64,000 nucleotides of DNA from Verrucomicrobiota bacterium (GTDB lineage: Bacteria > Verrucomicrobiota > Verrucomicrobiia > Verrucomicrobiales > DEV007): the NCBI GenBank assembly GCA_020630975.1, contig JAHDID010000019.1, forward strand, positions 1 through 64,000, read 5' to 3'. A program made the position numbers and the translations under genes. The notes under the pieces were generated by a model, which saw only the letters and a list, made by a program, of their open reading frames with translations, made no database searches and had not been told where the DNA came from. Shown here piece after piece: positions 1-64,000 of the stretch (the first letter of the stretch is position 1; each line of letters begins with the position of its first letter).

Positions 1-646
1 CACCGCAAACATAAGGTGCCTATCCAGATACCTCCAGTTTTGATGGAGGGAGTCTTTGGTGGCCGTTTTCGGACAACGCAACAAGCGGAACCTTTTCGAC
101 GTCCAACTACTATTCCGCTTGTTCCATCGCCCAGAACAACGGCTGAGGGCACTCAGCGGGATCGGTCTGCATTATGAACCCACAAATTTAGCGGAAGAGG
201 CGCTTAAGTAAGTAGGGCATGCGGGATTTTTTGTACATACAAGTAAGCTGGTCGTCGAATTCCGGGCAGGTAGAATGTCTTTAATGACTTATCGGGATGG
301 TGGTTTATTGCTCGGCCGTGAAGAGGTTAGGATTGTTGGTGTCCATACAACTTGGAGCTGGTCTAAAGTTCGAAGTGCTTGCTCATTGAATGGCACTAGC
401 GATCAGGTTCTAGCATAAGTCACTGATGAGTGCAGGGGCTGCTTTGGACAGAGCTGGCTAAGCTTCAATCTAGAATAGCAAAAATCCTCGATTGGAGTCA
501 TCTTATCAAAATTGGAAAAAAATATCAAAAATTACAATTAATTATGATAAATCTGTTGATTGTTGTTCCGGAGGGAGTAAAGTCGAATCACAGCCTCACA
601 CGGGGTTGTTTAACAATAGAAATAGTAATAAACGGAAATAATTAAG
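1..646. other. Left-edge region without a convincing gene
   Basis: No recognisable gene. Frame 1 is open from the window edge to a TGA at 175-177 (58 codons), so it could be the 3' end of a gene outside the window, but the peptide is Arg/Pro/Thr-rich and matches no family I know. The stretch 430-645 is AT-rich and open in one frame that stops one base before the ATG at 647. It is not conserved upstream of the second copy of that gene, so I treat it as leader or promoter DNA. The block ACGGGGTTG near 599-607 recurs at 4181-4189 upstream of the paralogue and may belong to a shared promoter or leader. Confidence 0.4.
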
Positions 647-829
647 ATGAATATTGAAGCATTTGCAGACGAGGCGATCGACATGAGTGAGAAGGTTATC
701 GGTGGTTCGGTGCGTCAGTTCTATAAAGACAACTACAAAGAGTGCTATGACGGAGCTAGATGGAAAGAGCTCGATAAAGCCACTCGCAAGTGTATCCGCG
801 AGGCATACAATGCCTCTATGGAGAGCTAA
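647..829 (+). CDS. Small protein with possible Gly-Gly leader, copy 1 (60 aa)
   Basis: I do not recognise a family. About 47 of 60 residues are identical to the protein at 4229-4414. Most differences are conservative (E/D, R/K, Y/F) and there are silent third-base changes, so the frame is under coding selection. The first 20 residues are acidic and amphipathic and end in VIGG (Gly19-Gly20). The remaining 40 are basic and aromatic with two Cys (in KEC and RKC). A Gly-Gly ending at about residue 20 is what C39-peptidase exporters cleave, and such an exporter lies at 6079-8259. The upstream hydrophobic pattern fits the classical leader consensus only partly: Val at -4 fits, Ser at -7 does not. 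There is no strong Shine-Dalgarno. A conserved palindromic element follows 15 nt after the stop. The coding call is firm; the secretion role is inference. Confidence 0.75.
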   Translation: MNIEAFADEAIDMSEKVIGGSVRQFYKDNYKECYDGARWKELDKATRKCIREAYNASMES

Positions 830-844
830 AGCTTAAGTAACTTA

Positions 845-958
845 TAACGGCGAGGCAGCCATGGCGATGGCTGCTGGTTAGCCGTGCCTGAGGCGGTTAG
901 TTGGTTGTACGGTTTGACCAATGGTAAGTACACTCGCTCAACTAGTCGCCTGCTAGGC
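845..958 (+). ncRNA. Conserved structured element downstream of small gene, copy 1
   Basis: This element aligns almost base for base with 4422-4536. Helices visible by eye are ACGGC 847-851 with GCCGT 881-885; an 8-bp stem, GCAGCCAT 855-862 with ATGGCTGC 867-874, closed by a GGCG loop; a 12-bp stem of 892-903 with 939-950; and inside it TGTAC 906-910 with GTACA 928-932. In the other copy, pair 858/871 changes from G-C to A-T and pair 909/929 from A-T to G-C, which are compensatory changes. It could be a 3'-UTR structure, a separate small RNA, or a DNA fold-back acting in recombination. It matches no riboswitch I know. Confidence 0.5.
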
Positions 959-1095
959 CGTAATGGGATTCAAGTTTCGGGAAAAGTAGCTCAAATTTCT
1001 TTACCTGAATTTTCTACGGAGAGCTATCAGCTAGATCGTTTTGATTTTTGGCCTAGGTCGGCAGATCTCTATCTTTACTTCTGAGGTGCTTGGTA

Positions 1096-3813
1096 TCACA
1101 AAACTGGAGCGAATAGTTCGCTCAATGCCTCAGGTGTTAGACTGATGCCGGTGGAGGCTCCAGATAGGAGCCCTTCTGCGATGTCGCTTTTCTTGTCCTG
1201 CATCTTTTGGATGCGGTCTTCGACTGTGCCTGCACAGATCAGCTTATGTACGAATACGGGCTTATCCTGACCGATTCGGTAGGCTCGGTCGGTGGCCTGA
1301 TTTTCGACAGCAGGATTCCACCACGGGTCGTAGTGAATGACGATGTCTGCCCCGGTGAGCGTGAGCCCTGTACCGCCAGCTTTTAGGGAGATCAAAAAGA
1401 CTTCTCCTTCGCCGCCCTGAAAACGCTCTACCAGGCTCTGGCGATCTTTTGTCTCTCCCGTGAGCCTCAGGTAGGTGCAGTCGACTGCATTGAGATGCTC
1501 CTCGATCAGCGTGAGCATCGAGGTGAATTGGGAAAAGATTAGAATACGATGGCCTTCGAGCCGGAGCGTTTGGATAAGATCTGTGAGGTACTCAAATTTT
1601 GCCGAAGTCTCGTTTTTATGATTTGGCAGGAGTCGTGGGTGGCAGCAGATCTGACGGAGTTTCAGTAGGGCTTCGAGGAATACCAACTGATTCTCTTGCC
1701 CCGCAGCTTTGAGCGCCTCACGTACTCTTTTGTCCATGGTCGAACGTACCGTTTCGTATAGGTCTTTTTGCTCGGCGTTGAGCTCGATATGGTGAGGGAT
1801 CTCGGTTTTGGGTGGGAGTTCTTTAGCGACATCATTCTTGGTGCGTCTCAGGATGAGGGGGCCGACCCGCTTGGCTAACAGATCACTACGGCTTTGGTTT
1901 TTGTCTTTCTCGATAGGGGTGCGATAGCAACTCTGGAATAGATCGCGACTACCGAGTAGGCCGGGCATGAGGAAATTCATCAAACTCCAAAGCTCGCCGA
2001 GGTTATTTTCCACAGGCGTTCCCGATAGACAGATGCGGTAGGCTGTATCTAGCTGGTGCACAGCTCTGGTGGTCTGGGCCTGTGGGTTTTTGATGTGTTG
2101 AGCCTCGTCGAGGACGAGTAGGTGAAATGCGTGCTTTTGAAGCTCCTCTAGATCGCGATAGACTAAGGCGTAGCTAGTCAATACCATGTCGTAATCTGGT
2201 ATATCGCGAAATCTCTTCTTCCGATCGGCTCCCTGTAGGATGAGTACGGAAAGACTAGGGGCGAATTTTTCCACCTCTCGGTGCCAGTTTACGACTACGC
2301 TAGTAGGGGCGAGAATCAAACAAGGTAGTCCTTGGTTTCGCCCGGTTTCTTTTTCAGCCAATACGTGAGTGATCGTTTGGAGGGTTTTGCCTAGTCCCAT
2401 ATCATCCGCTAGGATACCATTTAGGCCGTGCGATATGAGAAACTGCATCCACTGGTAGCCATCCATCTGATACTCCCGGAGAGTGGCTTGGAGGGCATCT
2501 GGGGTGGGCACTTTTTCGATGCCTCGGAAATCAGCTAATTGCTCCGCTAAATCGGATATCTCCTTCGGTACAGTGATGGGCAAGTCGGTCTCTTCATCGC
2601 CCTCCTGCACAGCACTCACCACTTGAGCCGCGTCGAGTTTACTGACTTTGATCGGGCCATCTGTGAAACGGTAGTCGAAGAGCTCGCCGAGAGTGGTCAG
2701 GATCTTTCGAAATCGACCGATCGGTACCGTGATGCCTCTGCCATCGGGTAGAAAGACTAGGAATTCCTGGCCCGGTGGTTTCTTAGCTGTGGCTTCGAGG
2801 AAGTTATTCTTTACCAAAGCTGCTAGAATGGGTTGTAGCTCGAAAGATTCCCCATCTACCTCGAAGCCTGCAGATAGGTGAAACCAGCCCGCGCCTTCTT
2901 CGACGATTTGGGCACTCCAGTCTTCGGTTTTAAAAACGATGGGTTTGATCTGGATATTGGAGGCATATCGCAGCTCCCAGCCTGCGTTTTCCAATTGTGG
3001 TCCCCACTCCACCCAGAACTTCTGCCAGAATAGTTTGGGATGGGGGAATTTTTGCTTGGAAGGCGCCCAAAGCGTGGAGTCGAACTGGGGGATCTCCAGT
3101 TTCTTGAGCGAATTTGGTGGGGTTTCAGCTCCGGGTAGCAAGCCCAAGCTATCGAGCTGACCCACGGCCTGAGACTCCAGAGTGTAGTTTCGTCCTTTGC
3201 CTAACTGATTGCCGCCCGTCAGAGGGTAGCGCTCATCACCATATTCCACGAAGGCCATGGCATAGACTTCTGGCAACCAAGCGAGCTTCTCTGCCTCGGC
3301 TCGGCGCTCGACTCGGATGATGAATTTAGCTGCCACATCTGGTTGGGGTGGTGAATTCAATAGGGTGCAGTCCGGACTGAATAGGGTACAATCGTCCGAT
3401 GGGGGGGCATGACTCGTGTCTCGGTTGTTCTCGACAGATTGGATGGTTTTTTCTACTTCTGGGGTGCCTCCGAAAGCGGCTTCGACGCGGGCGCCTTTCC
3501 CCTTGAGCAAGTAGTCGAAAATAGCGGCTGAGTGAGGGCAGCCTACTTTTTGAGCGCAGTCACAGTCGGTATCCAATTGTACGCCGCTGTCTTCCATCCA
3601 GAGCACCACGACGGGGCTTGCTTGGGTTCCGTCTTTTTCGATGACAGTGGCGGTCAGCTCGGCATCACCAGTCTCGAGATACTCGCCAGCGACTTGCTGG
3701 ATCTGTTTAGCACGGGCTAGTTTCGAGCCGGCGGCAATGGCTGAGCCATCGAAGCTGTGCTGCCATTGTTTGCCTTCGATATAGGCTATGATCTCGTCGT
3801 TGGTCAGATCCAT
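1096..3813 (-). CDS. SNF2-family DEAD/DEAH-box helicase with SWIM zinc finger
   Basis: Predicted 905-residue double-stranded-DNA-translocating ATPase of the bacterial SNF2 (RapA/HepA-like) group; its cellular role cannot be read from sequence. A SWIM zinc finger (CDCAQKVGCPH) lies near residues 80-95. The ATPase half has motif I DDMGLGKT at about 465-472, motif II DEAQ at about 568 and motif III SGTPVENN. The second RecA-like half has IFSQF, SLKAGGTGLTLT, HYDPWWNP and QATDRAYRIGQ. All key motifs are intact and the length is normal for SWIM-SNF2 proteins. It starts with ATG at 3813, in the AT-rich leader shared with the divergent small gene. Residues about 139-153, between the SWIM finger and the helicase core, are encoded by two copies of a 21-bp-period repeat found elsewhere only between genes. 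The two small paralogous genes flank it on the opposite strand. Confidence 0.95.
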   Translation of the reverse strand: MDLTNDEIIAYIEGKQWQHSFDGSAIAAGSKLARAKQIQQVAGEYLETGDAELTATVIEKDGTQASPVVVLWMEDSGVQLDTDCDCAQKVGCPHSAAIFDYLLKGKGARVEAAFGGTPEVEKTIQSVENNRDTSHAPPSDDCTLFSPDCTLLNSPPQPDVAAKFIIRVERRAEAEKLAWLPEVYAMAFVEYGDERYPLTGGNQLGKGRNYTLESQAVGQLDSLGLLPGAETPPNSLKKLEIPQFDSTLWAPSKQKFPHPKLFWQKFWVEWGPQLENAGWELRYASNIQIKPIVFKTEDWSAQIVEEGAGWFHLSAGFEVDGESFELQPILAALVKNNFLEATAKKPPGQEFLVFLPDGRGITVPIGRFRKILTTLGELFDYRFTDGPIKVSKLDAAQVVSAVQEGDEETDLPITVPKEISDLAEQLADFRGIEKVPTPDALQATLREYQMDGYQWMQFLISHGLNGILADDMGLGKTLQTITHVLAEKETGRNQGLPCLILAPTSVVVNWHREVEKFAPSLSVLILQGADRKKRFRDIPDYDMVLTSYALVYRDLEELQKHAFHLLVLDEAQHIKNPQAQTTRAVHQLDTAYRICLSGTPVENNLGELWSLMNFLMPGLLGSRDLFQSCYRTPIEKDKNQSRSDLLAKRVGPLILRRTKNDVAKELPPKTEIPHHIELNAEQKDLYETVRSTMDKRVREALKAAGQENQLVFLEALLKLRQICCHPRLLPNHKNETSAKFEYLTDLIQTLRLEGHRILIFSQFTSMLTLIEEHLNAVDCTYLRLTGETKDRQSLVERFQGGEGEVFLISLKAGGTGLTLTGADIVIHYDPWWNPAVENQATDRAYRIGQDKPVFVHKLICAGTVEDRIQKMQDKKSDIAEGLLSGASTGISLTPEALSELFAPVL
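3354..3396 (+). repeat. 21-bp-period short repeat, two copies, inside the SNF2 gene
   Basis: Two units with the core AATAGGGT(A/G)CA(A/G)T. The AATAGGGT cores begin at 3359 and 3380, exactly 21 bp apart. The same motif with the same period occurs at 45297-45352 and 62174-62212. Here it lies in the helicase coding sequence, read through in frame on the minus strand (giving CTL-type tripeptides twice) without a stop. The insertion falls in a linker between domains. Confidence 0.75.
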
Positions 3814-4088
3814 CGCCGGAGCTTAGCGGGGATTTTCGATGTGGCCAGAAGGATCTGACGGGGATGCGTTTATGTATTTTATTTTAGTAGTGAGCCCCAT
3901 CCTGATTACGACCTTAAGTCTGCATTTTATGTAGCCATTAGTATTCCAGATGCCTCTTCCCTGCCTGTTTGAAGGCAAGCTTGAACCAAATTTGAAGTCG
4001 CTAAGACCAGATGAGTTGGGCTAAAAATCTACGGATGAACAGCAGCATAGAAAGTTGCAAAAATCACTGCTTAAGTATTTTTTTTCTT

Positions 4089-4136
4089 AAAAATGATAAA
4101 AATATCATTTTTCGATATTAAATATGATATTTTTAT
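4089..4136. promoter_or_regulatory. Nested AT-rich inverted repeats upstream of small gene copy 2
   Basis: Two overlapping perfect inverted repeats. AAAAATGAT (4089-4097) pairs with ATCATTTTT (4104-4112). ATAAAAATATCA (4096-4107) pairs with TGATATTTTTAT (4125-4136), 17 bp apart. They sit in the 415-bp spacer between the divergent helicase and small gene copy 2, so they could be an operator for either. No equivalent palindrome was seen upstream of copy 1, although that DNA is also AT-rich. The rest of 3814-4228 holds no gene. Confidence 0.4.
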
Positions 4137-4196
4137 TGATTCTGATGTTTTGGGTGTTAGGATCTGTCGGCGGCCTCAAGACGGGGTTGCTTTTAT

Positions 4197-4226
4197 AACA
4201 ACAAAAATAACAACAAAAATAACAAC
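4197..4226 (+). repeat. 12-bp direct repeats in the leader of small gene copy 2
   Basis: AACAACAAAAAT occurs at 4197-4208 and 4209-4220, followed by a partial third copy AACAAC at 4221-4226, two bases before the ATG at 4229. There is no Shine-Dalgarno sequence. This A-rich, C-spaced leader is probably unstructured and may act as a translational enhancer for a start that lacks a Shine-Dalgarno. That role is inference. Confidence 0.5.
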
Positions 4227-4228
4227 GT

Positions 4229-4414
4229 ATGAGCATTGAAGCATTCGCTGACGAGGCGATCGACAAGAGTGACAAGGTTATCGGTGGTTCTGCACGTCAG
4301 TACTACAAAGATAACTACAAGGAGTGCTTTGACGGAGCTAAGTGGAAAGAGCTCGACAAAGACACGCGAAAGTATATCCGCGGGGAATACAAAGCCTCTA
4401 TGGATAGTTATTAA
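4229..4414 (+). CDS. Small protein with possible Gly-Gly leader, copy 2 (61 aa)
   Basis: Paralogue of the protein at 647-829, about 78% identical, with one extra C-terminal Tyr. The acidic N-terminal 20 residues end in KVIGG, then a basic, aromatic 41-residue tail (YYKDNYKEC, WKELDK, TRKYIR). It has a single Cys, because the second Cys of copy 1 is Tyr here, so a conserved intramolecular disulfide is unlikely. The gene points toward and almost reaches the 3' end of the HlyD gene (gap 222 bp) of a type I exporter whose ABC subunit carries an intact C39 peptidase. A conserved structured element begins 8 nt after the stop. Family unknown. The coding call rests on conservation between copies; a role as exported peptide is inferred from the Gly-Gly and the neighbourhood. 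Confidence 0.75.
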   Translation: MSIEAFADEAIDKSDKVIGGSARQYYKDNYKECFDGAKWKELDKDTRKYIRGEYKASMDSY

Positions 4415-4421
4415 AAAATAC

Positions 4422-4536
4422 TAACGGCGACGTGACCATGGCGATGGTTTCTGTTTAGCCGTGCCTTAGGCGGTTAGTTGGTTGTGCGGTCAAAGGCCAT
4501 GGCTTGCACACTCGCCCAACTAGTCGCCTTCTAGGC
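4422..4536 (+). ncRNA. Conserved structured element downstream of small gene, copy 2
   Basis: Second copy of the element at 845-958. The helices are ACGGC 4424-4428 with GCCGT 4458-4462; GACCAT 4434-4439 with ATGGTT 4444-4449 around the same GGCG loop; the 12-bp stem 4469-4480 with 4517-4528; and TGTGC 4483-4487 with GCACA 4506-4510. Loop sequences between the arms differ from copy 1 while the arms keep pairing. The tail CTAGGC at 4531-4536 is also conserved. There is no T-run, so it is not a typical intrinsic terminator, though it may protect or end the transcript. Confidence 0.5.
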
Positions 4537-4636
4537 TTTAACGAGTTTTATCCATTCCTTACCTCATTTGTGGCAAAATCATCAGGTGGATGGTTAGTCT
4601 GAAGACTAGTGATGATTAGTTCGTTCTCCTGCCTAC

Positions 4637-6064
4637 CTAGGCTTTGTTCGATTCGAAGGCATTCGTGAACTGCTCAAAAATTCGACCCAATATACTGCGT
4701 TTTTTGGTGATAATTGTTGCATCCCCTTGCATCTCTTGTTTGAACGGGATGGTTTTTTTGAGATGTGTGGTAATGGTTCCCTCAAAGCTGATTGTGGCTA
4801 GGTGTGTGCCGCCTCGTGGAGCCAGAGATACGGCTTCGATCTCTGACCAGATGATTCCGAATTCCTTGGAGGGAAAGTCGGTTAGTTCTACTTTTACTCG
4901 TTGGCCGACCTCGACTTTACCTGCGCCGACTCCTTTGATTGCGATTCTACCCTGACTATCCTGGATCTTTGGGAGCAGAACGAAAACTTCGGTGCCTGCT
5001 TTTACAAACTGATTGTCACTCCAGTAATCGAAGAAAGATACGACACCATCGCTTTCGGCACGGAGGATGTACTCGCCCTCCCAGACATCGATGCTGGAGT
5101 ATAGGGTTTTCAGTGCTTCCTGAAGCTGAAACGTGACTTGTCTGAGTTGTTCACGTCGGTCGTGCTGCAGGGTATCGATCCTTTGTTGGTAGGTGCTGAT
5201 AGCGATGTTGCTGTTGCTGAGTTCGCTTGCGATATTGGTGGCGAGTCGTTGTTTGGAGAGAAAGGCTTCTTGTTCTTTGCGAAAGATACCAGGGCTGAGG
5301 ACGCCATTCCTCCTTAGCGTTTCGAGTCGCGCTATACTTTCCTGGGCGATCGAAAGCTCTTCATTGTAAATGGTGATCTGCTCATTGTTTCTGTTCACCA
5401 TCTCCTGTTGAAGAGCCATTTGTGCTTTGATATGCTTGACCGATTTTTCGGAGAAATCGTCTTGTAGAATATCACGGTAGTTGGTGTAGGTGGTTTGGAG
5501 TTGAGTGTATTGCCCTTGAAGAGAGCCTAGGTGGGGAATGATGGGGAGTTCGAGTTCAACGAAATTTTCGCGTGATGTGAGAAATCCTCTTAGCATCTCA
5601 GCTAGTTTCTTTGCTTGAGCTACGGATTCTGGATCAGAGGGACTCTTGATCACTGCTAGGATTTGCCCCTGAGAGACGGTATCTCCATTCTTGATTTGGT
5701 TGATTTCTATATGACCATCTCGGCGGGCGATGAGCGGAACGACTGGGCGTGATCCTACGATGGTAATAGGGGCTTTGATCACATCTGGATAGTTGATGTA
5801 GTAGGCGGCCCATAACAGGATAAGCAGAAATAAGGCTAGCCACGTATTACCGGTCCGCACCAGCCAATTAGGAGTCCTAGAGATTAGCTCTTGTGTGTTT
5901 TCGTTTATTTCATCTTCGTCGAGGGCATTTTGTGGTCTCCGACAAGGCTCTGAAAAAGTGCCAGCGGGCTGACTAGGTTGAGTGGATGGGGGTGCTCCTG
6001 GCGGAGTCGCAGGCCCCAGTCCGGGAGGAGGTTCATGAAAGTTTGAGTGATTATGGTCTTCCAT
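4637..6064 (-). CDS. HlyD-family type I secretion membrane fusion protein
   Basis: Periplasmic adaptor (475 residues) that links an inner-membrane ABC transporter to a TolC-type outer membrane channel. The N-terminus is cytosolic and Pro/Gly-rich (about residues 1-40). One membrane helix follows at about 72-88 (WLALFLLILLWAAYY), then a biotinyl-lipoyl-like half-motif (RRDGHIEINQIKNGDTVSQG), a long coiled coil (about 150-310) and a second lipoyl-like half with the beta-barrel part (about 320-455). It lies 14 bp downstream of the ABC transporter gene on the same strand, so the two form an operon. The Pro-rich N-terminal tail is longer than in HlyD itself. Family and role are well supported; the substrate is not determined by this protein. 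Confidence 0.93.
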   Translation of the reverse strand: MEDHNHSNFHEPPPGLGPATPPGAPPSTQPSQPAGTFSEPCRRPQNALDEDEINENTQELISRTPNWLVRTGNTWLALFLLILLWAAYYINYPDVIKAPITIVGSRPVVPLIARRDGHIEINQIKNGDTVSQGQILAVIKSPSDPESVAQAKKLAEMLRGFLTSRENFVELELPIIPHLGSLQGQYTQLQTTYTNYRDILQDDFSEKSVKHIKAQMALQQEMVNRNNEQITIYNEELSIAQESIARLETLRRNGVLSPGIFRKEQEAFLSKQRLATNIASELSNSNIAISTYQQRIDTLQHDRREQLRQVTFQLQEALKTLYSSIDVWEGEYILRAESDGVVSFFDYWSDNQFVKAGTEVFVLLPKIQDSQGRIAIKGVGAGKVEVGQRVKVELTDFPSKEFGIIWSEIEAVSLAPRGGTHLATISFEGTITTHLKKTIPFKQEMQGDATIITKKRSILGRIFEQFTNAFESNKA

Positions 6065-6078
6065 TATTGCAGTCAGTT

Positions 6079-8259
6079 TTAGCCATCCAGATCGAGCTGG
6101 TTTTTGACAAGGTTGAAATAATGGCCTCGATGATTGACTAGACCGACATGGTCGCCACGCTCGGCTACTCGGCCTTGGTCGAGTACGATGATTTGGTCTG
6201 CATTTTTAACCGTACTGAGTCGGTGGGCGATGATAACTACAGTTCTGCCTTGTGTGAACTCTTCCAGATTGGCCATGATTTTCGATTCATTAGTCGCATC
6301 GAGGGCACTGGTCGCCTCATCTAGCAGAAGAAATTCTGGGCTCTTGTAGAAGGCTCGGGCTAACAATATACGTTGTTTTTGACCGCCACTTAACTCTTGG
6401 CCATCGTCACCTATTTTGGTCTCTAGGCCATCAGGTAGATGATCAACGAAATCCGTAAGGCAGGCGAACTCTAATGCACGGTGTAAAAACTCTTCGTCTA
6501 TCTTTGAGCCGTCGCAGACGATATTTCGTGCTAGGGTGTCGGAGAAGAGGTAGCCATCCTGCATGACGGTGCCGCAGCGCTGTCGCCAGTGTCGACTATC
6601 GAAACTGGTGAGCTTGTGGCCTCCTAGGTAGATGCCACCCGATTGTGGTTGGTAGAGATTTAGCAGTAGTTTTAGTAGGGTAGTCTTGCCACTACCGCTG
6701 CCACCTACGATAGCGGTGACGGAGCCCTCCGGTATAGGAAAGGAAACATCTTTGAGAACATCATCGTGCCCAGCACCTTGGTAACGGAAGTTAATATTGC
6801 GGATCTCAAGTGAGCGATTATTGGGAAAGGTCTGTACCTTGTCTTCTTGGTAATCGGCATCTTCCGTGTGCTGATAGATGTCAGCCATACGCTCGAGGGA
6901 GATTTTGGCGTCTTGAGCCCCCTGGATAAATCCTAACAACTGGCTAAAGGGGGCGGCGAGTTGCCCGACCATATATTGAGTGGAAAGCATCATGCCTAGG
7001 CTCATCTCTCCGGTGATCACGAGCCGAGCTGCCATGTATGAGACTAGGACGCTGCGCATGGTTCCGATCAGTAGGCCGCCGACACTTTGGATCTGTGTAA
7101 CGACTTCTTCTCGGATTGCCAGGCGAAACTCCTGTGCGGCTATGTCTTCCCATGCCCATCGACGCTGTCTTTCGATGCCTTGGATCTTGATCTCTCGAGC
7201 AGCTTGGATCATCTGAACGAGAGTATTTTCTTCCTTTGCCGATATCTCAAACTGCTCGTTGTCTAGCTTCCGTCTGGCTTTCATGAATATCAGCAACCAA
7301 GCCACGTTTAGGATACTCAGAAATACGAACACCAATAGGATCGAAACATTGTAGAAGCAGAGGATCGCCGAAAAGACAAAGAAGGTAAGAATAGAGAAGA
7401 CAAAGCTCAACGATTCTGATGTGAGGAAGCCTTGGACGCGCTCGTGGTCACCGATTCGCTGAATGATGTCGCCTACTGTCCGCGTCTCAAAGAAAGCGAT
7501 TGGTAGTTTGAAGATTTTGGCCAAGAAATCCGAGACTAGAGAGATACTGATCCTCGAGCCCATATTCAAGCCGATCCAGGCTAGGATAAAGGAGCCGAAA
7601 GCGCCGGCGATGCCCATGACGACCTGAGCCACTAACATCACCGTGACGAAGCTGAGGTCCATATTGCCGATCCCGAAGTCGACGGTCGCTTGTGTGAGGA
7701 AAGGTGTAATCAGAGAGATCACCAAACCGACTGCCATTCCCAAGAACAGCTGGGCGAAAAGTTTCTTATGAGGTTTCAGGTAGGAGGCAAAGTACTTCAG
7801 ACTGCCGCCACTTTTTTGGCTCTCGGATGTGTTTTTGGTACTAAATTCGGGAGTTTCTTCTAGTAGGAGGACGTAGCCTTTGTCGCCGCCGCCAGAGAGC
7901 CAGCCTTTGACGAACTCCGACTCTTTCATGACGATCCTGCCTACGCCGGGATCCGCCACGTGAAACTTCCCCCGGCTCACCTTATACAGCACGACGAAGT
8001 GATTTTGCTCCCAGTGGATAATGGCGGGCAGGGGGGCTTTATCCCTCAGGCGATCGAGTGGGATCTTTACCGCTAGGCTGCGCAGGCCAATGGTTTCAGC
8101 AGCTTGAGAGATGCCCATCAGGGACACGCCCTGACGGCCTATCGAGCACATATCGCGAAGATAATGTGTCTGATAGCTACGTCCGTAGTGATGGGCGATC
8201 ATACGCAGGCACGTAGGACCGCAGTCCATCGCATCGTGCTGCTTGTAGATTTTCTTCAT
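6079..8259 (-). CDS. Peptidase-containing (C39) ABC transporter of a type I secretion system
   Basis: Inner-membrane exporter (726 residues) that cleaves a leader peptide and exports the cargo using ATP. The N-terminal C39 peptidase (about 1-130) has a complete catalytic set: Cys13 in DCGPTC, His87 in NHFVVL and Asp103 in VADPG. This differs from HlyB-type transporters, whose domain is inactive. Membrane segments lie at about 160-430. The nucleotide-binding domain has Walker A GGSGSGKTT at about 520, signature LSGGQKQR at about 622, Walker B with D-loop LLLDEATSALD near 645-655 and the H-loop IIAHR. Length is normal for bacteriocin or microcin exporters. It is followed after 14 bp by the HlyD gene; the TolC-like gene is divergent. 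The intact peptidase predicts cargo with a Gly-Gly leader; candidates are the small proteins at 647-829 and 4229-4414. The giants at 10909-43317 may also use this exporter. Confidence 0.95.
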   Translation of the reverse strand: MKKIYKQHDAMDCGPTCLRMIAHHYGRSYQTHYLRDMCSIGRQGVSLMGISQAAETIGLRSLAVKIPLDRLRDKAPLPAIIHWEQNHFVVLYKVSRGKFHVADPGVGRIVMKESEFVKGWLSGGGDKGYVLLLEETPEFSTKNTSESQKSGGSLKYFASYLKPHKKLFAQLFLGMAVGLVISLITPFLTQATVDFGIGNMDLSFVTVMLVAQVVMGIAGAFGSFILAWIGLNMGSRISISLVSDFLAKIFKLPIAFFETRTVGDIIQRIGDHERVQGFLTSESLSFVFSILTFFVFSAILCFYNVSILLVFVFLSILNVAWLLIFMKARRKLDNEQFEISAKEENTLVQMIQAAREIKIQGIERQRRWAWEDIAAQEFRLAIREEVVTQIQSVGGLLIGTMRSVLVSYMAARLVITGEMSLGMMLSTQYMVGQLAAPFSQLLGFIQGAQDAKISLERMADIYQHTEDADYQEDKVQTFPNNRSLEIRNINFRYQGAGHDDVLKDVSFPIPEGSVTAIVGGSGSGKTTLLKLLLNLYQPQSGGIYLGGHKLTSFDSRHWRQRCGTVMQDGYLFSDTLARNIVCDGSKIDEEFLHRALEFACLTDFVDHLPDGLETKIGDDGQELSGGQKQRILLARAFYKSPEFLLLDEATSALDATNESKIMANLEEFTQGRTVVIIAHRLSTVKNADQIIVLDQGRVAERGDHVGLVNHRGHYFNLVKNQLDLDG

Positions 8260-8525
8260 GCAAGATCCGACGGTAAAAAGATAAGCTTCTCTAAAAGATT
8301 TTAAATTATTAAATTTACTGAAAATGAAATAAAATCCATAACGTATGCCTTAAGTGTTCTTTTGAACGCAAGATATTGGGTTTTATCCCACTTCTGCGTG
8401 CTGTCAGGCTTTGGGGAGTGGATCTCTGGCATGAGGAAGTTTTTAAAGAATTAATAGTTTAGTTTGCTTAAATTTTAAAAAGTTTTAAATTATTAGCTCA
8501 CGCGCACACATTCCGACAGTTACTC
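8260..8525. promoter_or_regulatory. Divergent promoter region between the ABC and TolC-like genes
   Basis: Gene-free spacer of 266 bp, AT-rich at both ends. The 13-mer TTTTAAATTATTA occurs twice in direct orientation, at 8299-8311 and 8483-8495, close to the start of each divergent gene, which suggests a shared regulator or repeated promoter element. I could not fix a convincing -35/-10 pair by eye. The TolC-like ATG at 8526 has no clear Shine-Dalgarno. Confidence 0.4.
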
Positions 8526-9968
8526 ATGGCGAGGTACTATCCATTCCTCATCACCCCTTTATTGTGGGTGGCATCCATAGTGGATGCTGGAGCGCCTGCT
8601 ACACTGGAGCAGGCGGCCGCGGCTATGCTGTCTCACGATGCGTCACTAAAAGCTGGGCGGTTGCGTGCTCAAGGCTCGGCAGAGGATGTGTGGCAGGCTC
8701 GTTCAGCGGCATTACCTCAAGTGTCTGTGGGCACCAATCTGGCTGCGAACCGTCTGTTCAACCAACGTGCGTCATCGCGGCAAGCGGACCTGAGTCTGTC
8801 GCTACGCCAGTTGGTCTATGATGGCGGAGAGGCTCTGTCTCAGACATCTGCCGCCCGGAGTTCGTTTCATTCTGCGCGATTCACCGAAAGAGAGAATATC
8901 GAAGCCCGGATGACGGATTTGGTGGCTGTCTATCTGGATATCTTGCGTACGCAGCAGCAGGTAGCTCTGGCTCGGAGCAATGTCGAGGCGCAGATCAAAA
9001 TGCGGAAGCTTCTCGAGTCACGCCAGGCTTTGGATGAAAATCGCTCTAGCATCGCTCTGGTGAAAGGGAGGCTGGAGCAGGCTGTGGATCTGCTTTCTAG
9101 GCAAAGGCTGGAGAACGATCTGGCTGTATCGAGATTCGAGAGGTACGTGGGGGAGCCACCGGGTGGGCTAAAGTTTCCCGATATCCCGAGCATACCGTCT
9201 TCGGCCGATGGTGTGGATTTTTCTAAAAACTACCAAGTGAAAGCGGCTAAGCACGCTCTGGATAGCGCTCGTCATACCTATCAGACCGTGCAGACTTTGA
9301 GGAAGCCACGTTTTTACCTGGATGCCTCCGTACAAGGCAATTCTTCGCACACTTCTGGATTCTCTCAGAATCAAACGAGTGGAGGATTGGCTATCGTCGG
9401 TAATTGGACGATGAAGGATGGTGGTAGTCGAGAGTCGCAGATTCGCCAGGAGCAATTGCGGGTCGAGGAGTACCAGGCATTGCTTGAAGAAATCAATCAG
9501 GAAAACCGACTGAGGGCTGATCTGATCATCAAACAAAGAAAATCGCTGGCAAACTCGGTGAATACGCTCAGTAGCTACGCGAAAGAGTTAGCTATCGTCA
9601 GGGATGACTATGAGCAATTGTTTGAAGTGGGTTACCAGGATCTGATGAGTATTTTGGATACTCAATTGGAATACAATCAGGTCATCAGCCAAAGGATCGA
9701 CACCTCATTTCAGAGGCATTCTTTGTCGTTTGAGATGTTGGCTTTGCAGGGTTTACTCGCTGAGTATTTGGTGGGGGATCGAGCTTGTGATTTAGATGAT
9801 GTCGACTTGCAGGGGAGTGAGCTACCTAGGTTTTTGACCAAGCATTATCCTGGATCTCAAATCGATCGTACACCTCCCACGATCGTGAACCAGGGGCAAC
9901 CGACCTCTCGCCCCAAGGTAAAGAAACCCTTCTTGTTTAAGAAGAAGCTAAAGAAAGGAGGCGCATGA
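8526..9968 (+). CDS. TolC-family outer membrane efflux/secretion channel
   Basis: Outer-membrane and periplasmic tunnel protein (480 residues) that completes the type I exporter with the divergent ABC-HlyD operon. It has a signal peptide (residues 1 to about 22, ending near VDAGA). The TolC pattern follows: long amphipathic helices with heptad-like Leu/Ala/Gln (about 30-220 and 235-425), repeated as two structural halves. Beta-strand-like segments rich in Ser/Thr/Gly lie at about 75-105 and 265-300, as expected for strands of the outer-membrane barrel. The C-terminal 60 residues are Pro/Lys-rich and end in a run of Lys and Phe, which is not typical of TolC. The stop overlaps the start of the next gene by 4 bp (ATGA), so the two are translationally coupled. 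Confidence 0.9.
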   Translation: MARYYPFLITPLLWVASIVDAGAPATLEQAAAAMLSHDASLKAGRLRAQGSAEDVWQARSAALPQVSVGTNLAANRLFNQRASSRQADLSLSLRQLVYDGGEALSQTSAARSSFHSARFTERENIEARMTDLVAVYLDILRTQQQVALARSNVEAQIKMRKLLESRQALDENRSSIALVKGRLEQAVDLLSRQRLENDLAVSRFERYVGEPPGGLKFPDIPSIPSSADGVDFSKNYQVKAAKHALDSARHTYQTVQTLRKPRFYLDASVQGNSSHTSGFSQNQTSGGLAIVGNWTMKDGGSRESQIRQEQLRVEEYQALLEEINQENRLRADLIIKQRKSLANSVNTLSSYAKELAIVRDDYEQLFEVGYQDLMSILDTQLEYNQVISQRIDTSFQRHSLSFEMLALQGLLAEYLVGDRACDLDDVDLQGSELPRFLTKHYPGSQIDRTPPTIVNQGQPTSRPKVKKPFLFKKKLKKGGA

Positions 9969-10837
9969 AGCTCCCCCGATTGAAGGTTGTTTTTGGCTTG
10001 GTGCTATGGGGATGGTTAGGGGTATCAAATGCAGCCGAGCATAGCCGGTTGCTTGATGAGTTTCGTGCGGAGCTACAGCAGAAGCCGGACAAATTAACCT
10101 ATGTGCTCGAAGATGCCTTGTATTTGAATCCCTCTCTGGCAGTACAGCTAATTTCAGTCGCTGGCGAGGTGGCTGCTAAGAATAATCTGCCTGTTTCCCA
10201 AGTGCTGCAGACCGGCTTGAGGATATATCCTGAGGATAGTGAGACTTACGTGAATGTATTGGGAGAGAAATTCCCCAAGTCGAGAGAGTATTATCGGACA
10301 CTGGCCGCAAGCTGGAAAAAGAAACAGCAGAAAGGCGAAGTTGGTGCTCAGGATTCGCCGTTGGAGAATTTTCTAGCTCTAGTCGAGACGATGGAAGCAC
10401 CGGCACCTGATGGTGTCGAGGCAGAGCCACTAGAGGTAGCTGAAACGAATCCCTATGAGAATGCACTACGAGTCCTAGACGCGGTCTATCCCACTACAGT
10501 TGGAACTGAGAGTGAATCGAATGATGCTGAGCAGCAGTCATTGAGGTCGTATCGGTTTCACCGTAGGGATGATAGGCAGCCTCTCCATCTGAGTGTGAAC
10601 TCTGACGCTGAGTCGGGTATAGGTAGCGAGGAGAAGCCGCAAACGGCCTACCGTTTGCATAGGGGCAGCCCCAGCCGGGAGTGGGGGACAGGTCAGGATG
10701 GCTTTTTACAGCAGGGGGCTCCTAGTCCGAAGAATGCCTCGTCTGGCGGGGATCATTTCTCGATGCCTATCGGCAAACGCGCGTACCGTATGTACAGGAC
10801 CGAATCTACCTCTAACTGGAGTCTGTCCAAGAGGTGA
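9965..10837 (+). CDS. Exported protein of unknown function coupled to the TolC-like gene
   Basis: No recognised family. The 290-residue protein has a clear signal peptide (Lys/Arg start, FGLVLWGWLGV core, cleavage expected after SNAA at about residue 24). An Ala/Leu-rich helical segment (about 25-130) resembles short helical repeats: EDALYLNPSLAVQLI, NNLPVSQVLQTGLRI. The C-terminal half is low-complexity, with three copies of a YR(F/L/M)(H/Y)R motif, each near Ser/Gly/Arg-rich text: YRFHRR at about 197, YRLHRG at about 229 and YRMYRT at about 277. Its ATG overlaps the TolC-like stop by 4 bp, so it is probably made together with the channel and acts in the periplasm in the same secretion pathway. 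The codon pattern matches its neighbours. Confidence 0.75.
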   Translation: MKLPRLKVVFGLVLWGWLGVSNAAEHSRLLDEFRAELQQKPDKLTYVLEDALYLNPSLAVQLISVAGEVAAKNNLPVSQVLQTGLRIYPEDSETYVNVLGEKFPKSREYYRTLAASWKKKQQKGEVGAQDSPLENFLALVETMEAPAPDGVEAEPLEVAETNPYENALRVLDAVYPTTVGTESESNDAEQQSLRSYRFHRRDDRQPLHLSVNSDAESGIGSEEKPQTAYRLHRGSPSREWGTGQDGFLQQGAPSPKNASSGGDHFSMPIGKRAYRMYRTESTSNWSLSKR

Positions 10838-10854
10838 AGTAAATAGTCCACGTC

Positions 10855-10885
10855 AGCGGAAACCGTACTGGCTACGGCTCCCGCT
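10855..10885. terminator. Hairpin between convergent genes, candidate bidirectional terminator
   Basis: A 31-nt near-perfect hairpin: AGCGG (10855-10859) with CCGCT (10881-10885), then CCGTA (10863-10867) with TACGG (10873-10877) around loop CTGGC. One extra A-T pair and two A/C mismatches lie between. It sits in the 71-bp gap between the convergent exported-protein gene and giant gene 1. There is no clear T-run on either side, so termination is inferred from position and stability only. Confidence 0.5.
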
Positions 10886-10908
10886 CAAACCTGGTGGCAG
10901 GATTGGCA

Positions 10909-13900
10909 TTAGAGTTGGTCTACCACTTGACCGACGATCTGCCCTGGGACCCGGCCTAGGAACAGTTTCTCAAAGTTGATGGGGTAGCGGGCTTGCTCAA
11001 GTAGGTCGATCTCATCAGGCCACTCTGTCTGTTGGATGCCTTCTATGGTGATTCGGACAGTGGTATTGAGTAGTCCCTCCTGCCACGGAATCATCACACC
11101 GCTGATACTACGTCCATTGGCGTCTCTCACCAGTTCTAGGATTTCACTTTCGACAAAGGTATAGAGCGGGTTGTTGTTATTGTCGTAGAGACTGATGTGG
11201 ATCTCAGGGATGTCATTCCAGTCTCCAGCTATGACCACTCTAGGCTCGTAATCTTCGACCTCGCTCAAGCTAGTCTCTAATGGTTGGAAGATGCCGAAGA
11301 AAAGTCGCTTTTCGGTGATGTGGCCAAACAGGCTGCTAATTCCTGAAAAATCAGTAGGTGCCGTTGGTTCGCTGTCATCTGCACCGGTCACAGTGATGGT
11401 TAGTTTTGCTGTACCACTAGCAGAGCTGCCTAGGGATTGAATGACGTAGGTAAACTCTTCAGTCACGACGTCGCCACTACCCAGTGTGGCTGCGGCATCT
11501 CCATCGATAACGTAGGTGTAGGTACCGTCGGGATTGATCGTTAAAGTGCCATATTGGCCGTCCACTATGGTTGGGCCACTCACTGTGCCACCTGCATTAC
11601 TACCCAGTGGTGTGCCTCCGCCGGTGTAGCTGATAGAGGCGACGACAGGTGTGTCATCAGCGTCGGGATCTGCTGCATTTGATAGGACATTGCCGGTAGC
11701 ATCGGCCCCAGTTGTGCCTGCTCCGGCTTTCTGTGCGGTGCCAGTCGTGTCGGTGGCGATTGGCGCGTCGTCACTGCCTTGGATGTCGATACTGAGAGTC
11801 GCAGTGGTGGTGCTGCTGCCATCTGTCAGCGTGTAGGTAAATACCTCTGATACAGTATCAGTGGCATCGAGGCTGTCGCTTGCGGCATCGTCCAGAGTAT
11901 AGGTGTAAGATCCATCAGCGGCTAGGTTTAGGGTTCCATAGAGCCCTGATAGGTTCACTCCTCCGACTGTAACAGCGACCGGGCTACCGCCTGCGAAGGC
12001 GACCTGTGTCACGCTCAAAAGATCACCCTCAGGATCGGTGTCAGTGGCGTCTCCGGCACTGCCCAATGTGGCATCCACGACGTTGCCGGTTGCGCTGGTC
12101 GCTGGTATCGCATTGGCGGCACCACCTGCCTCGGTGACGTTGTTGGTGTCATTGTTAGCTGTCGGAGCCTGATTCACGACTTCTCCGGTGATGGCGAAAG
12201 TGAAGCGGCCTTCATCGTCATCGTTGCTATCGATTACGATGGTTGCCGTCTGAGCGCCCAAAGTAGTGGGGGCAAAAGTCACTTGGAAAGTTGTAGAACC
12301 GCCGGGAGCTACTGTGCCACTGGGCTGAGTTGTGATCGTAAAGTCGCTCGAGGAACCTGTAGCAAGCGAGATTGCATTAGAGAAATCTAGCGTTGAGTCC
12401 CCTGTGTTATTAATGGTGAAGGTATGTGTCACATTGCTGCCCCCGACAGATACTGCGCCAAAGTCAGTATCATCTGAGGTAGTAGGGGAGGTGTCTCCGG
12501 CTGTGATAGATACCCCATTACCAGTCACTTGGATCTCGGGCTCATCGGCATCATTGTCTACGATCTTAGTGATGACTGTATCGCCGCCCTCGGCGATAGG
12601 CACAGCGTCAGCTACAAAGGTTAGTTCGCCAGTCGTTTCATCGAAATGAAACTGTCCAGCCGTGAGCGCGCCTGATGTGCCTGCAGTCAGGTTGACACCA
12701 TCATTGATGACGGTGATAGACGAGAAAGAACCGCTGTAAGAACCGGCATCGATCAATGTGATCGGGGTGGAGCCATCGCTCGCAATGGCTGTGACATCGA
12801 CGACTAGTGCGCCACCGAGGTTGGCCGAGTTGGCCACCTGCATGGTGGTAAAGCCGCCATTATCCGCTGTGTAGGCTAGTGTGCCAGTCGATGCGCCGCG
12901 GAACTGATCGCCCACCGTGATCGCATCGATCGAGGAGCCGATGATATTCAGCCTGCCATTGCCCGCGCCAAAGTAGAGATCCTGCGAGACATCGAGTGTG
13001 CCGCCCGATAGATTGTAGGTCGCATTGGTGCCTGCCTGGGTCGCTATTTGGAGCCCCGAGTTGACATTGGCACTACCATAGAGATCGACATCGAAGGTGC
13101 CGCCCGTCTGATTGACGATCACATCACCAGCATTAGCCTTCACCCCTAGTCGGGCACCGAAGAATGATGTGACGTGTAGACGACTCGCGTCGGCGATATT
13201 TATCGTGGTGGTATCGGGATCGCTGTCGCCATTATCCGCATCGACACCGATGTCGAAGTGCGAACCATTGAAGTTCGCCACACCTGTGCCGGAGACATCG
13301 ATCGTCACCGAGCCGCCGCCCGAAGAGATGCGACCATGGCTAGTATAGGTGCCTGCTGTGACTACGATGGCATCCTCTCCACCATTACGATGGCCGAGGC
13401 GGTAGTTGGTACCATTGGTTGGATCGCCACTGCCATTGATGGTATTGGTCGCCGGATCGCCCATGATCACGCTGCCGCCGCTCACCCGTATGGTACCATT
13501 ACCATCGCGATAGATATCTCCTACGCCAGTCGGAGTTTGTACATTTAGGGTTCCGCTCTGCACATCGACCTCGCCCGTCTCTGAGCCATTGCTCACACCC
13601 AGCTGAAGTCGCTCGATTGTCACATCACCATTCAGGGTCACCACATCGCCGTCGCGTATCGTCACTAGGCCAGTGGTATTGGTCGTATCGCCAGGCCAGC
13701 CACCGGAGAGCCCCCAGCGGTCGCTCTGCCAGTCTTCGGTAGTCGTGGCTGGAGATGCTGTCCCCTGTGTACCTGTGCCAATTGACACATTGGCTAGGGT
13801 GGTGGTTCCCGGATTGCTGATTTGAACGGTGAATGACTCGGTCTGCTCGTCTAATGTATCATCCACGGTCGAAAGGCTGATCACGAGATCTGTCATCTCA

Positions 13901-16900
13901 GTCCCGCCAGCACCTCCGGTGTAGGTGATGGTATCGGTGCCCGCATCGTAGCTGACGCTCCCCGGGCCTGTGTAGGCTGCTACGGCAGCAGCTACAGCGG
14001 CATCGAGGTCTCCATAGTCAGCAGCCACCGCAGTGCCGGGAGAGAGGCTGATCTGGACAGTCGCAGTTTGATTCTCCGAAAGTGTGCCACCTAGGCTCAA
14101 TGTGTACTCTGCAGCAGTGCCCTCTACTACCGCGGTATCGCCGACCAGCCCCCAGATCACCGTATCTGGCACGAAGTTATCAAATCCCGCATCCAGCGCA
14201 GTCTCCGCAGTAGAGGTGAGGGTGACAGTAGCTCTGCCAGTCGTGGTATCAGCATCGCTATCACCTGCCACATTACTGAAGCTATTTGCTCCTGGTACAA
14301 ATTCGACGATGTAGTCAATCGCGCCGGTAGCTCCGACCACGGCATTCTGTAGCTGAGCCGATGTGAGTAGACCATCAAAAGAATATACGCCGCCTCCAGC
14401 AGTCGTGGTCGATCTCAATACCGTACCGGGATCGGTAGAGAGGTAGAGATTCACAGTGATGCCATCGACTCCCTGTCCGGCTTCCTTCACGCCGTCGGAG
14501 TCATTCGAGTCGTCCCAGACCAGACCACTGATCGACGAGGTGCCGATCAGGCCGGCATCGATGCTATCGTGCGCCAATGTCGTAGCCGGGTTCAGCGTCA
14601 ATACTGGTGTAATACCATTCGTCCCGCCGCCAGCATTGGATCCAGTGGCGCTAGGAGCACCTTCGTTCACGGTAAACTCGGTATCAGTCGGTGCGGTAAA
14701 TACGAGGCGGTAACCTGTGCCGCCTACTGGATTGACCGGTAGATTATTGAAGGTGAAATCACCATTGGCATCAGTCGTGGCGGTATCGATGGTGGTGAAG
14801 CTGCCAGATAGATTATTCTGAACGGCGACATTCACACCTGCTGCACCCGCTTCATTGGCGTCTTGCACGCCATCGCCATCCACATCATACCACACATAAT
14901 CCCCTAGAGAACCTGTCTTGGCGAGTAGGATGCGATCGTTGGCGGCATCGAAAAAGACTCCGTAGCCAGCCGGTACTGTGACAGAGCTGAATGCTGTCGG
15001 GTCCACGCCTGTGTAGTTCGCTATCTCATAGAAGTCTTGGTCTAGACCAGTGCCCGTTACATTGAGTGTTGCGTTCGATACATCTAGCGACCCGGTTACC
15101 GATAGGAGGTCGGTGTTAGCTGCACCAGCGCCGACTTCTATCGCTAGGGTGCCATTCACGACCACATTGGAATCAACTGTCAGCGTGCCGATGCCATTCT
15201 TTCCTGGAGCGAGGGTGCCGCCGCTATCGATAGTCACATCGCCACCCGCTGTGCCTGAGCCGCCCAGAGTCGCACCGCTAGCTACTGTGATAGCCCCGCT
15301 CGCGCTGGTCAGATCGCCGGTCACGAGTAATGTCCCAGCTGCTACAGATGTCGTACCCGTATAGTTTGCATTGGAGGTGATCTCCATGGTGCCTGCGCCG
15401 GTCTTACTGATTCCCTGGGTATTCGCCATACTGCTAGCTATGACCAGATCCACATCATCCGTACCATCGGCTACGTTGAAGATAGTTGGCCCATTGTTAT
15501 CCATATTCAGCGAGCCACCAGTGATGGTATTTGTCGCGCCACCAGTAGTGGTAAAAGTGGTGCCTCGAATCACAAAGTTCGGGCTTCCCACCAATTCAAG
15601 AGTTCCGCCGCCTGCACTGCCAAAGATAATCTCATCATCAGCATGTAAAACGTGGCCGTTACCACCATTGCGGGTGAACTGAAGTGTCGACCCATTATTG
15701 ATGGTAACATCATCTCCTGTGAAATTCACAAAACCTGCCAGCGATTGAAAATCCAGAGTTCCGCCATTGATATCAGTGGTGCCTCCATAGGTATTGGCTG
15801 CCGTTAATGTTAACTCGCCTGCGCCTTCTTTGATCAAATTGCCTGATCCAGAGATAATGCCCGACAATGTCTGGTCGGCATCGCTATCGTAAATCAAAGT
15901 CCCATTATTGATAATCGAGCCACTGTAGTTACCCCCTTGCCAGGTGTCCGATCCTGCTATCTCTACCGTGCCGTCGGAAATCACCAGATTAGTGGGTGTG
16001 CTATTCGCACCCGTTAGATTGTAACCTCCGGCAAAGGTGACAGTGCCGCCGCCTATCTTGGTCAATGTTCCTGGGCGATCGTCTCGCACATTGGAGGAAA
16101 TCAACAGGTCCGTTCCAGATCCTGCCACCGTGTCTTCTACATTTATCGTCTTACTAAAGTTAAAGCTCACTCGATTGGCATCGATTTCGGCTAGGCCATT
16201 TCCTGTGACATTGATCTGACTATTGAATAGGAAGTTTCCAAAAGTGCCATTCCCAGGTGAGCCCGCTTCTGACGTTATTGTTCCACCATTAATGAAGTTA
16301 ATCGTCGCACTAACAGTGTGCACATAGCTAGCGGAAGAGTTATCGCTCAGCGTTCCGCCGTTTTGCAGGTTGATGGTTGATAGCTGATCAATAGCATTAT
16401 GTCCGCCAGCAGTCACTAATACCTTACCAGAGCCATCCACCGTTAGCGTGCCACGGATAATCTCTGCCCCCTGCAGGTCGAGCGTACCATTATTTACGGT
16501 CGTACCTCCAGTAAAGGTATTTGAAGTAGATAATACCAATGTTCCTGTGCCGTCCTTGACCAAGCTGCCAGTGCCAGAGATAGGGCTCGCTATCGTCTGC
16601 GCAGAGCTGTTATTCACAGTGAGAGTTGAACTTCCCTCTAGGACGATACTCGTACCGGCTGCACTAGAAAGCTCAGTAATCTCCACGGCCTGTGCTACAT
16701 TCGGCCCAGTGATCTCGATGATCTTATTATCATTGAGCGCTACTGTCTCGGCATAGGTTCCACTATTCACAATAATGGTTCCTCCAGTATCCACTGCCGC
16801 AAGAGCTGCCGCTAGACTGCCAAAAGAGTCGTACCCGAATGTGCCTGTCTGTACTCCTGTGGTGCCATCGTCCGTATCACCATCGGCGTCGAATGCGGCC

Positions 16901-19900
16901 TGGTCGGTCCAGTTGTCATCGACGTAGACGATGGTAGGTGCACTACGAGTCAGCACCACATCATTACCATCGCCTCCTACGTAGGAGATATCATAAGACA
17001 AGCTCCCGACCATCACCGCGTCGCCCTCGGCTAAACCGGTGAAGGTACCGGACACCGCATCGGCTCCGTCATTATCGATGATGGTAATCGTAGAGGCGAC
17101 AGGATCAGTCGCTACCGCAAAAGTCAGAGTGCCCGCTAGGGTCACCGCACCGTCCACATCGAGTAGGTCTGTATTTACTCCATCGATAGTGAAGTCGAAG
17201 TCGCCAGATACATTGGCATCGCCAGTGATCGTGAGAGTACCTTCATCGTCGCCTGAGGAACTGCCGGGCTGAAGATTTCCTCCTACACCGATAGTCAGGT
17301 CGCCATTCACCGTGCCAGTGCCGGTGAGGTCACCTGCATAGGCATAGCCACCACTAGTGCGCCCAGACACATCGAAAGTAGCGCCGCTCACGACTGCCAC
17401 CTCAGGACTCTGATCGATGTCGCCTGAAGCTGTCAGCGCCAAGGTGCCTGCTGATATTGTCGTAATACCTGTGTAGGAATTATCTCCCGATAGCGTTTGT
17501 ACACCAGCTCCAGACTTCGTTAATGTCAAAGCACCAGAGATGATCCCATTGTAGGTGTGGTCAGCAGCATTGCCGATAGTCAGTGTCGCAGCTGTGGCAC
17601 TGGTCACTGTGCGATTGCCAGTGCCCTCGTCTATCAAGCCGCCGATAGTTTGGTCATTTCCGTTTAAATTCAGCGTACCTGCAAACGTACTGGTGCTTAC
17701 ATTCACAATAGCATCGGTCGTCAGTGCGCCGGCGACATCTGTGCGTAGTGTCGAGCTCCACCTAGTCCACACATCGCCAAACTCATTGCCTGCTACATTC
17801 AGAATCGTCGTCCCACCGCCGTGAGACTCGAAACGTCCATCTGCGATATCGATCGGATTGGTCTCGAACGTAACGGTGCCAGAGCTATTATTTACTACGA
17901 AACCCAAATTAGCACCACCATTGCTCACCACGCCGCCTGTGACAGTCAGCGCGCCACTGCCCTGCGAGATCCTCGACCAGTCGAGCAGGGTGATCTGTCC
18001 ACTCCACTCATTGGTGCCACTACCATTCCTCAGTGGTCCTTCCCAGGTGCCGTTGCCGCGATTGTCCTGGCCTTGCACACTGATCGCTTCTCCTATATTT
18101 AGGCCGTTGCCATCGATCAATACCTGGCCTGTGGTTTCGACGATTGTATTGCCATCGGTCGTGCCTAGGGCGTTATTATGCTGCAGAGCCAGTATACCCG
18201 CATTGACATTAGTATTACCCGTGTAGGAGTTGTCGCCTGCTAAAGTTAGTCTACCTGTGCCATTCTTCGCCAGATTACCAGAGCCTGATATGGTGCCTGC
18301 GATGGTCTGGTCCGACGTGGTGTTGATTGTCAATGTCGAAGCCCCTTCGATATTGATTGTGGTGCCAGCGGCAGTCGATAAATCATCAATCGTGACTGCC
18401 TGCGCCGTATCAGGCCCTGTGATTTCCAGCGTTACATTGGCAGGGATGGAGATAGGTCCACCCTCTCGGGCTGCGTCGTAGGTGCCAGCGTTCACAATAA
18501 TGGTGCCGCCAGTCGGTGGTAAAGCAGCAAGCGCATTGGTGATGCTGCCAAATGCAGTCAGCCCAAAGACGCCGTTAAGCTCAGTAGCACTTGTTCCGTC
18601 GTCCAAATCTTCCGCAGACAAGTCAGTGCTCGCCGTCCAGTCATCATCGACATACACTGTGCTCACGACGTCATTGTCAGTGATCGTCACGGTAGCCTCG
18701 TTTTTGGCAGGCACTTCAGTGACTTTGATGTCGGTAAAATAGGTGCCATTGAGATTGGTTGAATTACTTTTTTGGGCGAAGGAAATGAATCGGTAGGTTC
18801 TACTAGTATCAAAACTAAAGCTACCTGTTGTGGCGGCACCACCGTTTAGACTGTAGCTGTAGCCGTCGGCTGTAACTGTGATAGAAAGAGTCTGTAGGGT
18901 GTTTATGCCTATATTACCCTGAGCAGTACTAAGGACTGATGAGGTTGAGCCATTGTTAAACGCCAAGGCATCGCCACCCGCAGCCAGCTCGCCATCGGTA
19001 GAAAAACCAATCCCGTAGGCACCTGGTCTACTTGAGTTTAGCCAATCGCTACCACCCTCTATCGGGTCTGTCACATCTACGATGCCAAACGAGAATCGGG
19101 TGCCGACTGCTGTTTGATTGAATGTGACATCCAATGTGAAACCCTCGTCATTTTGCCAAGAGTCGGTCGAGAACAACGTGGCGCGGTCATTACCACCACC
19201 AAAGCTGACTTGAGCACGATCATCTGTGGTATTCAATATCCAATTCGAAGAGGCATCGAAACCTAGGAAATCTAGTCCAGCACTGGCTAAATCTGCTGCA
19301 GTCAAATCGATAGTCGATACCACAGTACCAGCGACACTCGAATTCGCGCTGGTATCGATCGACACATGGGGAGCGCCACTGGTGATGCTGTCTAGTCTCA
19401 CCGTGACTGTCTCGTCGCCTTCGACGATCGCGTCATCGACGATGCCTGCCACGTCGATAGTAGCGGTGGTATCACCCGCTGCGATGGTAACCGTGCCGCT
19501 CAGAGTGGTGTAGTCGGTTCCCGCTGTAGCAGTGCTGGCTACATCGATACTGTAGGCGATCACGGTGTCCGTCGTACTTGTGCCGCTCTGGGTCACGGTA
19601 AACTGCCCTGCTACCGGACCTGTCTCAGACGCATCGGTAGTGGTCTCGATCGTTACTGTGACCGGAAGGGGTTCGATAAAGCTAATCGTACCGGTCTGAG
19701 CGCCGGAACCGTCCTCATCGCCATCGTCGATCGAAACTGCTATCGAATCGGCAGTGCTGGTGGTGGCCGTTGTGATTAGTTCTACGGCGGCTAGAGCAGT
19801 ATTTACCTCGGCTAGAGAGCCGGTCACTGTCCAGACTCCAGTACCAGCGGTATAAGTTTCACCATTGCCGCTAGCTGCTGTCAGCGAGCCATTGGCGGGA

Positions 19901-22900
19901 TTTGACATGGTCAGAGTGGCCGTGATCACTTCAAAAGGATCGATCTCGAAGTCTGTAGTGGCATTCCAGAAGTTGAAAGAGGTCAGTCCATTGCTGAGGC
20001 TAGTCAGGGTGGACGCCGCATAGGGCCCAGCATCTGGATTAGTCGCTGCGCCACTACCTGTAGTCGTCGATACCCCTAGGCTCACCGTCAGGTCGCCGTG
20101 CCAATTGGTATTCCCTCCCACAGTTAGAGCTTGGTTGGCGGGGTCGCTGCCGTTCACCGAATACTCCAGATTGTTGAGGGTGAAAAGACCTGCCAAGCTA
20201 GTTTCTACACCAGCTGTCAGTGCGGTGGTAGTCAGTGGTATCGAGACAGTGAAATCGCCATCGGTAAAATCGGTGTCAGTGAGCCCTGCAGGCTGGTTTG
20301 ACGCAGCGCCACCCATCTTTGCGACAAAGTGGGGAATGCCATCGACCATATAGACACCCGAGCCATTACTAGTCCCGCCTATCTCCCAGAGCACTCGAGT
20401 CGTTCCAGGTGCGATATCAGCCGCATCTGGAGTGAAAGTCAGGTCAAAGGAATAACCATTGGCCTGGTTTTGAGTGCCTGCGGTGAAGGTCGTGCCATTG
20501 CTCAGATCAAAAGTTGGCGCTGCACCTCCATCAGCTAGGATTCGCGACTGTACACGTGTCGCATCGGCATCGCTGACCACGATATCGGCAATCGCGAGCG
20601 TCTCCACCACGCCTGGCTGTATGGTCACGTCTTGGTCTAGCGGACTCGCAGTAGTCGGCTGGTTCACGTAGGTGACATCGATGGTCACTGTCGCATGGTC
20701 GTGTTCTTGGAAGCTGTGTCCTTGGCCGATTGCTGTGTTGTAGATGTTAGCGATCTCATCCGCCGTCAACTCACGATTCCAGATGCCCAGATCATCGATA
20801 CTACCATTAAAGTCTCGGTTGAAATCCTGAAAATCCCTACCGATATGGACTTCATTAGTTGTCGTCGTATTGAGAGGCGCTGTAGAGGTGGCTGAAAAGG
20901 TCTCGGCGACACCATCGACATAGAAAGTGATGTCATTTAGCCCATTCGATCCGCCGCTAGGCAAAGTCATTGCTACGTGGTGCCATTGGCCATCATTGAC
21001 GATAGTCGATCCTTTGACGTTACCGCCATTGTGCTCCACACGCAGAACATTACCCTCGACCCGAAAGATAAATTTTTGACCAGCTGCCGTGCCTCCATAA
21101 GAGACGATCGCACCATCGGACGAGGTATTGATCCAGGCTGAAATCGTACGAGCTCCTGAACCAGTGATATCAGCTCCCTGATAGCCATCTAGCACCACGT
21201 AGTCTCCAGTACCATCGAGGCTGAGCATATCGCCGCTCACCGGCGAAGTGCCCGTTACGACACTAGCATCACCATGGATCGAGCCAGCGCGGCCACTGCC
21301 GCTGAGATCGATCACAGCCTGTGCTGTCCCCCCAGACGCTTCTCCAAAAGCAGTATGGAAAACCAAGCCGCTGGTGAGCGAATTTTGATCCGCCACCGTG
21401 TAGGTAAACTCCTGAGTCTGGTCAGCACGTAGGCCTGTGCCGGGATTATAAGTCAGAGTGCCGTCTGCAGCTACGCTAGCGGTAGCGAGATTCTCAGTAT
21501 CTGACAGCGAGTTGGTATCATTCACACCCACTACGATCAGCGTGTCAGGGCTCGTGGTGATGTCGGTATCGCTATCGGCACCGCTGCCGTTATTGTCCGT
21601 AATGATATTGCCTAGGACTGCGCTAGCATCTGTCGAGTTGACGCCGGTAAAGTCATCATCCGTCGCTGTGACCGCATCGTTTTCTCCTTCGATCGTGATG
21701 GTCACAGTCTCGGTGAGGTTGCCACCACTTCCATCATCGATGGTGTAGGTAAAAGTATCGATTGCTGTCTCACCGAACGGCAAGGCATCGTAAAGGCCGA
21801 CGGTGGGGGTGTAGTCGACTGAGCCGTTAGCATTTAAAGTAACGGTGGCACCATTGGCAGAGGTTGCGCTTACGCCCGTGATGATCGGTGTCGTGCTGGT
21901 CCCCAGGGCAGTGTAAGCGGCGCCAGCAGCTGTCGCATCTAGTGCAGATCCGATTACTCGGAGTAGACCCATCTGCCCGACGTATGCTCCATGTGTCTGG
22001 GCCAGCGCCATTGCACTAGCGAGTCTGCCTATACCGGCATCGTCTCCACCATCCCAATCGTTGACTGCATTAGTGGCCGCACCTGCTCCATCAGCACCAA
22101 TTGTTGGGGTGGCATTGAAGCCACTCGTTTCCGTGCTTAGGTAAACTTCTAACGTATCGCTACCACCGTTATCACGATTGTATACGACAACTAAGTGATT
22201 AAACTCAGTAGTCGATACTGAACCAGCAGCAGTCGTAGCAATGAGATGAGTCGTCAGATCTGTATCGGTGCCTGCATCGATGGTTACGATGATCTGGCCG
22301 TTATCTGCATCGTAGACGATCGATGAGCCAGTACCCGCTCCACCGGCTTCCCACAGCACCTGAGTACCGGTCTGGCCGCTAGCAGGTTTAAAGACTAGCT
22401 CGAAGCTGGCGTCTTGATCGGTAGGGTCGCCGCTGATCGAACTAGTTGTCGGTATATTAGCGCCGCCTGTGCCTGAAAAGTCGTAGGCCTGAGTGATAGC
22501 TGTAAAATTCGAGCCTCCAGCTAAGCTAGTGGACGCTAAATTCACTCCTGATAGATTTGCATCGAACCTACTGCCTCCTGTACCTGCGTTATGCCAAGTA
22601 TTATTGGTTTCTTGCGTAGCGTTGAACTCTAGCAGAGCGGTAGAACTAGCCGTGTACTCGTCATTCCCGATTAGTTCATATTGGCCAATGGTGAGGGTAG
22701 AGTCCTCGGGCGCAACAAATGCATCTGGACGAGTCTCAGTCTCTCCACGTATCGTCAGATGCGCGGTATTGGTGAAGGTGTTTACCCCATCTGTCACTTG
22801 ATAGGTAAACGTATCTATCGCGGTCCAACCTGTGCGAAGATCATCGTAAGTCGTGGTAGCCGATGCATCATAGGTAAAGCTACCATCTGCAGCTACTGTG

Positions 22901-25900
22901 ACGGCAGCCCCACCTGTGCTAGTGGTAGTTGCTACCACTGCGGTAAGGGGTGAGCCATCTATATCTGTGCCTGCATTGACTGCCTTGAAGTTCTGAGCGG
23001 CCTGCCCCTCATCAAAAGCCTGTGTGTAAATCCTGAAGATAGCGATCTCGCCGCTAAAAACTTCGTCGATACCAGCATTTCCGCCGCCAAAGCCACCTTG
23101 ATTGGCCCCGCCACGGAAGCCCATGCCCATACCGTCGCCACCGTCCCAGTCGGTGAGATTCGCGTTGGCTGTGGCGACTTCTCGACCATTCACTGCCAGT
23201 CGCATTTGGCCATTGGTTATATCGTAAGAGGCTGCTACTTGGATAAAGTCGTCTGTGGCGAGTAGACCAAAGTCAGCATTGAAATTATTTAGGTCGTAAT
23301 TGACCTCAGTCCCGGTAGCCGCATCGCGATATCGCAACAGATTGTTTGAAAGTACGATGCCAGCGCCTGTGCCTCCACCTGTTTCCCATAGGTTTTGATC
23401 GCCGCCACTCAGACTAGTTGGCTTGAACCAAATCTCGAACGTGGCATCGCCAAGATCATTGACACCGAATTCAGTCGGTGCATCGGCACCCGTATTGGTC
23501 GAACTAATCGCAAAAGCAGTCGCTGAACCATCGAAAGAGTAGGCATTGGTGATCCCCGCGTGACTAGTCGTCGTAGCACCATAGGTGATGCCAGCGCCCA
23601 TATCCCAATCATCATTGTCACCATTATTGTTGTTGGTGCCTAGGTTTTCCCATACCGTGGCGATATCCGTATTATCGGATGTTGCATTTGCCTCGTAGTT
23701 GAGCGCAGCTCCTGGTACGATACCATCGTTAGCCAGCAGGTTGTCGGAGGCTACGTAAGTGTAGACTCCCTGCTCGATGATACCGGTATCGATGTAGTCA
23801 TCGCTACTGGCGGGCGCATCGTCGACACCCGTGACTGTCACGGTGACAGTGGCTGTGTCTGTAGAGGCTCCTGGCGTGGTAAAAGCACTGTATTGATTGC
23901 TGATGGCTGCCGCATCGAATACCTCGCCATTGCCGTAGAATCGCAACTGGCTCACGGTGCCATCCAGAGCGCCGAACAGCCGCGAACTGCCATCGCCATC
24001 GAGATCGTGGTTGAAGCCGCCTGATATGGCTCCGCCGAGGTTTGATCCGGCCCCTTGGCCAAATCCACCAGCATCACCGCCGCCCCATCCGTTGAGTGCT
24101 GCGGTCGCTGTGTTAATGGCGCGAGTCGTGGAGATCAAATTACCGTTTATATACAGGGTGACCTGTGAGCCTACTGGGGCTGAAGTGTCATAGGTGTAAA
24201 TCACATGAAGCGGCGTAGATAGGTCGCCCGGTCCAGGTAAGGCGCCGTCTGTATCGGTAGCCAGATCGTAGGCAAAACTATGGATACGAGTGGCCGAATT
24301 ATTATTCATGGTGAAGATGAGATCTTCATCGTCGAGCACCACGCCAAATCCCGCTGTTCCGCCAGTCTCAAAGATCACCTCCTGACCGGTCAGATCATTG
24401 GGCTGAAAGCCTAGCTCGATGGTGAAGCCTTGAGAGGAATTAGCAACCGTAGCTAGGCTAGCAATGCTGCCTGCTGTCGTTCTCTCAAATTCTGCGCCCG
24501 CAGCCGGTATATCGCCATCTGCTATGGTATAGGTAAAGGTATCGACGAAACTGTCTGTCGGCCCTGTCAATGACTGAGCTAGAGCGGTACCTGTCGGATC
24601 ATAGCTGAAACTTCCATCTTCATTCACTACGACAGGAATACCGTTGGCGCTGATGGCGTCGTATGCGACTACTTTCAGCGGATCACTCTCAGCATCGGTA
24701 TCATTCGACAATAATCCAGCTGCGGCATCTACATTGAGGGCCGTGTCTTCATTCGTGGTAGCCAGATCATTGACAGCGTCTGGGGCCGAGTTTCCGGATA
24801 TCACTAGTTCAATTGAATCATCCGTATCATTCCAGCGCAGCTCTCCAGTTAGACCTGAAGGCTCGTTGAGTACGCTTAACGTATACTGCCCACCCGCGGT
24901 GAAGGTCGCATTATCGAGACCAGTGGCATCACTGCCAAAATCCACCAGAGTAATCACCCCAGCACTACCGGTATAATTGCTCATATCGACCTGATAGGTG
25001 GTAGATACAGCTCCATTTGCTCTCAAGGCATTAGGCGTCAATGTCGTAAAGCCGCTAGCTCCTAGCTCAAAGCTAAAGACATTGGTTCCCTTTTGCTCCC
25101 ACTCATCGAGGGTTACGATGGCTCCATCTTCGAAGTTGATATCGCCATTCGCTAGATCCCAAAAGCCATTGCCTGGCGCGATACTCGTCAGGGTAGAGCC
25201 TGATTCGACATTGATCGTCGCATTGTTTAGACGGAGCACGTTGGAGTTAGCGAGTGTCGAGTTCCCCGTCACGTTGATGGTGAGGCCGCTCGGAAGATTA
25301 CCATTGGTATTCCACTCGACCGTTGATCCGCCAGAGATATTGACCGTATCTCCCGCTGCAGGCAGCTCATTCGGGTCCCAATTGCTAGCACTACTCCATA
25401 GCCCATCCCCAGCGCCGCCATCCCAAGTGTGAATGGGAGAGGTAACCACAAGTTCTATCGCACGCAGAGCGCTGTTAAAACTGAGGGTGGCTCCCAAATT
25501 TGGATCCTGGTTAACGATCTCGAAGACTCCATTGGTCAGACTGGTCGCCCCACCACCGAAGTCGACTAAGGTGATCGTACCAGCTCCTCCAGTGTAGTTG
25601 GCCATATCGACCCGATAAGTCGTCGATGCGACCCCATTCTCGAATAGGCTATTCGGAGTGAGAGTGGTGAAGCCTGTGGCACCGAGTTCAAACTCGAACA
25701 CATTTGTCCCTTTGTGTTCCCATTCATCGATTGTCACGATAGCGCCATCTTCAAAACGAATATCGGCATTCCCTAGATCCCAAAATGCACCACTACTACT
25801 GGCTAGCGTAGATCCCGATTCGACATTGATGGTAGCGTCGTTGAGTCGGATCACCCCTGTAGCATCGAGGGTAGAATTACCCGTCAAATTAATGGTGACA

Positions 25901-26826
25901 CGTGCGGGCAGGCTCTGTCCAGTCGAGCCATCCCATACCACCGTATCGCCGTTGTTGATGTTTACGACATCATCTGCCACGGGCACACCGCCGGTCGACC
26001 AATTGCCAGCCGTTTTCCAAAGTCCATCTCCGGAACCATTATTCCACCCAAGCGTGGCGTAATTGATACCTTCGAGGCTGCCTGCCACGGCGCCATCGGC
26101 CTGGCTATCTGCGGCTAGTCGACGCTCACCTTCGGTAAAGATGCCATACATGACATTGGTGTTTTGAGCCGCGTCGTAGATATCCTCAAGTCCAAGCCGA
26201 TGCCCCTGCTCGTGCATGATCACACTCAGCAGATCCACGCCAAACTGCTCCGGCTGTTCGGCACGCATTGCTGTGGTGGTGATCACATTGCCAAACTCCT
26301 CATCATCGAATGGTGTGGCATCGACATACCAGCCCTCTCCAGCGGCATTTAGGTCGATACTTATCTTATTGCCCTCGGCTTGGCCGAGGATGTTGCCAGT
26401 GAGGTCGACGATTTCATACTCGATATCCTCTAATGCTGCTAGCTGCTCGGCACTCAGCCCTGCGGATTCCCAGCGCTGGGCTGCGGCATCGGCGAGGATC
26501 TCAAGTTCTGCCTCGGTGAGATTTTCTAGGCTGGCGAGAGTGGCCCATTCGTTGGCATCGGCTGCGGCACCGCTTCCTTCTGAGGGGATACTAGGCGCTT
26601 CGCTCGCAAATGTATCAATCGAATCGAAATCATGAAGTGTCGTAGACTCTACCGCCTCAGTGTGAGTGATTTGCTCCGGTGCTTCGACTGGTGCAGCAGA
26701 ATATAAGACCCGGGCTTCTAGAGCCTCTGCTAGGTAAGTTCTTTCGGGGACTAGGTCTTCTTGAACTTCAATCGAGTCAGAAATGAGATTAAGACGCTGC
26801 AGAAGAGAATGCTTTGCGTTTTTCAT
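10909..26826 (-). CDS. Giant secreted multidomain protein 1 (5305 aa), LEPR-XLL-like with metzincin-like domain
   Basis: Very large exported protein, probably a cell-surface or extracellular adhesin or matrix protein. The N-terminus has no Sec signal but carries AEALEARVLYSAAP (about 33-46), resembling the LEPR-XLL motif at the start of giant secreted proteins. A metzincin-like zinc site HEQGHRLGLED lies at about 204-214, with a Met-turn NVMYG. Beta modules follow: tandem GDGLW..NW units (about 265-640), cadherin/VCBS-like repeats with LamG/ConA-like folds (about 650-2010), Calx-beta (about 2390-2490), YVDDDW/PATR autotransporter-type strand repeats (about 2720-3900), SdrD B-like (about 3960-4050), a choice-of-anchor-D-like domain (about 4760-4880) and two VCBS-like repeats (about 4890-5135). 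The last 150 residues are highly conserved with giant 2. No RTX nonapeptides were seen. Export by the adjacent type I system is inferred. One uninterrupted frame, so it is not a pseudogene. Confidence 0.9.
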   Translation of the reverse strand: MKNAKHSLLQRLNLISDSIEVQEDLVPERTYLAEALEARVLYSAAPVEAPEQITHTEAVESTTLHDFDSIDTFASEAPSIPSEGSGAAADANEWATLASLENLTEAELEILADAAAQRWESAGLSAEQLAALEDIEYEIVDLTGNILGQAEGNKISIDLNAAGEGWYVDATPFDDEEFGNVITTTAMRAEQPEQFGVDLLSVIMHEQGHRLGLEDIYDAAQNTNVMYGIFTEGERRLAADSQADGAVAGSLEGINYATLGWNNGSGDGLWKTAGNWSTGGVPVADDVVNINNGDTVVWDGSTGQSLPARVTINLTGNSTLDATGVIRLNDATINVESGSTLASSSGAFWDLGNADIRFEDGAIVTIDEWEHKGTNVFEFELGATGFTTLTPNSLFENGVASTTYRVDMANYTGGAGTITLVDFGGGATSLTNGVFEIVNQDPNLGATLSFNSALRAIELVVTSPIHTWDGGAGDGLWSSASNWDPNELPAAGDTVNISGGSTVEWNTNGNLPSGLTINVTGNSTLANSNVLRLNNATINVESGSTLTSIAPGNGFWDLANGDINFEDGAIVTLDEWEQKGTNVFSFELGASGFTTLTPNALRANGAVSTTYQVDMSNYTGSAGVITLVDFGSDATGLDNATFTAGGQYTLSVLNEPSGLTGELRWNDTDDSIELVISGNSAPDAVNDLATTNEDTALNVDAAAGLLSNDTDAESDPLKVVAYDAISANGIPVVVNEDGSFSYDPTGTALAQSLTGPTDSFVDTFTYTIADGDIPAAGAEFERTTAGSIASLATVANSSQGFTIELGFQPNDLTGQEVIFETGGTAGFGVVLDDEDLIFTMNNNSATRIHSFAYDLATDTDGALPGPGDLSTPLHVIYTYDTSAPVGSQVTLYINGNLISTTRAINTATAALNGWGGGDAGGFGQGAGSNLGGAISGGFNHDLDGDGSSRLFGALDGTVSQLRFYGNGEVFDAAAISNQYSAFTTPGASTDTATVTVTVTGVDDAPASSDDYIDTGIIEQGVYTYVASDNLLANDGIVPGAALNYEANATSDNTDIATVWENLGTNNNNGDNDDWDMGAGITYGATTTSHAGITNAYSFDGSATAFAISSTNTGADAPTEFGVNDLGDATFEIWFKPTSLSGGDQNLWETGGGTGAGIVLSNNLLRYRDAATGTEVNYDLNNFNADFGLLATDDFIQVAASYDITNGQMRLAVNGREVATANANLTDWDGGDGMGMGFRGGANQGGFGGGNAGIDEVFSGEIAIFRIYTQAFDEGQAAQNFKAVNAGTDIDGSPLTAVVATTTSTGGAAVTVAADGSFTYDASATTTYDDLRTGWTAIDTFTYQVTDGVNTFTNTAHLTIRGETETRPDAFVAPEDSTLTIGQYELIGNDEYTASSTALLEFNATQETNNTWHNAGTGGSRFDANLSGVNLASTSLAGGSNFTAITQAYDFSGTGGANIPTTSSISGDPTDQDASFELVFKPASGQTGTQVLWEAGGAGTGSSIVYDADNGQIIVTIDAGTDTDLTTHLIATTAAGSVSTTEFNHLVVVYNRDNGGSDTLEVYLSTETSGFNATPTIGADGAGAATNAVNDWDGGDDAGIGRLASAMALAQTHGAYVGQMGLLRVIGSALDATAAGAAYTALGTSTTPIITGVSATSANGATVTLNANGSVDYTPTVGLYDALPFGETAIDTFTYTIDDGSGGNLTETVTITIEGENDAVTATDDDFTGVNSTDASAVLGNIITDNNGSGADSDTDITTSPDTLIVVGVNDTNSLSDTENLATASVAADGTLTYNPGTGLRADQTQEFTYTVADQNSLTSGLVFHTAFGEASGGTAQAVIDLSGSGRAGSIHGDASVVTGTSPVSGDMLSLDGTGDYVVLDGYQGADITGSGARTISAWINTSSDGAIVSYGGTAAGQKFIFRVEGNVLRVEHNGGNVKGSTIVNDGQWHHVAMTLPSGGSNGLNDITFYVDGVAETFSATSTAPLNTTTTNEVHIGRDFQDFNRDFNGSIDDLGIWNRELTADEIANIYNTAIGQGHSFQEHDHATVTIDVTYVNQPTTASPLDQDVTIQPGVVETLAIADIVVSDADATRVQSRILADGGAAPTFDLSNGTTFTAGTQNQANGYSFDLTFTPDAADIAPGTTRVLWEIGGTSNGSGVYMVDGIPHFVAKMGGAASNQPAGLTDTDFTDGDFTVSIPLTTTALTAGVETSLAGLFTLNNLEYSVNGSDPANQALTVGGNTNWHGDLTVSLGVSTTTGSGAATNPDAGPYAASTLTSLSNGLTSFNFWNATTDFEIDPFEVITATLTMSNPANGSLTAASGNGETYTAGTGVWTVTGSLAEVNTALAAVELITTATTSTADSIAVSIDDGDEDGSGAQTGTISFIEPLPVTVTIETTTDASETGPVAGQFTVTQSGTSTTDTVIAYSIDVASTATAGTDYTTLSGTVTIAAGDTTATIDVAGIVDDAIVEGDETVTVRLDSITSGAPHVSIDTSANSSVAGTVVSTIDLTAADLASAGLDFLGFDASSNWILNTTDDRAQVSFGGGNDRATLFSTDSWQNDEGFTLDVTFNQTAVGTRFSFGIVDVTDPIEGGSDWLNSSRPGAYGIGFSTDGELAAGGDALAFNNGSTSSVLSTAQGNIGINTLQTLSITVTADGYSYSLNGGAATTGSFSFDTSRTYRFISFAQKSNSTNLNGTYFTDIKVTEVPAKNEATVTITDNDVVSTVYVDDDWTASTDLSAEDLDDGTSATELNGVFGLTAFGSITNALAALPPTGGTIIVNAGTYDAAREGGPISIPANVTLEITGPDTAQAVTIDDLSTAAGTTINIEGASTLTINTTSDQTIAGTISGSGNLAKNGTGRLTLAGDNSYTGNTNVNAGILALQHNNALGTTDGNTIVETTGQVLIDGNGLNIGEAISVQGQDNRGNGTWEGPLRNGSGTNEWSGQITLLDWSRISQGSGALTVTGGVVSNGGANLGFVVNNSSGTVTFETNPIDIADGRFESHGGGTTILNVAGNEFGDVWTRWSSTLRTDVAGALTTDAIVNVSTSTFAGTLNLNGNDQTIGGLIDEGTGNRTVTSATAATLTIGNAADHTYNGIISGALTLTKSGAGVQTLSGDNSYTGITTISAGTLALTASGDIDQSPEVAVVSGATFDVSGRTSGGYAYAGDLTGTGTVNGDLTIGVGGNLQPGSSSGDDEGTLTITGDANVSGDFDFTIDGVNTDLLDVDGAVTLAGTLTFAVATDPVASTITIIDNDGADAVSGTFTGLAEGDAVMVGSLSYDISYVGGDGNDVVLTRSAPTIVYVDDNWTDQAAFDADGDTDDGTTGVQTGTFGYDSFGSLAAALAAVDTGGTIIVNSGTYAETVALNDNKIIEITGPNVAQAVEITELSSAAGTSIVLEGSSTLTVNNSSAQTIASPISGTGSLVKDGTGTLVLSTSNTFTGGTTVNNGTLDLQGAEIIRGTLTVDGSGKVLVTAGGHNAIDQLSTINLQNGGTLSDNSSASYVHTVSATINFINGGTITSEAGSPGNGTFGNFLFNSQINVTGNGLAEIDANRVSFNFSKTINVEDTVAGSGTDLLISSNVRDDRPGTLTKIGGGTVTFAGGYNLTGANSTPTNLVISDGTVEIAGSDTWQGGNYSGSIINNGTLIYDSDADQTLSGIISGSGNLIKEGAGELTLTAANTYGGTTDINGGTLDFQSLAGFVNFTGDDVTINNGSTLQFTRNGGNGHVLHADDEIIFGSAGGGTLELVGSPNFVIRGTTFTTTGGATNTITGGSLNMDNNGPTIFNVADGTDDVDLVIASSMANTQGISKTGAGTMEITSNANYTGTTSVAAGTLLVTGDLTSASGAITVASGATLGGSGTAGGDVTIDSGGTLAPGKNGIGTLTVDSNVVVNGTLAIEVGAGAANTDLLSVTGSLDVSNATLNVTGTGLDQDFYEIANYTGVDPTAFSSVTVPAGYGVFFDAANDRILLAKTGSLGDYVWYDVDGDGVQDANEAGAAGVNVAVQNNLSGSFTTIDTATTDANGDFTFNNLPVNPVGGTGYRLVFTAPTDTEFTVNEGAPSATGSNAGGGTNGITPVLTLNPATTLAHDSIDAGLIGTSSISGLVWDDSNDSDGVKEAGQGVDGITVNLYLSTDPGTVLRSTTTAGGGVYSFDGLLTSAQLQNAVVGATGAIDYIVEFVPGANSFSNVAGDSDADTTTGRATVTLTSTAETALDAGFDNFVPDTVIWGLVGDTAVVEGTAAEYTLSLGGTLSENQTATVQISLSPGTAVAADYGDLDAAVAAAVAAYTGPGSVSYDAGTDTITYTGGAGGTEMTDLVISLSTVDDTLDEQTESFTVQISNPGTTTLANVSIGTGTQGTASPATTTEDWQSDRWGLSGGWPGDTTNTTGLVTIRDGDVVTLNGDVTIERLQLGVSNGSETGEVDVQSGTLNVQTPTGVGDIYRDGNGTIRVSGGSVIMGDPATNTINGSGDPTNGTNYRLGHRNGGEDAIVVTAGTYTSHGRISSGGGSVTIDVSGTGVANFNGSHFDIGVDADNGDSDPDTTTINIADASRLHVTSFFGARLGVKANAGDVIVNQTGGTFDVDLYGSANVNSGLQIATQAGTNATYNLSGGTLDVSQDLYFGAGNGRLNIIGSSIDAITVGDQFRGASTGTLAYTADNGGFTTMQVANSANLGGALVVDVTAIASDGSTPITLIDAGSYSGSFSSITVINDGVNLTAGTSGALTAGQFHFDETTGELTFVADAVPIAEGGDTVITKIVDNDADEPEIQVTGNGVSITAGDTSPTTSDDTDFGAVSVGGSNVTHTFTINNTGDSTLDFSNAISLATGSSSDFTITTQPSGTVAPGGSTTFQVTFAPTTLGAQTATIVIDSNDDDEGRFTFAITGEVVNQAPTANNDTNNVTEAGGAANAIPATSATGNVVDATLGSAGDATDTDPEGDLLSVTQVAFAGGSPVAVTVGGVNLSGLYGTLNLAADGSYTYTLDDAASDSLDATDTVSEVFTYTLTDGSSTTTATLSIDIQGSDDAPIATDTTGTAQKAGAGTTGADATGNVLSNAADPDADDTPVVASISYTGGGTPLGSNAGGTVSGPTIVDGQYGTLTINPDGTYTYVIDGDAAATLGSGDVVTEEFTYVIQSLGSSASGTAKLTITVTGADDSEPTAPTDFSGISSLFGHITEKRLFFGIFQPLETSLSEVEDYEPRVVIAGDWNDIPEIHISLYDNNNNPLYTFVESEILELVRDANGRSISGVMIPWQEGLLNTTVRITIEGIQQTEWPDEIDLLEQARYPINFEKLFLGRVPGQIVGQVVDQL

Positions 26827-26872
26827 AATTATTGAAAAGGGCGAGAGTCAGCGACGAGAATGCGCTTTTTGG

Positions 26873-26902
26873 ATTATGGCTTTTCGCTTGAACAGGGGTC
26901 AA
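26873..26902 (-). promoter_or_regulatory. Candidate sigma-70-type promoter of giant gene 1
   Basis: On the minus strand, TTGACC (26902-26897) is followed after 18 bp by CATAAT (26878-26873). The implied start site lies about 40 nt before the ATG at 26826. The block AATAGTCTTGACC(C/A)CTGTTC around the -35 element also occurs upstream of giant gene 2 at the same approximate distance, supporting a shared promoter or operator. No strong Shine-Dalgarno precedes the ATG. Confidence 0.5.
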
Positions 26903-27267
26903 GACTATTTCAAGTAATTTGAGGCGTGATTGTGTGAACAGAACGAAGGTTATTCCTTTTTTATGGTAATTATAATCCGTGTGCTTCGAAAAGTAAAATT
27001 GGGGAGGCTTTAGCGTTGGGAGTTAGCGCATCTCCTCGAAAAAAGTCGTATTTGGTTCGTGGTTAGGAGCTATCGGGCTTGCCTCCGCTGCTGCAGATTC
27101 CGGGCTTTGGTTCAAATCTTCCCTGCTTTTCCGGTCACTATTTACTATTTGGGGGGATGCTATGAGATCGATGTCAACGAGTCAGAGCAGCTGGTCGGGG
27201 TTAGCCGTAACCAGTGCTAGACTCATTGGTGGGTGTGGGGCGTATTGGGGGAGTTCTCTGCCTTGCA
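26903..27267. other. Spacer between the two giant genes
   Basis: About 365 bp without a supported gene, between the 3' end of giant gene 2 and the promoter of giant gene 1. The part nearest giant gene 1 is AT-rich (TTATGGTAATTATAATCC near 26962-26979). I saw no strong terminator hairpin, only a weak TAGC/GCTA stem near 27200-27220. Confidence 0.5.
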
Positions 27268-30200
27268 CTAGAGTTGTTCCACCACTTCGCCGACAATCTG
27301 GCCTGGGATCTTACCGAGGAAGAGTTGTTCGAGATTGATGGGGTATCGAGCTTCTTCCAGCAGGTTGATCTCATTTGGCCACTCGGTTTGCTGGATTCCT
27401 TCGATGGTGATGCGAAGAGTCGCATTGAGCAGTCCCTGCTGCCATGGAATCATCACTCCTCGGATACTGCGTCCATTGCTGTCGCTTACGAGATCTAGGA
27501 TTTCATTCTCGACGTAGGTGTAGACGAGGTTGTTGCGATTGTCGTAAAGGCTGAGGTGGATCAGAGGTGCATCGCCCCAGTCGCCGGCTATTACGATTCT
27601 AGGTTCGCGACTTTCGTCTTCGGCGTCCAGGCTACTAACGACGGGTTGGAAGATTCCGGTGAAAAGTCTCTCATCGACTAGGTCTCCAAACACGCTGCTG
27701 ACACCGACAAAATCCGATGGGGATGTGACTGTCGCTTGGTAGGTGCTAGCTGTCTGGCTGGTATTACCCGCCAGGTCAGCGACTGCGCCTGCTGGGATAT
27801 CTACCGTGAGCGATGTACTGCCCGATGGTGTGATCGTCACGGTGAACGTACCATCGCCATTATCGATCAGACCGGTGACTGTGCCGCCGGATACCTGGAG
27901 GTCGCTAGCGGTGAGTCCTGTTACCGGCTCTCCAAAGGAGATAGTGAGATTCACCGGCTGATCAGACGGTGTACTGGTAGGTCCTACGATAGTAGGGGAG
28001 GGAGCCGTAGTGTCAGGGATGGAATCATCGGCGCCATTGACATTAACTGTGAGAGTCGCTGTCGCCGAATTGCCGTCGGTATCTTCGATGGTGTAGCTGA
28101 AGACCTCTGTGACGCTATCTGAGCTACTCAGTCCATCTGCGAGGACTTGATCTACGGCATAGGTGTAGGTGCCATCAGGATTGATAGTGAGGCTACCGAA
28201 TGCTCCAGCTACCGTGGCTCCGCCAGTGGTTACCGTGACGGGGCTATTGGTACCGAAAGCGATCTGGGTGACGGATATGGTCTGTCCTTGAGGATCGGTA
28301 TCGGCCACGTCACCAGCTCCCTGTGTGGGGCCTCCAGTCACATCACCTGTCGGATCGATTCCTGCTACTCCGCTGCCAGCTTCTCCTGCTGTAGTTGTGT
28401 CATTGGTGGCGACTGGTTCTTGCTCTTCGGCATTAAAGAATAGCGTCACATCGCCATTCGTGGTGTAATCGATCCAGTATTCGCCCTCTGCGAGATTTGC
28501 GGGATCGTTCCCTGCAGGGGCAGATGCTGCCAGTGTCAGGGTGGTGCCATTGTGAGTGATGGTCTGAGACCCAAACGTCCCTGTTAATGCACCGTCGTAG
28601 TCGATTAGAACGGCTGATCCTGGATTGGTATTCCCGATAGCAGTCAGGTCGACGTTCAGTGCTGTCTGTGCGCTCAGGGTCACATTGCCATTACCGGCGC
28701 CGCTATCGTCGACAACGATCGTGGTAAAACCGCTGGCATCAGCGACGAAGCCGAGGGTAGCAGAAGAGCCAGTATTCGCAGGCGCTGCATCGAGATCGCC
28801 GACATCGAAGCGGGCGTCGCTACCTGTGAGCTGGATCAACGAGGAGTAACCAGCGTTGGCTGCGCTGTTAGACATGAATACTGCTCGATCGATGTGGAAC
28901 ACTCCACTGTCGGAAACGAGAATCTGGCTGCTTGCAGATTCCATTAGCACATTGGATGTAGAGGCTGGGTTCTGCACGAGAGCGCCGGTTCCCGAAATAT
29001 TGATGGTTGAGGTAGCCGTGGATGAGTCTGGGCGGAAGTGGATGTTACTGCCGCCGCCGGAGGTGCCAGTCCAGTTCGCTGTACCTCCAGATAGGTTGAA
29101 GGTAGCGTCTGCATTCCTGCCTAGTCGTAGTTGGTCAAAGCTAAAGTCACCTCCAGTTTGGTTGACGACACTTGGGGTAGCCCCTTCTGCTACGGTCACG
29201 ATCGCATTGGTTCCTTGGCCGACATCGATGTCGGCACCTGGGGCGATGTTGAGCGTGCCATCGACTCGGACAGAGGATAGCTGATAATCCAAGCTGTCGG
29301 ATATATCGACTTGGTTGCCGCCAAATATGTTGGCAGATGTTGTGATGGATGATGGTGTCGTTCCGCCACTACCGGTCTGATTTGAGCCAGGGATGAAGTC
29401 ATTGTTCCAGTTGCCAGCATCGGTCCAGTTGGTGTTGCCAGCACCGCCATCGAATGTCTGACTGACTGGGTGTACCTCGCCGCTGACTTGGAAGGTATAG
29501 GTACCTTCGTCGGCGTCATTGTTGGCAATCGTGATGGTAGCTGTCTGGACACCTAGAGTCGAAGGTGTGAATCGCACAGTAAAAGTCGTAGACCCACTGA
29601 CGCCAATAGGATCGACAGTTGGTTGAGTCTGTATAGTGAAGTTTGACCCTCCAGTAATACTAACGAGAGGTGCACCTGTGAGATCAAGTGGTGCGCCACC
29701 TAGATTTTCGATGGTGAATGTCTGATCGTAGGTAGTCGGTGTCGGAGATGTATCCTGCGCTACAATACCAAAATTTGTATTCTGCAATGTAGAAGCCGTG
29801 TCACCACTAGCAATGTTATCTCCATCACTATCTTTCACATTGATTTCGGGGAAGGCGGATTCTAGAACCACGTCATTACCATCGCCACCTGCATAGTTGA
29901 TGGTGAAACTCTGGCCATTGATGGTGACGGTCGAGCCGTTCGCCAAGCCGGTGAACTGGCCGATTACGGCATCTGAGCCGTCATTACTGATGAGCACGAT
30001 ATTTCCGGCACTGGTAGTCGTGCTACCAGTGGTATCGAGTGTAGCGCCGGTGATGTCCACTGCGCCATTGACCACGATTTGATCGAAATCGCCAGCTGTT
30101 ACACCGTCTACTTGCAGTATCAGTGTGCCGCCATCTGCATCTAAGTCACCGTCGACAGTCAGTGTGCCAGTCTTGTCGCCGGACTCATCACCAGGGGCGA

Positions 30201-33200
30201 GAGAGCCGCTATTCGTGATAAGACCTGCTGTGCCAGTACCGATATCGATTGTTCCGGTTCCTTCGATCACGTCACCACCGCTCAGGGTTACGCCATTTGC
30301 AGCTGTGAGCGTCCCTCCTGTTATGGTGATATCGCCAGCCGTAGCGGTATTACTATCATTTATGGTCACTGTGTGGGTGCCGACATTGAGAGTGCCACCG
30401 AATGAGAAGCCTGTGCCCGATCCGTCGCCGAGGTTGAGATTGCCTGTGGCAGTGATGGTGGCCAGTGTCGATGTTCCTGCTATCGGAGCATTCACGGTGC
30501 CTCCTCCGGACAGGGTCGCTCCGCTTGCGATGGTTACAGTACCAGCAGGGTTATCATTGCCGATCACCCCATCCACGATCAGAGTGCCCGCCTGGATATC
30601 GGTGGTGCCGTCATAGGTGTTGTTGCCAGTCAGTGACATGGTGCCCGCACCAGTCTTTTGGATACCTTGGGCATTCTGTAGGACTGAGCTGACGATCAGG
30701 TCGACAGGATCTGTACCTGCAGCGACCGTAAAGTTTACCGGGCCAGAGTTATCCATATTTAGACTTCCGCCCTGTATGGTATTAGCCGCACCACCAGATG
30801 TGGTAAATGTGGCACCCCGTACAACGAAGTTTAGCCCGCCTAGCACCTCTAGCGTCCCGCCACCGCCGCTACCGAAATTAATGGTATCGGCAGCGTCGAG
30901 CACGTAGCCATTCCCTCCATTCCGAGTGAACTGCAGTGTCGAACCGTTGTTGATATTCACATCGCCACCGACCAAGCTCAAAAAGCCCGCGGTCGAATGA
31001 AAATCAAAGGTACCATTATTGATCTCTGTCGTGCCTGTGTAAGATTTTTGTGAGCTCAGGATCAATTCGCCGGAACCTTCTTTGATGAGAGAGGCGCTAC
31101 CAGAGACGATACCGGTGATAGTACTGCCAGTGCCTCCGACGTTAACCGTCAGGTTGTTGGCTCCGAGGGCTACGGTGCCACTGATGGACAGGTCGTTTGC
31201 AGTGATCGTCGTAGCTGCTCCCAGGGTGACATTGCCATTGAGCGCCACATCATTGCTATTGGCATCGACATTCGCCAAGAGGTTGATCGTGTCGGCGGTG
31301 ACCGTTATTGGGCCAGCAAAGCTGTGGCTAGTATTGAGATTGACCGTGTCCGCACCAGTATCAGTTGCTTCATCTGCCGTAAATGCGCTCTGAATGACTA
31401 AGCCGCCAGTGACTGATGAAATCGGTATAGTCTGACTGAAGCCTCCCTCGGAATTAGTGATGATGAAATTCGTACCGTCGTCAGTGATTGTTATGGTATC
31501 GGAGCTATCCGTGCCGACATCGGTGATCACTAGATTTCCGCTACCGTCGATGACTGCGGTGGTCTCGATCACACCGAGCACCACATCGTTTGAGTCAGTG
31601 CCATCCACATAGCTGATATTGAAGTTTTGGCCATTGATGGTGACCACATCTCCCTCTGCCAAGCCGCTGCCGACAAAGGTGCCGGTAACTGTGTCGGTCG
31701 CATCATTGGCGATGATGGTGACATCACCTCGTGTTCCCGTAGAACCGGTGGCGACCAATGTGGAGGTGGCTCCGAGAGTGACTGTGCCATTCACGGCTAC
31801 CTGATCGTAGTCAGTGCCAGCTGTTGTGACTCCATTCACCTCGACTTGAAGATCTCCATTGAGAGAGAGATTATTCGCGATTGTCAGGGTGCCTACACCG
31901 CTCACGCCAGGAGCAAGGATGCCGTCGTCTGCCACAGTCACAGCTCCTCCTAGGGTGCCTGTGCCTGCTAGGGTCGCACCGGCGGCTACTGTGACAGATC
32001 CGGTGGCTGAGGAATTATCGCCAGTTACCACCAGAGTACCTGCAGATACGGTTGTGCTGCCAGTGTAGGTGCTGTTGCCGCTCAGTGTTAGTGTGCTAGA
32101 GCTGGCAAGTTCCACGCTACCGGTGCCACTGACCACGCCCGACAGCGTCTGTGTCGCAGTACTATTGTAGATAAATGCACCGTCATTGGTGATAGTTCCT
32201 GCAAAAGCTCCGCTATCCAAACGACCGCCTCCTGAGATCTCGACGGTTCCGGCATTGATGTCGACATTATTGCTTGCTCCCAGACTATTGGTTGTGTTCG
32301 TGAGCGCCAGTGTGCCTGCACCATTCTTGATGATGTCACCGTTGTGCACGCGCACACCAACTACTAGGTCCTGCGCATCGGAACCATCAGCCACATCAAA
32401 GGTAAACCTACCAGGGCCCTGCATGTTCAAGAAGGCATTGTTACTGGCTGTTACATTGTTGGTGGCACCACCGTTGGTTACTATACCGTGATTAGCCGAG
32501 GCGCCCTGAAGTAGATGGTTACCGCCATTGAAGTGCAATGTGCCGCCTCCAGCGCTATCGAAGGTAAAGACATCGTTATTCAAGACGGTGCGATTACCAC
32601 TTCCCACACTCGACTCGATCTCTAGAGTCGAGGCATTATTGATGAAAAATGCGTTTGAGGAAGTGGCTCTAAGGTCTGCCACGTTAGCCAAGGTCAGTTG
32701 CCCGCCGTTAACAATGGTAGCGCCCGTGTAGCCATCTATATTCGCCTGCAAAGTGCCTGCTCCTTCTTTCGTCAGACCTCCATTATTGCTGGTAGCCAAT
32801 GTTGTCGCATACGTCACATTTTGACCGTTGGTATCTATAGAGATTGGACTAGTGCTATTGACTATTTGAGCACTGTGATCTGTGGCTGCGCTATTAGACG
32901 TATACTGAAGTGTTCCTCCAGTGAACGTTATATTTCCTGAGCTGATTCCAGTGGCAGAATCGATCTGCAAGATTCCAGCCGCTATAGTGGTCGTGCCTAC
33001 ATAAGTGTTATTCCCTGAGAGCACGGCTGTACCATCGCCATTTTTAGTAATACCCGAGCCGCCACCCGCACCGGTAAAGATATTGCCGGTTAGATTGATC
33101 GTGTCATCAGTGCCTGCGTCGAGAACGAATTCACCAGCGGTGCCTCTGCGGAGGTCAATATTCCCGGTAAACGTGACGGTATTGGCACCCGCTTCGTCGA

Positions 33201-36200
33201 GAGCGATGGTGCGCACACCGCTTCCCCAGTTGGGTACTAGGATAGAATTACTAAATGTCAGGCCATCTGCAGCCACATTTAGAGAGCCACCACGTTCGAA
33301 GACGATTTGTCCTGTTCCGACGGAGCTATTATTGGTGACCACGATTGGGCCGCCCAGTCTAGGTGTCCCTGATAAGGCATCACCTATCCGTGTGCCCCCG
33401 GTATAGGTATTAGTGCCGCTCAGAGTCAATTCGCCAGTGCCTAGCTTTCCTAGGCTGCCACTACCTGATATGACGCCTGCGATCTCTTGATTAGCGGTAT
33501 TGTCTACGTACAACCTAGACGAACCTTCGAGAATGATTTCCGTGCCCGCTACTGAAGACAATTCGGTGATTTCGACAGTTTGAGCAGTATCAGGGCCTGT
33601 GATCTCGATTTTCTTGCCATCGGCCAAGGCTACTGTCTCGGCGTACACACCACTGTTTACAATGATTGTTCCTCCCGCTGCAGTAGCTGCGATCGCATCG
33701 GCTATGTTATTGAAGGCCGTTACACCAAATACCGCAGTCTGGCCGCCGGTGGTTCCCGCATCAGCATCGGTGCTATTGTCGGTAAAGGTCCCTGCCGTCC
33801 AGTCATCATCGACATATACGGTCGTTTGCAGGACACTTGTCACTACCAATTCGATGGATTCGGTTGCATCATTCCACTGCAGAGTGCCTGCATAACCAAA
33901 TGGCACATTCGTGACGCTGAGATTAGCGGTTTGGAATGCCGTGTTATCCATGTTCACGGTGTCATTGGAAAAGCTCATCAGCGTGATTGTGGCTGCTCCT
34001 CCCGTATAGTTGGTCATGTCGACCGCGAATGTTTCGTCGGTAAACACATTACCACCACCTTGCCTCAAACTATTTGCATTGATGGTAGTAAATCCCGTCG
34101 CACCGAGATTGAACTGCACAGTCGTCGAGCCTTTCAGTTCGAAATTAGGCGCTGTGAAGTCGGCGCCATCCTCGAAGACTAGAGTTCCATTGTTTAGGTC
34201 CCAGAAGCCTCCGCTAAGCGTGGAGCCTGCACCAACATTGATTGTGGACCCGTTTAGCCTGATCACGGATGTCGTCACTGCGAGGTCTGAGCCGCCTGTC
34301 AGATTTATGGTCGATCCATTAGGTAGATTGCCATTGGCGGTTGAGAATCCTCCTGCATTGATGCTCGAAATATCCCACTCGGCTGTGTCGCCATTGGAGA
34401 TGTTGATGGTATCACCTGCATTAGGTAGCTGATTGTCCGGCACCCAGTTGAGGAAGTTACTCCATAAATTGTCCGCACCGGTTCCATCCCAGTCAATGGG
34501 GTTTACATCGGCGATATCATCATTGGTGATCGTGCCTATAGCAGAGCTCGCACCAGTTGCCAGTGAATCAATCACATGGCCTGTAGAAGGATCGTTCAGA
34601 GTCACGGTAAAAGCCTCGTCGCCCTCTACAGTGGTATCGCCACTGACACTGATGGATATCACTTTGCTCGTCTCGTTGGCGGCGAAGTTCACCACCACAT
34701 CGGTAGGTAGCGTGCCGCCGAAGTCTGTCGCATCGGCATTCGCACTGGTGACGGTGTACTCCACGCTCGCTGCACCAGTGGTATCCCCTGTGCGGGTGAT
34801 GGTGAAGTCGTAATTTGTCGTGCCACTATCGCCCTCGCTCTTCACGGCGTCGGTAGCTGCGATTGTGAAGTCTGCTATATCGTTGTCTACGATGGTGACT
34901 GTAGCCTCGTTGGTTGGATTGACACTGGCGAATGAGACGCTGGTGAGAGCGAAGCCGCCCGCATTTCCAACCCCACTTCCGGTATTAGAAAACGAAATTT
35001 GCGTACCTGCTGATAGGATCAATGATGGCCCGCCAACTCCGACGAGTTCATCGAGAGTGACTGCATCGCCATCACCACCATCGCCAGTATTTCCGATCTC
35101 GAAGCTGCCGTTGGCACTATTGTAGGTGATACCAGTTCCTGTAGTCACACCTGTCAGGCCCACCCATGCTGGTGACGAGACGGTAAGGGCTTTGTTGCCT
35201 CCGCCGCCTTGCCAGCCTGCTCGGAAAGAGACTCCAGCAAAGGCGAGATCGGCGTCTGCTGTCCAGGTCCATGCCTCTTGCTCGTTCACATGCCAAGGCT
35301 GTTCGCCGTCTCCATTGGACTGCGTATCGGTGCTCTCTGATCGAATGCCCATGCCATTGCCATCGGCAATGAACTGCGGCCCTGTCGCTGCGACGCTGCC
35401 ATTCACATCAGTCATCGATACATTGGTGAATGTGACTGTATTTCCTCCGATCACGAGGCCAGCACCTCCCCAAGTGTCACCCTGGCCAGTGCCGGTGCTG
35501 AAGTTATCATAGATTGGATTAGCCACCTGGCTCAAACCTCCACCGCCGACGTTGATCGATGTCGTGCCGTCTCCTGCTAGATCGGCATCTGTGATCAGTG
35601 TGACTACTGGTCCAGTGCCGCTGCCTGCGCCGGTAGCGATACTCACGCCAGGATCACCACTAGTGATGCTATCCAGTGTCACGGTCACGGTTTCATCGCC
35701 CTCGATGAGATTGTCATCGACGATACCTGTCACATCGATAGTCGCCGTCGTGCTTCCGGCTAGGATAGTCACAGTTCCGCTCAGTGTCGTGTAGTCGGTG
35801 CCACCATCGGTAGCTGTACTAGCGACAGCTACGTTATAGGCGATCACGGTGTCTACACCTGCAGCGGCAGTCTGCGTGAGGGTAAATTGCCCAGCTACAG
35901 AACCTGCTTCATTGGCGTCCGTAGTAGCGGCTATGGAAACCTCTGCCGAAAATGTATCATCATTGGTGATCGTGCCTACGGCTGTGTCATCAGTAAACAC
36001 AGCGTTAGTAGCAGAGGAGAGCACTACTTGGAAGGTTTCATCTGCTTCGACATCGGTATCACCACTGACATCGACGTTTATCGTTTGGGTGGTAACTCCA
36101 TCTGCAAATGTAACGGTGCCAGTCACTGCTGTAAAATCAGTGCCTGCTGTGGCTGTGGTGCCGCTGACCGTATAGGCAGCACTAGAGGTTCCGGTAGTAT

Positions 36201-39200
36201 CACCAGTACGTGTCACTGTGAAGGAAAAGCTGGTATTTCCTGTGTCGCCCTCATTCTGCGTTAGATCGGCTATTGATAGACTAGCATCGACATTGGTCAC
36301 CGTTACCACGATGTCCTGGAAATCGGTAAGGCTACCGCTATCGGTCACAGTGATCTGCACATCGTAGACATTATTGGTGCCATTGTCGGTTGGGTTCTCA
36401 AAGTCTGGCGAGGCTAGGAAGGTAAGTGCTCCGGTAGTCGAATCGATAGCAAACAGGCTGTTATCTGCACCACCGCCACCGTTTGTGGAGAATGAGTAGG
36501 TCAAGCCAGAGCCTTCGCTATCGCTATCATCTGTCGTTGCAAGATTAATCACCTCGGTAGTGATTGCTGTATTTTCAGCGAAGTTCACTGCAGCTGTCGC
36601 GCCACCAGTTATGACCGGTGCTGTATTAGCATCATCATTGGTAATAGTGGTGAATGTCTTTAGTAGATAGGCATCTAGATTGTCGACTAAGATCGAAGCG
36701 GTACCGCCATCGATGTCTGCGAAGCTAAAGAGCAGTGTTTGGATAGGGGTAGCACCTACCGTACTGAGATCGATTTGGTAGCTCTGGTAGCTGCCTGATA
36801 GGGTAGATGTCTGCACAGTAGCGCCGGTGGCTATCGCAGTGCCGCTAGCATCGAGGAGCGATACCGTCAGGTTTTCATTTGAGCCAGTCGACTGTAGCTG
36901 TAGCTCGACGTAGTCGAAACCAACAGCCGACAAGCCGCCTAGGTCTAGTCCTAGAGTGGCAGGGTCTGGAGTGGTGCTACTGTCGGTGGTGATCTGGATC
37001 GCTCGCGAGCCACCTACGCCGCCTGTAGGGGAAAGGGTTAAAGAGGCATTGGCAGTGGTCTGTGTAGAGGTCACTCCATTCTGCAGGCTAGCCGTATCCT
37101 CAGTAGTCTCTACATCTAGAACTCGCGAGAACCCTGGTGTCGCATTGGTCGGAGACGATAGCACTAGCTCAAAGTCTTCATCGGGTTCGATATCTGTATC
37201 GCCTGCGACGTTGATGGTGACGGTCTTGGATGTCTCGCCATCTGCGAAGGTGACAGTGCCTGTCGGGAAAGAGCCGCCATCAAAGTCAGCAGCAGCTGCA
37301 GGATTAGCGCCTATCCCAGCGACTGTGTAGTTCACAGTCGACACCCCAGTAGTATCGCCTGTGCGAGTCAGAGTGAAGTTGTAACCCGTGGTGCCTGAAT
37401 TGCCTTCGTTTTGAGCGCTGGGGCTGGTCAAAATGATCGTGGCATCGCGGTTGATGACATTTACTGAGATGTTTTGGATATCAGTATCGCCATTGCTATC
37501 GGTTACAGTGACTTGTACCTCGTAGGTATTATCCGTATTGGCATCGCTGGGATTTTCGAAATCTACTAGGGTTTGGAAAGAGAGAAAACCCTGTGAGGTG
37601 ATTGAAAATAGACCATTGTCGGTTCCTCCGCCGCTGTCGGTGGAGAATGCATAAGTGAGGCCTGAGGCATCAGTATCTCGATCGTCTGTTGAATTGACGT
37701 CAAGAAAGATGACACCGGCTCCGATATCCTCTCTCACTAGCTCGGTGACAGCTGCTCCGCCGATGATATCTGGCGCGGTATTAGCTGTGGTGAAATTCCA
37801 CGTGGTATTATCACTAATACCCGCGAAAGCACTTCCTCCTGTATTGGTCAGTGCGCCGGGATCGATCTGCACAGAGTAGGGTGTGCTCGAGAGTAAGTCG
37901 TTAGTTGGATTGATTGTCACCACAGCCCCTGCTACCGATACTTGGCTACTGTCTGTGACGTCGATGGTGACTGCGTCTGGCGTGAGCTCGTAAGACAGGG
38001 TGTAGTTGGTCGATCCGCTGGTCTCCTGCACCCAGAAAGAGTAAGTGCCCGGTCCCAGAGATCCGCCTGCGAGTGCGGTGATGATATCGCCGGAGCCACT
38101 ATTAAATAGTGTGTTTCCATCGATATCACCGGCACCTTGGCCGGTGAAACTGGTGCCCGCACGGTAACCGATGAAGCTGGAACCGCCATCCTTGGCGTCG
38201 ACATTGATACCAGTGAGCTGAGTGCCTGCAGGTACGGTGATGGTGAAGTAATCGGCATCTGTGCCATTTGTGGCACCGCCAGTAGCCGAGCCTCCGACAT
38301 TACCGGATATCTTATTGCTACCGGTTCGCAGATTTAGCACGGTTGGAGTGTATAGGTTGCCGCTCAGATCGCCATCGATAGTGGATTCATCATGGATGGT
38401 ATTGCTAAACGATGATACATCCGCAGTGAGCGTGATATTCCCTGTGCCGATGGCCATATTTTGGTCAAAGGTGACGGCTAGATTATCCGCTGCAGGGACA
38501 TTGGTGGAATTGTCGGCCGGGCTGAGGGTGGTGATGCTAGGTGTAGTGGCTTGCTCAAGACGGATTTGTTTTAGGGCATTGTCGACGACCACGGTGTAGC
38601 CAGCCGGGATCGTTTCTGCGGCAAAAGCAGAGCCGGTGAGTGTGCCAGTCCAAGTCGCTACGATGTATGCGGCGTCGTCTGCGGTGGTTAGTTCGCTCAC
38701 CGATAGGGTTGCATTGGTGATGTCGAGATTTCCGTTTACCGATAGCAGGTCGGTCGTACCGCCACCAGTACCGTCTACCTCGATAGCGAGTGTTCCATTC
38801 ACGACAGTATCAGCGAGATTCAGGGTGCCGATACCACCAGTGCCTGCAGACAGAGTTCCTCCGGAATCGATAGTAGTTGTTCCATTCACGGTGCCTGTAC
38901 CGCTCAGCGTGCCGCCGGTCTGCACAGTCACGGCACTACCCGCTGCGGTGGAGCCTGTGAGCTGCAGTGTTCCACCACTCACAGTGGTAGTGCCGGTGTA
39001 GGTATTTGCTCCACCTAGCTGCCATGTTCCTGAGGTATTCACCGTGACTCCGACAGTCTCGTCGACGAATGAGTCATTTGGGGCGTTATCTTGGATCACA
39101 CCGTTGAACTCATTAGTTCCGGTATAGGAGCCGGCTAGGGTCAGAGTCCGCGGACCGATATCGACATTACCTCGATCAGTCTGCTGGAGGGTGTTTGATG

Positions 39201-42200
39201 TAAAGACCAAAGCACCTGATCCGTTATTGGTTATCGCGCCGCCGTTGGCACCTTCGATAGGTGAGCCAAACCAGCGACTGCCGATCTGTATTTGTTTGTC
39301 GGTGCTGTCGCCTGTGCCGGTGTAGATTAGGTTTCCGTCAGAGTTATTGTTGTGAGTTGCTGTGGCATTCGCTGATGTTCCAAGAACGATGATGCTGCCT
39401 GCGCCTAGATGGCTTGCTACTCCTGAATTACTGATCGAAGCGACTTGGACTTGGGTAGCAATTGTTAGCCTTCCGGTAAAGTCGTTGGCCGCATTCGTAT
39501 AAATGACGGTGCCGGGTACAGCTTGATCGGTGTTACGAAGAAACTGAGCGCCGTTGCCGGATACTTGGCCACTTACTGTCAGTGTATCATTTCCGCCTAC
39601 TAGGAGGCGGAAATTAAACTGTCCGGTCTCGTTATTTGTGATGTCGCCGGAAATGGTTCCGGTGTTAGCGGTCGTACCGCCATTATCTAGACGGAAATAT
39701 TTCACGCCTGTATCACCGACTAGGATCTCATTGCCAATATTTAAGCTGTCTGCATCTAGGTCGACAATGATGTCGCGACTTTGGCTGCCAGTATTGGATG
39801 TTTCGTTTAATGTAACCAGCCCAGTGCCTAGAGCTGCCGAGTTTGTGAGGGAGATTCTTCCCTCTGCCAAAACTGAACCGCCTGTGTAGGTATTAGCAGC
39901 TGTTAATACCAGACTGTCGTTACTGCTATCTTGTTGAGTGTCATTGTCACCGACGAACAGAGAGCCAGAACCGGTGATGACGCTATTGATCGTCACATTA
40001 TTATCACTCGCCTTAGTCAGAGTGCCGGTGACTGTGATCGGATCGCCACTTATGGTGTAGTTATTGGTGGCGTCATTGGTGAAAGTCACGTTCACTGCCT
40101 CCACACCGCCTCCCGTTACAGTTACGGTTTGATCACTGCCCGCATCGTCGGCGAATATGACAGAGTCGCCGTTGTGGAAGTCCTCATCGCCCTCTACCCA
40201 ATTGTTATTATCGAGACCGTTTTCCCAAACATCGGTGCCACCAGAGTTATCCCATGTACGATCTTCGAAGCCTAAGCTGAGTAGCACCTGGCCTGTAGCG
40301 TTATCGATCGTCACTGTGGGAGAGGCGAGCAAACGGGCCGAAGTAGTAATGCCGTTAAGGTCGATCGTGAAGTCGCTCACATTGATATTATTGGCCTGAG
40401 CTGGATCGAAATCGAGTAGTACAAAATCTCCCGATCCACCTGCTGTGAGTGAAATAGTAACACCGGCTGAGGTATCGACCGCACCCGCTGCAGTGATAGC
40501 TCCCGGTGTAGACCCATCGACTACGATCGTGCTGCCTGCTCCGAATGTTGCATTACCTGCGAAACTAGCTTCACCGCCGATAGTGGCTCCTGCTGCGACA
40601 TTTAGGTTGCCACCGATAGTGCCATTGATATTAAGCCTTCCTGCCTGGATATCAGTATCTCCTGTGTAAGAGTTTGCGCCTTCGAGGGACCATGTGTTTG
40701 ATCCTGTCTTGGTCAGGCCTACTGCGGCACCATTATCCGCTAGGGTTCCCTGAACGATGTTGTCACCGCCAGTATTGTCACCTCCCAGTGTTAAGTTACG
40801 AGCCTCGCTCACATTCCCTCTTGGTGAATTGAATAATGCGGTGGTAAAGGTGAGTCCTCCAGTTCCGTTATTTATGATGGCTCCGCCGCCGACACGACCT
40901 GCTCCAGTTGTGTTATCACCAATACGGATCTCGCGATCGATGTTAGCAGTGCCACCGATCCACTCGAGTGTGCCACTCGTGGTATTGTTACCGAGTTGGA
41001 TATCATCAGAGCCAATGGCATTGGTAGATTCAATTTGAGCGACTCCATTTTGAATACTAAGCACACCGACTCCGGTCGAATTAACCGCCGATGTCAGGTA
41101 CAGTGTGCCTGTGCCTGATTTTACCATCGTTCTGGCTCCTGTGTCTGACAGAATGTTGCCAGACATTTGCAAGTCCACCGCATCAGCACCATCACCGACA
41201 TTGAACGAAAAGCCCGATCCTTCAAATTGCAGATCAGTTTCAACAAAAGCCGTGACATTCAGGTTTCCGGCTGTTCCTGCGTTGTAGGTGATATCATTGT
41301 CACTCGTCAATCGGATCAGGCCGCCGCCTGTATTGTCCACGATTCTAGTGCTAGAAGGAGTCACCACATTATTGGTGGAGGCTTGGCTAACGATTAAATC
41401 ATCGTCCAAGATCAAGGTCTGCCCGTTGATGTCCAACGTCACATCGAAGTCTGAGAAGGCTGCATTGTTGCGCTGGCGCACGAATAGTTCTCGCTCTAGA
41501 TTGGTGAAATCAGTGCCATTGGCTCCGATGACCGTTGTTTGAGTGTTAAACTCGATTCTATCTACCTGATCTGTTGCATCTAGGGTGCTATTCCAAAGCA
41601 GAGCACCATCGCCATGGAAGTTGATTTGATCGCTTCCTGCTCCTGAGGCGCTAAAGTTCGTTGCTAGGTTTAATTCCTGCCCAGTCACCAGAGCATTGTT
41701 ATTGATGGTAAAAGTGCGATCCGCACCATCGAGATTTATGGTGCCCCCGGAGATAGTTGCGGTGTTAGCCGTATCATCGTCTGCGACGTATGTGGTTCCC
41801 GCATTCATCAGTAGCGTCACACCTGAAGCTAGATTGACGACAGCATCTCCATTAGCACCAGTGGCATTACCGAGGGTAATACCCTGGTCGATCAGTTGAG
41901 CTGTCGTCGTGTTATTTAGATTCAGAACTCCATGCTGAACCGTCAAATTGCCATTACCGATTAGGCTACTACTACCGACGGTCAGCACACTGCCGTGAGA
42001 TACCTGCGTTCTCCAGTTATTAGTATCACCCGTCTCCTGTGGGACATTGCCATTAAACTGTAGATCCACACCCACGACATTCAGCTGTAGTCTGCCTGTG
42101 CTGGTCCTAACCAAGTCGCCGTTCATCACAATTAGGTTACCGTTGTCCGCTGTGCTGAATCGACCAAAGTTTACTGCCTCATTGGTGGTCGCGGTGTGAG

Positions 42201-43317
42201 TGATGTCGCCATTTACAGTGAGCGTGCCAGTGCCGCGATTGCCGATACGCAGGGTATCGCTGGTTTCGATATTGGCATTCACGGTGATATCGCTAGTGAC
42301 AGGATCGTTCACATTGATACCTTCACCATTATCGGCAGCAGTAGGGATGATGATGGTATCTCCCGTCGTACCTATGGTATAGGCGGCGGTGTTAGCATTG
42401 TTGAAAAGTAGCTCGTCTACCGTCACGGAACCTCCGATGATGATGGTGATAGGTGTGCCAGCACCACCGCTATTAAAGATCGCATCCTCGCCGCCCACAG
42501 GTACCACTCCGGTATCCCAGTTGGTGGCTTCATTCCAATTGAGATCGGTGGCACCAGTCCAGATAGCATAGTGCGCTCCAGTGAGGCTACCTGCCTCGGC
42601 ACCATCGGCCTGGCCGTCGCGCACATCGCGGCGCTCGCCCTCGTCGAAGAGGCCGTACATCACGTCGGTAGCCTGGCTGGCATCATAGATATCCTGGAGC
42701 CCCAGTATGTGGCCAAACTCATGGGTGACTACGGAGAGCAGATCGATGCCCTCGACTTGGCCCAATGTACTACCGGAAAACTCGCTATCTTCCTGAGGGG
42801 TGCTGTCTACGAACCAGCCTTTGCCTGCAGCGTCGATGTCCAGCACGACTCGGCTGCCCTCTGCGTAGCCGAGAGCAGGGCCGTCGAGATCTGCTATCAG
42901 AAAGGTAACGTCATCCAGCGCTGCCAGCTGCTCATCGCTCAGGCCAGATGCCTCCCAGCGCTGTGCTGCGGCATCGGCTAGAGCTTCGAGCTCTGCTTCG
43001 GTGAGATTTTCTAGGCTGGCTAGGGAGACCCAGTCGTCGGTCTCGCTAGGACTGCTACTAGCTAGTGCAGCTGTAGGCACGCTGGCTCCGGTATCCTGAA
43101 ATGAATCAATCGACTCAAAATCGCTGAACGTCGTGCTGTTGATGGATTCGGAATGCTCGATTTGCTCCGGTAGATCTACTGGCGAAGCCGAGAACATCAC
43201 TCTTGCCTCGAGGGCTTCCGCCAGATAGGTCCTCTCAGGGACCGTGTCTTCTGCGATATCGACAGAGTTAGACAGTAGATTGAGCCGCTCGAGCAGCGAA
43301 CGTTTAGCAGGTTCCAT
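27268..43317 (-). CDS. Giant secreted multidomain protein 2 (5349 aa), paralogue of giant protein 1
   Basis: Paralogue of giant protein 1 with a different middle. The N-terminus shares RLNLLSNS, ERTYLAEALEARVMFSASP (about 29-47) and a helical segment before a metzincin-like site, HEFGHILGLQD at about 197-207, with Met-turn DVMYG. Most of residues 250-1560 and 3160-4480 are PATR-type strand repeats (patterns like GTLTLSG..TYTG.T.V..GTL). Between them lie a Big_5-like domain (about 1596-1650), cadherin-like repeats with four Calx-beta domains (about 2020, 2410, 2510-2555, 2875-2905) and a GDGLW/YVDDDW module. Near the end are a choice-of-anchor-D-like domain (about 4495-4610), a VCBS-like repeat (about 4970-5095) and an Ig-like repeat (about 5100-5200). 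The final 150 residues match giant 1 closely. Surface or extracellular location and type I export are inferred. One intact frame. Confidence 0.9.
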   Translation of the reverse strand: MEPAKRSLLERLNLLSNSVDIAEDTVPERTYLAEALEARVMFSASPVDLPEQIEHSESINSTTFSDFESIDSFQDTGASVPTAALASSSPSETDDWVSLASLENLTEAELEALADAAAQRWEASGLSDEQLAALDDVTFLIADLDGPALGYAEGSRVVLDIDAAGKGWFVDSTPQEDSEFSGSTLGQVEGIDLLSVVTHEFGHILGLQDIYDASQATDVMYGLFDEGERRDVRDGQADGAEAGSLTGAHYAIWTGATDLNWNEATNWDTGVVPVGGEDAIFNSGGAGTPITIIIGGSVTVDELLFNNANTAAYTIGTTGDTIIIPTAADNGEGINVNDPVTSDITVNANIETSDTLRIGNRGTGTLTVNGDITHTATTNEAVNFGRFSTADNGNLIVMNGDLVRTSTGRLQLNVVGVDLQFNGNVPQETGDTNNWRTQVSHGSVLTVGSSSLIGNGNLTVQHGVLNLNNTTTAQLIDQGITLGNATGANGDAVVNLASGVTLLMNAGTTYVADDDTANTATISGGTINLDGADRTFTINNNALVTGQELNLATNFSASGAGSDQINFHGDGALLWNSTLDATDQVDRIEFNTQTTVIGANGTDFTNLERELFVRQRNNAAFSDFDVTLDINGQTLILDDDLIVSQASTNNVVTPSSTRIVDNTGGGLIRLTSDNDITYNAGTAGNLNVTAFVETDLQFEGSGFSFNVGDGADAVDLQMSGNILSDTGARTMVKSGTGTLYLTSAVNSTGVGVLSIQNGVAQIESTNAIGSDDIQLGNNTTSGTLEWIGGTANIDREIRIGDNTTGAGRVGGGAIINNGTGGLTFTTALFNSPRGNVSEARNLTLGGDNTGGDNIVQGTLADNGAAVGLTKTGSNTWSLEGANSYTGDTDIQAGRLNINGTIGGNLNVAAGATIGGEASFAGNATFGAGSTIVVDGSTPGAITAAGAVDTSAGVTISLTAGGSGDFVLLDFDPAQANNINVSDFTIDLNGITTSARLLASPTVTIDNATGQVLLSLGFEDRTWDNSGGTDVWENGLDNNNWVEGDEDFHNGDSVIFADDAGSDQTVTVTGGGVEAVNVTFTNDATNNYTISGDPITVTGTLTKASDNNVTINSVITGSGSLFVGDNDTQQDSSNDSLVLTAANTYTGGSVLAEGRISLTNSAALGTGLVTLNETSNTGSQSRDIIVDLDADSLNIGNEILVGDTGVKYFRLDNGGTTANTGTISGDITNNETGQFNFRLLVGGNDTLTVSGQVSGNGAQFLRNTDQAVPGTVIYTNAANDFTGRLTIATQVQVASISNSGVASHLGAGSIIVLGTSANATATHNNNSDGNLIYTGTGDSTDKQIQIGSRWFGSPIEGANGGAITNNGSGALVFTSNTLQQTDRGNVDIGPRTLTLAGSYTGTNEFNGVIQDNAPNDSFVDETVGVTVNTSGTWQLGGANTYTGTTTVSGGTLQLTGSTAAGSAVTVQTGGTLSGTGTVNGTTTIDSGGTLSAGTGGIGTLNLADTVVNGTLAIEVDGTGGGTTDLLSVNGNLDITNATLSVSELTTADDAAYIVATWTGTLTGSAFAAETIPAGYTVVVDNALKQIRLEQATTPSITTLSPADNSTNVPAADNLAVTFDQNMAIGTGNITLTADVSSFSNTIHDESTIDGDLSGNLYTPTVLNLRTGSNKISGNVGGSATGGATNGTDADYFTITVPAGTQLTGINVDAKDGGSSFIGYRAGTSFTGQGAGDIDGNTLFNSGSGDIITALAGGSLGPGTYSFWVQETSGSTNYTLSYELTPDAVTIDVTDSSQVSVAGAVVTINPTNDLLSSTPYSVQIDPGALTNTGGSAFAGISDNTTWNFTTANTAPDIIGGAAVTELVREDIGAGVIFLDVNSTDDRDTDASGLTYAFSTDSGGGTDNGLFSITSQGFLSFQTLVDFENPSDANTDNTYEVQVTVTDSNGDTDIQNISVNVINRDATIILTSPSAQNEGNSGTTGYNFTLTRTGDTTGVSTVNYTVAGIGANPAAAADFDGGSFPTGTVTFADGETSKTVTINVAGDTDIEPDEDFELVLSSPTNATPGFSRVLDVETTEDTASLQNGVTSTQTTANASLTLSPTGGVGGSRAIQITTDSSTTPDPATLGLDLGGLSAVGFDYVELQLQSTGSNENLTVSLLDASGTAIATGATVQTSTLSGSYQSYQIDLSTVGATPIQTLLFSFADIDGGTASILVDNLDAYLLKTFTTITNDDANTAPVITGGATAAVNFAENTAITTEVINLATTDDSDSEGSGLTYSFSTNGGGGADNSLFAIDSTTGALTFLASPDFENPTDNGTNNVYDVQITVTDSGSLTDFQDIVVTVTNVDASLSIADLTQNEGDTGNTSFSFTVTRTGDTTGTSSAAYTVSGTTATAGTDFTAVTGTVTFADGVTTQTINVDVSGDTDVEADETFQVVLSSATNAVFTDDTAVGTITNDDTFSAEVSIAATTDANEAGSVAGQFTLTQTAAAGVDTVIAYNVAVASTATDGGTDYTTLSGTVTILAGSTTATIDVTGIVDDNLIEGDETVTVTLDSITSGDPGVSIATGAGSGTGPVVTLITDADLAGDGTTSINVGGGGLSQVANPIYDNFSTGTGQGDTWGGAGLVIGGNTVTFTNVSMTDVNGSVAATGPQFIADGNGMGIRSESTDTQSNGDGEQPWHVNEQEAWTWTADADLAFAGVSFRAGWQGGGGNKALTVSSPAWVGLTGVTTGTGITYNSANGSFEIGNTGDGGDGDAVTLDELVGVGGPSLILSAGTQISFSNTGSGVGNAGGFALTSVSFASVNPTNEATVTIVDNDIADFTIAATDAVKSEGDSGTTNYDFTITRTGDTTGAASVEYTVTSANADATDFGGTLPTDVVVNFAANETSKVISISVSGDTTVEGDEAFTVTLNDPSTGHVIDSLATGASSAIGTITNDDIADVNPIDWDGTGADNLWSNFLNWVPDNQLPNAGDTINISNGDTAEWDISSINAGGFSTANGNLPNGSTINLTGGSDLAVTTSVIRLNGSTINVGAGSTLSGGFWDLNNGTLVFEDGADFTAPNFELKGSTTVQFNLGATGFTTINANSLRQGGGNVFTDETFAVDMTNYTGGAATITLMSFSNDTVNMDNTAFQTANLSVTNVPFGYAGTLQWNDATESIELVVTSVLQTTVYVDDDWTAGTFTDNSTDADAGTTGGQTAVFGVTAFNNIADAIAATAAGGTIIVNSGVYAETVALADGKKIEITGPDTAQTVEITELSSVAGTEIILEGSSRLYVDNTANQEIAGVISGSGSLGKLGTGELTLSGTNTYTGGTRIGDALSGTPRLGGPIVVTNNSSVGTGQIVFERGGSLNVAADGLTFSNSILVPNWGSGVRTIALDEAGANTVTFTGNIDLRRGTAGEFVLDAGTDDTINLTGNIFTGAGGGSGITKNGDGTAVLSGNNTYVGTTTIAAGILQIDSATGISSGNITFTGGTLQYTSNSAATDHSAQIVNSTSPISIDTNGQNVTYATTLATSNNGGLTKEGAGTLQANIDGYTGATIVNGGQLTLANVADLRATSSNAFFINNASTLEIESSVGSGNRTVLNNDVFTFDSAGGGTLHFNGGNHLLQGASANHGIVTNGGATNNVTASNNAFLNMQGPGRFTFDVADGSDAQDLVVGVRVHNGDIIKNGAGTLALTNTTNSLGASNNVDINAGTVEISGGGRLDSGAFAGTITNDGAFIYNSTATQTLSGVVSGTGSVELASSSTLTLSGNSTYTGSTTVSAGTLVVTGDNSSATGSVTVAAGATLAGTGTLGGAVTVADDGILAPGVSGVGTLTIANNLSLNGDLQVEVNGVTTAGTDYDQVAVNGTVTLGATSTLVATGSTGTRGDVTIIANDATDTVTGTFVGSGLAEGDVVTINGQNFNISYVDGTDSNDVVLGVIETTAVIDGSGNLVITDVGTDSSDTITITDDGTNFIITNSEGGFSQTIPISSVTGGLVIQSAFTADEATDTGADTVNLNTSHSFAGPITVTADTINLLANVDANSNDVALNGNVTLGAATTITANDLSISGTVALGANNLTVNVGGTGSTITGIVSGSASLIKEGSGELILSSQKSYTGTTEINNGTFDFHSTAGFLSLVGGDVNINNGSTLQFTRNGGNGYVLDAADTINFGSGGGGTLEVLGGLNFVVRGATFTTSGGAANTIQGGSLNMDNSGPVNFTVAAGTDPVDLIVSSVLQNAQGIQKTGAGTMSLTGNNTYDGTTDIQAGTLIVDGVIGNDNPAGTVTIASGATLSGGGTVNAPIAGTSTLATITATGNLNLGDGSGTGFSFGGTLNVGTHTVTINDSNTATAGDITITGGTLTAANGVTLSGGDVIEGTGTIDIGTGTAGLITNSGSLAPGDESGDKTGTLTVDGDLDADGGTLILQVDGVTAGDFDQIVVNGAVDITGATLDTTGSTTTSAGNIVLISNDGSDAVIGQFTGLANGSTVTINGQSFTINYAGGDGNDVVLESAFPEINVKDSDGDNIASGDTASTLQNTNFGIVAQDTSPTPTTYDQTFTIENLGGAPLDLTGAPLVSITGGSNFTIQTQPTVDPIGVSGSTTFTVRFTPSTLGVQTATITIANNDADEGTYTFQVSGEVHPVSQTFDGGAGNTNWTDAGNWNNDFIPGSNQTGSGGTTPSSITTSANIFGGNQVDISDSLDYQLSSVRVDGTLNIAPGADIDVGQGTNAIVTVAEGATPSVVNQTGGDFSFDQLRLGRNADATFNLSGGTANWTGTSGGGSNIHFRPDSSTATSTINISGTGALVQNPASTSNVLMESASSQILVSDSGVFHIDRAVFMSNSAANAGYSSLIQLTGSDARFDVGDLDAAPANTGSSATLGFVADASGFTTIVVDDSGAGNGNVTLSAQTALNVDLTAIGNTNPGSAVLIDYDGALTGTFGSQTITHNGTTLTLAASAPAGNDPANLAEGEYWIDYTTNGDVTLFFNAEEQEPVATNDTTTAGEAGSGVAGIDPTGDVTGGPTQGAGDVADTDPQGQTISVTQIAFGTNSPVTVTTGGATVAGAFGSLTINPDGTYTYAVDQVLADGLSSSDSVTEVFSYTIEDTDGNSATATLTVNVNGADDSIPDTTAPSPTIVGPTSTPSDQPVNLTISFGEPVTGLTASDLQVSGGTVTGLIDNGDGTFTVTITPSGSTSLTVDIPAGAVADLAGNTSQTASTYQATVTSPSDFVGVSSVFGDLVDERLFTGIFQPVVSSLDAEDESREPRIVIAGDWGDAPLIHLSLYDNRNNLVYTYVENEILDLVSDSNGRSIRGVMIPWQQGLLNATLRITIEGIQQTEWPNEINLLEEARYPINLEQLFLGKIPGQIVGEVVEQL

Positions 43318-43367
43318 AGTGTTATCCGTGAAATTGAAGGCACTTTTACATGCCGAAAATAGCGATT

Positions 43368-43410
43368 TTAGTAAGTTCGCCTTTCAGTCGAACAGTGGTC
43401 AAGACTATTC
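43368..43410 (-). promoter_or_regulatory. Conserved upstream block of giant gene 2
   Basis: Minus-strand TTGACC (43402-43397) sits in the same context, AATAGTCTTGACC(A)CTGTTCGA, as upstream of giant gene 1. At the expected 18-bp spacing the -10 would be GAACTT, which is poor; TACTAA (43373-43368) is better but 23 bp away. The block may therefore be an activator or operator site rather than a -35 box. Confidence 0.4.
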
Positions 43411-43434
43411 GGTGATTATGTCTACGCGAATGCG

Positions 43435-44325
43435 TTATGTTTGTTTGAGCAGTTTTTGGATAACGCTCTGTGACTGTGGTCTGTAGCTACCACCGAAGAG
43501 ATTGTAGTGGTTCAGCGTGTGATAGAGGTTATACAAGTTGTGGAGTTGATCGACCTTCGAGTCGGCTGGGTGCTGGTCGCGGTAGGTCTGATAGAAATCG
43601 GGGCCGAATCCGCCAAACATATGGGTGAAAGCGATGTCTGCCTCGGCGTGGCCGTAGTACGGGGCAGGATCGTAGAGGACAGGATTGCCGCTAGGGTCGA
43701 AGCCGTAGTTGCCTCCCCAGAGATCGCCATGCAGTAGGGCAGGGCACACGGAGATGTGAGAGAATCGCTCTTTGATCGTGGCGATCAGGTCTGAGCGCTC
43801 GTTGATCCGCCAGCCACGTTCTCTGGCGAGATCGATCTGGTAGCCGATTCGTATTTCGGCGAAAAAGCACCACCAATCCTGGTGTAGGCCATTGGGCTGG
43901 GGTGTGCGGCCGATGTGATTGTCAAAATGCAGGCCAAAACTACCGTCGAGGCTGGTGCTGCGCAGGTGCATTTCAGCTAGCTGGTGGCCGAGGCGCGTTT
44001 GGTCTGCTGGCTGGAGACTGCTATGCAGCTCGATCGCCTCCAGTGCGAGAATCGCCTTTCCGGCGGCTAGACCGGTCGTCAGGACTTCGGGGATACGGAT
44101 GGTACCGGTGCTGCGCAGCAGATCCAGCCCTTTGGCCTCGGCTCGGAATAGCTCGAGCTGGTGAGGGGCGTTAGCCTTTAGGAATATGGGCACGCCTTGG
44201 CCGGTGTCGATCCAGTAGGCTTCATTGATATCGCCGCCTGACACGCTGCGAATCGATTCGGGCTTTGGGTCTAGGCCGATCTCGCTGCGGAGCCATTGGC
44301 ATAGGTCGGGTAGCTGGTCGAGCAT
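43435..44325 (-). CDS. Fructosamine kinase family protein
   Basis: Predicted cytosolic kinase (296 residues) of the fructosamine-3-kinase/YniA family, which phosphorylates sugar adducts on amines so that they break down (deglycation repair). A kinase-like N-lobe has VSGGDINEAYWI and IFLKAN (ATP-binding Lys). The catalytic loop LLHGDLWGGN is at about 196-205 and the metal-binding YDPAPYYGHAEADIA at about 213-228. Both are hallmarks of the family, and the length is normal (about 290). It ends 118 bp from the start of giant gene 2 and lies 23 bp downstream of the LRR gene on the same strand, so co-transcription with the latter is possible. Confidence 0.92.
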   Translation of the reverse strand: MLDQLPDLCQWLRSEIGLDPKPESIRSVSGGDINEAYWIDTGQGVPIFLKANAPHQLELFRAEAKGLDLLRSTGTIRIPEVLTTGLAAGKAILALEAIELHSSLQPADQTRLGHQLAEMHLRSTSLDGSFGLHFDNHIGRTPQPNGLHQDWWCFFAEIRIGYQIDLARERGWRINERSDLIATIKERFSHISVCPALLHGDLWGGNYGFDPSGNPVLYDPAPYYGHAEADIAFTHMFGGFGPDFYQTYRDQHPADSKVDQLHNLYNLYHTLNHYNLFGGSYRPQSQSVIQKLLKQT

Positions 44326-44348
44326 TGGTTGTGAGTGGCTGTTTGGGA

Positions 44349-45110
44349 TCAGCGGGAGATCTTCTGATATTGCGATTGGATGGTGATTTTCAGGGATGGG
44401 CGGATTTGTTTGATGGGGAATGCGATCTTTTGGGCATGCTCGAAGTCATCTGCGTAGATCAGTAGGTGCTCGAGGTCCGGTGCGGCGTGGGCGATACGCT
44501 GCGGAGCGTCGTCGAGGAGATCGAGTTCTTCGAGGTAGATGGTCTTCAGGGTGCTGGGGAGATCTTCGAAATGCTCTCCCGTGATGTCGCAGGCGGCGAT
44601 GAATAGTTGCTCCAGGTGTGGGGTCTTGTCATCGAGGTTAGCCATGGAGGCATCGGTGAGCTGGCACATGAATAAGTCCAGAGTGATCAGTCGGCGCAGT
44701 CGCCCCAGATCATGAAACTGCTCATCGGTGATGCCGGGGTGGCGGAGGTTTAGCTCCTTCAGGCGATTGGCTGGCCAGCCTTTGAGAAGATCAAAGACTT
44801 CTCCCAGGTCTTCTTCCGCGACGTTTTCGAGATTGATGAAGCTCACCTCTGAGCTGCTGGCAAAAATCATCCGATTGAGTGGGAGATGCCAGTTCAGTGA
44901 GGGGAGTATCTGATAGCGGTGTATTAGATCCCAGATCAGATCTTGGGCGTCGTCTCTCAGGCCGTAGACGTTTTGGTCGATATCCACATGGAGTGCCTCC
45001 AGGCGGACGAGCTGCGTACTGCGATGCCAGAGAGTAGTACAGTAGGCTAGGCACAGAGTGATGGGGATGATCAGCGCGAGGTAGAATAGATTTCTCCGTG
45101 ACCAGCGCAT
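44349..45110 (-). CDS. Membrane-anchored leucine-rich-repeat protein
   Basis: Protein of 253 residues with one N-terminal membrane helix (LFYLALIIPITLCLAYC, about 8-24) and an outside-facing LRR domain. Repeats are visible at about 118-205: LKELNLRHPGITDEQF, LITLDLFMCQLTDASM, LEQLFIAACDITGEHF, LKTIYLEELDLLDD, followed by a degenerate LEHLLIYADD. This is the spacing of bacterial cysteine-containing/RNI-like LRRs common in Planctomycetota and Verrucomicrobiota. The specific function is unknown; a protein-binding role in the envelope is inferred. Confidence 0.75.
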   Translation of the reverse strand: MRWSRRNLFYLALIIPITLCLAYCTTLWHRSTQLVRLEALHVDIDQNVYGLRDDAQDLIWDLIHRYQILPSLNWHLPLNRMIFASSSEVSFINLENVAEEDLGEVFDLLKGWPANRLKELNLRHPGITDEQFHDLGRLRRLITLDLFMCQLTDASMANLDDKTPHLEQLFIAACDITGEHFEDLPSTLKTIYLEELDLLDDAPQRIAHAAPDLEHLLIYADDFEHAQKIAFPIKQIRPSLKITIQSQYQKISR

Positions 45111-45209
45111 GGTGGTTTGAACAAGGGTGTCGCGATTCGATTACCACGGCTTCAGCTCGCGTTTGCCGTCCTTTTCGCTGAGGCTGATGGGGTTTCTGTA
45201 GAAAATAAT

Positions 45210-45227
45210 CTCTGCATGCTTGCAGAG
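45210..45227. other. Short perfect hairpin upstream of the LRR gene
   Basis: CTCTGCA (45210-45216) pairs with TGCAGAG (45221-45227) around TGCT. It lies between rpmH and the LRR gene (both minus strand), about 150 bp downstream of the rpmH stop. It could terminate rpmH transcription or be an operator of the LRR gene. No T-run follows on the minus strand. Confidence 0.35.
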
Positions 45228-45296
45228 TAGGTGACGAGGTGGAGGACTGACAAGGCTTTTTCTCCATACCCCTAAACGACAAAACTGCACCCTGTG

Positions 45297-45352
45297 AAAA
45301 GGGTACAGTCCAAATTGAATAGGGTACAATTTTCAGTCAATAGGGTACAATC
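45297..45352 (+). repeat. 21-bp-period short repeat, three copies, downstream of rpmH
   Basis: Cores (A)A(T/A)AGGGT begin at 45297, 45318 and 45339, exactly 21 bp apart. The first copy is divergent (AAAAGGGTACAG); the other two are AATAGGGTACAAT. A reverse-oriented degenerate copy (ACTGCACCCT) lies just before it at 45284-45293. The array lies 22 bp beyond the rpmH stop. It is the same family as 3354-3396 and 62174-62212. Confidence 0.8.
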
Positions 45353-45374
45353 GCCACTAGAGCGGCGAAGTGCC

Positions 45375-45557
45375 CTACTTACCGTGTTGCACGGTGTGGC
45401 GCTCGTACTTGATCTCTGCACCCTTAGGTACGAGACGCTTACGGCCCTTCTGGCGGCGACGCTTGATCAAGTCACGACCTGCCTTGGTCTTCATGCGAGC
45501 GCGGAACCCGTGCTGGCGTTTGCGGGAGCGCTTGGATGGCTGGTAGGTACGTTTCAT
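45375..45557 (-). CDS. rpmH: 50S ribosomal protein L34
   Basis: Small, highly basic ribosomal large-subunit protein of 60 residues. It has the near-invariant start [20 protein letters not shown], then [21 protein letters not shown], and a longer than usual C-terminal tail ([18 protein letters not shown]), since many L34 proteins stop at about 45 residues. The usual partner rnpA is not downstream: the next element is the 21-bp-period repeat array, then a minus-strand LRR gene. Confidence 0.97.
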
Positions 45558-45701
45558 CTTCGGTATTTAAGTGAAATGAGTGAAAAAGTTTCTGCCACGA
45601 TCCGGGCCATCGGGGCACCGGAAAGGGCGTGGAATCTAAAGGGTTTTAAAAATTAGTCAACGAGGCTTGCGCGTAAATTTTCGATTCTTTTTCAGAAGCC
45701 A

Positions 45702-47180
45702 TTATTTCAGGCGCTCCAGCTCGCTGATTCCATACTGGAGCAGCTTTTCATTGATGTCTCGAGAGATATCGTCGCGCACGTAGATGACCTTTGGGAAGTC
45801 ATTGAGCTCGATGGTGTGGATGCCGTTTTCCGGCACTTCCTCAAAGACCTCGGCCAGATCGGCGATATTACTGATGGTCTTGCCGTTGACTTTGGTGACA
45901 ACGACGGAGTTGACGCCTTCATACCCCAGTGTGCTGGGCGTTTTCAGCACGTTGCTGAGGAATACTAGCTTGTCGCGGCCTTCTTGCTCATATTCTTCAG
46001 GATTGGAGCTGGCGTAGACGAGCTTGAATGGGGCGCGGGTGGTCCAGCTGTCTCCCCAGCTCTCTAGGTAGGGTCGGGTCAGCTCCTGAAAGATCAGGCC
46101 ACCGAGGATGTAAAACTTAGGCCCCCGGTCGAACATGTAGGGATCGATGAGGTACTCAGAGGGCTCTTTGCGGCGCAGCTCGATCTCGAGAGTCTGTGGC
46201 TGCTCATCGCGGATCAGCTCCACACTGATGGTGTCGCCTACCTTGGCGGCGCCACGCACGAGATGAGAGAAGCTGAGCTTGCCGAATTTCGGATCGACGT
46301 AGTTACCGCGCGAGTCGATTGCCTTGCCGTCGATACTGAGGATGACATCGCCGATCTGCAGCCCACCTTTGTCGGCAGAGCTGTCTTTGGCCAGCTTGCG
46401 CACGAAGATGCCGCCTTCGCGATCCTGGATACCGAGAAACTCGCGCAGCTGGTCATCTAGAGTCTGGGCAAAGCCGATGCCTAGATTGGGGAAGCCGATG
46501 TACTCGCCGTCTGCCACATCGGCTAGGAAAGCCTCGATGATCGGCATCGGTAGGATGTTCGCCGTCTGTTCTTTGGAGTTGTAGCTGAGTAGCATGCCAG
46601 CCAGCGCGCCATCCTGGATCACAGGTAGGGTGAAGCTATTCACACGTGCCTGCAGTGAGCCTTTGATCTGATAGACCAGAAAGTTGGAGCTGGAGATGAA
46701 GTAGCGTCCTACATTCACGCGCAGGACCTCGACTTCGGTAGTCACGCCATCGCCATTGTCTTCGATCTGCCAGACTTGGACCTTGTCGCCAGCCTTCACC
46801 GCATCGGTGCGCTTCATGGGAACGACGCCGTCGAAAACGCCTGAGCCTGAGTTGGCGGGCTCGAGTAGGGCGAGATTGGCCTCATAGTCGCGGGCTACGA
46901 TTTTGGCTGGGACTTTGGCTCCAGATGAGGGGTGCTCTAGCTCGATGTAGGTGGCATTCACGCACATCTCGGCAGTGGTCAGCACTTGGTTTTCGGCGAT
47001 GAGGGCACCTAGGCCTCGGCGAGGCGATGGGGCTGCTTTTTCCCAGGGTTTGAGAAAGCTGTAGCTCTGTAGCGTGGAATTGACGCGGATGATCGATGTC
47101 TCCGGTCTGGGCTCCTGGCTGTGTGCCGTGCTGGCCAGGATGACTAGCAGGGAGCAGATCGTGGATAGGATAGGTCGCAT
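45702..47180 (-). CDS. HtrA-like exported protein with PDZ domains and a dead protease site
   Basis: Exported 492-residue protein (signal peptide about 1-21, ending AHSQ) with the fold pattern of an HtrA/Deg serine protease but without its catalytic residues. The His motif is LTTAEMC instead of LTNAHVV, the Asp position reads NLALLE instead of DLALLE, and the Ser motif GNSGG is replaced by QDGALAG. Two PDZ domains follow: GGIFVRKLAKDSSADKGGL..GDVILSIDGKAI at about 245-345 and VNSVVVTKVNGKTI at about 405-475. The gene lies 45 bp downstream of an HtrA-OmpA fusion that keeps the full triad, on the same strand. It may act as a chaperone or a regulatory partner of that protease; this is inference. 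Confidence 0.85.
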   Translation of the reverse strand: MRPILSTICSLLVILASTAHSQEPRPETSIIRVNSTLQSYSFLKPWEKAAPSPRRGLGALIAENQVLTTAEMCVNATYIELEHPSSGAKVPAKIVARDYEANLALLEPANSGSGVFDGVVPMKRTDAVKAGDKVQVWQIEDNGDGVTTEVEVLRVNVGRYFISSSNFLVYQIKGSLQARVNSFTLPVIQDGALAGMLLSYNSKEQTANILPMPIIEAFLADVADGEYIGFPNLGIGFAQTLDDQLREFLGIQDREGGIFVRKLAKDSSADKGGLQIGDVILSIDGKAIDSRGNYVDPKFGKLSFSHLVRGAAKVGDTISVELIRDEQPQTLEIELRRKEPSEYLIDPYMFDRGPKFYILGGLIFQELTRPYLESWGDSWTTRAPFKLVYASSNPEEYEQEGRDKLVFLSNVLKTPSTLGYEGVNSVVVTKVNGKTISNIADLAEVFEEVPENGIHTIELNDFPKVIYVRDDISRDINEKLLQYGISELERLK

Positions 47181-47225
47181 GACTTCGGTATCTTTTTGAA
47201 AAATGGTGAACGGAAAAATGGCGGG

Positions 47226-49322
47226 TTAGCGGGTGGCGATGACTTCGACACGGCGGTCACTGCGCTTTGCGCCGGATGATTGGCTCTCGCCCATGTAGTG
47301 AGCCTGGATGATCTCTCGCTCGACGCCCTTTTTCACCAAGTGGTCGACTACGGTCTCGGCGCGTAGTTTGCTGAGGGTCTGGTTGATTTGGATATTGCCA
47401 TTGGCATCGGTGTAGCCTTTGACTGCGACCTCGTAGGGATCCTCTGCAGGTTTCTGGATGACGGTGGCGGCATTGTTGAGCACGCCTTTAGCGGTATCGT
47501 CCAGCCAAGTGCTGCCGGAGTCGAAATAGACCGTGTACTCGACGCGGTTTTGAGCGGTCTCTACGGTATTTTGAGCGGTCTCAGGAGCAACGGTTTTTGC
47601 CGCAGCTGGCTCTGGAGTCGGCTCGCTGGCTGGCTCTGTGTCTACAGGCTCTTCAGCTTCGGGTTCGCTCTCCTCATCATCGCTATTGATCAAGTCGCCT
47701 AGCTGGAGGATCTCTGGCTCCTCGATCTTGGAGTCGAAACCGACGTTGTATTTGGCTTTGATGCGGTCGTGAGCGACCTCGGCCTCCTCGCGCTTGAGCA
47801 CCAGTGGACGGCCTTCGCCGACGCAGCGGATCACGTGATAATCCTCTTTGCCCTCCTCGGAGTGCTCCTCGTAAAAGGCATCGTAGACATCCTGCAGCAC
47901 TTTGATGCGCTTGCCGTTAATGCTCTCGACCACTTTGTGCACATAGGGGCGCAGGTAAGTATTGACCGAGTCTGGTAGCACGGCGGTCAGCACGATGACC
48001 TGTGGCTTGTCGCGGTAGAGCTCGTCGCTGCTGAAGTAGCTGTAGTAGTAGCGAGTCTGAAGGTCCTGTATCTTGTGCGAGGACATCACACTGCGATCCA
48101 CGGGCTGGAACTGGAGCCCGGCAAAGAGCACAAAGTTGGGCTGTTTGTCATACTGGTTGGCCTGGATGGTGTAGGGGATGAAGCGCTTTAGCTCCACCTC
48201 GATGTCGACCTGCTCGTTGTCGCGCCAGACTTCCAGCAGCACAGTGTCGCCAGCGAATTTTCGCTCGATGATTTCGTTTAGGTCGACTCGCTCACCATCG
48301 ATCTCGATGAAGCCATCGGAAGCGATCGTGTAGCCATCGATAGAGAGCAGCACGTCTTTAGTGCGTAGCACGCCGCCAGCGGAGCCAGCTGCATCGGGCT
48401 CGCACACCATCACGCCCACGCTATCGTCGGGTAGGCCCAGAGCTTGGCGCTGGGCGGGATTGAGGATGCCGATCGTGCTGGTCGCTATATCCACGTAGTA
48501 GTCATAGCTGCCGTCTTCGACGTCTTTGAGAAAGCGCTCCACCACAGGCACGGGGATCATGTAGCCAGTATTCTGTGCGACAGAGCCGGAGTACCCTTGG
48601 AATGCCACACCCACCACCTGATTGCTCTGCAGGATGGGGCCGCCGGAGTTGCCAGGATTGATCGCGGCATCCACCTGGATAGCCAAGTGATTGTCCACAC
48701 CTGAGTGAGAGTAGGTGCGGAAGTCCACACGCGAGACCACGCCGCGAGTCACCGAGATACGCTCGCCACCGATGGGGTAGCCGACTGCGATCACAGTCGT
48801 GTTCAGCTTCGGGATACCTCCGAGGTAGAGTGGCTCTACCGTCCCAAAGGAACCATCAAACTCATCGGGCGACTCGAGCTCCAGTAGGGCTAGGTCGCAG
48901 TCGTGGGCGATATTGACCACGCGGGCTTTGTAGGGGCGTGGATCAGAGACTTTTTTGATGTAGATCAGTCGGCCATTGCTGACCACGTGAGCATTGGTGA
49001 GAAAGCGGTTTTTGCCGATCAAAAAGCCCGTGCCATTGCCGCTGCCCATACCGCCGATATTCCATGGCACACGGTAGTTGGGCTGTTTGGTGTCTACCTC
49101 GACCCGCACGATAGCATCGAGATCGATCTCGGAGATATCGGCCTGCACCGACTCGGGTGGTGGGACAAAGACTTCGGACTCGGCAGTAGCGCCGGTAGGA
49201 GCTGCAGCCTGCTGGGCGACCACTGGCAGAGCCGATGTCGCTGCCAGAGTGGCGGCCAGAGATACTGCGGCCCAAAATGGAGTGTGGTCGCAGCGGTGGA
49301 GTGAGAACAGAGATATCATCAT
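47226..49322 (-). CDS. HtrA/Deg-like serine protease fused to a C-terminal OmpA peptidoglycan-binding domain
   Basis: Periplasmic protease of 698 residues with a signal peptide (about 1-37, ending VVAQ). The catalytic triad is intact: His in LTNAHVV (about 113), Asp in HDCDLALLE (about 148) and Ser in NPGNSGGP (about 225). PDZ 1 is at about 290-385 (VLRTKDVLLSIDGY) and PDZ 2 at about 420-520 (VVESINGKRI). An acidic Pro/Glu/Ala linker follows (about 550-595), then an OmpA/MotB-type domain (about 600-698; VYFDSGST, GYTDANG, LSKLRAETV) with the Asp and Arg that bind diaminopimelate. The fusion would tether the protease to the cell wall, which is unusual. The pseudoprotease paralogue follows after 45 bp. 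Confidence 0.9.
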   Translation of the reverse strand: MMISLFSLHRCDHTPFWAAVSLAATLAATSALPVVAQQAAAPTGATAESEVFVPPPESVQADISEIDLDAIVRVEVDTKQPNYRVPWNIGGMGSGNGTGFLIGKNRFLTNAHVVSNGRLIYIKKVSDPRPYKARVVNIAHDCDLALLELESPDEFDGSFGTVEPLYLGGIPKLNTTVIAVGYPIGGERISVTRGVVSRVDFRTYSHSGVDNHLAIQVDAAINPGNSGGPILQSNQVVGVAFQGYSGSVAQNTGYMIPVPVVERFLKDVEDGSYDYYVDIATSTIGILNPAQRQALGLPDDSVGVMVCEPDAAGSAGGVLRTKDVLLSIDGYTIASDGFIEIDGERVDLNEIIERKFAGDTVLLEVWRDNEQVDIEVELKRFIPYTIQANQYDKQPNFVLFAGLQFQPVDRSVMSSHKIQDLQTRYYYSYFSSDELYRDKPQVIVLTAVLPDSVNTYLRPYVHKVVESINGKRIKVLQDVYDAFYEEHSEEGKEDYHVIRCVGEGRPLVLKREEAEVAHDRIKAKYNVGFDSKIEEPEILQLGDLINSDDEESEPEAEEPVDTEPASEPTPEPAAAKTVAPETAQNTVETAQNRVEYTVYFDSGSTWLDDTAKGVLNNAATVIQKPAEDPYEVAVKGYTDANGNIQINQTLSKLRAETVVDHLVKKGVEREIIQAHYMGESQSSGAKRSDRRVEVIATR

Positions 49323-49552
49323 CTAGAAACAGGTGGGTCAGTCCAGCGGCATAGCGTGCTGACTGAGACGGCATGCGAAATGTAAGGACTGCCTATCGAA
49401 AGTCAATGCATCGGCCATACCGTGGTCATACCAGTACGGGCGAGCTAGATAGTCGGTATGGAGAAAATCATAAAAATTAATCCTTAACCTTTCCTAACAT
49501 TTTAACAATGTGGCGCTTAGAGCGAAATGATCGGCTTGCATTTTAAAAAGGA

Positions 49553-50653
49553 TTGCGCCATGGAAAGCTAATGTTTCAACCCTCCAGAGGGACCCTTTTG
49601 GGTCTTTTACTGCTGATCGTGTCCTGCCCCCTCGGCTGGACTGGGCAGCAGGTGTCTGATTTGCTCGATTGGCCCCCGGTGATGGAGCGAGCTTTTGGCG
49701 ACCCCAAGGTGGTGGTAAAGCAGCGCCCTCTCGATGGGCAATGGGTGACCAATCTGCCGCTGCTAAACCGCATCCGAGTGGCGCAGGGCCAGGGGCAACC
49801 GCACAGTGTAAAGGCTCTACTAGCGCAGTATTATTTAGAGCGCAGTTGGCATAAGTTTCTCTCCGAGGATGCCAAGGATGTCTATGAGCGCCGTATGCGC
49901 ATGCAAGAGCTCATCCCGATGTCTAGGCCACAGTTCATCGCTAGCGGGCATCGCCTGTTGGCGGGGCGATCCTCGGGTGATCCGGTAGTCGATGCCTGGT
50001 GGCGGGTGCGTATGGGCTGTCGGCTGCAGCCGAGTCAGGATTATTCGATCGGCTTTACCACCTTGATTTTAGGGGAGGAGGGAAAGCTGACCTTTGGTCA
50101 CTTCTCCATGGGACTGCGGCGCCGAGGTGGCGATGCCGATGGCGATACGGCGTTCGATTTTCGGGCGCCATGGCTGGTAGATCGGAGGCCGAGGTCGACG
50201 GAGGCTTTCAATATCCACGATCGGCTCCAGATCAGTGTCTGGACGGACAATCTCTATGACTGGACCTATACCCAGCATGAGATGCGCAACTGCCACGTCC
50301 GGGTGCGCACGGTACCGACCTTTTGTGAGCAAGTGACTTTGCTGAAGGCATTCTGTGCCGATAGCCAGAGCGAGCCTACAGCCTTTCGCGTTTTCAAAAA
50401 GAACTGTGCATCGCTAGGTACCCGCTTTGCGGATCGACTGTTGCCATTCGATCGTGCGATTCCAGGGAAGGCTAGCCTCATCGATTTCCCTTTCCCTAAA
50501 AACGATCTGACCGTGGAGGCATTTGGTGGGGCCCTAGATGAGGTCTATATCGAAAATCGCACCACTCGACCGACCAACAAAACGGCCATTCATCAGGCTC
50601 GGCCGAGTCGTGAGGGCAGCATCAGCTTTCAGAAGATGCGAGAGCTGGATTAG
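49553..50653 (+). CDS. Exported protein, possibly DUF4105/NlpC-P60-like
   Basis: Exported protein of about 360 residues with a hydrophobic signal segment (LLGLLLLIVSCPLGW). The annotated frame opens at TTG 49553; ATG 49571 (MFQPSRG) is more likely because it sits just before the signal segment. Possible catalytic motifs are FGHFSMGL at about 182-189 and KNCASLGTRFADRLLP at about 285-300, an arrangement of His and Cys like that of DUF4105 (Lnb N-terminal periplasmic) proteins. I did not recognise the rest. The gene is divergent from the HtrA-OmpA gene with a 230-bp spacer. Export is well supported; the family call is tentative. Confidence 0.65.
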   Translation: MRHGKLMFQPSRGTLLGLLLLIVSCPLGWTGQQVSDLLDWPPVMERAFGDPKVVVKQRPLDGQWVTNLPLLNRIRVAQGQGQPHSVKALLAQYYLERSWHKFLSEDAKDVYERRMRMQELIPMSRPQFIASGHRLLAGRSSGDPVVDAWWRVRMGCRLQPSQDYSIGFTTLILGEEGKLTFGHFSMGLRRRGGDADGDTAFDFRAPWLVDRRPRSTEAFNIHDRLQISVWTDNLYDWTYTQHEMRNCHVRVRTVPTFCEQVTLLKAFCADSQSEPTAFRVFKKNCASLGTRFADRLLPFDRAIPGKASLIDFPFPKNDLTVEAFGGALDEVYIENRTTRPTNKTAIHQARPSREGSISFQKMRELD

Positions 50654-50848
50654 CGGCATCTAGCAGATGGTCAGGAGCGGCTTGGGCGAGGCCTATTCAT
50701 TCACAGTGGCTTATAGGGGCGAGGATAGCTGCGAAAGGCTTTTATATCTGATTTCTCAAGTAAATCTCCTAATCTAAGGGGAAATTATATAAGTAAATCT
50801 AATGATGAATGCTTTTGACTAAAAAGGTGGCTAAAATAAGTTAATCTC

Positions 50849-51448
50849 ATGGAAGCCGAGTTGGATGAGGACAAGCGTAAGGCGGCAGAAGATGCAGCCG
50901 ATGCCAAGGACATCAGAGGAATTGCTAATGGAGACCGTGAATCTTTTCAGGGGCTTCATGATCGTCGCTCGAGCTTACTTTATGCGACCATCTATAAGGT
51001 GCTCAACGATCACTGCGATACCGAGGAGGTTCTCCAGGAGGTGTTATTCTCTCTCTGGCGAAAGGCGAACCAATTCCACGAGAGCAGGGGGCGTCCTATC
51101 ACATGGCTAAATAGTATGGCTCGGAATCGGGCCATCGATCGTGTCCGAGCCAAGCAGCGGCGAGCCAAGCTGAGAGACGGCTTCACCGAGGAGCAGGAGG
51201 TCAATCCTGTGGGTGCGACTTCGCCCACAGGTAGCCAGGCTGCGACTCGCCGGGACAACTGCCGAGCCGTGCGCACTGCGATATTAGAGCTCACCGACGT
51301 CCAGCGAGAAGCGATCGAGATGGCCTATTTCGATGGTATGACTCAGAAGGAAATAGCCGAGCAACTCGGCGAGCCGCTAGGGACAGTGAAGGCTAGGATT
51401 CGCCGAGGCCTAGCCAAGCTCAAGACCACGGTCGATTCTGAGGAGTGA
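50849..51448 (+). CDS. ECF-type RNA polymerase sigma factor
   Basis: Sigma-70 family factor of 199 residues with only regions 2 and 4. Region 2 is at about 38-105: LHDRRSSLLYATIYKVLND, DTEEVLQEVLFSLWRKA, and GRPITWLNSMARNRAIDRVRA (core and -10 binding). Region 4 is at about 145-195: LTDVQREAIEMAYFDGMTQKEIAEQLGEPLGTVKARIRRGLAKL, a helix-turn-helix that reads the -35. An acidic 28-residue N-terminal extension precedes region 2. The pattern resembles SigK-like ECF factors, which usually have a downstream zinc or membrane anti-sigma gene. Here the next DNA is an array of hairpin repeats, so any anti-sigma is elsewhere. The AT-rich leader holds AAGTAAATCT twice (50758-50767 and 50791-50800). Confidence 0.93.
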   Translation: MEAELDEDKRKAAEDAADAKDIRGIANGDRESFQGLHDRRSSLLYATIYKVLNDHCDTEEVLQEVLFSLWRKANQFHESRGRPITWLNSMARNRAIDRVRAKQRRAKLRDGFTEEQEVNPVGATSPTGSQAATRRDNCRAVRTAILELTDVQREAIEMAYFDGMTQKEIAEQLGEPLGTVKARIRRGLAKLKTTVDSEE

Positions 51449-51462
51449 TAGTCGGGCTGAAA

Positions 51463-51840
51463 GTAGCGGAGCTGGCCCAAAGTTCTGGTGCGTCAGGCTT
51501 TGGAGCGGAAGACTGGGGTCTTCCGCTACCGGGTGAAGAGGCTGTGCTAGTAGCGGAACTTCCCAAAGTTCCGGGTGCATCAGGCTTTGGTGGGCGGAAG
51601 ACTGGGGTCTTCCGCTACCGAGGGAGGAGGTTGTGCGAGTAGCGGAACTTCCCAAAGTTCCGAGTTCATCAGGCTTTGGTGTTCGGAAGACTGGGGTCTT
51701 CTGCTACCCGGTGAGGAGGGTGGACGAGTAGCGGAACTTCCCAAAGTTCCGGGTGCATCAGGTTTTGGTGTTCGGAAGACTGGGGTCTTCTGCTACCCGG
51801 TGAGGAGGGTGGACGAGTAGCGGAATTTGCAGAAATTCCG
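51463..51840 (+). repeat. Tandem array of ~89-bp hairpin repeats
   Basis: Four full units plus a partial fifth, each starting GTAGCGGA at 51463, 51550, 51639, 51728 and 51817 (spacing 87, 89, 89, 89). Each unit holds two small inverted repeats: GGAACTT..AAGTTCC and GGAAGAC..GTCTTCC. The unit ends GTAGCGGA and TCCGCTAC also pair in the early copies, giving a cruciform-like unit. In the last copy the first hairpin is GGAATTT with AAATTCC, so both arms changed together. Short frames across this array are by-products of the repeat. It resembles REP/BIME-type palindromic arrays rather than CRISPR: the whole unit repeats, with no variable spacers. Confidence 0.85.
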
Positions 51841-51867
51841 ACAGCATCAGGCAACACTACGCTCCGT

Positions 51868-52119
51868 TCACTCCTGAGTAGCGGGTGCCTCACCAGAGGC
51901 TTCGTTACTGCTCGTCTCATCAGGCGCGGCCGCCTTTTCGGCTTTGTCGCGCACGGCATCTTTTACCAGGGTCTTGATACTACCTACCTTGGGTGGTTCG
52001 CTTGCGTTGCGGCCAGTGGTGAGCATGACGATGGTGATGAACAGCACCAGTGCTACGAGGATGGTTATCAGGATGGCTTGATCTGAGATCTTGCGCTTAC
52101 CAGGTTCTTTTTCGGCCAT
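51868..52119 (-). CDS. Small single-pass membrane protein of unknown function
   Basis: Protein of 83 residues: basic N-terminus (MAEKEPGKRKISDQ), one membrane helix (AILITILVALVLFITIVML, about 15-33) and a polar Ala/Glu/Lys-rich outer tail (about 35-83) that looks disordered. The orientation should be N-in, C-out by the positive-inside rule. No family recognised. Its 3' end abuts the hairpin repeat array and its 5' side faces the fold-back element at 52228-52323. The single clear helix and ordinary codon use support it as real. Confidence 0.6.
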   Translation of the reverse strand: MAEKEPGKRKISDQAILITILVALVLFITIVMLTTGRNASEPPKVGSIKTLVKDAVRDKAEKAAAPDETSSNEASGEAPATQE

Positions 52120-52227
52120 GGTTCAGCTTAGCTTAGCCACACAGAAAAGGCTAGTTATGATAACAAGGGGGAAGGCTTAGCTGTGCTCAAGGCGCCGAGG
52201 CGAGAGGACGGGGTTGAGTGGATTGAT

Positions 52228-52323
52228 GATTGGCGAACAGGCTATTGTTGATTGGTGAAGTTTTGCTCGAAGGGCGCTGCGCAATGCATCCCTCAAAAAT
52301 CAACAATAGCCTGTTCGACAATC
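52228..52323. repeat. Fold-back element with 26-bp inverted arms
   Basis: The arm at 52228-52253 matches the reverse complement of 52298-52323 with one mismatch; the inner 20 bp (52234-52253 with 52298-52317) are perfect. The 44-bp loop holds a small GAGGG/CCCTC-like stem. It lies in the 278-bp gap between the small membrane protein (52119) and the 3' end of the recombinase gene (52398). It could be a miniature mobile element, a small RNA or a strong transcription barrier. No target-site duplication was identified by eye. Confidence 0.65.
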
Positions 52324-52397
52324 GCCATTCAGTCCAATCCGAGCTCACGGGTCTAGATCGTTTTTCCCAAAGAGGTGGCGAAAGAGGCAGTCAATGC

Positions 52398-53303
52398 TCA
52401 GCCTCGCGGATGAAACTGCTTGTGGATGCTGCGCAGGTGAGTCTGGTCGACGTGGGTGTAGATCTGGGTGGTCGAGATATCGGCGTGGCCGAGCATTTCC
52501 TGGATCACACGCAGATCGGCTCCATTGCCCAGTAGGTGCGTAGCGAAAGAATGTCTGAGCAGGTGAGGGTAGACATTCTCATCGATGCCGGCAGCATTGG
52601 CCCGTTCTTTGACGATCTGCCAGATGCGCTGGGTGGTGAGCGCCTTGCCGCGAATGGAGAGAAAGATCTCGCTGCTGCTACTGCCACCACTGCTGGGTTT
52701 GAGATACTGTCTACGCTCCTGGTAGAGATACTGTTCGATGGCGTGGCGTGCGGCCTTGCCGAGTGGTACGATTCGAGTCTTGTTGCCTTTGCCGGTCACA
52801 CGGATGATGCCTTCCTCTAGGTTCAGGTGCTCCACACAGGCGCTGACCAGCTCTCCGACGCGCAGCCCGCTGGAGTATAGAAGCTCTAGGATTGCCTTAT
52901 CCCGACGACCTAGAGGAGCATCGGTATCGATCGACTCGATGAATGATGCGACCATCGGCTCGCTCAGTGTATCGGGTAGGTATTGCTCGAGCTTGGGTGA
53001 GTCTATCGCCTCAGCGATGTCGGCAGACACATCTCCCTCTGCGGCGAGGTGGCGGAAAAACACTTTGAGCGCGATCAGATTGATCCGTCGAGTCGCTGCG
53101 GCTACACCTTCGTCCTCGCCTCGGTGGCGTAGGTAGTCGGTGAGATGGTCGAGTAGCACTAGCTTCGGGCTGGTCACTCCCCGTTCAGACTCTAGCCAAC
53201 TAGCAAACTGCTCCAGTGACTGACGCACAGAGAGTTGGTAATTTTCCGATAGACCTCGCTCCACTGCCAAATGGCGAATGAAGAGATCGATAGGCTGCTC
53301 CAT
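52398..53303 (-). CDS. Tyrosine recombinase, XerC/XerD family
   Basis: Site-specific recombinase of 301 residues that resolves chromosome dimers at dif with FtsK, if it is the housekeeping Xer. The N-terminal SAM-like core-binding domain (about 1-95) precedes a catalytic domain with all active-site residues: Arg148 (SSGLRVGEL), Lys172 (GKGNKTR), His247 and Arg250 (HLLRHSFATHL), His273 (GHADISTT) and Tyr282 (IYTHV). Length and motifs are typical of XerD rather than of integron or phage integrases, which supports a chromosomal role. It lies 9 bp downstream of the zinc-ribbon membrane protein gene on the same strand, so the two may be co-transcribed. XerC versus XerD cannot be decided here. Confidence 0.93.
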   Translation of the reverse strand: MEQPIDLFIRHLAVERGLSENYQLSVRQSLEQFASWLESERGVTSPKLVLLDHLTDYLRHRGEDEGVAAATRRINLIALKVFFRHLAAEGDVSADIAEAIDSPKLEQYLPDTLSEPMVASFIESIDTDAPLGRRDKAILELLYSSGLRVGELVSACVEHLNLEEGIIRVTGKGNKTRIVPLGKAARHAIEQYLYQERRQYLKPSSGGSSSSEIFLSIRGKALTTQRIWQIVKERANAAGIDENVYPHLLRHSFATHLLGNGADLRVIQEMLGHADISTTQIYTHVDQTHLRSIHKQFHPRG

Positions 53304-53312
53304 TCGTTGTTT

Positions 53313-55841
53313 CTATCTCAGCCAGCCTTCGTTGATGAATTCTTTGATCACCAAGTGGCGGATACCGTGGTGGAACTCTTGGAAATCGAGAGTCACAATC
53401 ACCGCTAGCGGGTCGTCGCCTAGAGCGATGAGCTGATCCATCTTGTCGCCGAGGACGGTGCCTTTCTTGATGAAAGCATACTCGGAGTGGGCGCGGTAGC
53501 CACCGTAGGGTGGATTCAGCTCGTAGCATAGGTAATCGCCAGAGTTGGTAAAGGCTCCTTTGTCCGGGCCAGGGTACTCACTGACCCGCTCTGCGACCAC
53601 GCGGAAGCTAGCAGGACCTGCGATGCGGCCTTCGAGGAACTTCACAAAGTGCTGATCGCGGAACTCGGAGTAAACCTCCCAGTCGACCTTCAGATTGCCT
53701 GCTTCCTCGCGGATGATCATCGGCACGCCACCAGTGTCGTCGGCATCGTTCATGAGGATCTGGTAGACCCAGAATGGGCCTCCAAACTCGGGATCCAGCT
53801 CCATTTGAAAGAGCTTGATCTTATAGCGCTCCATCGAGAAATCCGGCCATGTGTTGTAGTAGGCGCGCATGGTAGGCTCCTTGCTGTGGCCCTGGTAAGA
53901 GTATGCCACGCGGCCGCGATAGTCGGGAGCTTTGAGGAATGCCTCGACTAGGGCGTGGGTATTCTTCAGCGGTAGGTCGTCTGGGCCTGGGGCTGGATAG
54001 AAAGGCTCTGGCTTATACTCTGTATTTACCTCGGGAATCCCCCCAGCGATCGGTGTAGGTGCTGGTGCCTTGATCACTGGTGTGGATGCATCTGGTGCAG
54101 GAGGCTCGATATCCGGGATGGCTGGAGGCGGTGGAGTGATCTCAGGAGCGGGCTGGATCGGTGGGATCGCGATTGGCTGCTCTCCAGAGTCAACTCCAGC
54201 ACGAGCGATCTCGATGGCGTCTGAGGCACCGCTTTCGGTGATAGCCTTTTTCACGGCGTCGTCGAAGCTCATCGAGTCTGGGGCTATGCCGTCGTTGAGA
54301 TTCACCGGGATCTCATCTGTGCTACCAGCGGCTGCGGCAGTTTCCTCACCAAAGTTTTGGCGCTTCTGCTCGAGGTTCTTCCCGCCTTGCTCGCCTTGCT
54401 CTTTCTGCTGTGAAGTGCTCAGGCCACCGGCTTTTTGAACGGCGAACCCAACTCCCAACACAGATATCACGACGACCAAGCCAAGAGTGATGAGCATCAG
54501 GACGGAGGTGAGACTCAGGCCTTTTTTCTTTTCTTTGCGCTTCTGCTCGGTAGCGGGAGTGGAGGCTAGGAGCTCATCTAGTATCTCGCTCTTGGGTCGA
54601 TCAGGCTGCGGCTCGACTCCGGTCTCAGGAGGGATCGGAGCAGGGTCTTGCGCGCCTTCGGCAAAGAAAGCTGCCATAGATCCGTCGCCGGTGTCGGGCA
54701 GGTGATCTTCGTCAAATTCAGGATCCACTCCGACTAGGCCTTCCTGTGGCTGTTCTTCGTAGTGATGAACGGTCTCGGGCTGTTCATAGCCCATTTCGAC
54801 TTGGTGTGGCTCTGCTGCTGGAGGTATCTCCGGTTCTACAGGATCTGCGTAGTATGGCTGATCATCGGCTGCATCGTAGCTCACCTGATGATCGTAGGCC
54901 TCGGGAGCGACTGCGGCTGCTGCATCGTGCTCAGGATAGCCGGTGGCAGCAGGCTGCTGCTCAGCCATAGGGACGTCGAAAGCTGTGGCATCGTAGCCGT
55001 GTGGCTCGGGCTCGGTCGGTAGCTGCTCGACGGGCTTTTTCTTCACCACGATGGGCTGAGTTTTGGGCACATAGGCCTGATCGTAGCCTGTCTCTACAGG
55101 AGCCCTCTCGGCTACTGGCTGGTGTGAAGCCACTTCTTCGACGAGGGGTTGCTCAGGAGGTTGCTGAGCCGATACACCCAGAATCGTCTGCGGCTGCTGC
55201 TGCGGTACCACAAGCTCAGGAGCTGGCGCTAGTACAGGGGCCTCGGCGACTGGTGCTGCCTGCACTGGGGCAGGGGTAGGCTCTGGTGCGATCGGTGCGT
55301 GAGCTGGAAAAGCGCTTGGTACAGACTGCGGCGGTTGAGTCGCTAGACCTGTGACTGGAGTCGATGGCGGTGCTGCGAGAGCCACAGCTGCAGTGTGGCT
55401 GACTTGCTCCATGGGCCTAGGGAAAGCGGCAACGGGCTCTGGTGCGACTGGTGGGGCCATGGGCGCGGCCACAGGTGCAGGAGCAGGAGCTGGCGCCGAT
55501 GCGGTAGGGTAAGTCGGAGGCGCGGTGATGGGAGGCGGATTCACCGCTGCAGGAGCTGCCACAGCAGCTGGAGCGGGAGCTATGGCCGGAGCCGGAGCTG
55601 GAGCAGGTTGAGGGGTCGGCGCAGGGGCTGGAGCTGGCGCAGGCGCTTGGTAGCCGGAGCCAGCCATAGCAGGTGTCGGAGCTGCTGCTGCTGCGGGCTC
55701 TGGAGCCGGTCCCTCTTCCGATTGGAGTGGGGCGACGATCGTGCCGCCACACTTTGGGCAAGGCCCAGCTACGCCAGCCAACTGGGCTGGAACCTTCAGC
55801 TTGGCTTGGCAAGTCGGGCAACTGAACTTGATTTTACTCAC
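53313..55841 (-). CDS. Zinc-ribbon, Pro/Ala-rich single-pass membrane protein
   Basis: About 842 residues from GTG 55841; an ATG at 55943 in frame would add 34 residues, but the zinc ribbon starts right after the GTG. Order of parts: zinc ribbon CPTC..CPKC (about 7-33), a long Pro/Ala and Gln/Glu-rich linker (about 40-430, with AP and PAPA runs), a membrane helix (LTSVLMLITLGLVVVISVLGVGFAV, about 445-470), another acidic/Pro-rich linker (about 475-630) and a C-terminal globular domain (about 635-842; VEAFLKAPDYRGRVAYSYQGH, MELDPEFGGPFWVYQIL). The start with a cytosolic zinc ribbon and membrane helix is common in this bacterial group. The function of the C-terminal domain is unknown. It is followed after 9 bp by the recombinase gene. 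Confidence 0.75.
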   Translation of the reverse strand: MSKIKFSCPTCQAKLKVPAQLAGVAGPCPKCGGTIVAPLQSEEGPAPEPAAAAAPTPAMAGSGYQAPAPAPAPAPTPQPAPAPAPAIAPAPAAVAAPAAVNPPPITAPPTYPTASAPAPAPAPVAAPMAPPVAPEPVAAFPRPMEQVSHTAAVALAAPPSTPVTGLATQPPQSVPSAFPAHAPIAPEPTPAPVQAAPVAEAPVLAPAPELVVPQQQPQTILGVSAQQPPEQPLVEEVASHQPVAERAPVETGYDQAYVPKTQPIVVKKKPVEQLPTEPEPHGYDATAFDVPMAEQQPAATGYPEHDAAAAVAPEAYDHQVSYDAADDQPYYADPVEPEIPPAAEPHQVEMGYEQPETVHHYEEQPQEGLVGVDPEFDEDHLPDTGDGSMAAFFAEGAQDPAPIPPETGVEPQPDRPKSEILDELLASTPATEQKRKEKKKGLSLTSVLMLITLGLVVVISVLGVGFAVQKAGGLSTSQQKEQGEQGGKNLEQKRQNFGEETAAAAGSTDEIPVNLNDGIAPDSMSFDDAVKKAITESGASDAIEIARAGVDSGEQPIAIPPIQPAPEITPPPPAIPDIEPPAPDASTPVIKAPAPTPIAGGIPEVNTEYKPEPFYPAPGPDDLPLKNTHALVEAFLKAPDYRGRVAYSYQGHSKEPTMRAYYNTWPDFSMERYKIKLFQMELDPEFGGPFWVYQILMNDADDTGGVPMIIREEAGNLKVDWEVYSEFRDQHFVKFLEGRIAGPASFRVVAERVSEYPGPDKGAFTNSGDYLCYELNPPYGGYRAHSEYAFIKKGTVLGDKMDQLIALGDDPLAVIVTLDFQEFHHGIRHLVIKEFINEGWLR

Positions 55842-56096
55842 GAGTCTGGGAGGTCGTAAAAGGTTGAATAGGGACGCGTTAGACCGGTAGCTGTGCGTGT
55901 CGCTAGGTGTCCGGTCGTGGCTTAAACGTCTGAGAAACGGCAAAAATTAGTGTCTGGTCTGTGTATCGTTGTAGTTTTGGAATAAAACTTTCGCGAAAAT
56001 CTTAACATTGATACTCACTGATGCAAATTTTTACTAAGCGAGTTTAACTATCTGACTTCCAAGACTGTCAGGGAAGTTACACTTGCGAGGTCTTTT

Positions 56097-56936
56097 CTAG
56101 ATTCCTTGTGATAAGTCCCGTAAGTCGCTTTCCAGTTCTTTGGCCATCGCCTTAGTGTAAATTTTTCGAATTTTGCCCAAATTTTGGAGATCGATAATCT
56201 TTTTGAGATCGCTCTGTCTAGATTTCCAGCTAATGCCGTCGGTCACCAATATAAATGCCGTATCGTCTCGTTTTTCCTCTACGATTCGAAAAATGTCACC
56301 CAAGACATCAGTTTGCTTGCTTCCAGTGGCATTGAAGGCTTTGACCTCGATCAAAATGTGCGCGTCGCTAGCGCTAGGTATAGCAAAGTCGGCTTTCTCG
56401 CTGCTTTCCCCAGACGCGCCTAAAAACTTACATCGAGCTATGATTTGATCTGTTCTAAAAACCTTGAGCAGAATGGTCTCCACAAAGTCCTCCAGCATTC
56501 GTCCTCTGAGTTGGCCTTTGCGTGCGCTCCCCCAACCTCCTTCAAATAAGCCAACTAGTCGGTCCGCCCACTGCAATGGGCGATTGATTTCTTCGGTCAT
56601 ACGCTTGAATAGACCTAATTCCCGATCAAGAGTCCTGACGTAGTTTTCTGGATCTTGTTTAAACTCGGTGCTTTTCCCAGCGCCTGGGAAAAGGAGGGGG
56701 ATGTCCCGATCGTACTCATCCTTTGCCATACCAAGAAAAAGGCGGAGTACAGTTGAACCTGCTCTGAAGTCATTTTGCAGTAAATTTATGACATCGACAG
56801 CTTCTATCATTTTGCTGGTGGGTATTGCAGCAAGTAAGGATATCACGGCTTCTGCATGAGGGTCTTCCATCCAGTCGACGTCTAGCTGACTTAATGAGCC
56901 AGCTATCTCTTCGTAACTTTGGCGCACTCGTTTCAT
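56097..56936 (-). CDS. Type II restriction endonuclease, PD-(D/E)XK fold, DpnII-like
   Basis: Predicted DNA-cleaving partner of the upstream adenine methylase (279 residues). The catalytic core has Asp183 (KADFAIP), Glu197 and Lys199 (ILIEVKAF), the D-(x13)-E-x-K form of the PD-(D/E)XK nucleases. A downstream segment (AFILVTDGISWKSRQSDLKKIIDLQNLGKI, about 227-256) resembles the C-terminal part of DpnII-type enzymes; this suggests, but does not prove, recognition of GATC. The start ATG overlaps the methylase stop by 4 bp (ATGA), a typical arrangement for a coupled restriction-modification pair. The gene is visibly AT-richer than the genes on both sides, a sign of recent transfer. Confidence 0.8.
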   Translation of the reverse strand: MKRVRQSYEEIAGSLSQLDVDWMEDPHAEAVISLLAAIPTSKMIEAVDVINLLQNDFRAGSTVLRLFLGMAKDEYDRDIPLLFPGAGKSTEFKQDPENYVRTLDRELGLFKRMTEEINRPLQWADRLVGLFEGGWGSARKGQLRGRMLEDFVETILLKVFRTDQIIARCKFLGASGESSEKADFAIPSASDAHILIEVKAFNATGSKQTDVLGDIFRIVEEKRDDTAFILVTDGISWKSRQSDLKKIIDLQNLGKIRKIYTKAMAKELESDLRDLSQGI

Positions 56937-58066
56937 GAAGTGCCGATGATTAAATACTCTTCTACTTTGTTCCTCTTTGCTTTCGCATGAGTGCCAAAGT
57001 GATAGGTGTGGTCTTTGCAGAGCACTTCTACGTGTTTTTTGTAGCTTCTCATCAAGCCAATTAAGGTGTCAAGGTCTGGAAAAGCATTGGAAGAATATGA
57101 AAGTACAAGCGTTGAGTCAGCGAAGTGATGAAAAAGATCGTCAAATGCTTGAATCGCTGTCCTGCGGTAAGAAAATGGGGTGAAAGGTTTTGCGATTTTC
57201 TTTACTTTTGAATTTTCCATGATCTCTTGCCCTTTCCAATAGCAAGACAATCCTTCCAAAAAGTGATATCGCTTCATGTAGCAGTTATCGTCTGATTTTG
57301 GAACATAAGGAGGGTCCATATAAACCAAATTCTTACCCTTGGGTATGCTCAATACATCTCCGTGGGAAGATCTGTTTTTTTTCTTGTTTGAAAAAACCGC
57401 CTGATTGTAAATTGATACTTGTTCGGAAAAATGCTCCTGTAGTGTTAGACGTAAGTCGCGTCTACCGTCTTTATATCTTTCAGGATCACCTGCTACTGTG
57501 AAAAGTCCGCGAGGTTGGCGTTTAATGGCGGACCTGAGCATCGCTGAGATAGCAATCGATTGTTTAGCAGGAGAAAGCTCCCTTATTCCAAACCAAACCC
57601 TATCGAGGAATTCTAATTCTTGCGGAGTGTAGAAGATACCTTCAAATTTATTTTGAATGAACTTGGAACTATCGCAGAGCTTTCTGTTTTTTAACAAAAA
57701 CTCGAGATCTTCATTGTTTAATGTTGTCTTTTGATTGGATATCGTAGCCTTCGATAAAATATGTGGGAAATTTAGGCTGTCGTTAGAATGTACCTCTTTC
57801 CCCATCGCTTTCATTAAGTAGGAAACGGCTCCTGACCCACAGAATGCATCGACTGCGGTATCGAATTCGAGTTCTAGTAGAGTAGCGTGAATCCACTCCA
57901 AAAGTCTGAATTTACTCCCCATATACCTGAATCGGGGAAACCTATCCATCTGCTCTGGAATTCCCTCACAAACGTTGTTGTGAAACGGGAATGTTTGTTG
58001 CAGTTGAGTGGTCATCGGAACATCTAACTTAAGCTTTTGGGTGGTGTCCACTGAAAAACTCGACAA
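56933..58066 (-). CDS. DNA adenine methylase of a type II restriction-modification system
   Basis: Predicted D12-class N6-adenine methyltransferase (377 residues) that protects the site cut by the following endonuclease. Residues 48-60 (YMGSKFRLLEWIH) and FCGSG at 75-79 form the AdoMet-binding part; DPPY at 251-254 is the catalytic motif. The segment between them is the target-recognition region. ATG 58066 is used here; ATG 58015 (MTTQLQQ) would also keep all motifs. It is AT-rich like its partner and unlike the GC-rich helicase gene that starts divergently 50 bp away. The two genes look like a unit acquired together. Recognition sequence unknown. Confidence 0.88.
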   Translation of the reverse strand: MSSFSVDTTQKLKLDVPMTTQLQQTFPFHNNVCEGIPEQMDRFPRFRYMGSKFRLLEWIHATLLELEFDTAVDAFCGSGAVSYLMKAMGKEVHSNDSLNFPHILSKATISNQKTTLNNEDLEFLLKNRKLCDSSKFIQNKFEGIFYTPQELEFLDRVWFGIRELSPAKQSIAISAMLRSAIKRQPRGLFTVAGDPERYKDGRRDLRLTLQEHFSEQVSIYNQAVFSNKKKNRSSHGDVLSIPKGKNLVYMDPPYVPKSDDNCYMKRYHFLEGLSCYWKGQEIMENSKVKKIAKPFTPFSYRRTAIQAFDDLFHHFADSTLVLSYSSNAFPDLDTLIGLMRSYKKHVEVLCKDHTYHFGTHAKAKRNKVEEYLIIGTS

Positions 58067-58116
58067 TAAGAAGAGTTTGATAGTCTGACAATTTGAGTGG
58101 TTCTCCTTAGATTGCT

Positions 58117-61100
58117 TTGAACCTTAGCCAGTTCGGGAAGTTGCTCCTTGCCGAGTCGTTAATATCAGTCATTTTTCAGGCCGATTTTTTGAGCACATCA
58201 TACACCATATCTTACCCACAGGAGCTACCTGTAGCCCGCGAGCGAAAGGCCATCCTCGAAGCGATGGAGCAGAGCCAGGTGGTGGTAGTAGTGGGCGATA
58301 CCGGCTCGGGTAAGACCACGCAGCTGCCCAAGATGGCGCTGGAGTACGCCAAGCGAGCAGGCATCGAGCGCGGGCGCGTGGGCTGTACTCAGCCACGGCG
58401 GATCGCTGCGGCTAGTGTGGCCAAGCGGGTGGTCGAAGAAATGCAGTGCCAGCTGGGGCAGGCGGTCGGCTATCAGGTGCGGTTTGAGGAAAAGGTCAGC
58501 AAGGAGACAGCTCTAAAGTTCATGACCGATGGTATCCTGCTAGCCGAGACCCAGGGCGACCCTCGGCTCAAGGCCTACCACACCATCATCATCGATGAGG
58601 CGCACGAGCGCAGTCTGAATATCGATTTCCTCCTCGGCTACCTGAAGCGCCTGCTGGAAAAGCGCAAGGATCTGCGTGTGCTGATCTCCTCCGCCACGCT
58701 CGACGCCGGTGGCTTCGCCAAGTTTTTCGGTGGCTGTCCGGTGGTGGAAGTCGAGGGGCGGACTTTCCCCGTGGAGGTGGAGTACCTACCGCCCGAGCAC
58801 CGCGAGGATATGGCCAGCCATGTGACTCGCGCGGTCGAGGCGATCAATCGCTACGATGACAAAGGCGACATCCTCGTCTTTCTACCCGGCGAGCGCGAGA
58901 TCCGTGACTGCACGGACAAGCTGGAGGGACAGAAGTGGGCGCGCACCGAGATCTGCCCCCTCTTTGCCCGACTGGGGCTAGGCGATCAGCAGAAGATCTT
59001 TAACCCCAAGCCAGGGCAGCGGCGCATCGTGCTGGCGACCAATGTGGCCGAGACCTCTCTGACCATCCCAGGCATGATCTATGTGATCGACTCGGGCGTC
59101 GCTCGCATGAGCCGGTGGAATCCCGGTCGCCAAGTGCAGCGCCTACAGATCGAAGAGATCTCGCAGGCCAGCGCTCGCCAGCGCAAGGGGCGCTGTGGCC
59201 GTGTCTGCGAGGGCATCTGTGTGCGCCTGTATGATGAGGAGGACTTCCTCGGTCGACCCGAGTTCACCGATCCCGAGATCCGTCGTTCGTCGCTGGCAGG
59301 TGTCATCCTGCGGATGAAGTCGCTCGGTCTGCCAGAGATCGCCGACTTCCCGTTTATCGATCCGCCGAAGTCCGGCAATATCGTGGAGGGCTACAAGACG
59401 CTGCGCGAGATCGGCGCGCTGGATAGTGCCAAGGAGCTGACTCCAGTCGGTCGCCAGCTGGCACGTCTCCCCGTGGAGCCGCGCCTAGGCCGTATGCTGC
59501 TGGCGGCGGCAGATACTGGCTGCCTGGGCGAGGTGCTGATCATCGTCTCGGGCCTGACTATCATGGACCCGCGCGAGCGCCCCAGCGACAAGCAGGAGGC
59601 CGCGGATAAAGCCCATGCCCAGTGGGCCGATGAGGATAGCGACTTTCTCGGCTACCTGCATCTGTGGGATGATCTGATGGAGTTTTACCAAGGGCGGGGC
59701 AAATGGCAGCGCAACCAACTGCGTCGCTACTGTCGGGAGAATTTTCTCAACTTCCGCCGCATCATGGAGTGGGACAATCTGCGCTACGAGCTAGGCCAAC
59801 TCGGCAGCCAGCAGCTCAAGTGGTGCTGGGACGACTTCGATGGCCACGGCATCGAGACTGCGGAGTATCAGAAAATCCACGAGGCGCTGCTCACCGGTAT
59901 CCCGCGTCAGTTCGGTGGGCTCGACACTCGCTCGGGCGACTACCAGAGCGCGGCTGGTGGCAAGTTCGCCATCTTTCCTGGTTCTGGACTTTTCGGCAAA
60001 AAGAAGCCCGACTGGGTGGTCGCTTTTGAGATGGTCGATACCACTCGCCTGTGGGCGCGCCGCGTCGCCAAAATCGATCCGCAGTGGATGGAGCACGTCG
60101 CGCCGCACCTGTGTCGCAGCCGTTACCACAGTGCTTATTGGAACAAAAAGCAGGGCGCCGTGTATGCCAAAGAAGTGGTCGTCTGCGGTGGGCTAAACAT
60201 CGTAGAAGACCGGCGTGTGCACTATGGTCGAGTCGAGCCGCAGATGGCGCGCGAGGTCTTTCTTCGCGATGGCCTGCTGGGCGATGGTTTGGTGAAAAAG
60301 CCCGCATTCCTCCAGCGTATCGCCGAGCTGCAGGAGGAGGTGGAGAGTATCGAGCAAAAGACCCGCCGTCGTGGTGGTCTGTGGCACGATGACATCATCT
60401 ACGACTTTCTCGCCGAACGCATCCCGGCGGACATGAGCACCGCCAAGGCATTCCACAAATGGATGCGCAATGCGGACAATGCCGCCTCGCTGATGCCCGA
60501 GCTGCACGACTTAGTCGACATCGACGAAGGCGAGCTGGGCCTAGCCGACTACCCCGATCGGCTGGAGAAAGCTGGCGAGACCTACCCCCTGCACTACCGC
60601 GATGCTCCCGGCGAGCCAGACGATGGCGTGACTATCGAGATCGCCCTCAGTCAGCTACACGCCTTTCCCGACTGGCTACCCAGCTGGGGCGTGCCTGGCG
60701 ATCTAGAGGCCCGCGTGCTCGGCCTGATCCGCTCCCTGCCCAAGGCCATGCGCGTCGCCTGCCAGCCAGTGGCGGAAACCGCAAGCGCCTTTCTCGCAGC
60801 GTGGGATGGCTGGGAGCCCGAACTCTCGATCGAGGTGGCGATGGGAGAATTTCTCTCCGAGCGCACTGGGCAAGAGATCTGCGCGGGCGATTTCGATCAC
60901 TCGAAGCTACCCGGTTCCTTTATCACCAAGCTATGGGTCTACTCCGACGAGACCGGCGAAGAAGTCGGTATGGGCACCGATGTGGCGGCTCTAAAGAGTC
61001 AGCTCAAGCACGATGTCGAGCAGCAGTTTGATGTGAGCTTTGGCACCGAGTGGGACAGCACCGGCCAGACGACGTGGCCGATCGGCGACTTTGTCGATGT

Positions 61101-61902
61101 GGTCGAGGCTGGTAGTCGTCAGGCATGGCCCGCGCTCGTCGATGAGGGTGAGAGCATTGGCTCGAAGCTGTTTCTGCATCAGGGCCAGGCTGAGCTATCT
61201 CATCAGCTAGGCTGTGGTCGATTATTCCTACTCGACCAGCCGAGGCTGCGCACTTATCTGGAGAAGGATCTACCCATGTCGCTAGAGACGCGCATGATGA
61301 TGCCGCTACTAGGGCAAGGTGGTATAGGTAAAGGTGAGTTTTGTCTATTGGCTGCCGCAGGCGCTATGGGGCCTACTTATCCTAGATCTGCAGCTGATTA
61401 CGCAACAGCATCGGAGCATGCCCGAGGTATTTATCACGATCAGGCGGTGCAGTTGGGTAAGTGGATTGATCAGTTGGTCGCTAGCTATTCGCCTATATCA
61501 GCCTTTATCGAGGCCAATCGAGATTCCGAGCATTTAGGCGAGAGTGTGGAAGACATAGAAAGCCAGATCGCTTGGCTGCTACGCGAGCGATTTCTGCCTA
61601 GAGCTGGATGGGCTCGCCTCAAAGATTTGCCGAGATACTTTCGCGGTATCGAGGAGCGAATCCAAAGATTGGAAAGCCAACCAATAGCCAGAGATCTGGA
61701 AAAGCTAGATCGGATCATTCCCTTTGTAGATGATTGGCTAGATCTATGTGAAGAGCAGCCGACCCACGTGACCGATGAGATAGGGTTTGCAATCGAAGAG
61801 CTCAGACTATCGCTATTTGCGCCGAATGTGCCAACAGGAATGAAGGTATCTGAGAAGCGGTTGAGTAAGATGTTTGAGGAGATTCACAGGGTGATGGGAT
61901 AG
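58117..61902 (+). CDS. hrpA: ATP-dependent RNA helicase HrpA
   Basis: DEAH-box RNA helicase of about 1261 residues (E. coli HrpA about 1300), involved in RNA and ribosome quality control. Motifs: I GDTGSGKTTQ (60-69), II DEAH (160-163), III SATLD, IV FLPGEREI, V NVAETSLTIPG and VI QRKGRCGR. A winged-helix/HA2 part, an OB-type domain and the long HrpA-specific C-terminal domain follow. The frame opens with TTG at 58117; no ATG precedes the ATPase core until Met50, so a TTG or similar start is required. The part up to about 61190 is GC-rich with many C/G-ending codons; the last 700 bp are AT-richer with different codon use, as if the 3' end had a different history. Confidence 0.95.
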   Translation: MNLSQFGKLLLAESLISVIFQADFLSTSYTISYPQELPVARERKAILEAMEQSQVVVVVGDTGSGKTTQLPKMALEYAKRAGIERGRVGCTQPRRIAAASVAKRVVEEMQCQLGQAVGYQVRFEEKVSKETALKFMTDGILLAETQGDPRLKAYHTIIIDEAHERSLNIDFLLGYLKRLLEKRKDLRVLISSATLDAGGFAKFFGGCPVVEVEGRTFPVEVEYLPPEHREDMASHVTRAVEAINRYDDKGDILVFLPGEREIRDCTDKLEGQKWARTEICPLFARLGLGDQQKIFNPKPGQRRIVLATNVAETSLTIPGMIYVIDSGVARMSRWNPGRQVQRLQIEEISQASARQRKGRCGRVCEGICVRLYDEEDFLGRPEFTDPEIRRSSLAGVILRMKSLGLPEIADFPFIDPPKSGNIVEGYKTLREIGALDSAKELTPVGRQLARLPVEPRLGRMLLAAADTGCLGEVLIIVSGLTIMDPRERPSDKQEAADKAHAQWADEDSDFLGYLHLWDDLMEFYQGRGKWQRNQLRRYCRENFLNFRRIMEWDNLRYELGQLGSQQLKWCWDDFDGHGIETAEYQKIHEALLTGIPRQFGGLDTRSGDYQSAAGGKFAIFPGSGLFGKKKPDWVVAFEMVDTTRLWARRVAKIDPQWMEHVAPHLCRSRYHSAYWNKKQGAVYAKEVVVCGGLNIVEDRRVHYGRVEPQMAREVFLRDGLLGDGLVKKPAFLQRIAELQEEVESIEQKTRRRGGLWHDDIIYDFLAERIPADMSTAKAFHKWMRNADNAASLMPELHDLVDIDEGELGLADYPDRLEKAGETYPLHYRDAPGEPDDGVTIEIALSQLHAFPDWLPSWGVPGDLEARVLGLIRSLPKAMRVACQPVAETASAFLAAWDGWEPELSIEVAMGEFLSERTGQEICAGDFDHSKLPGSFITKLWVYSDETGEEVGMGTDVAALKSQLKHDVEQQFDVSFGTEWDSTGQTTWPIGDFVDVVEAGSRQAWPALVDEGESIGSKLFLHQGQAELSHQLGCGRLFLLDQPRLRTYLEKDLPMSLETRMMMPLLGQGGIGKGEFCLLAAAGAMGPTYPRSAADYATASEHARGIYHDQAVQLGKWIDQLVASYSPISAFIEANRDSEHLGESVEDIESQIAWLLRERFLPRAGWARLKDLPRYFRGIEERIQRLESQPIARDLEKLDRIIPFVDDWLDLCEEQPTHVTDEIGFAIEELRLSLFAPNVPTGMKVSEKRLSKMFEEIHRVMG

Positions 61903-61924
61903 CGAGAATCGATCGTTTTTTCAG

Positions 61925-61974
61925 ACAGGATTAACGGGATTATACATGATTTTGCTAATCCTGTTTAATCCTGT
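61925..61974. repeat. Palindromic repeat of the AGGATTAA/TTAATCCT type
   Basis: ACAGGATTAACGGGATTA (61925-61942) and TAATCCTGTTTAATCCTGT (61956-61974) form an imperfect inverted repeat around a 13-nt loop. Each arm itself is a near direct repeat of (C/G)GGATTA. It sits just downstream of the hrpA stop and may act as its terminator. It looks like a dispersed genomic repeat family, which needs a genome-wide count to confirm. Confidence 0.6.
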
Positions 61975-62034
61975 AACTACTATAAAGCAGATCCTAGAGG
62001 TTTTCGGTTTGAAGAAAACAGGTCTACATCGGGC

Positions 62035-62145
62035 TCGGAAAAATCTGTGTAATCTGTGTTCAATCCCCAATAATCTGTGAAAAACCGATCAGGCTTGGGC
62101 TTTGCAGAATTCACAGATTTTCACAGATGACACAGATTTTTCTCG
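62035..62145. repeat. Inverted CACAGATT-type repeats
   Basis: The stretch ending in AATCTGTGTAATCTGTG (about 62035-62059) matches the reverse complement of 62121-62145 with three mismatches over 25 nt. Inside, AATCTGTGAA (62072-62081) pairs with TTCACAGATT (62110-62119). The unit CACAGATT occurs several times on alternate strands, giving a long fold-back of about 110 nt. This type of short repeat is seen in many environmental bacteria. It lies in the 319-bp gap between hrpA and the reverse transcriptase remnant. Confidence 0.65.
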
Positions 62146-62173
62146 AACAGGTGCGTCTAGACGATTTACTATA

Positions 62174-62212
62174 GATTGTACCCTATTGAATAAAAATTGT
62201 ACCCTATTGAAT
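62174..62212 (-). repeat. 21-bp-period short repeat, two copies, next to the reverse transcriptase remnant
   Basis: ATTGTACCCTATT occurs at 62175-62187 and 62196-62208; the ACCCTATT cores begin at 62180 and 62201, exactly 21 bp apart. On the minus strand the core is AATAGGGTACAAT, identical to the copies at 45318 and 45339. It lies 10 bp beyond the reverse transcriptase stop codon. Confidence 0.8.
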
Positions 62213-62221
62213 TGGCTCTTC

Positions 62222-63028
62222 TTACCTAAAATCAATCCCCTCATACATCGCGCGTAGCTTCTCCCCACGCTTTGCATTCGCCTGCTCGATCCACTGGATG
62301 CGCCCATCTAGATGAGCCTGAAACTCTGGATTATTCGCGTAGTTCTGTGACTGCCAGCCGTGCTTTTGGCAATTGTATAGGATCGCCTTTAGCAGGTCGA
62401 AATCACGCCGACTGATGTTGGGCTTTTCGTTTAGGATAAGTCCTGCGGCTCTCTGCCGTTGGCTGCGGTACATGAGGCGCGTTTTGTGGGGATTGATTCT
62501 GAAGCCTTCCTCTAGAGCGATACCCATGATGCGGATGGATAGCTGCCTAGCACGGCGTCGTATGTGGTCGCCGCCGCTGAAGAGGATATCATCTGCATAG
62601 CGGGTGTAGTTGGCGCCGAGGGCTTTGGCTAGGCCGGCGACTCTACAGTCAAAGCGGTATGCGACGAGATTAGCTAGGGCGGGGGATGTCGGAGCGCCTT
62701 GTGGCAGGTGCGGGTGCTGCAGCCGCTTTCTGCTACTGTAGTCTAGTGGCGCGGGGGCTAGATCCTCTGCAGCGATGTGATGAGTCGTGAGGCTGGCTAG
62801 ATTGTTGGCGACATCTTCTGGATAGCCAGCGGTCATAAACAATCGGCGGACTTTGCTCCAGCCGATAGAGGGGAAAAAGTCTTGGAAGTCGAGTTTGATC
62901 ACCATCTCTTGGCCGCAGTGTGGGCGAGCAAAGTCGAATACCGTCTTGCTCGGGCAGAAGCCACAGGCAGCAGGATGCAGCGGAATGGTGGACAGGATTT
63001 TGGGGACCTCTAAATACCCCTTAAATAT
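62222..63028 (-). pseudogene. Retron-type reverse transcriptase, 5'-truncated
   Basis: The C-terminal two thirds of a retron-like reverse transcriptase. The conserved parts are IPLHPAACGF, the catalytic VIKLDFQDFFPS (first Asp), QGAPTSPALAN, the YADD box in NYTRYADDILFSGG and the thumb region (AGLILNEKPNISRRD, HLDGRIQWIEQ). The first ATG in frame (62905) falls after several conserved residues. Homology visibly continues upstream in the same frame to about 62997, and the frame closes with TAA at 63029-63031, with no ATG. The N-terminal part of the fingers domain is missing, and an IS5-type element begins within the next 150 bp, so the 5' end was probably lost by insertion or deletion. No msr-msd RNA region can be placed. 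Confidence 0.75.
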
Positions 63029-63031
63029 TTA

Positions 63032-64000
63032 CCATCCAGGAAGCAGGTTGAAATTTTGAAGAATTCGCTTTGATCACATCCGCCTTTTGCGCTGAAACAA
63101 TATGAATGATTGAATTTCGTTGCCTGGTTACTCATCTGTTTTGGAATTTTATTACGATTCCCCGTTGATTCCCCTCTACTAGGCAACTTGTGCTCCGAGC
63201 TGACATGCTCGTGCTATATTGTAGGTTAAATTGCTAAGTGCATTAAATCGTCCTGCTCTTGCCAAACCAATCGTTCGCACTTTGTCGGAAGCCATCGTCT
63301 GAGACATGAAGCCAAATATGTGCTCAACTCTTGCTCGAATTCGACTCTTGGCTGTATTTGATCGCTTCTGATTTCCGTTGAGAGGTTTATTTCTACGCCC
63401 CCTTCTCGTGAATTCGATTCTCTATGCCTTGCTCATCCAGCCATTGGTCATGTTCCGCGCTTTTGTATGCACTGTCTGCGTGAGCGCGCTCAATATCCCT
63501 TCCCTCCAAAAACTCAGTAAACTTATTACTATCATGCACCTCGGCGGAGGTCGTGGCATAGCAGTCAATGAGTTTGCTTTCCTCATCAATGCTTACATGG
63601 TTCTTATATCCAAAGTGAACTTCGTCATTTTTCTTGGTCCAACGAGCATCCACATCTTTCTGGGCGGTTTTCTCGGCTGACCAATCTTCCATAGGCTCAC
63701 CAGTCTCTTTGATCTTGTTGTTCTCGTCTCGAGTGTTACGTTGCCGTGGGGCATCCACAAAGGAAGCGTCGATAATTCGCCCCTTCTTTCCGATTAGCCC
63801 CGCAATTGCCAGCTTCTCATGGAAATGATGAAATAGCTCGTTTGCCCCATCTTCACCTAGCGCTTCCTTGAAATTCCATATAGTCGTCCGATCAGGAATT
63901 CTGCCTTCGTCCTCAATGTCCAGAAAGCGTTGGAAGCTGCGACGATCTAGAATATCAAATTCAGTGCTCTCATCACTAAGTCCGTAATAGTGCTGCAATA
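63032..64000. mobile_element. IS5-family insertion sequence, partial
   Basis: The transposase gene occupies most of this stretch. The element's inner end must lie between the reverse transcriptase frame closure (63029) and the transposase stop (63179). I could not identify the terminal inverted repeat because the other end is outside the window. The DNA is AT-richer than the reverse transcriptase remnant. The element abuts the truncated end of that gene, so it is the likely cause of its loss. Confidence 0.65.
63179..64000 (-). pseudogene. IS5-family transposase, frameshifted, N-terminus beyond window edge
   Basis: DDE transposase of the IS5 group. Visible residues include the first Asp (RIIDASFVDAP), the WSAEKTAQKDVDARWTKK block, and the second Asp in AHADSAYKS. 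The frame then stops at TAG 63395-63393 after IHEKGA. The rest of the protein (RRNKPLNGNQKRSN, then RVEHIFG with the catalytic Glu) continues in another frame to TAG 63181-63179. A run of five G on the minus strand (63402-63398) in place of four explains the shift. The catalytic Glu is therefore cut off from the two Asp residues. Alternatives are programmed frameshifting or a base-calling error in the homopolymer. The start lies beyond base 64000. Confidence 0.85.

Follow-up and report, generated by a model that had tools for sequence, protein, structure and literature searches.

The C39 peptidase-containing ABC exporter (PCAT) encoded near two giant genes in the window is in all probability the exporter of two small precursor peptides, and the giants, in the most likely reading, are bystanders that would leave the cell by another route. 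Since the pump very probably handles the small peptides, the giants are probably not its cargo. This reading gives the exporter a concrete substrate pair and weakens the case for LEPR-XLL giants as C39 cargo. The window is the whole 64,000-nucleotide stretch that was analysed (C126:1-64000 of the source genome, G000, which has 7.14 Mb in 158 contigs; C126 is 101 kb), and its features are collected in Table 1. The PCAT, the HlyD-type adaptor and a TolC-family protein, probably the one in the window, would form the export system. The C39 domain would recognise the leaders of the two precursors and cleave after the Gly-Gly at residues 19-20, and cores of about 40 residues would be exported through the membrane channel. 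These steps follow the established PCAT model, in which C39 holds the leader and cuts after GG and the core goes through the channel, as it is described in PMC8277102 and PMC6363468.

Table 1. Features of the window and of related loci. Positions are those of the window unless a contig or locus is named.
Feature	Positions	Strand	Basis
Gene of proposed cargo: 60-aa precursor with leader MNIEAFADEAIDMSEKVIGG	647-829	(+)	Paralogue, purifying selection
Two-hairpin element downstream of 647-829 (possible terminator or RNA element)	838-985	(+)	Fold z -2.4
Gene of proposed cargo: 61-aa precursor with leader MSIEAFADEAIDKSDKVIGG	4229-4414	(+)	Paralogue, leader family
Two-hairpin element downstream of 4229-4414	4414-4540	(+)	Fold z -3.9
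HlyD-type adaptor (475 aa), next gene downstream of the exporter	4637-6064	(-)	PF13437, TIGR01843
C39 peptidase-containing ABC exporter (PCAT), 726 aa	6079-8259	(-)	Pfam, catalytic alignment, PDB matches
C39 domain of the exporter	about 7900-8253	(-)	Pfam
Outer membrane protein of the TolC family (480 aa), gene divergent to that of the exporter	8526-9968	(+)	OEP PF02321
290-aa ORF, 4-base overlap with TolC gene	9965-10837	(+)	No Pfam or NCBIfam match
Giant 1, 5305 aa, LEPR-XLL-like N-terminus and metalloprotease-like motif; probably not cargo	10909-26826	(-)	LEPR-8K
Window-type C-terminus, giant 1	10909-11388	(-)	
Metzincin-like motif region, giant 1	26047-26826	(-)	
Giant 2 (5349 aa), with N- and C-terminal regions as in giant 1; probably not cargo	27268-43317	(-)	N- and C-terminal comparison
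Window-type C-terminus, giant 2	27268-27747	(-)	
Metzincin-like motif region, giant 2	42538-43317	(-)	
Window-type C-terminus, third giant of source genome	G000:C128:25552-25983	(-)	
Sister-locus kinase, G240	L058:4619-5848		PDB match
Sister-locus kinase, L061	L061:13246-14538		PDB match
Sister-locus kinase, L083	L083:13460-14665		PDB match

Pfam placed a Peptidase_C39 domain at residues 3-120 of the exporter (117 bits), followed by ABC_membrane and ABC_tran domains. Cys13, His87 and Asp103, which an earlier note on this DNA had pointed out, were indeed all present, together with the oxyanion residue Gln7. The Cys, His and Asp residues aligned with those of solved double-Gly proteases (6mpz, the ComA PEP 5xe8 and PCAT1 4s0f), and all four residues were unchanged in a 55% identical homologue (G240:C457). 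Furthermore, PCAT1 and ComA matched the exporter over its full length (PDB 4ry2 and 8hf4). The exporter thus has two hallmarks of a PCAT, the N-terminal fusion of C39 to ABC membrane and ATPase domains and an intact catalytic Cys/His/Asp/Gln set. The third hallmark, a precursor whose leader ends in GG, GA or GS, was found in both small genes, which are the presumed cognate partners. The C39-TMD-NBD order, the catalytic Cys/His/Asp and the nearby GG-leader precursors are all shared with the AMS/PCAT double-Gly exporters LahT, PCAT1 and ComA.

The best NCBIfam scores of the exporter, about 445 bits each, came from the models of NHLP-type exporters (TIGR03796; 445.4 bits, cut-off 853.3) and HlyB-type exporters (TIGR01846; about 445 bits, cut-off 725.55). 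Both scores were far under the cut-offs, and by these models the exporter is a member of neither family. Type I secretion ABC architecture is common to the exporter and to the LssB/LapB-type exporters of large adhesins; however, the score with the LssB-type model was 358.6 bits (TIGR03375; cut-off 693.1) and the catalytic residues were intact, which sets it apart from that type. Within the source genome it was the sole strong C39-ABC fusion (121.8 bits). Two ABC proteins in 771-aa frames had weak C39-like domains, and three further C39 matches fell in frames of 187-289 aa, which could not hold an ABC exporter.

The adaptor matched PF13437 with 41 bits and TIGR01843 with 79 bits (under the cut-off of 208.65), and it was 33% identical to the HlyD protein adjoining the G240 exporter. 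For the TolC-family protein, OEP (PF02321) scored 89 bits and TIGR01844 96 bits, the latter below its cut-off. The ORF overlapping the TolC gene had no Pfam or NCBIfam match, and a search of 32 other same-genus genomes gave no more than two matches, both weak (E about 2e-4). No Rfam match was obtained anywhere in the window, and a promoter scan gave 8 hits against 10.7 in shuffled sequence, that is, no better than shuffles.

The two small precursor genes are 78% identical paralogues, and both leaders end in VIGG. Comparison of the pair gave dN of 0.094 and dS of 0.563 (dN/dS about 0.17), indicating purifying selection. The duplicated unit (647-958 and 4229-4536, 82% identical over about 313 bases) consists of the small ORF and the downstream two-hairpin element. 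No homologues of the peptides were found at useful E-values in 17 other related genomes. Small ORFs with the motif [VIL]xGG were weakly enriched in the window alone (2/10, representing one duplication, vs 1/60; p 0.05). Across the exporter family, 44/362 small ORFs carried this motif and 13/362 the reversed motif (Fisher p 2e-5); many single GG matches are therefore due to chance, because the reversed motif also scores. Two small ORFs beside relatives of the exporter were compared with leader models; one matched the leader of rSAM-modified RiPPs (TIGR04149; 24.7 bits, cut-off 25) and the other that of class I lanthipeptides (NF038153; 31 bits, over the cut-off). GG-leader peptides usually have bacteriocin-like or signalling roles. 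We infer leader binding, cleavage, export, the use of the TolC-family protein of the window and the function of the peptides from sequence.

Relatives of the exporter were taken as the best 80 matches in a scan of GTDB contigs, with flanks of up to 10 kb per locus. By record title, 74 of the 80 were from Bacteroidota, and HlyD adjoined the exporter in 65. The large family closest to the window exporter is that of Bacteroidota-type C39-ABC and HlyD peptide exporters; over residues 1-330, identity to these 80 is 46-53%. The window exporter differs from them in belonging to a four-member Planctomycetota-Verrucomicrobiota (PVC) group and in having an adjacent TolC gene; phmmer found no TolC homologue beside the 80 relatives or the G240 exporter. 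In a tree of 90 rows with long branches (the window, 74 of the 80 relatives and 15 of 16 other Verrucomicrobiota C39 exporter loci, the rest omitted as short), the window grouped with the loci of G240, L061 and L083 with an SH-aLRT value of 99, a clade of four loci only. This group was placed among Bacteroidota rows, apart from the other Verrucomicrobiota exporters. G240 is a same-genus genome (locus L058), L061 is from a MAG titled Akkermansia muciniphila, and L083 is from a Planctomycetota MAG, although MAG titles may be wrong. In G240, an ORF of 56 aa, whose leader MKQSIFTKFADAEILGLEQVTGG looks canonical, precedes the exporter gene and HlyD comes after it; neither a giant nor a TolC homologue was found in the 20 kb covered at this locus. 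Our search of open-licence literature with selected terms found no paper on the exporter clade.

All four clade loci contain a small ORF whose leader has invariant F-15, A-14, I-10 and GG, with V or I at -4. Three options had been proposed for the exporter, namely two kinds of cargo, recognition of an N-terminal signal in the giants, or small peptides only, and the last is now the best supported, because this leader family is common to all four loci of the nearest clade. Among 647 GG-containing ORFs at the loci of the 80 best relatives, the L061 precursor ranked first in likeness to the window leader and a Bacteroidota ORF at L138 ranked second. Likeness of the leader alone is therefore no proof, and it is the pattern beside all sister exporters that carries weight. 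The numbers of shuffles per 100,000 that reached the leader score were 9-37 for L061, 84-108 for L083 and 759-970 for G240; the L083 leader was scored separately from the ranking, and the longest L083 ORF starts 25 codons upstream.

According to PMC6363468, Leu-7 is required by the LahT protease and Leu-12 is preferred. The window leader fits the LahT rule at -4 (Val/Leu/Ile) but carries no Leu at the other two positions, where Ser (-7) and Glu (-12) are found. Both Leu residues are also missing from the L061 and L083 leaders, and the clade would therefore need another recognition pattern. Compared with the AMS/PCAT exporters, the leader here lacks Leu-7 and Leu-12 and keeps F-15, A-14, I-10 and V/I-4. 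We favour the view that the clade would read F-15 and I-10 in place of the LahT rule, the alternative being that the pairing of exporter and precursors is wrong. The leader class defined here would depart from the best-studied C39 recognition rule.

The deviation from the LahT consensus also speaks for a reading in which the exporter serves peptides encoded elsewhere, while the two small ORFs of the window do something else. GG precursors were surveyed in part of the source genome only, and the small genes run on the strand opposite to the exporter rather than co-directionally. We consider this reading distinctly unlikely, since the leader is in register with those of three sister loci, only some 220 bases separate the nearest small gene from that of HlyD, and the small genes are under purifying selection. 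Export of the two window precursors is retained as the preferred explanation.

As had been claimed, both giants are LEPR-XLL-like, with LEARVLYSA in giant 1 and LEARVMFSA in giant 2 at residue 36; in the LEPR-8K model (NCBIfam NF012209, cut-off 17), giant 1 scored 18.3 bits, over the cut-off, and giant 2 16.2 bits, under it. Both carry the motif of LEPR-XLL proteins, and we judge both to lie outside the exporter system. The proposal that they lack a Gly-Gly leader also held. A Gly followed by Gly, Ala or Ser first occurs at residue 84 of giant 1 and at residue 77 of giant 2, and its place is not conserved among seven such giants. Their position beside the exporter was correct as to the neighbourhood, but two opposite-strand genes stand between the exporter and giant 1. 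We refer to giants with the LEPR motif followed by a metzincin-like HExGHxxGLxD as class A. The latter lies about 170 residues past the former, and the region matched stromelysin-3 (E 2e-4) and karilysin (E 8e-3); judging from this motif, N-terminal self-processing of class A giants is possible. The AlphaFold model of the giant 1 N-terminus was too poor to use (pLDDT 35). A profile of seven N-termini found the same giant N-terminus at 14 places in the source genome, only two of them beside the exporter, and LEPR-8K detected 7 further giants there at E <= 0.001. As a separate observation, a tandem array of four class A giants, each about 4700-8900 aa long, was noted on G246:C80:1-96489, where no homologue of the tested transport genes was found in 100 kb.

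The LEPR-XLL-like segment has also been suggested as the leader that the C39 domain cuts. It is N-terminal and conserved, SA(A/S)P follows it, and the active site of the exporter is intact. On its distribution across genomes it was nevertheless rejected as a C39 leader, and we regard this reading as extremely improbable. Many genomes have the motif but no such exporter, and it was not observed near the exporters examined: none of the 80 best relatives had a LEPR motif, an ORF of at least 1800 aa or class A giant ends in flanks of up to 10 kb, and none of 16 other Verrucomicrobiota C39 exporter loci had LEPR or a class A giant beside it, one having an unrelated 1568-aa ORF. GG, GA or GS near the motif is not conserved. 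Among 33 same-genus genomes, class A giants were found in 11 and strong C39-ABC in two (G000 and G240), so that nine of the 11 giant-bearing genomes lack it; it was present in 2/11 giant-bearing vs 0/22 other genomes, a slight over-representation (p 0.10). Giants and strong C39-ABC occurred together in these two genomes and on one contig in one of them, the G240 giant being on C528 and its exporter on C457.

A phylum sample of 240 Verrucomicrobiota genomes was surveyed, as the earlier note had called for. LEPR-8K was found in 17/240 genomes and full-length strong C39-ABC (at least 80 bits in a frame of at least 600 aa), among the matches listed, in 14/240. Among the same matches, both were found in three genomes (G000, G126 and G232), leaving 14/17 LEPR genomes without strong C39-ABC; the weak excess in LEPR genomes (3/17 vs 11/223 others, p 0.066) speaks against our preferred reading. 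In none of the three was a LEPR model match on the exporter's contig, the window giants of G000 being below the E limit of that search. The single-contig LEPR genomes G018, G091, G140 and G186 had no C39 match among the matches listed.

A dual-use type I system is a further reading, in which GG peptides and the two adjacent giants share the exporter in this lineage only, the giants by an uncleaved C-terminal signal. A full ABC-HlyD-TolC set stands beside the two tandem giants, and the TolC gene, not found beside the relatives, was possibly recruited in the window. The last 160 residues of giants 1 and 2 are 68% identical to each other, and this C-terminus was found in three giants of the source genome and in no other genome of the same-genus set (1/33) or the phylum set (1/387, none in 386 others). 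The two-cargo reading keeps some chance here because the C-terminus occurs in no other of 387 genomes. We nevertheless consider it rather unlikely. The third giant with this C-terminus is on C128, where no C39 exporter match was found, although in the same genome; the F.GI..LF motif kept in the C-terminus is also present in other class A giants (a short hhalign match, 24 columns, probability 9.5); and such giants are common in genomes without a C39 exporter. Moreover, in PMC8277102, large uncleaved cargo is tied mainly to degenerate C39-like domains, which agrees with the premise from which the earlier note set out. As a general marker of giants, the window C-terminus was rejected, since it is confined to the source genome.

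The giants may instead leave by LssB/LapB-type systems with degenerate C39-like domains elsewhere, a possible but doubtful route that is compatible with peptide export by the window PCAT. The source genome has two such systems (C40:170615-172912 and C43:19165-21471; 771-aa frames, with a weak C39-like domain without Cys), and in G270 the distance between such a system and a class A giant is about 8 kb. However, a nuo-like gene block lies between giant and system in G270, and the C40 system adjoins a different, non-LEPR large protein. LssB-type systems were present in 6/11 giant-bearing vs 7/22 other genus genomes (p 0.27), and G269, G271 and G261 carry giants without one. As the association was not significant, LssB-type systems were not accepted as the proven exporter of the giants. 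On seven other giant-bearing contigs of the source genome, no HlyD, TolC or C39 exporter homologue was found next to the giant; on C137, about 6 kb separate the giant from a generic ABC ORF without C39, and the C40 LssB-type system is about 40 kb from a class B giant on C40. G269, where a giant was found but no exporter of the C39 or LssB type, is one genome that can inform the export route of the giants.

The precursor cores of G240, L061 and L083 are Lys-Ser/Arg-Ser-rich. The window precursors have no Lys-Ser/Arg-Ser repeats, and their cores show no obvious likeness to the sister cores. All three sister loci have a linked same-strand kinase gene (401-430 aa). In L061 and L083 the end of the HlyD gene overlaps with this kinase gene; in G240 the kinase gene is upstream of the precursor. 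The kinases are homologous to one another, and their best PDB match was the yeast SR protein kinase Sky1p (1q8y/1how), with E-values of 3e-28 for G240, 5e-22 for L061 and 3e-38 for L083. SRPK/Sky1p are accordingly the nearest solved relatives of all three. The alignment places their glycine-rich loop behind the catalytic loop, and this position would make it a displaced N-lobe element; the AlphaFold model was too poor to use (pLDDT 41). No kinase homologue was found on the 101 kb contig of the window.

Linkage of the genes at three loci suggests that kinase and peptide may work together. Tentatively, and with clearly less than even confidence, we propose that the PVC clade has its own leader class, that the Lys-Ser/Arg-Ser-rich sister precursors are phosphorylated before export by the linked SR-protein-kinase-type enzyme with its moved glycine loop, and that the window branch retained the leader and the exporter, changed the core and lost the linked kinase. 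If this is true, these would form a class of secreted peptides modified by a kinase and distinct from known RiPPs. No paper on bacterial SR-kinase-linked peptides was found in the open-licence literature with selected terms. These loci point to bacterial clusters that pair an SR-protein-kinase-like enzyme with exported Lys-Ser/Arg-Ser-rich peptides. Finally, homologous large proteins (225 bits) were observed beside two of the sister exporters (L058:10743-12809(-) and L061:14961-20108(-)), and the N-terminus of the one in G240 appeared pilin-like by eye.
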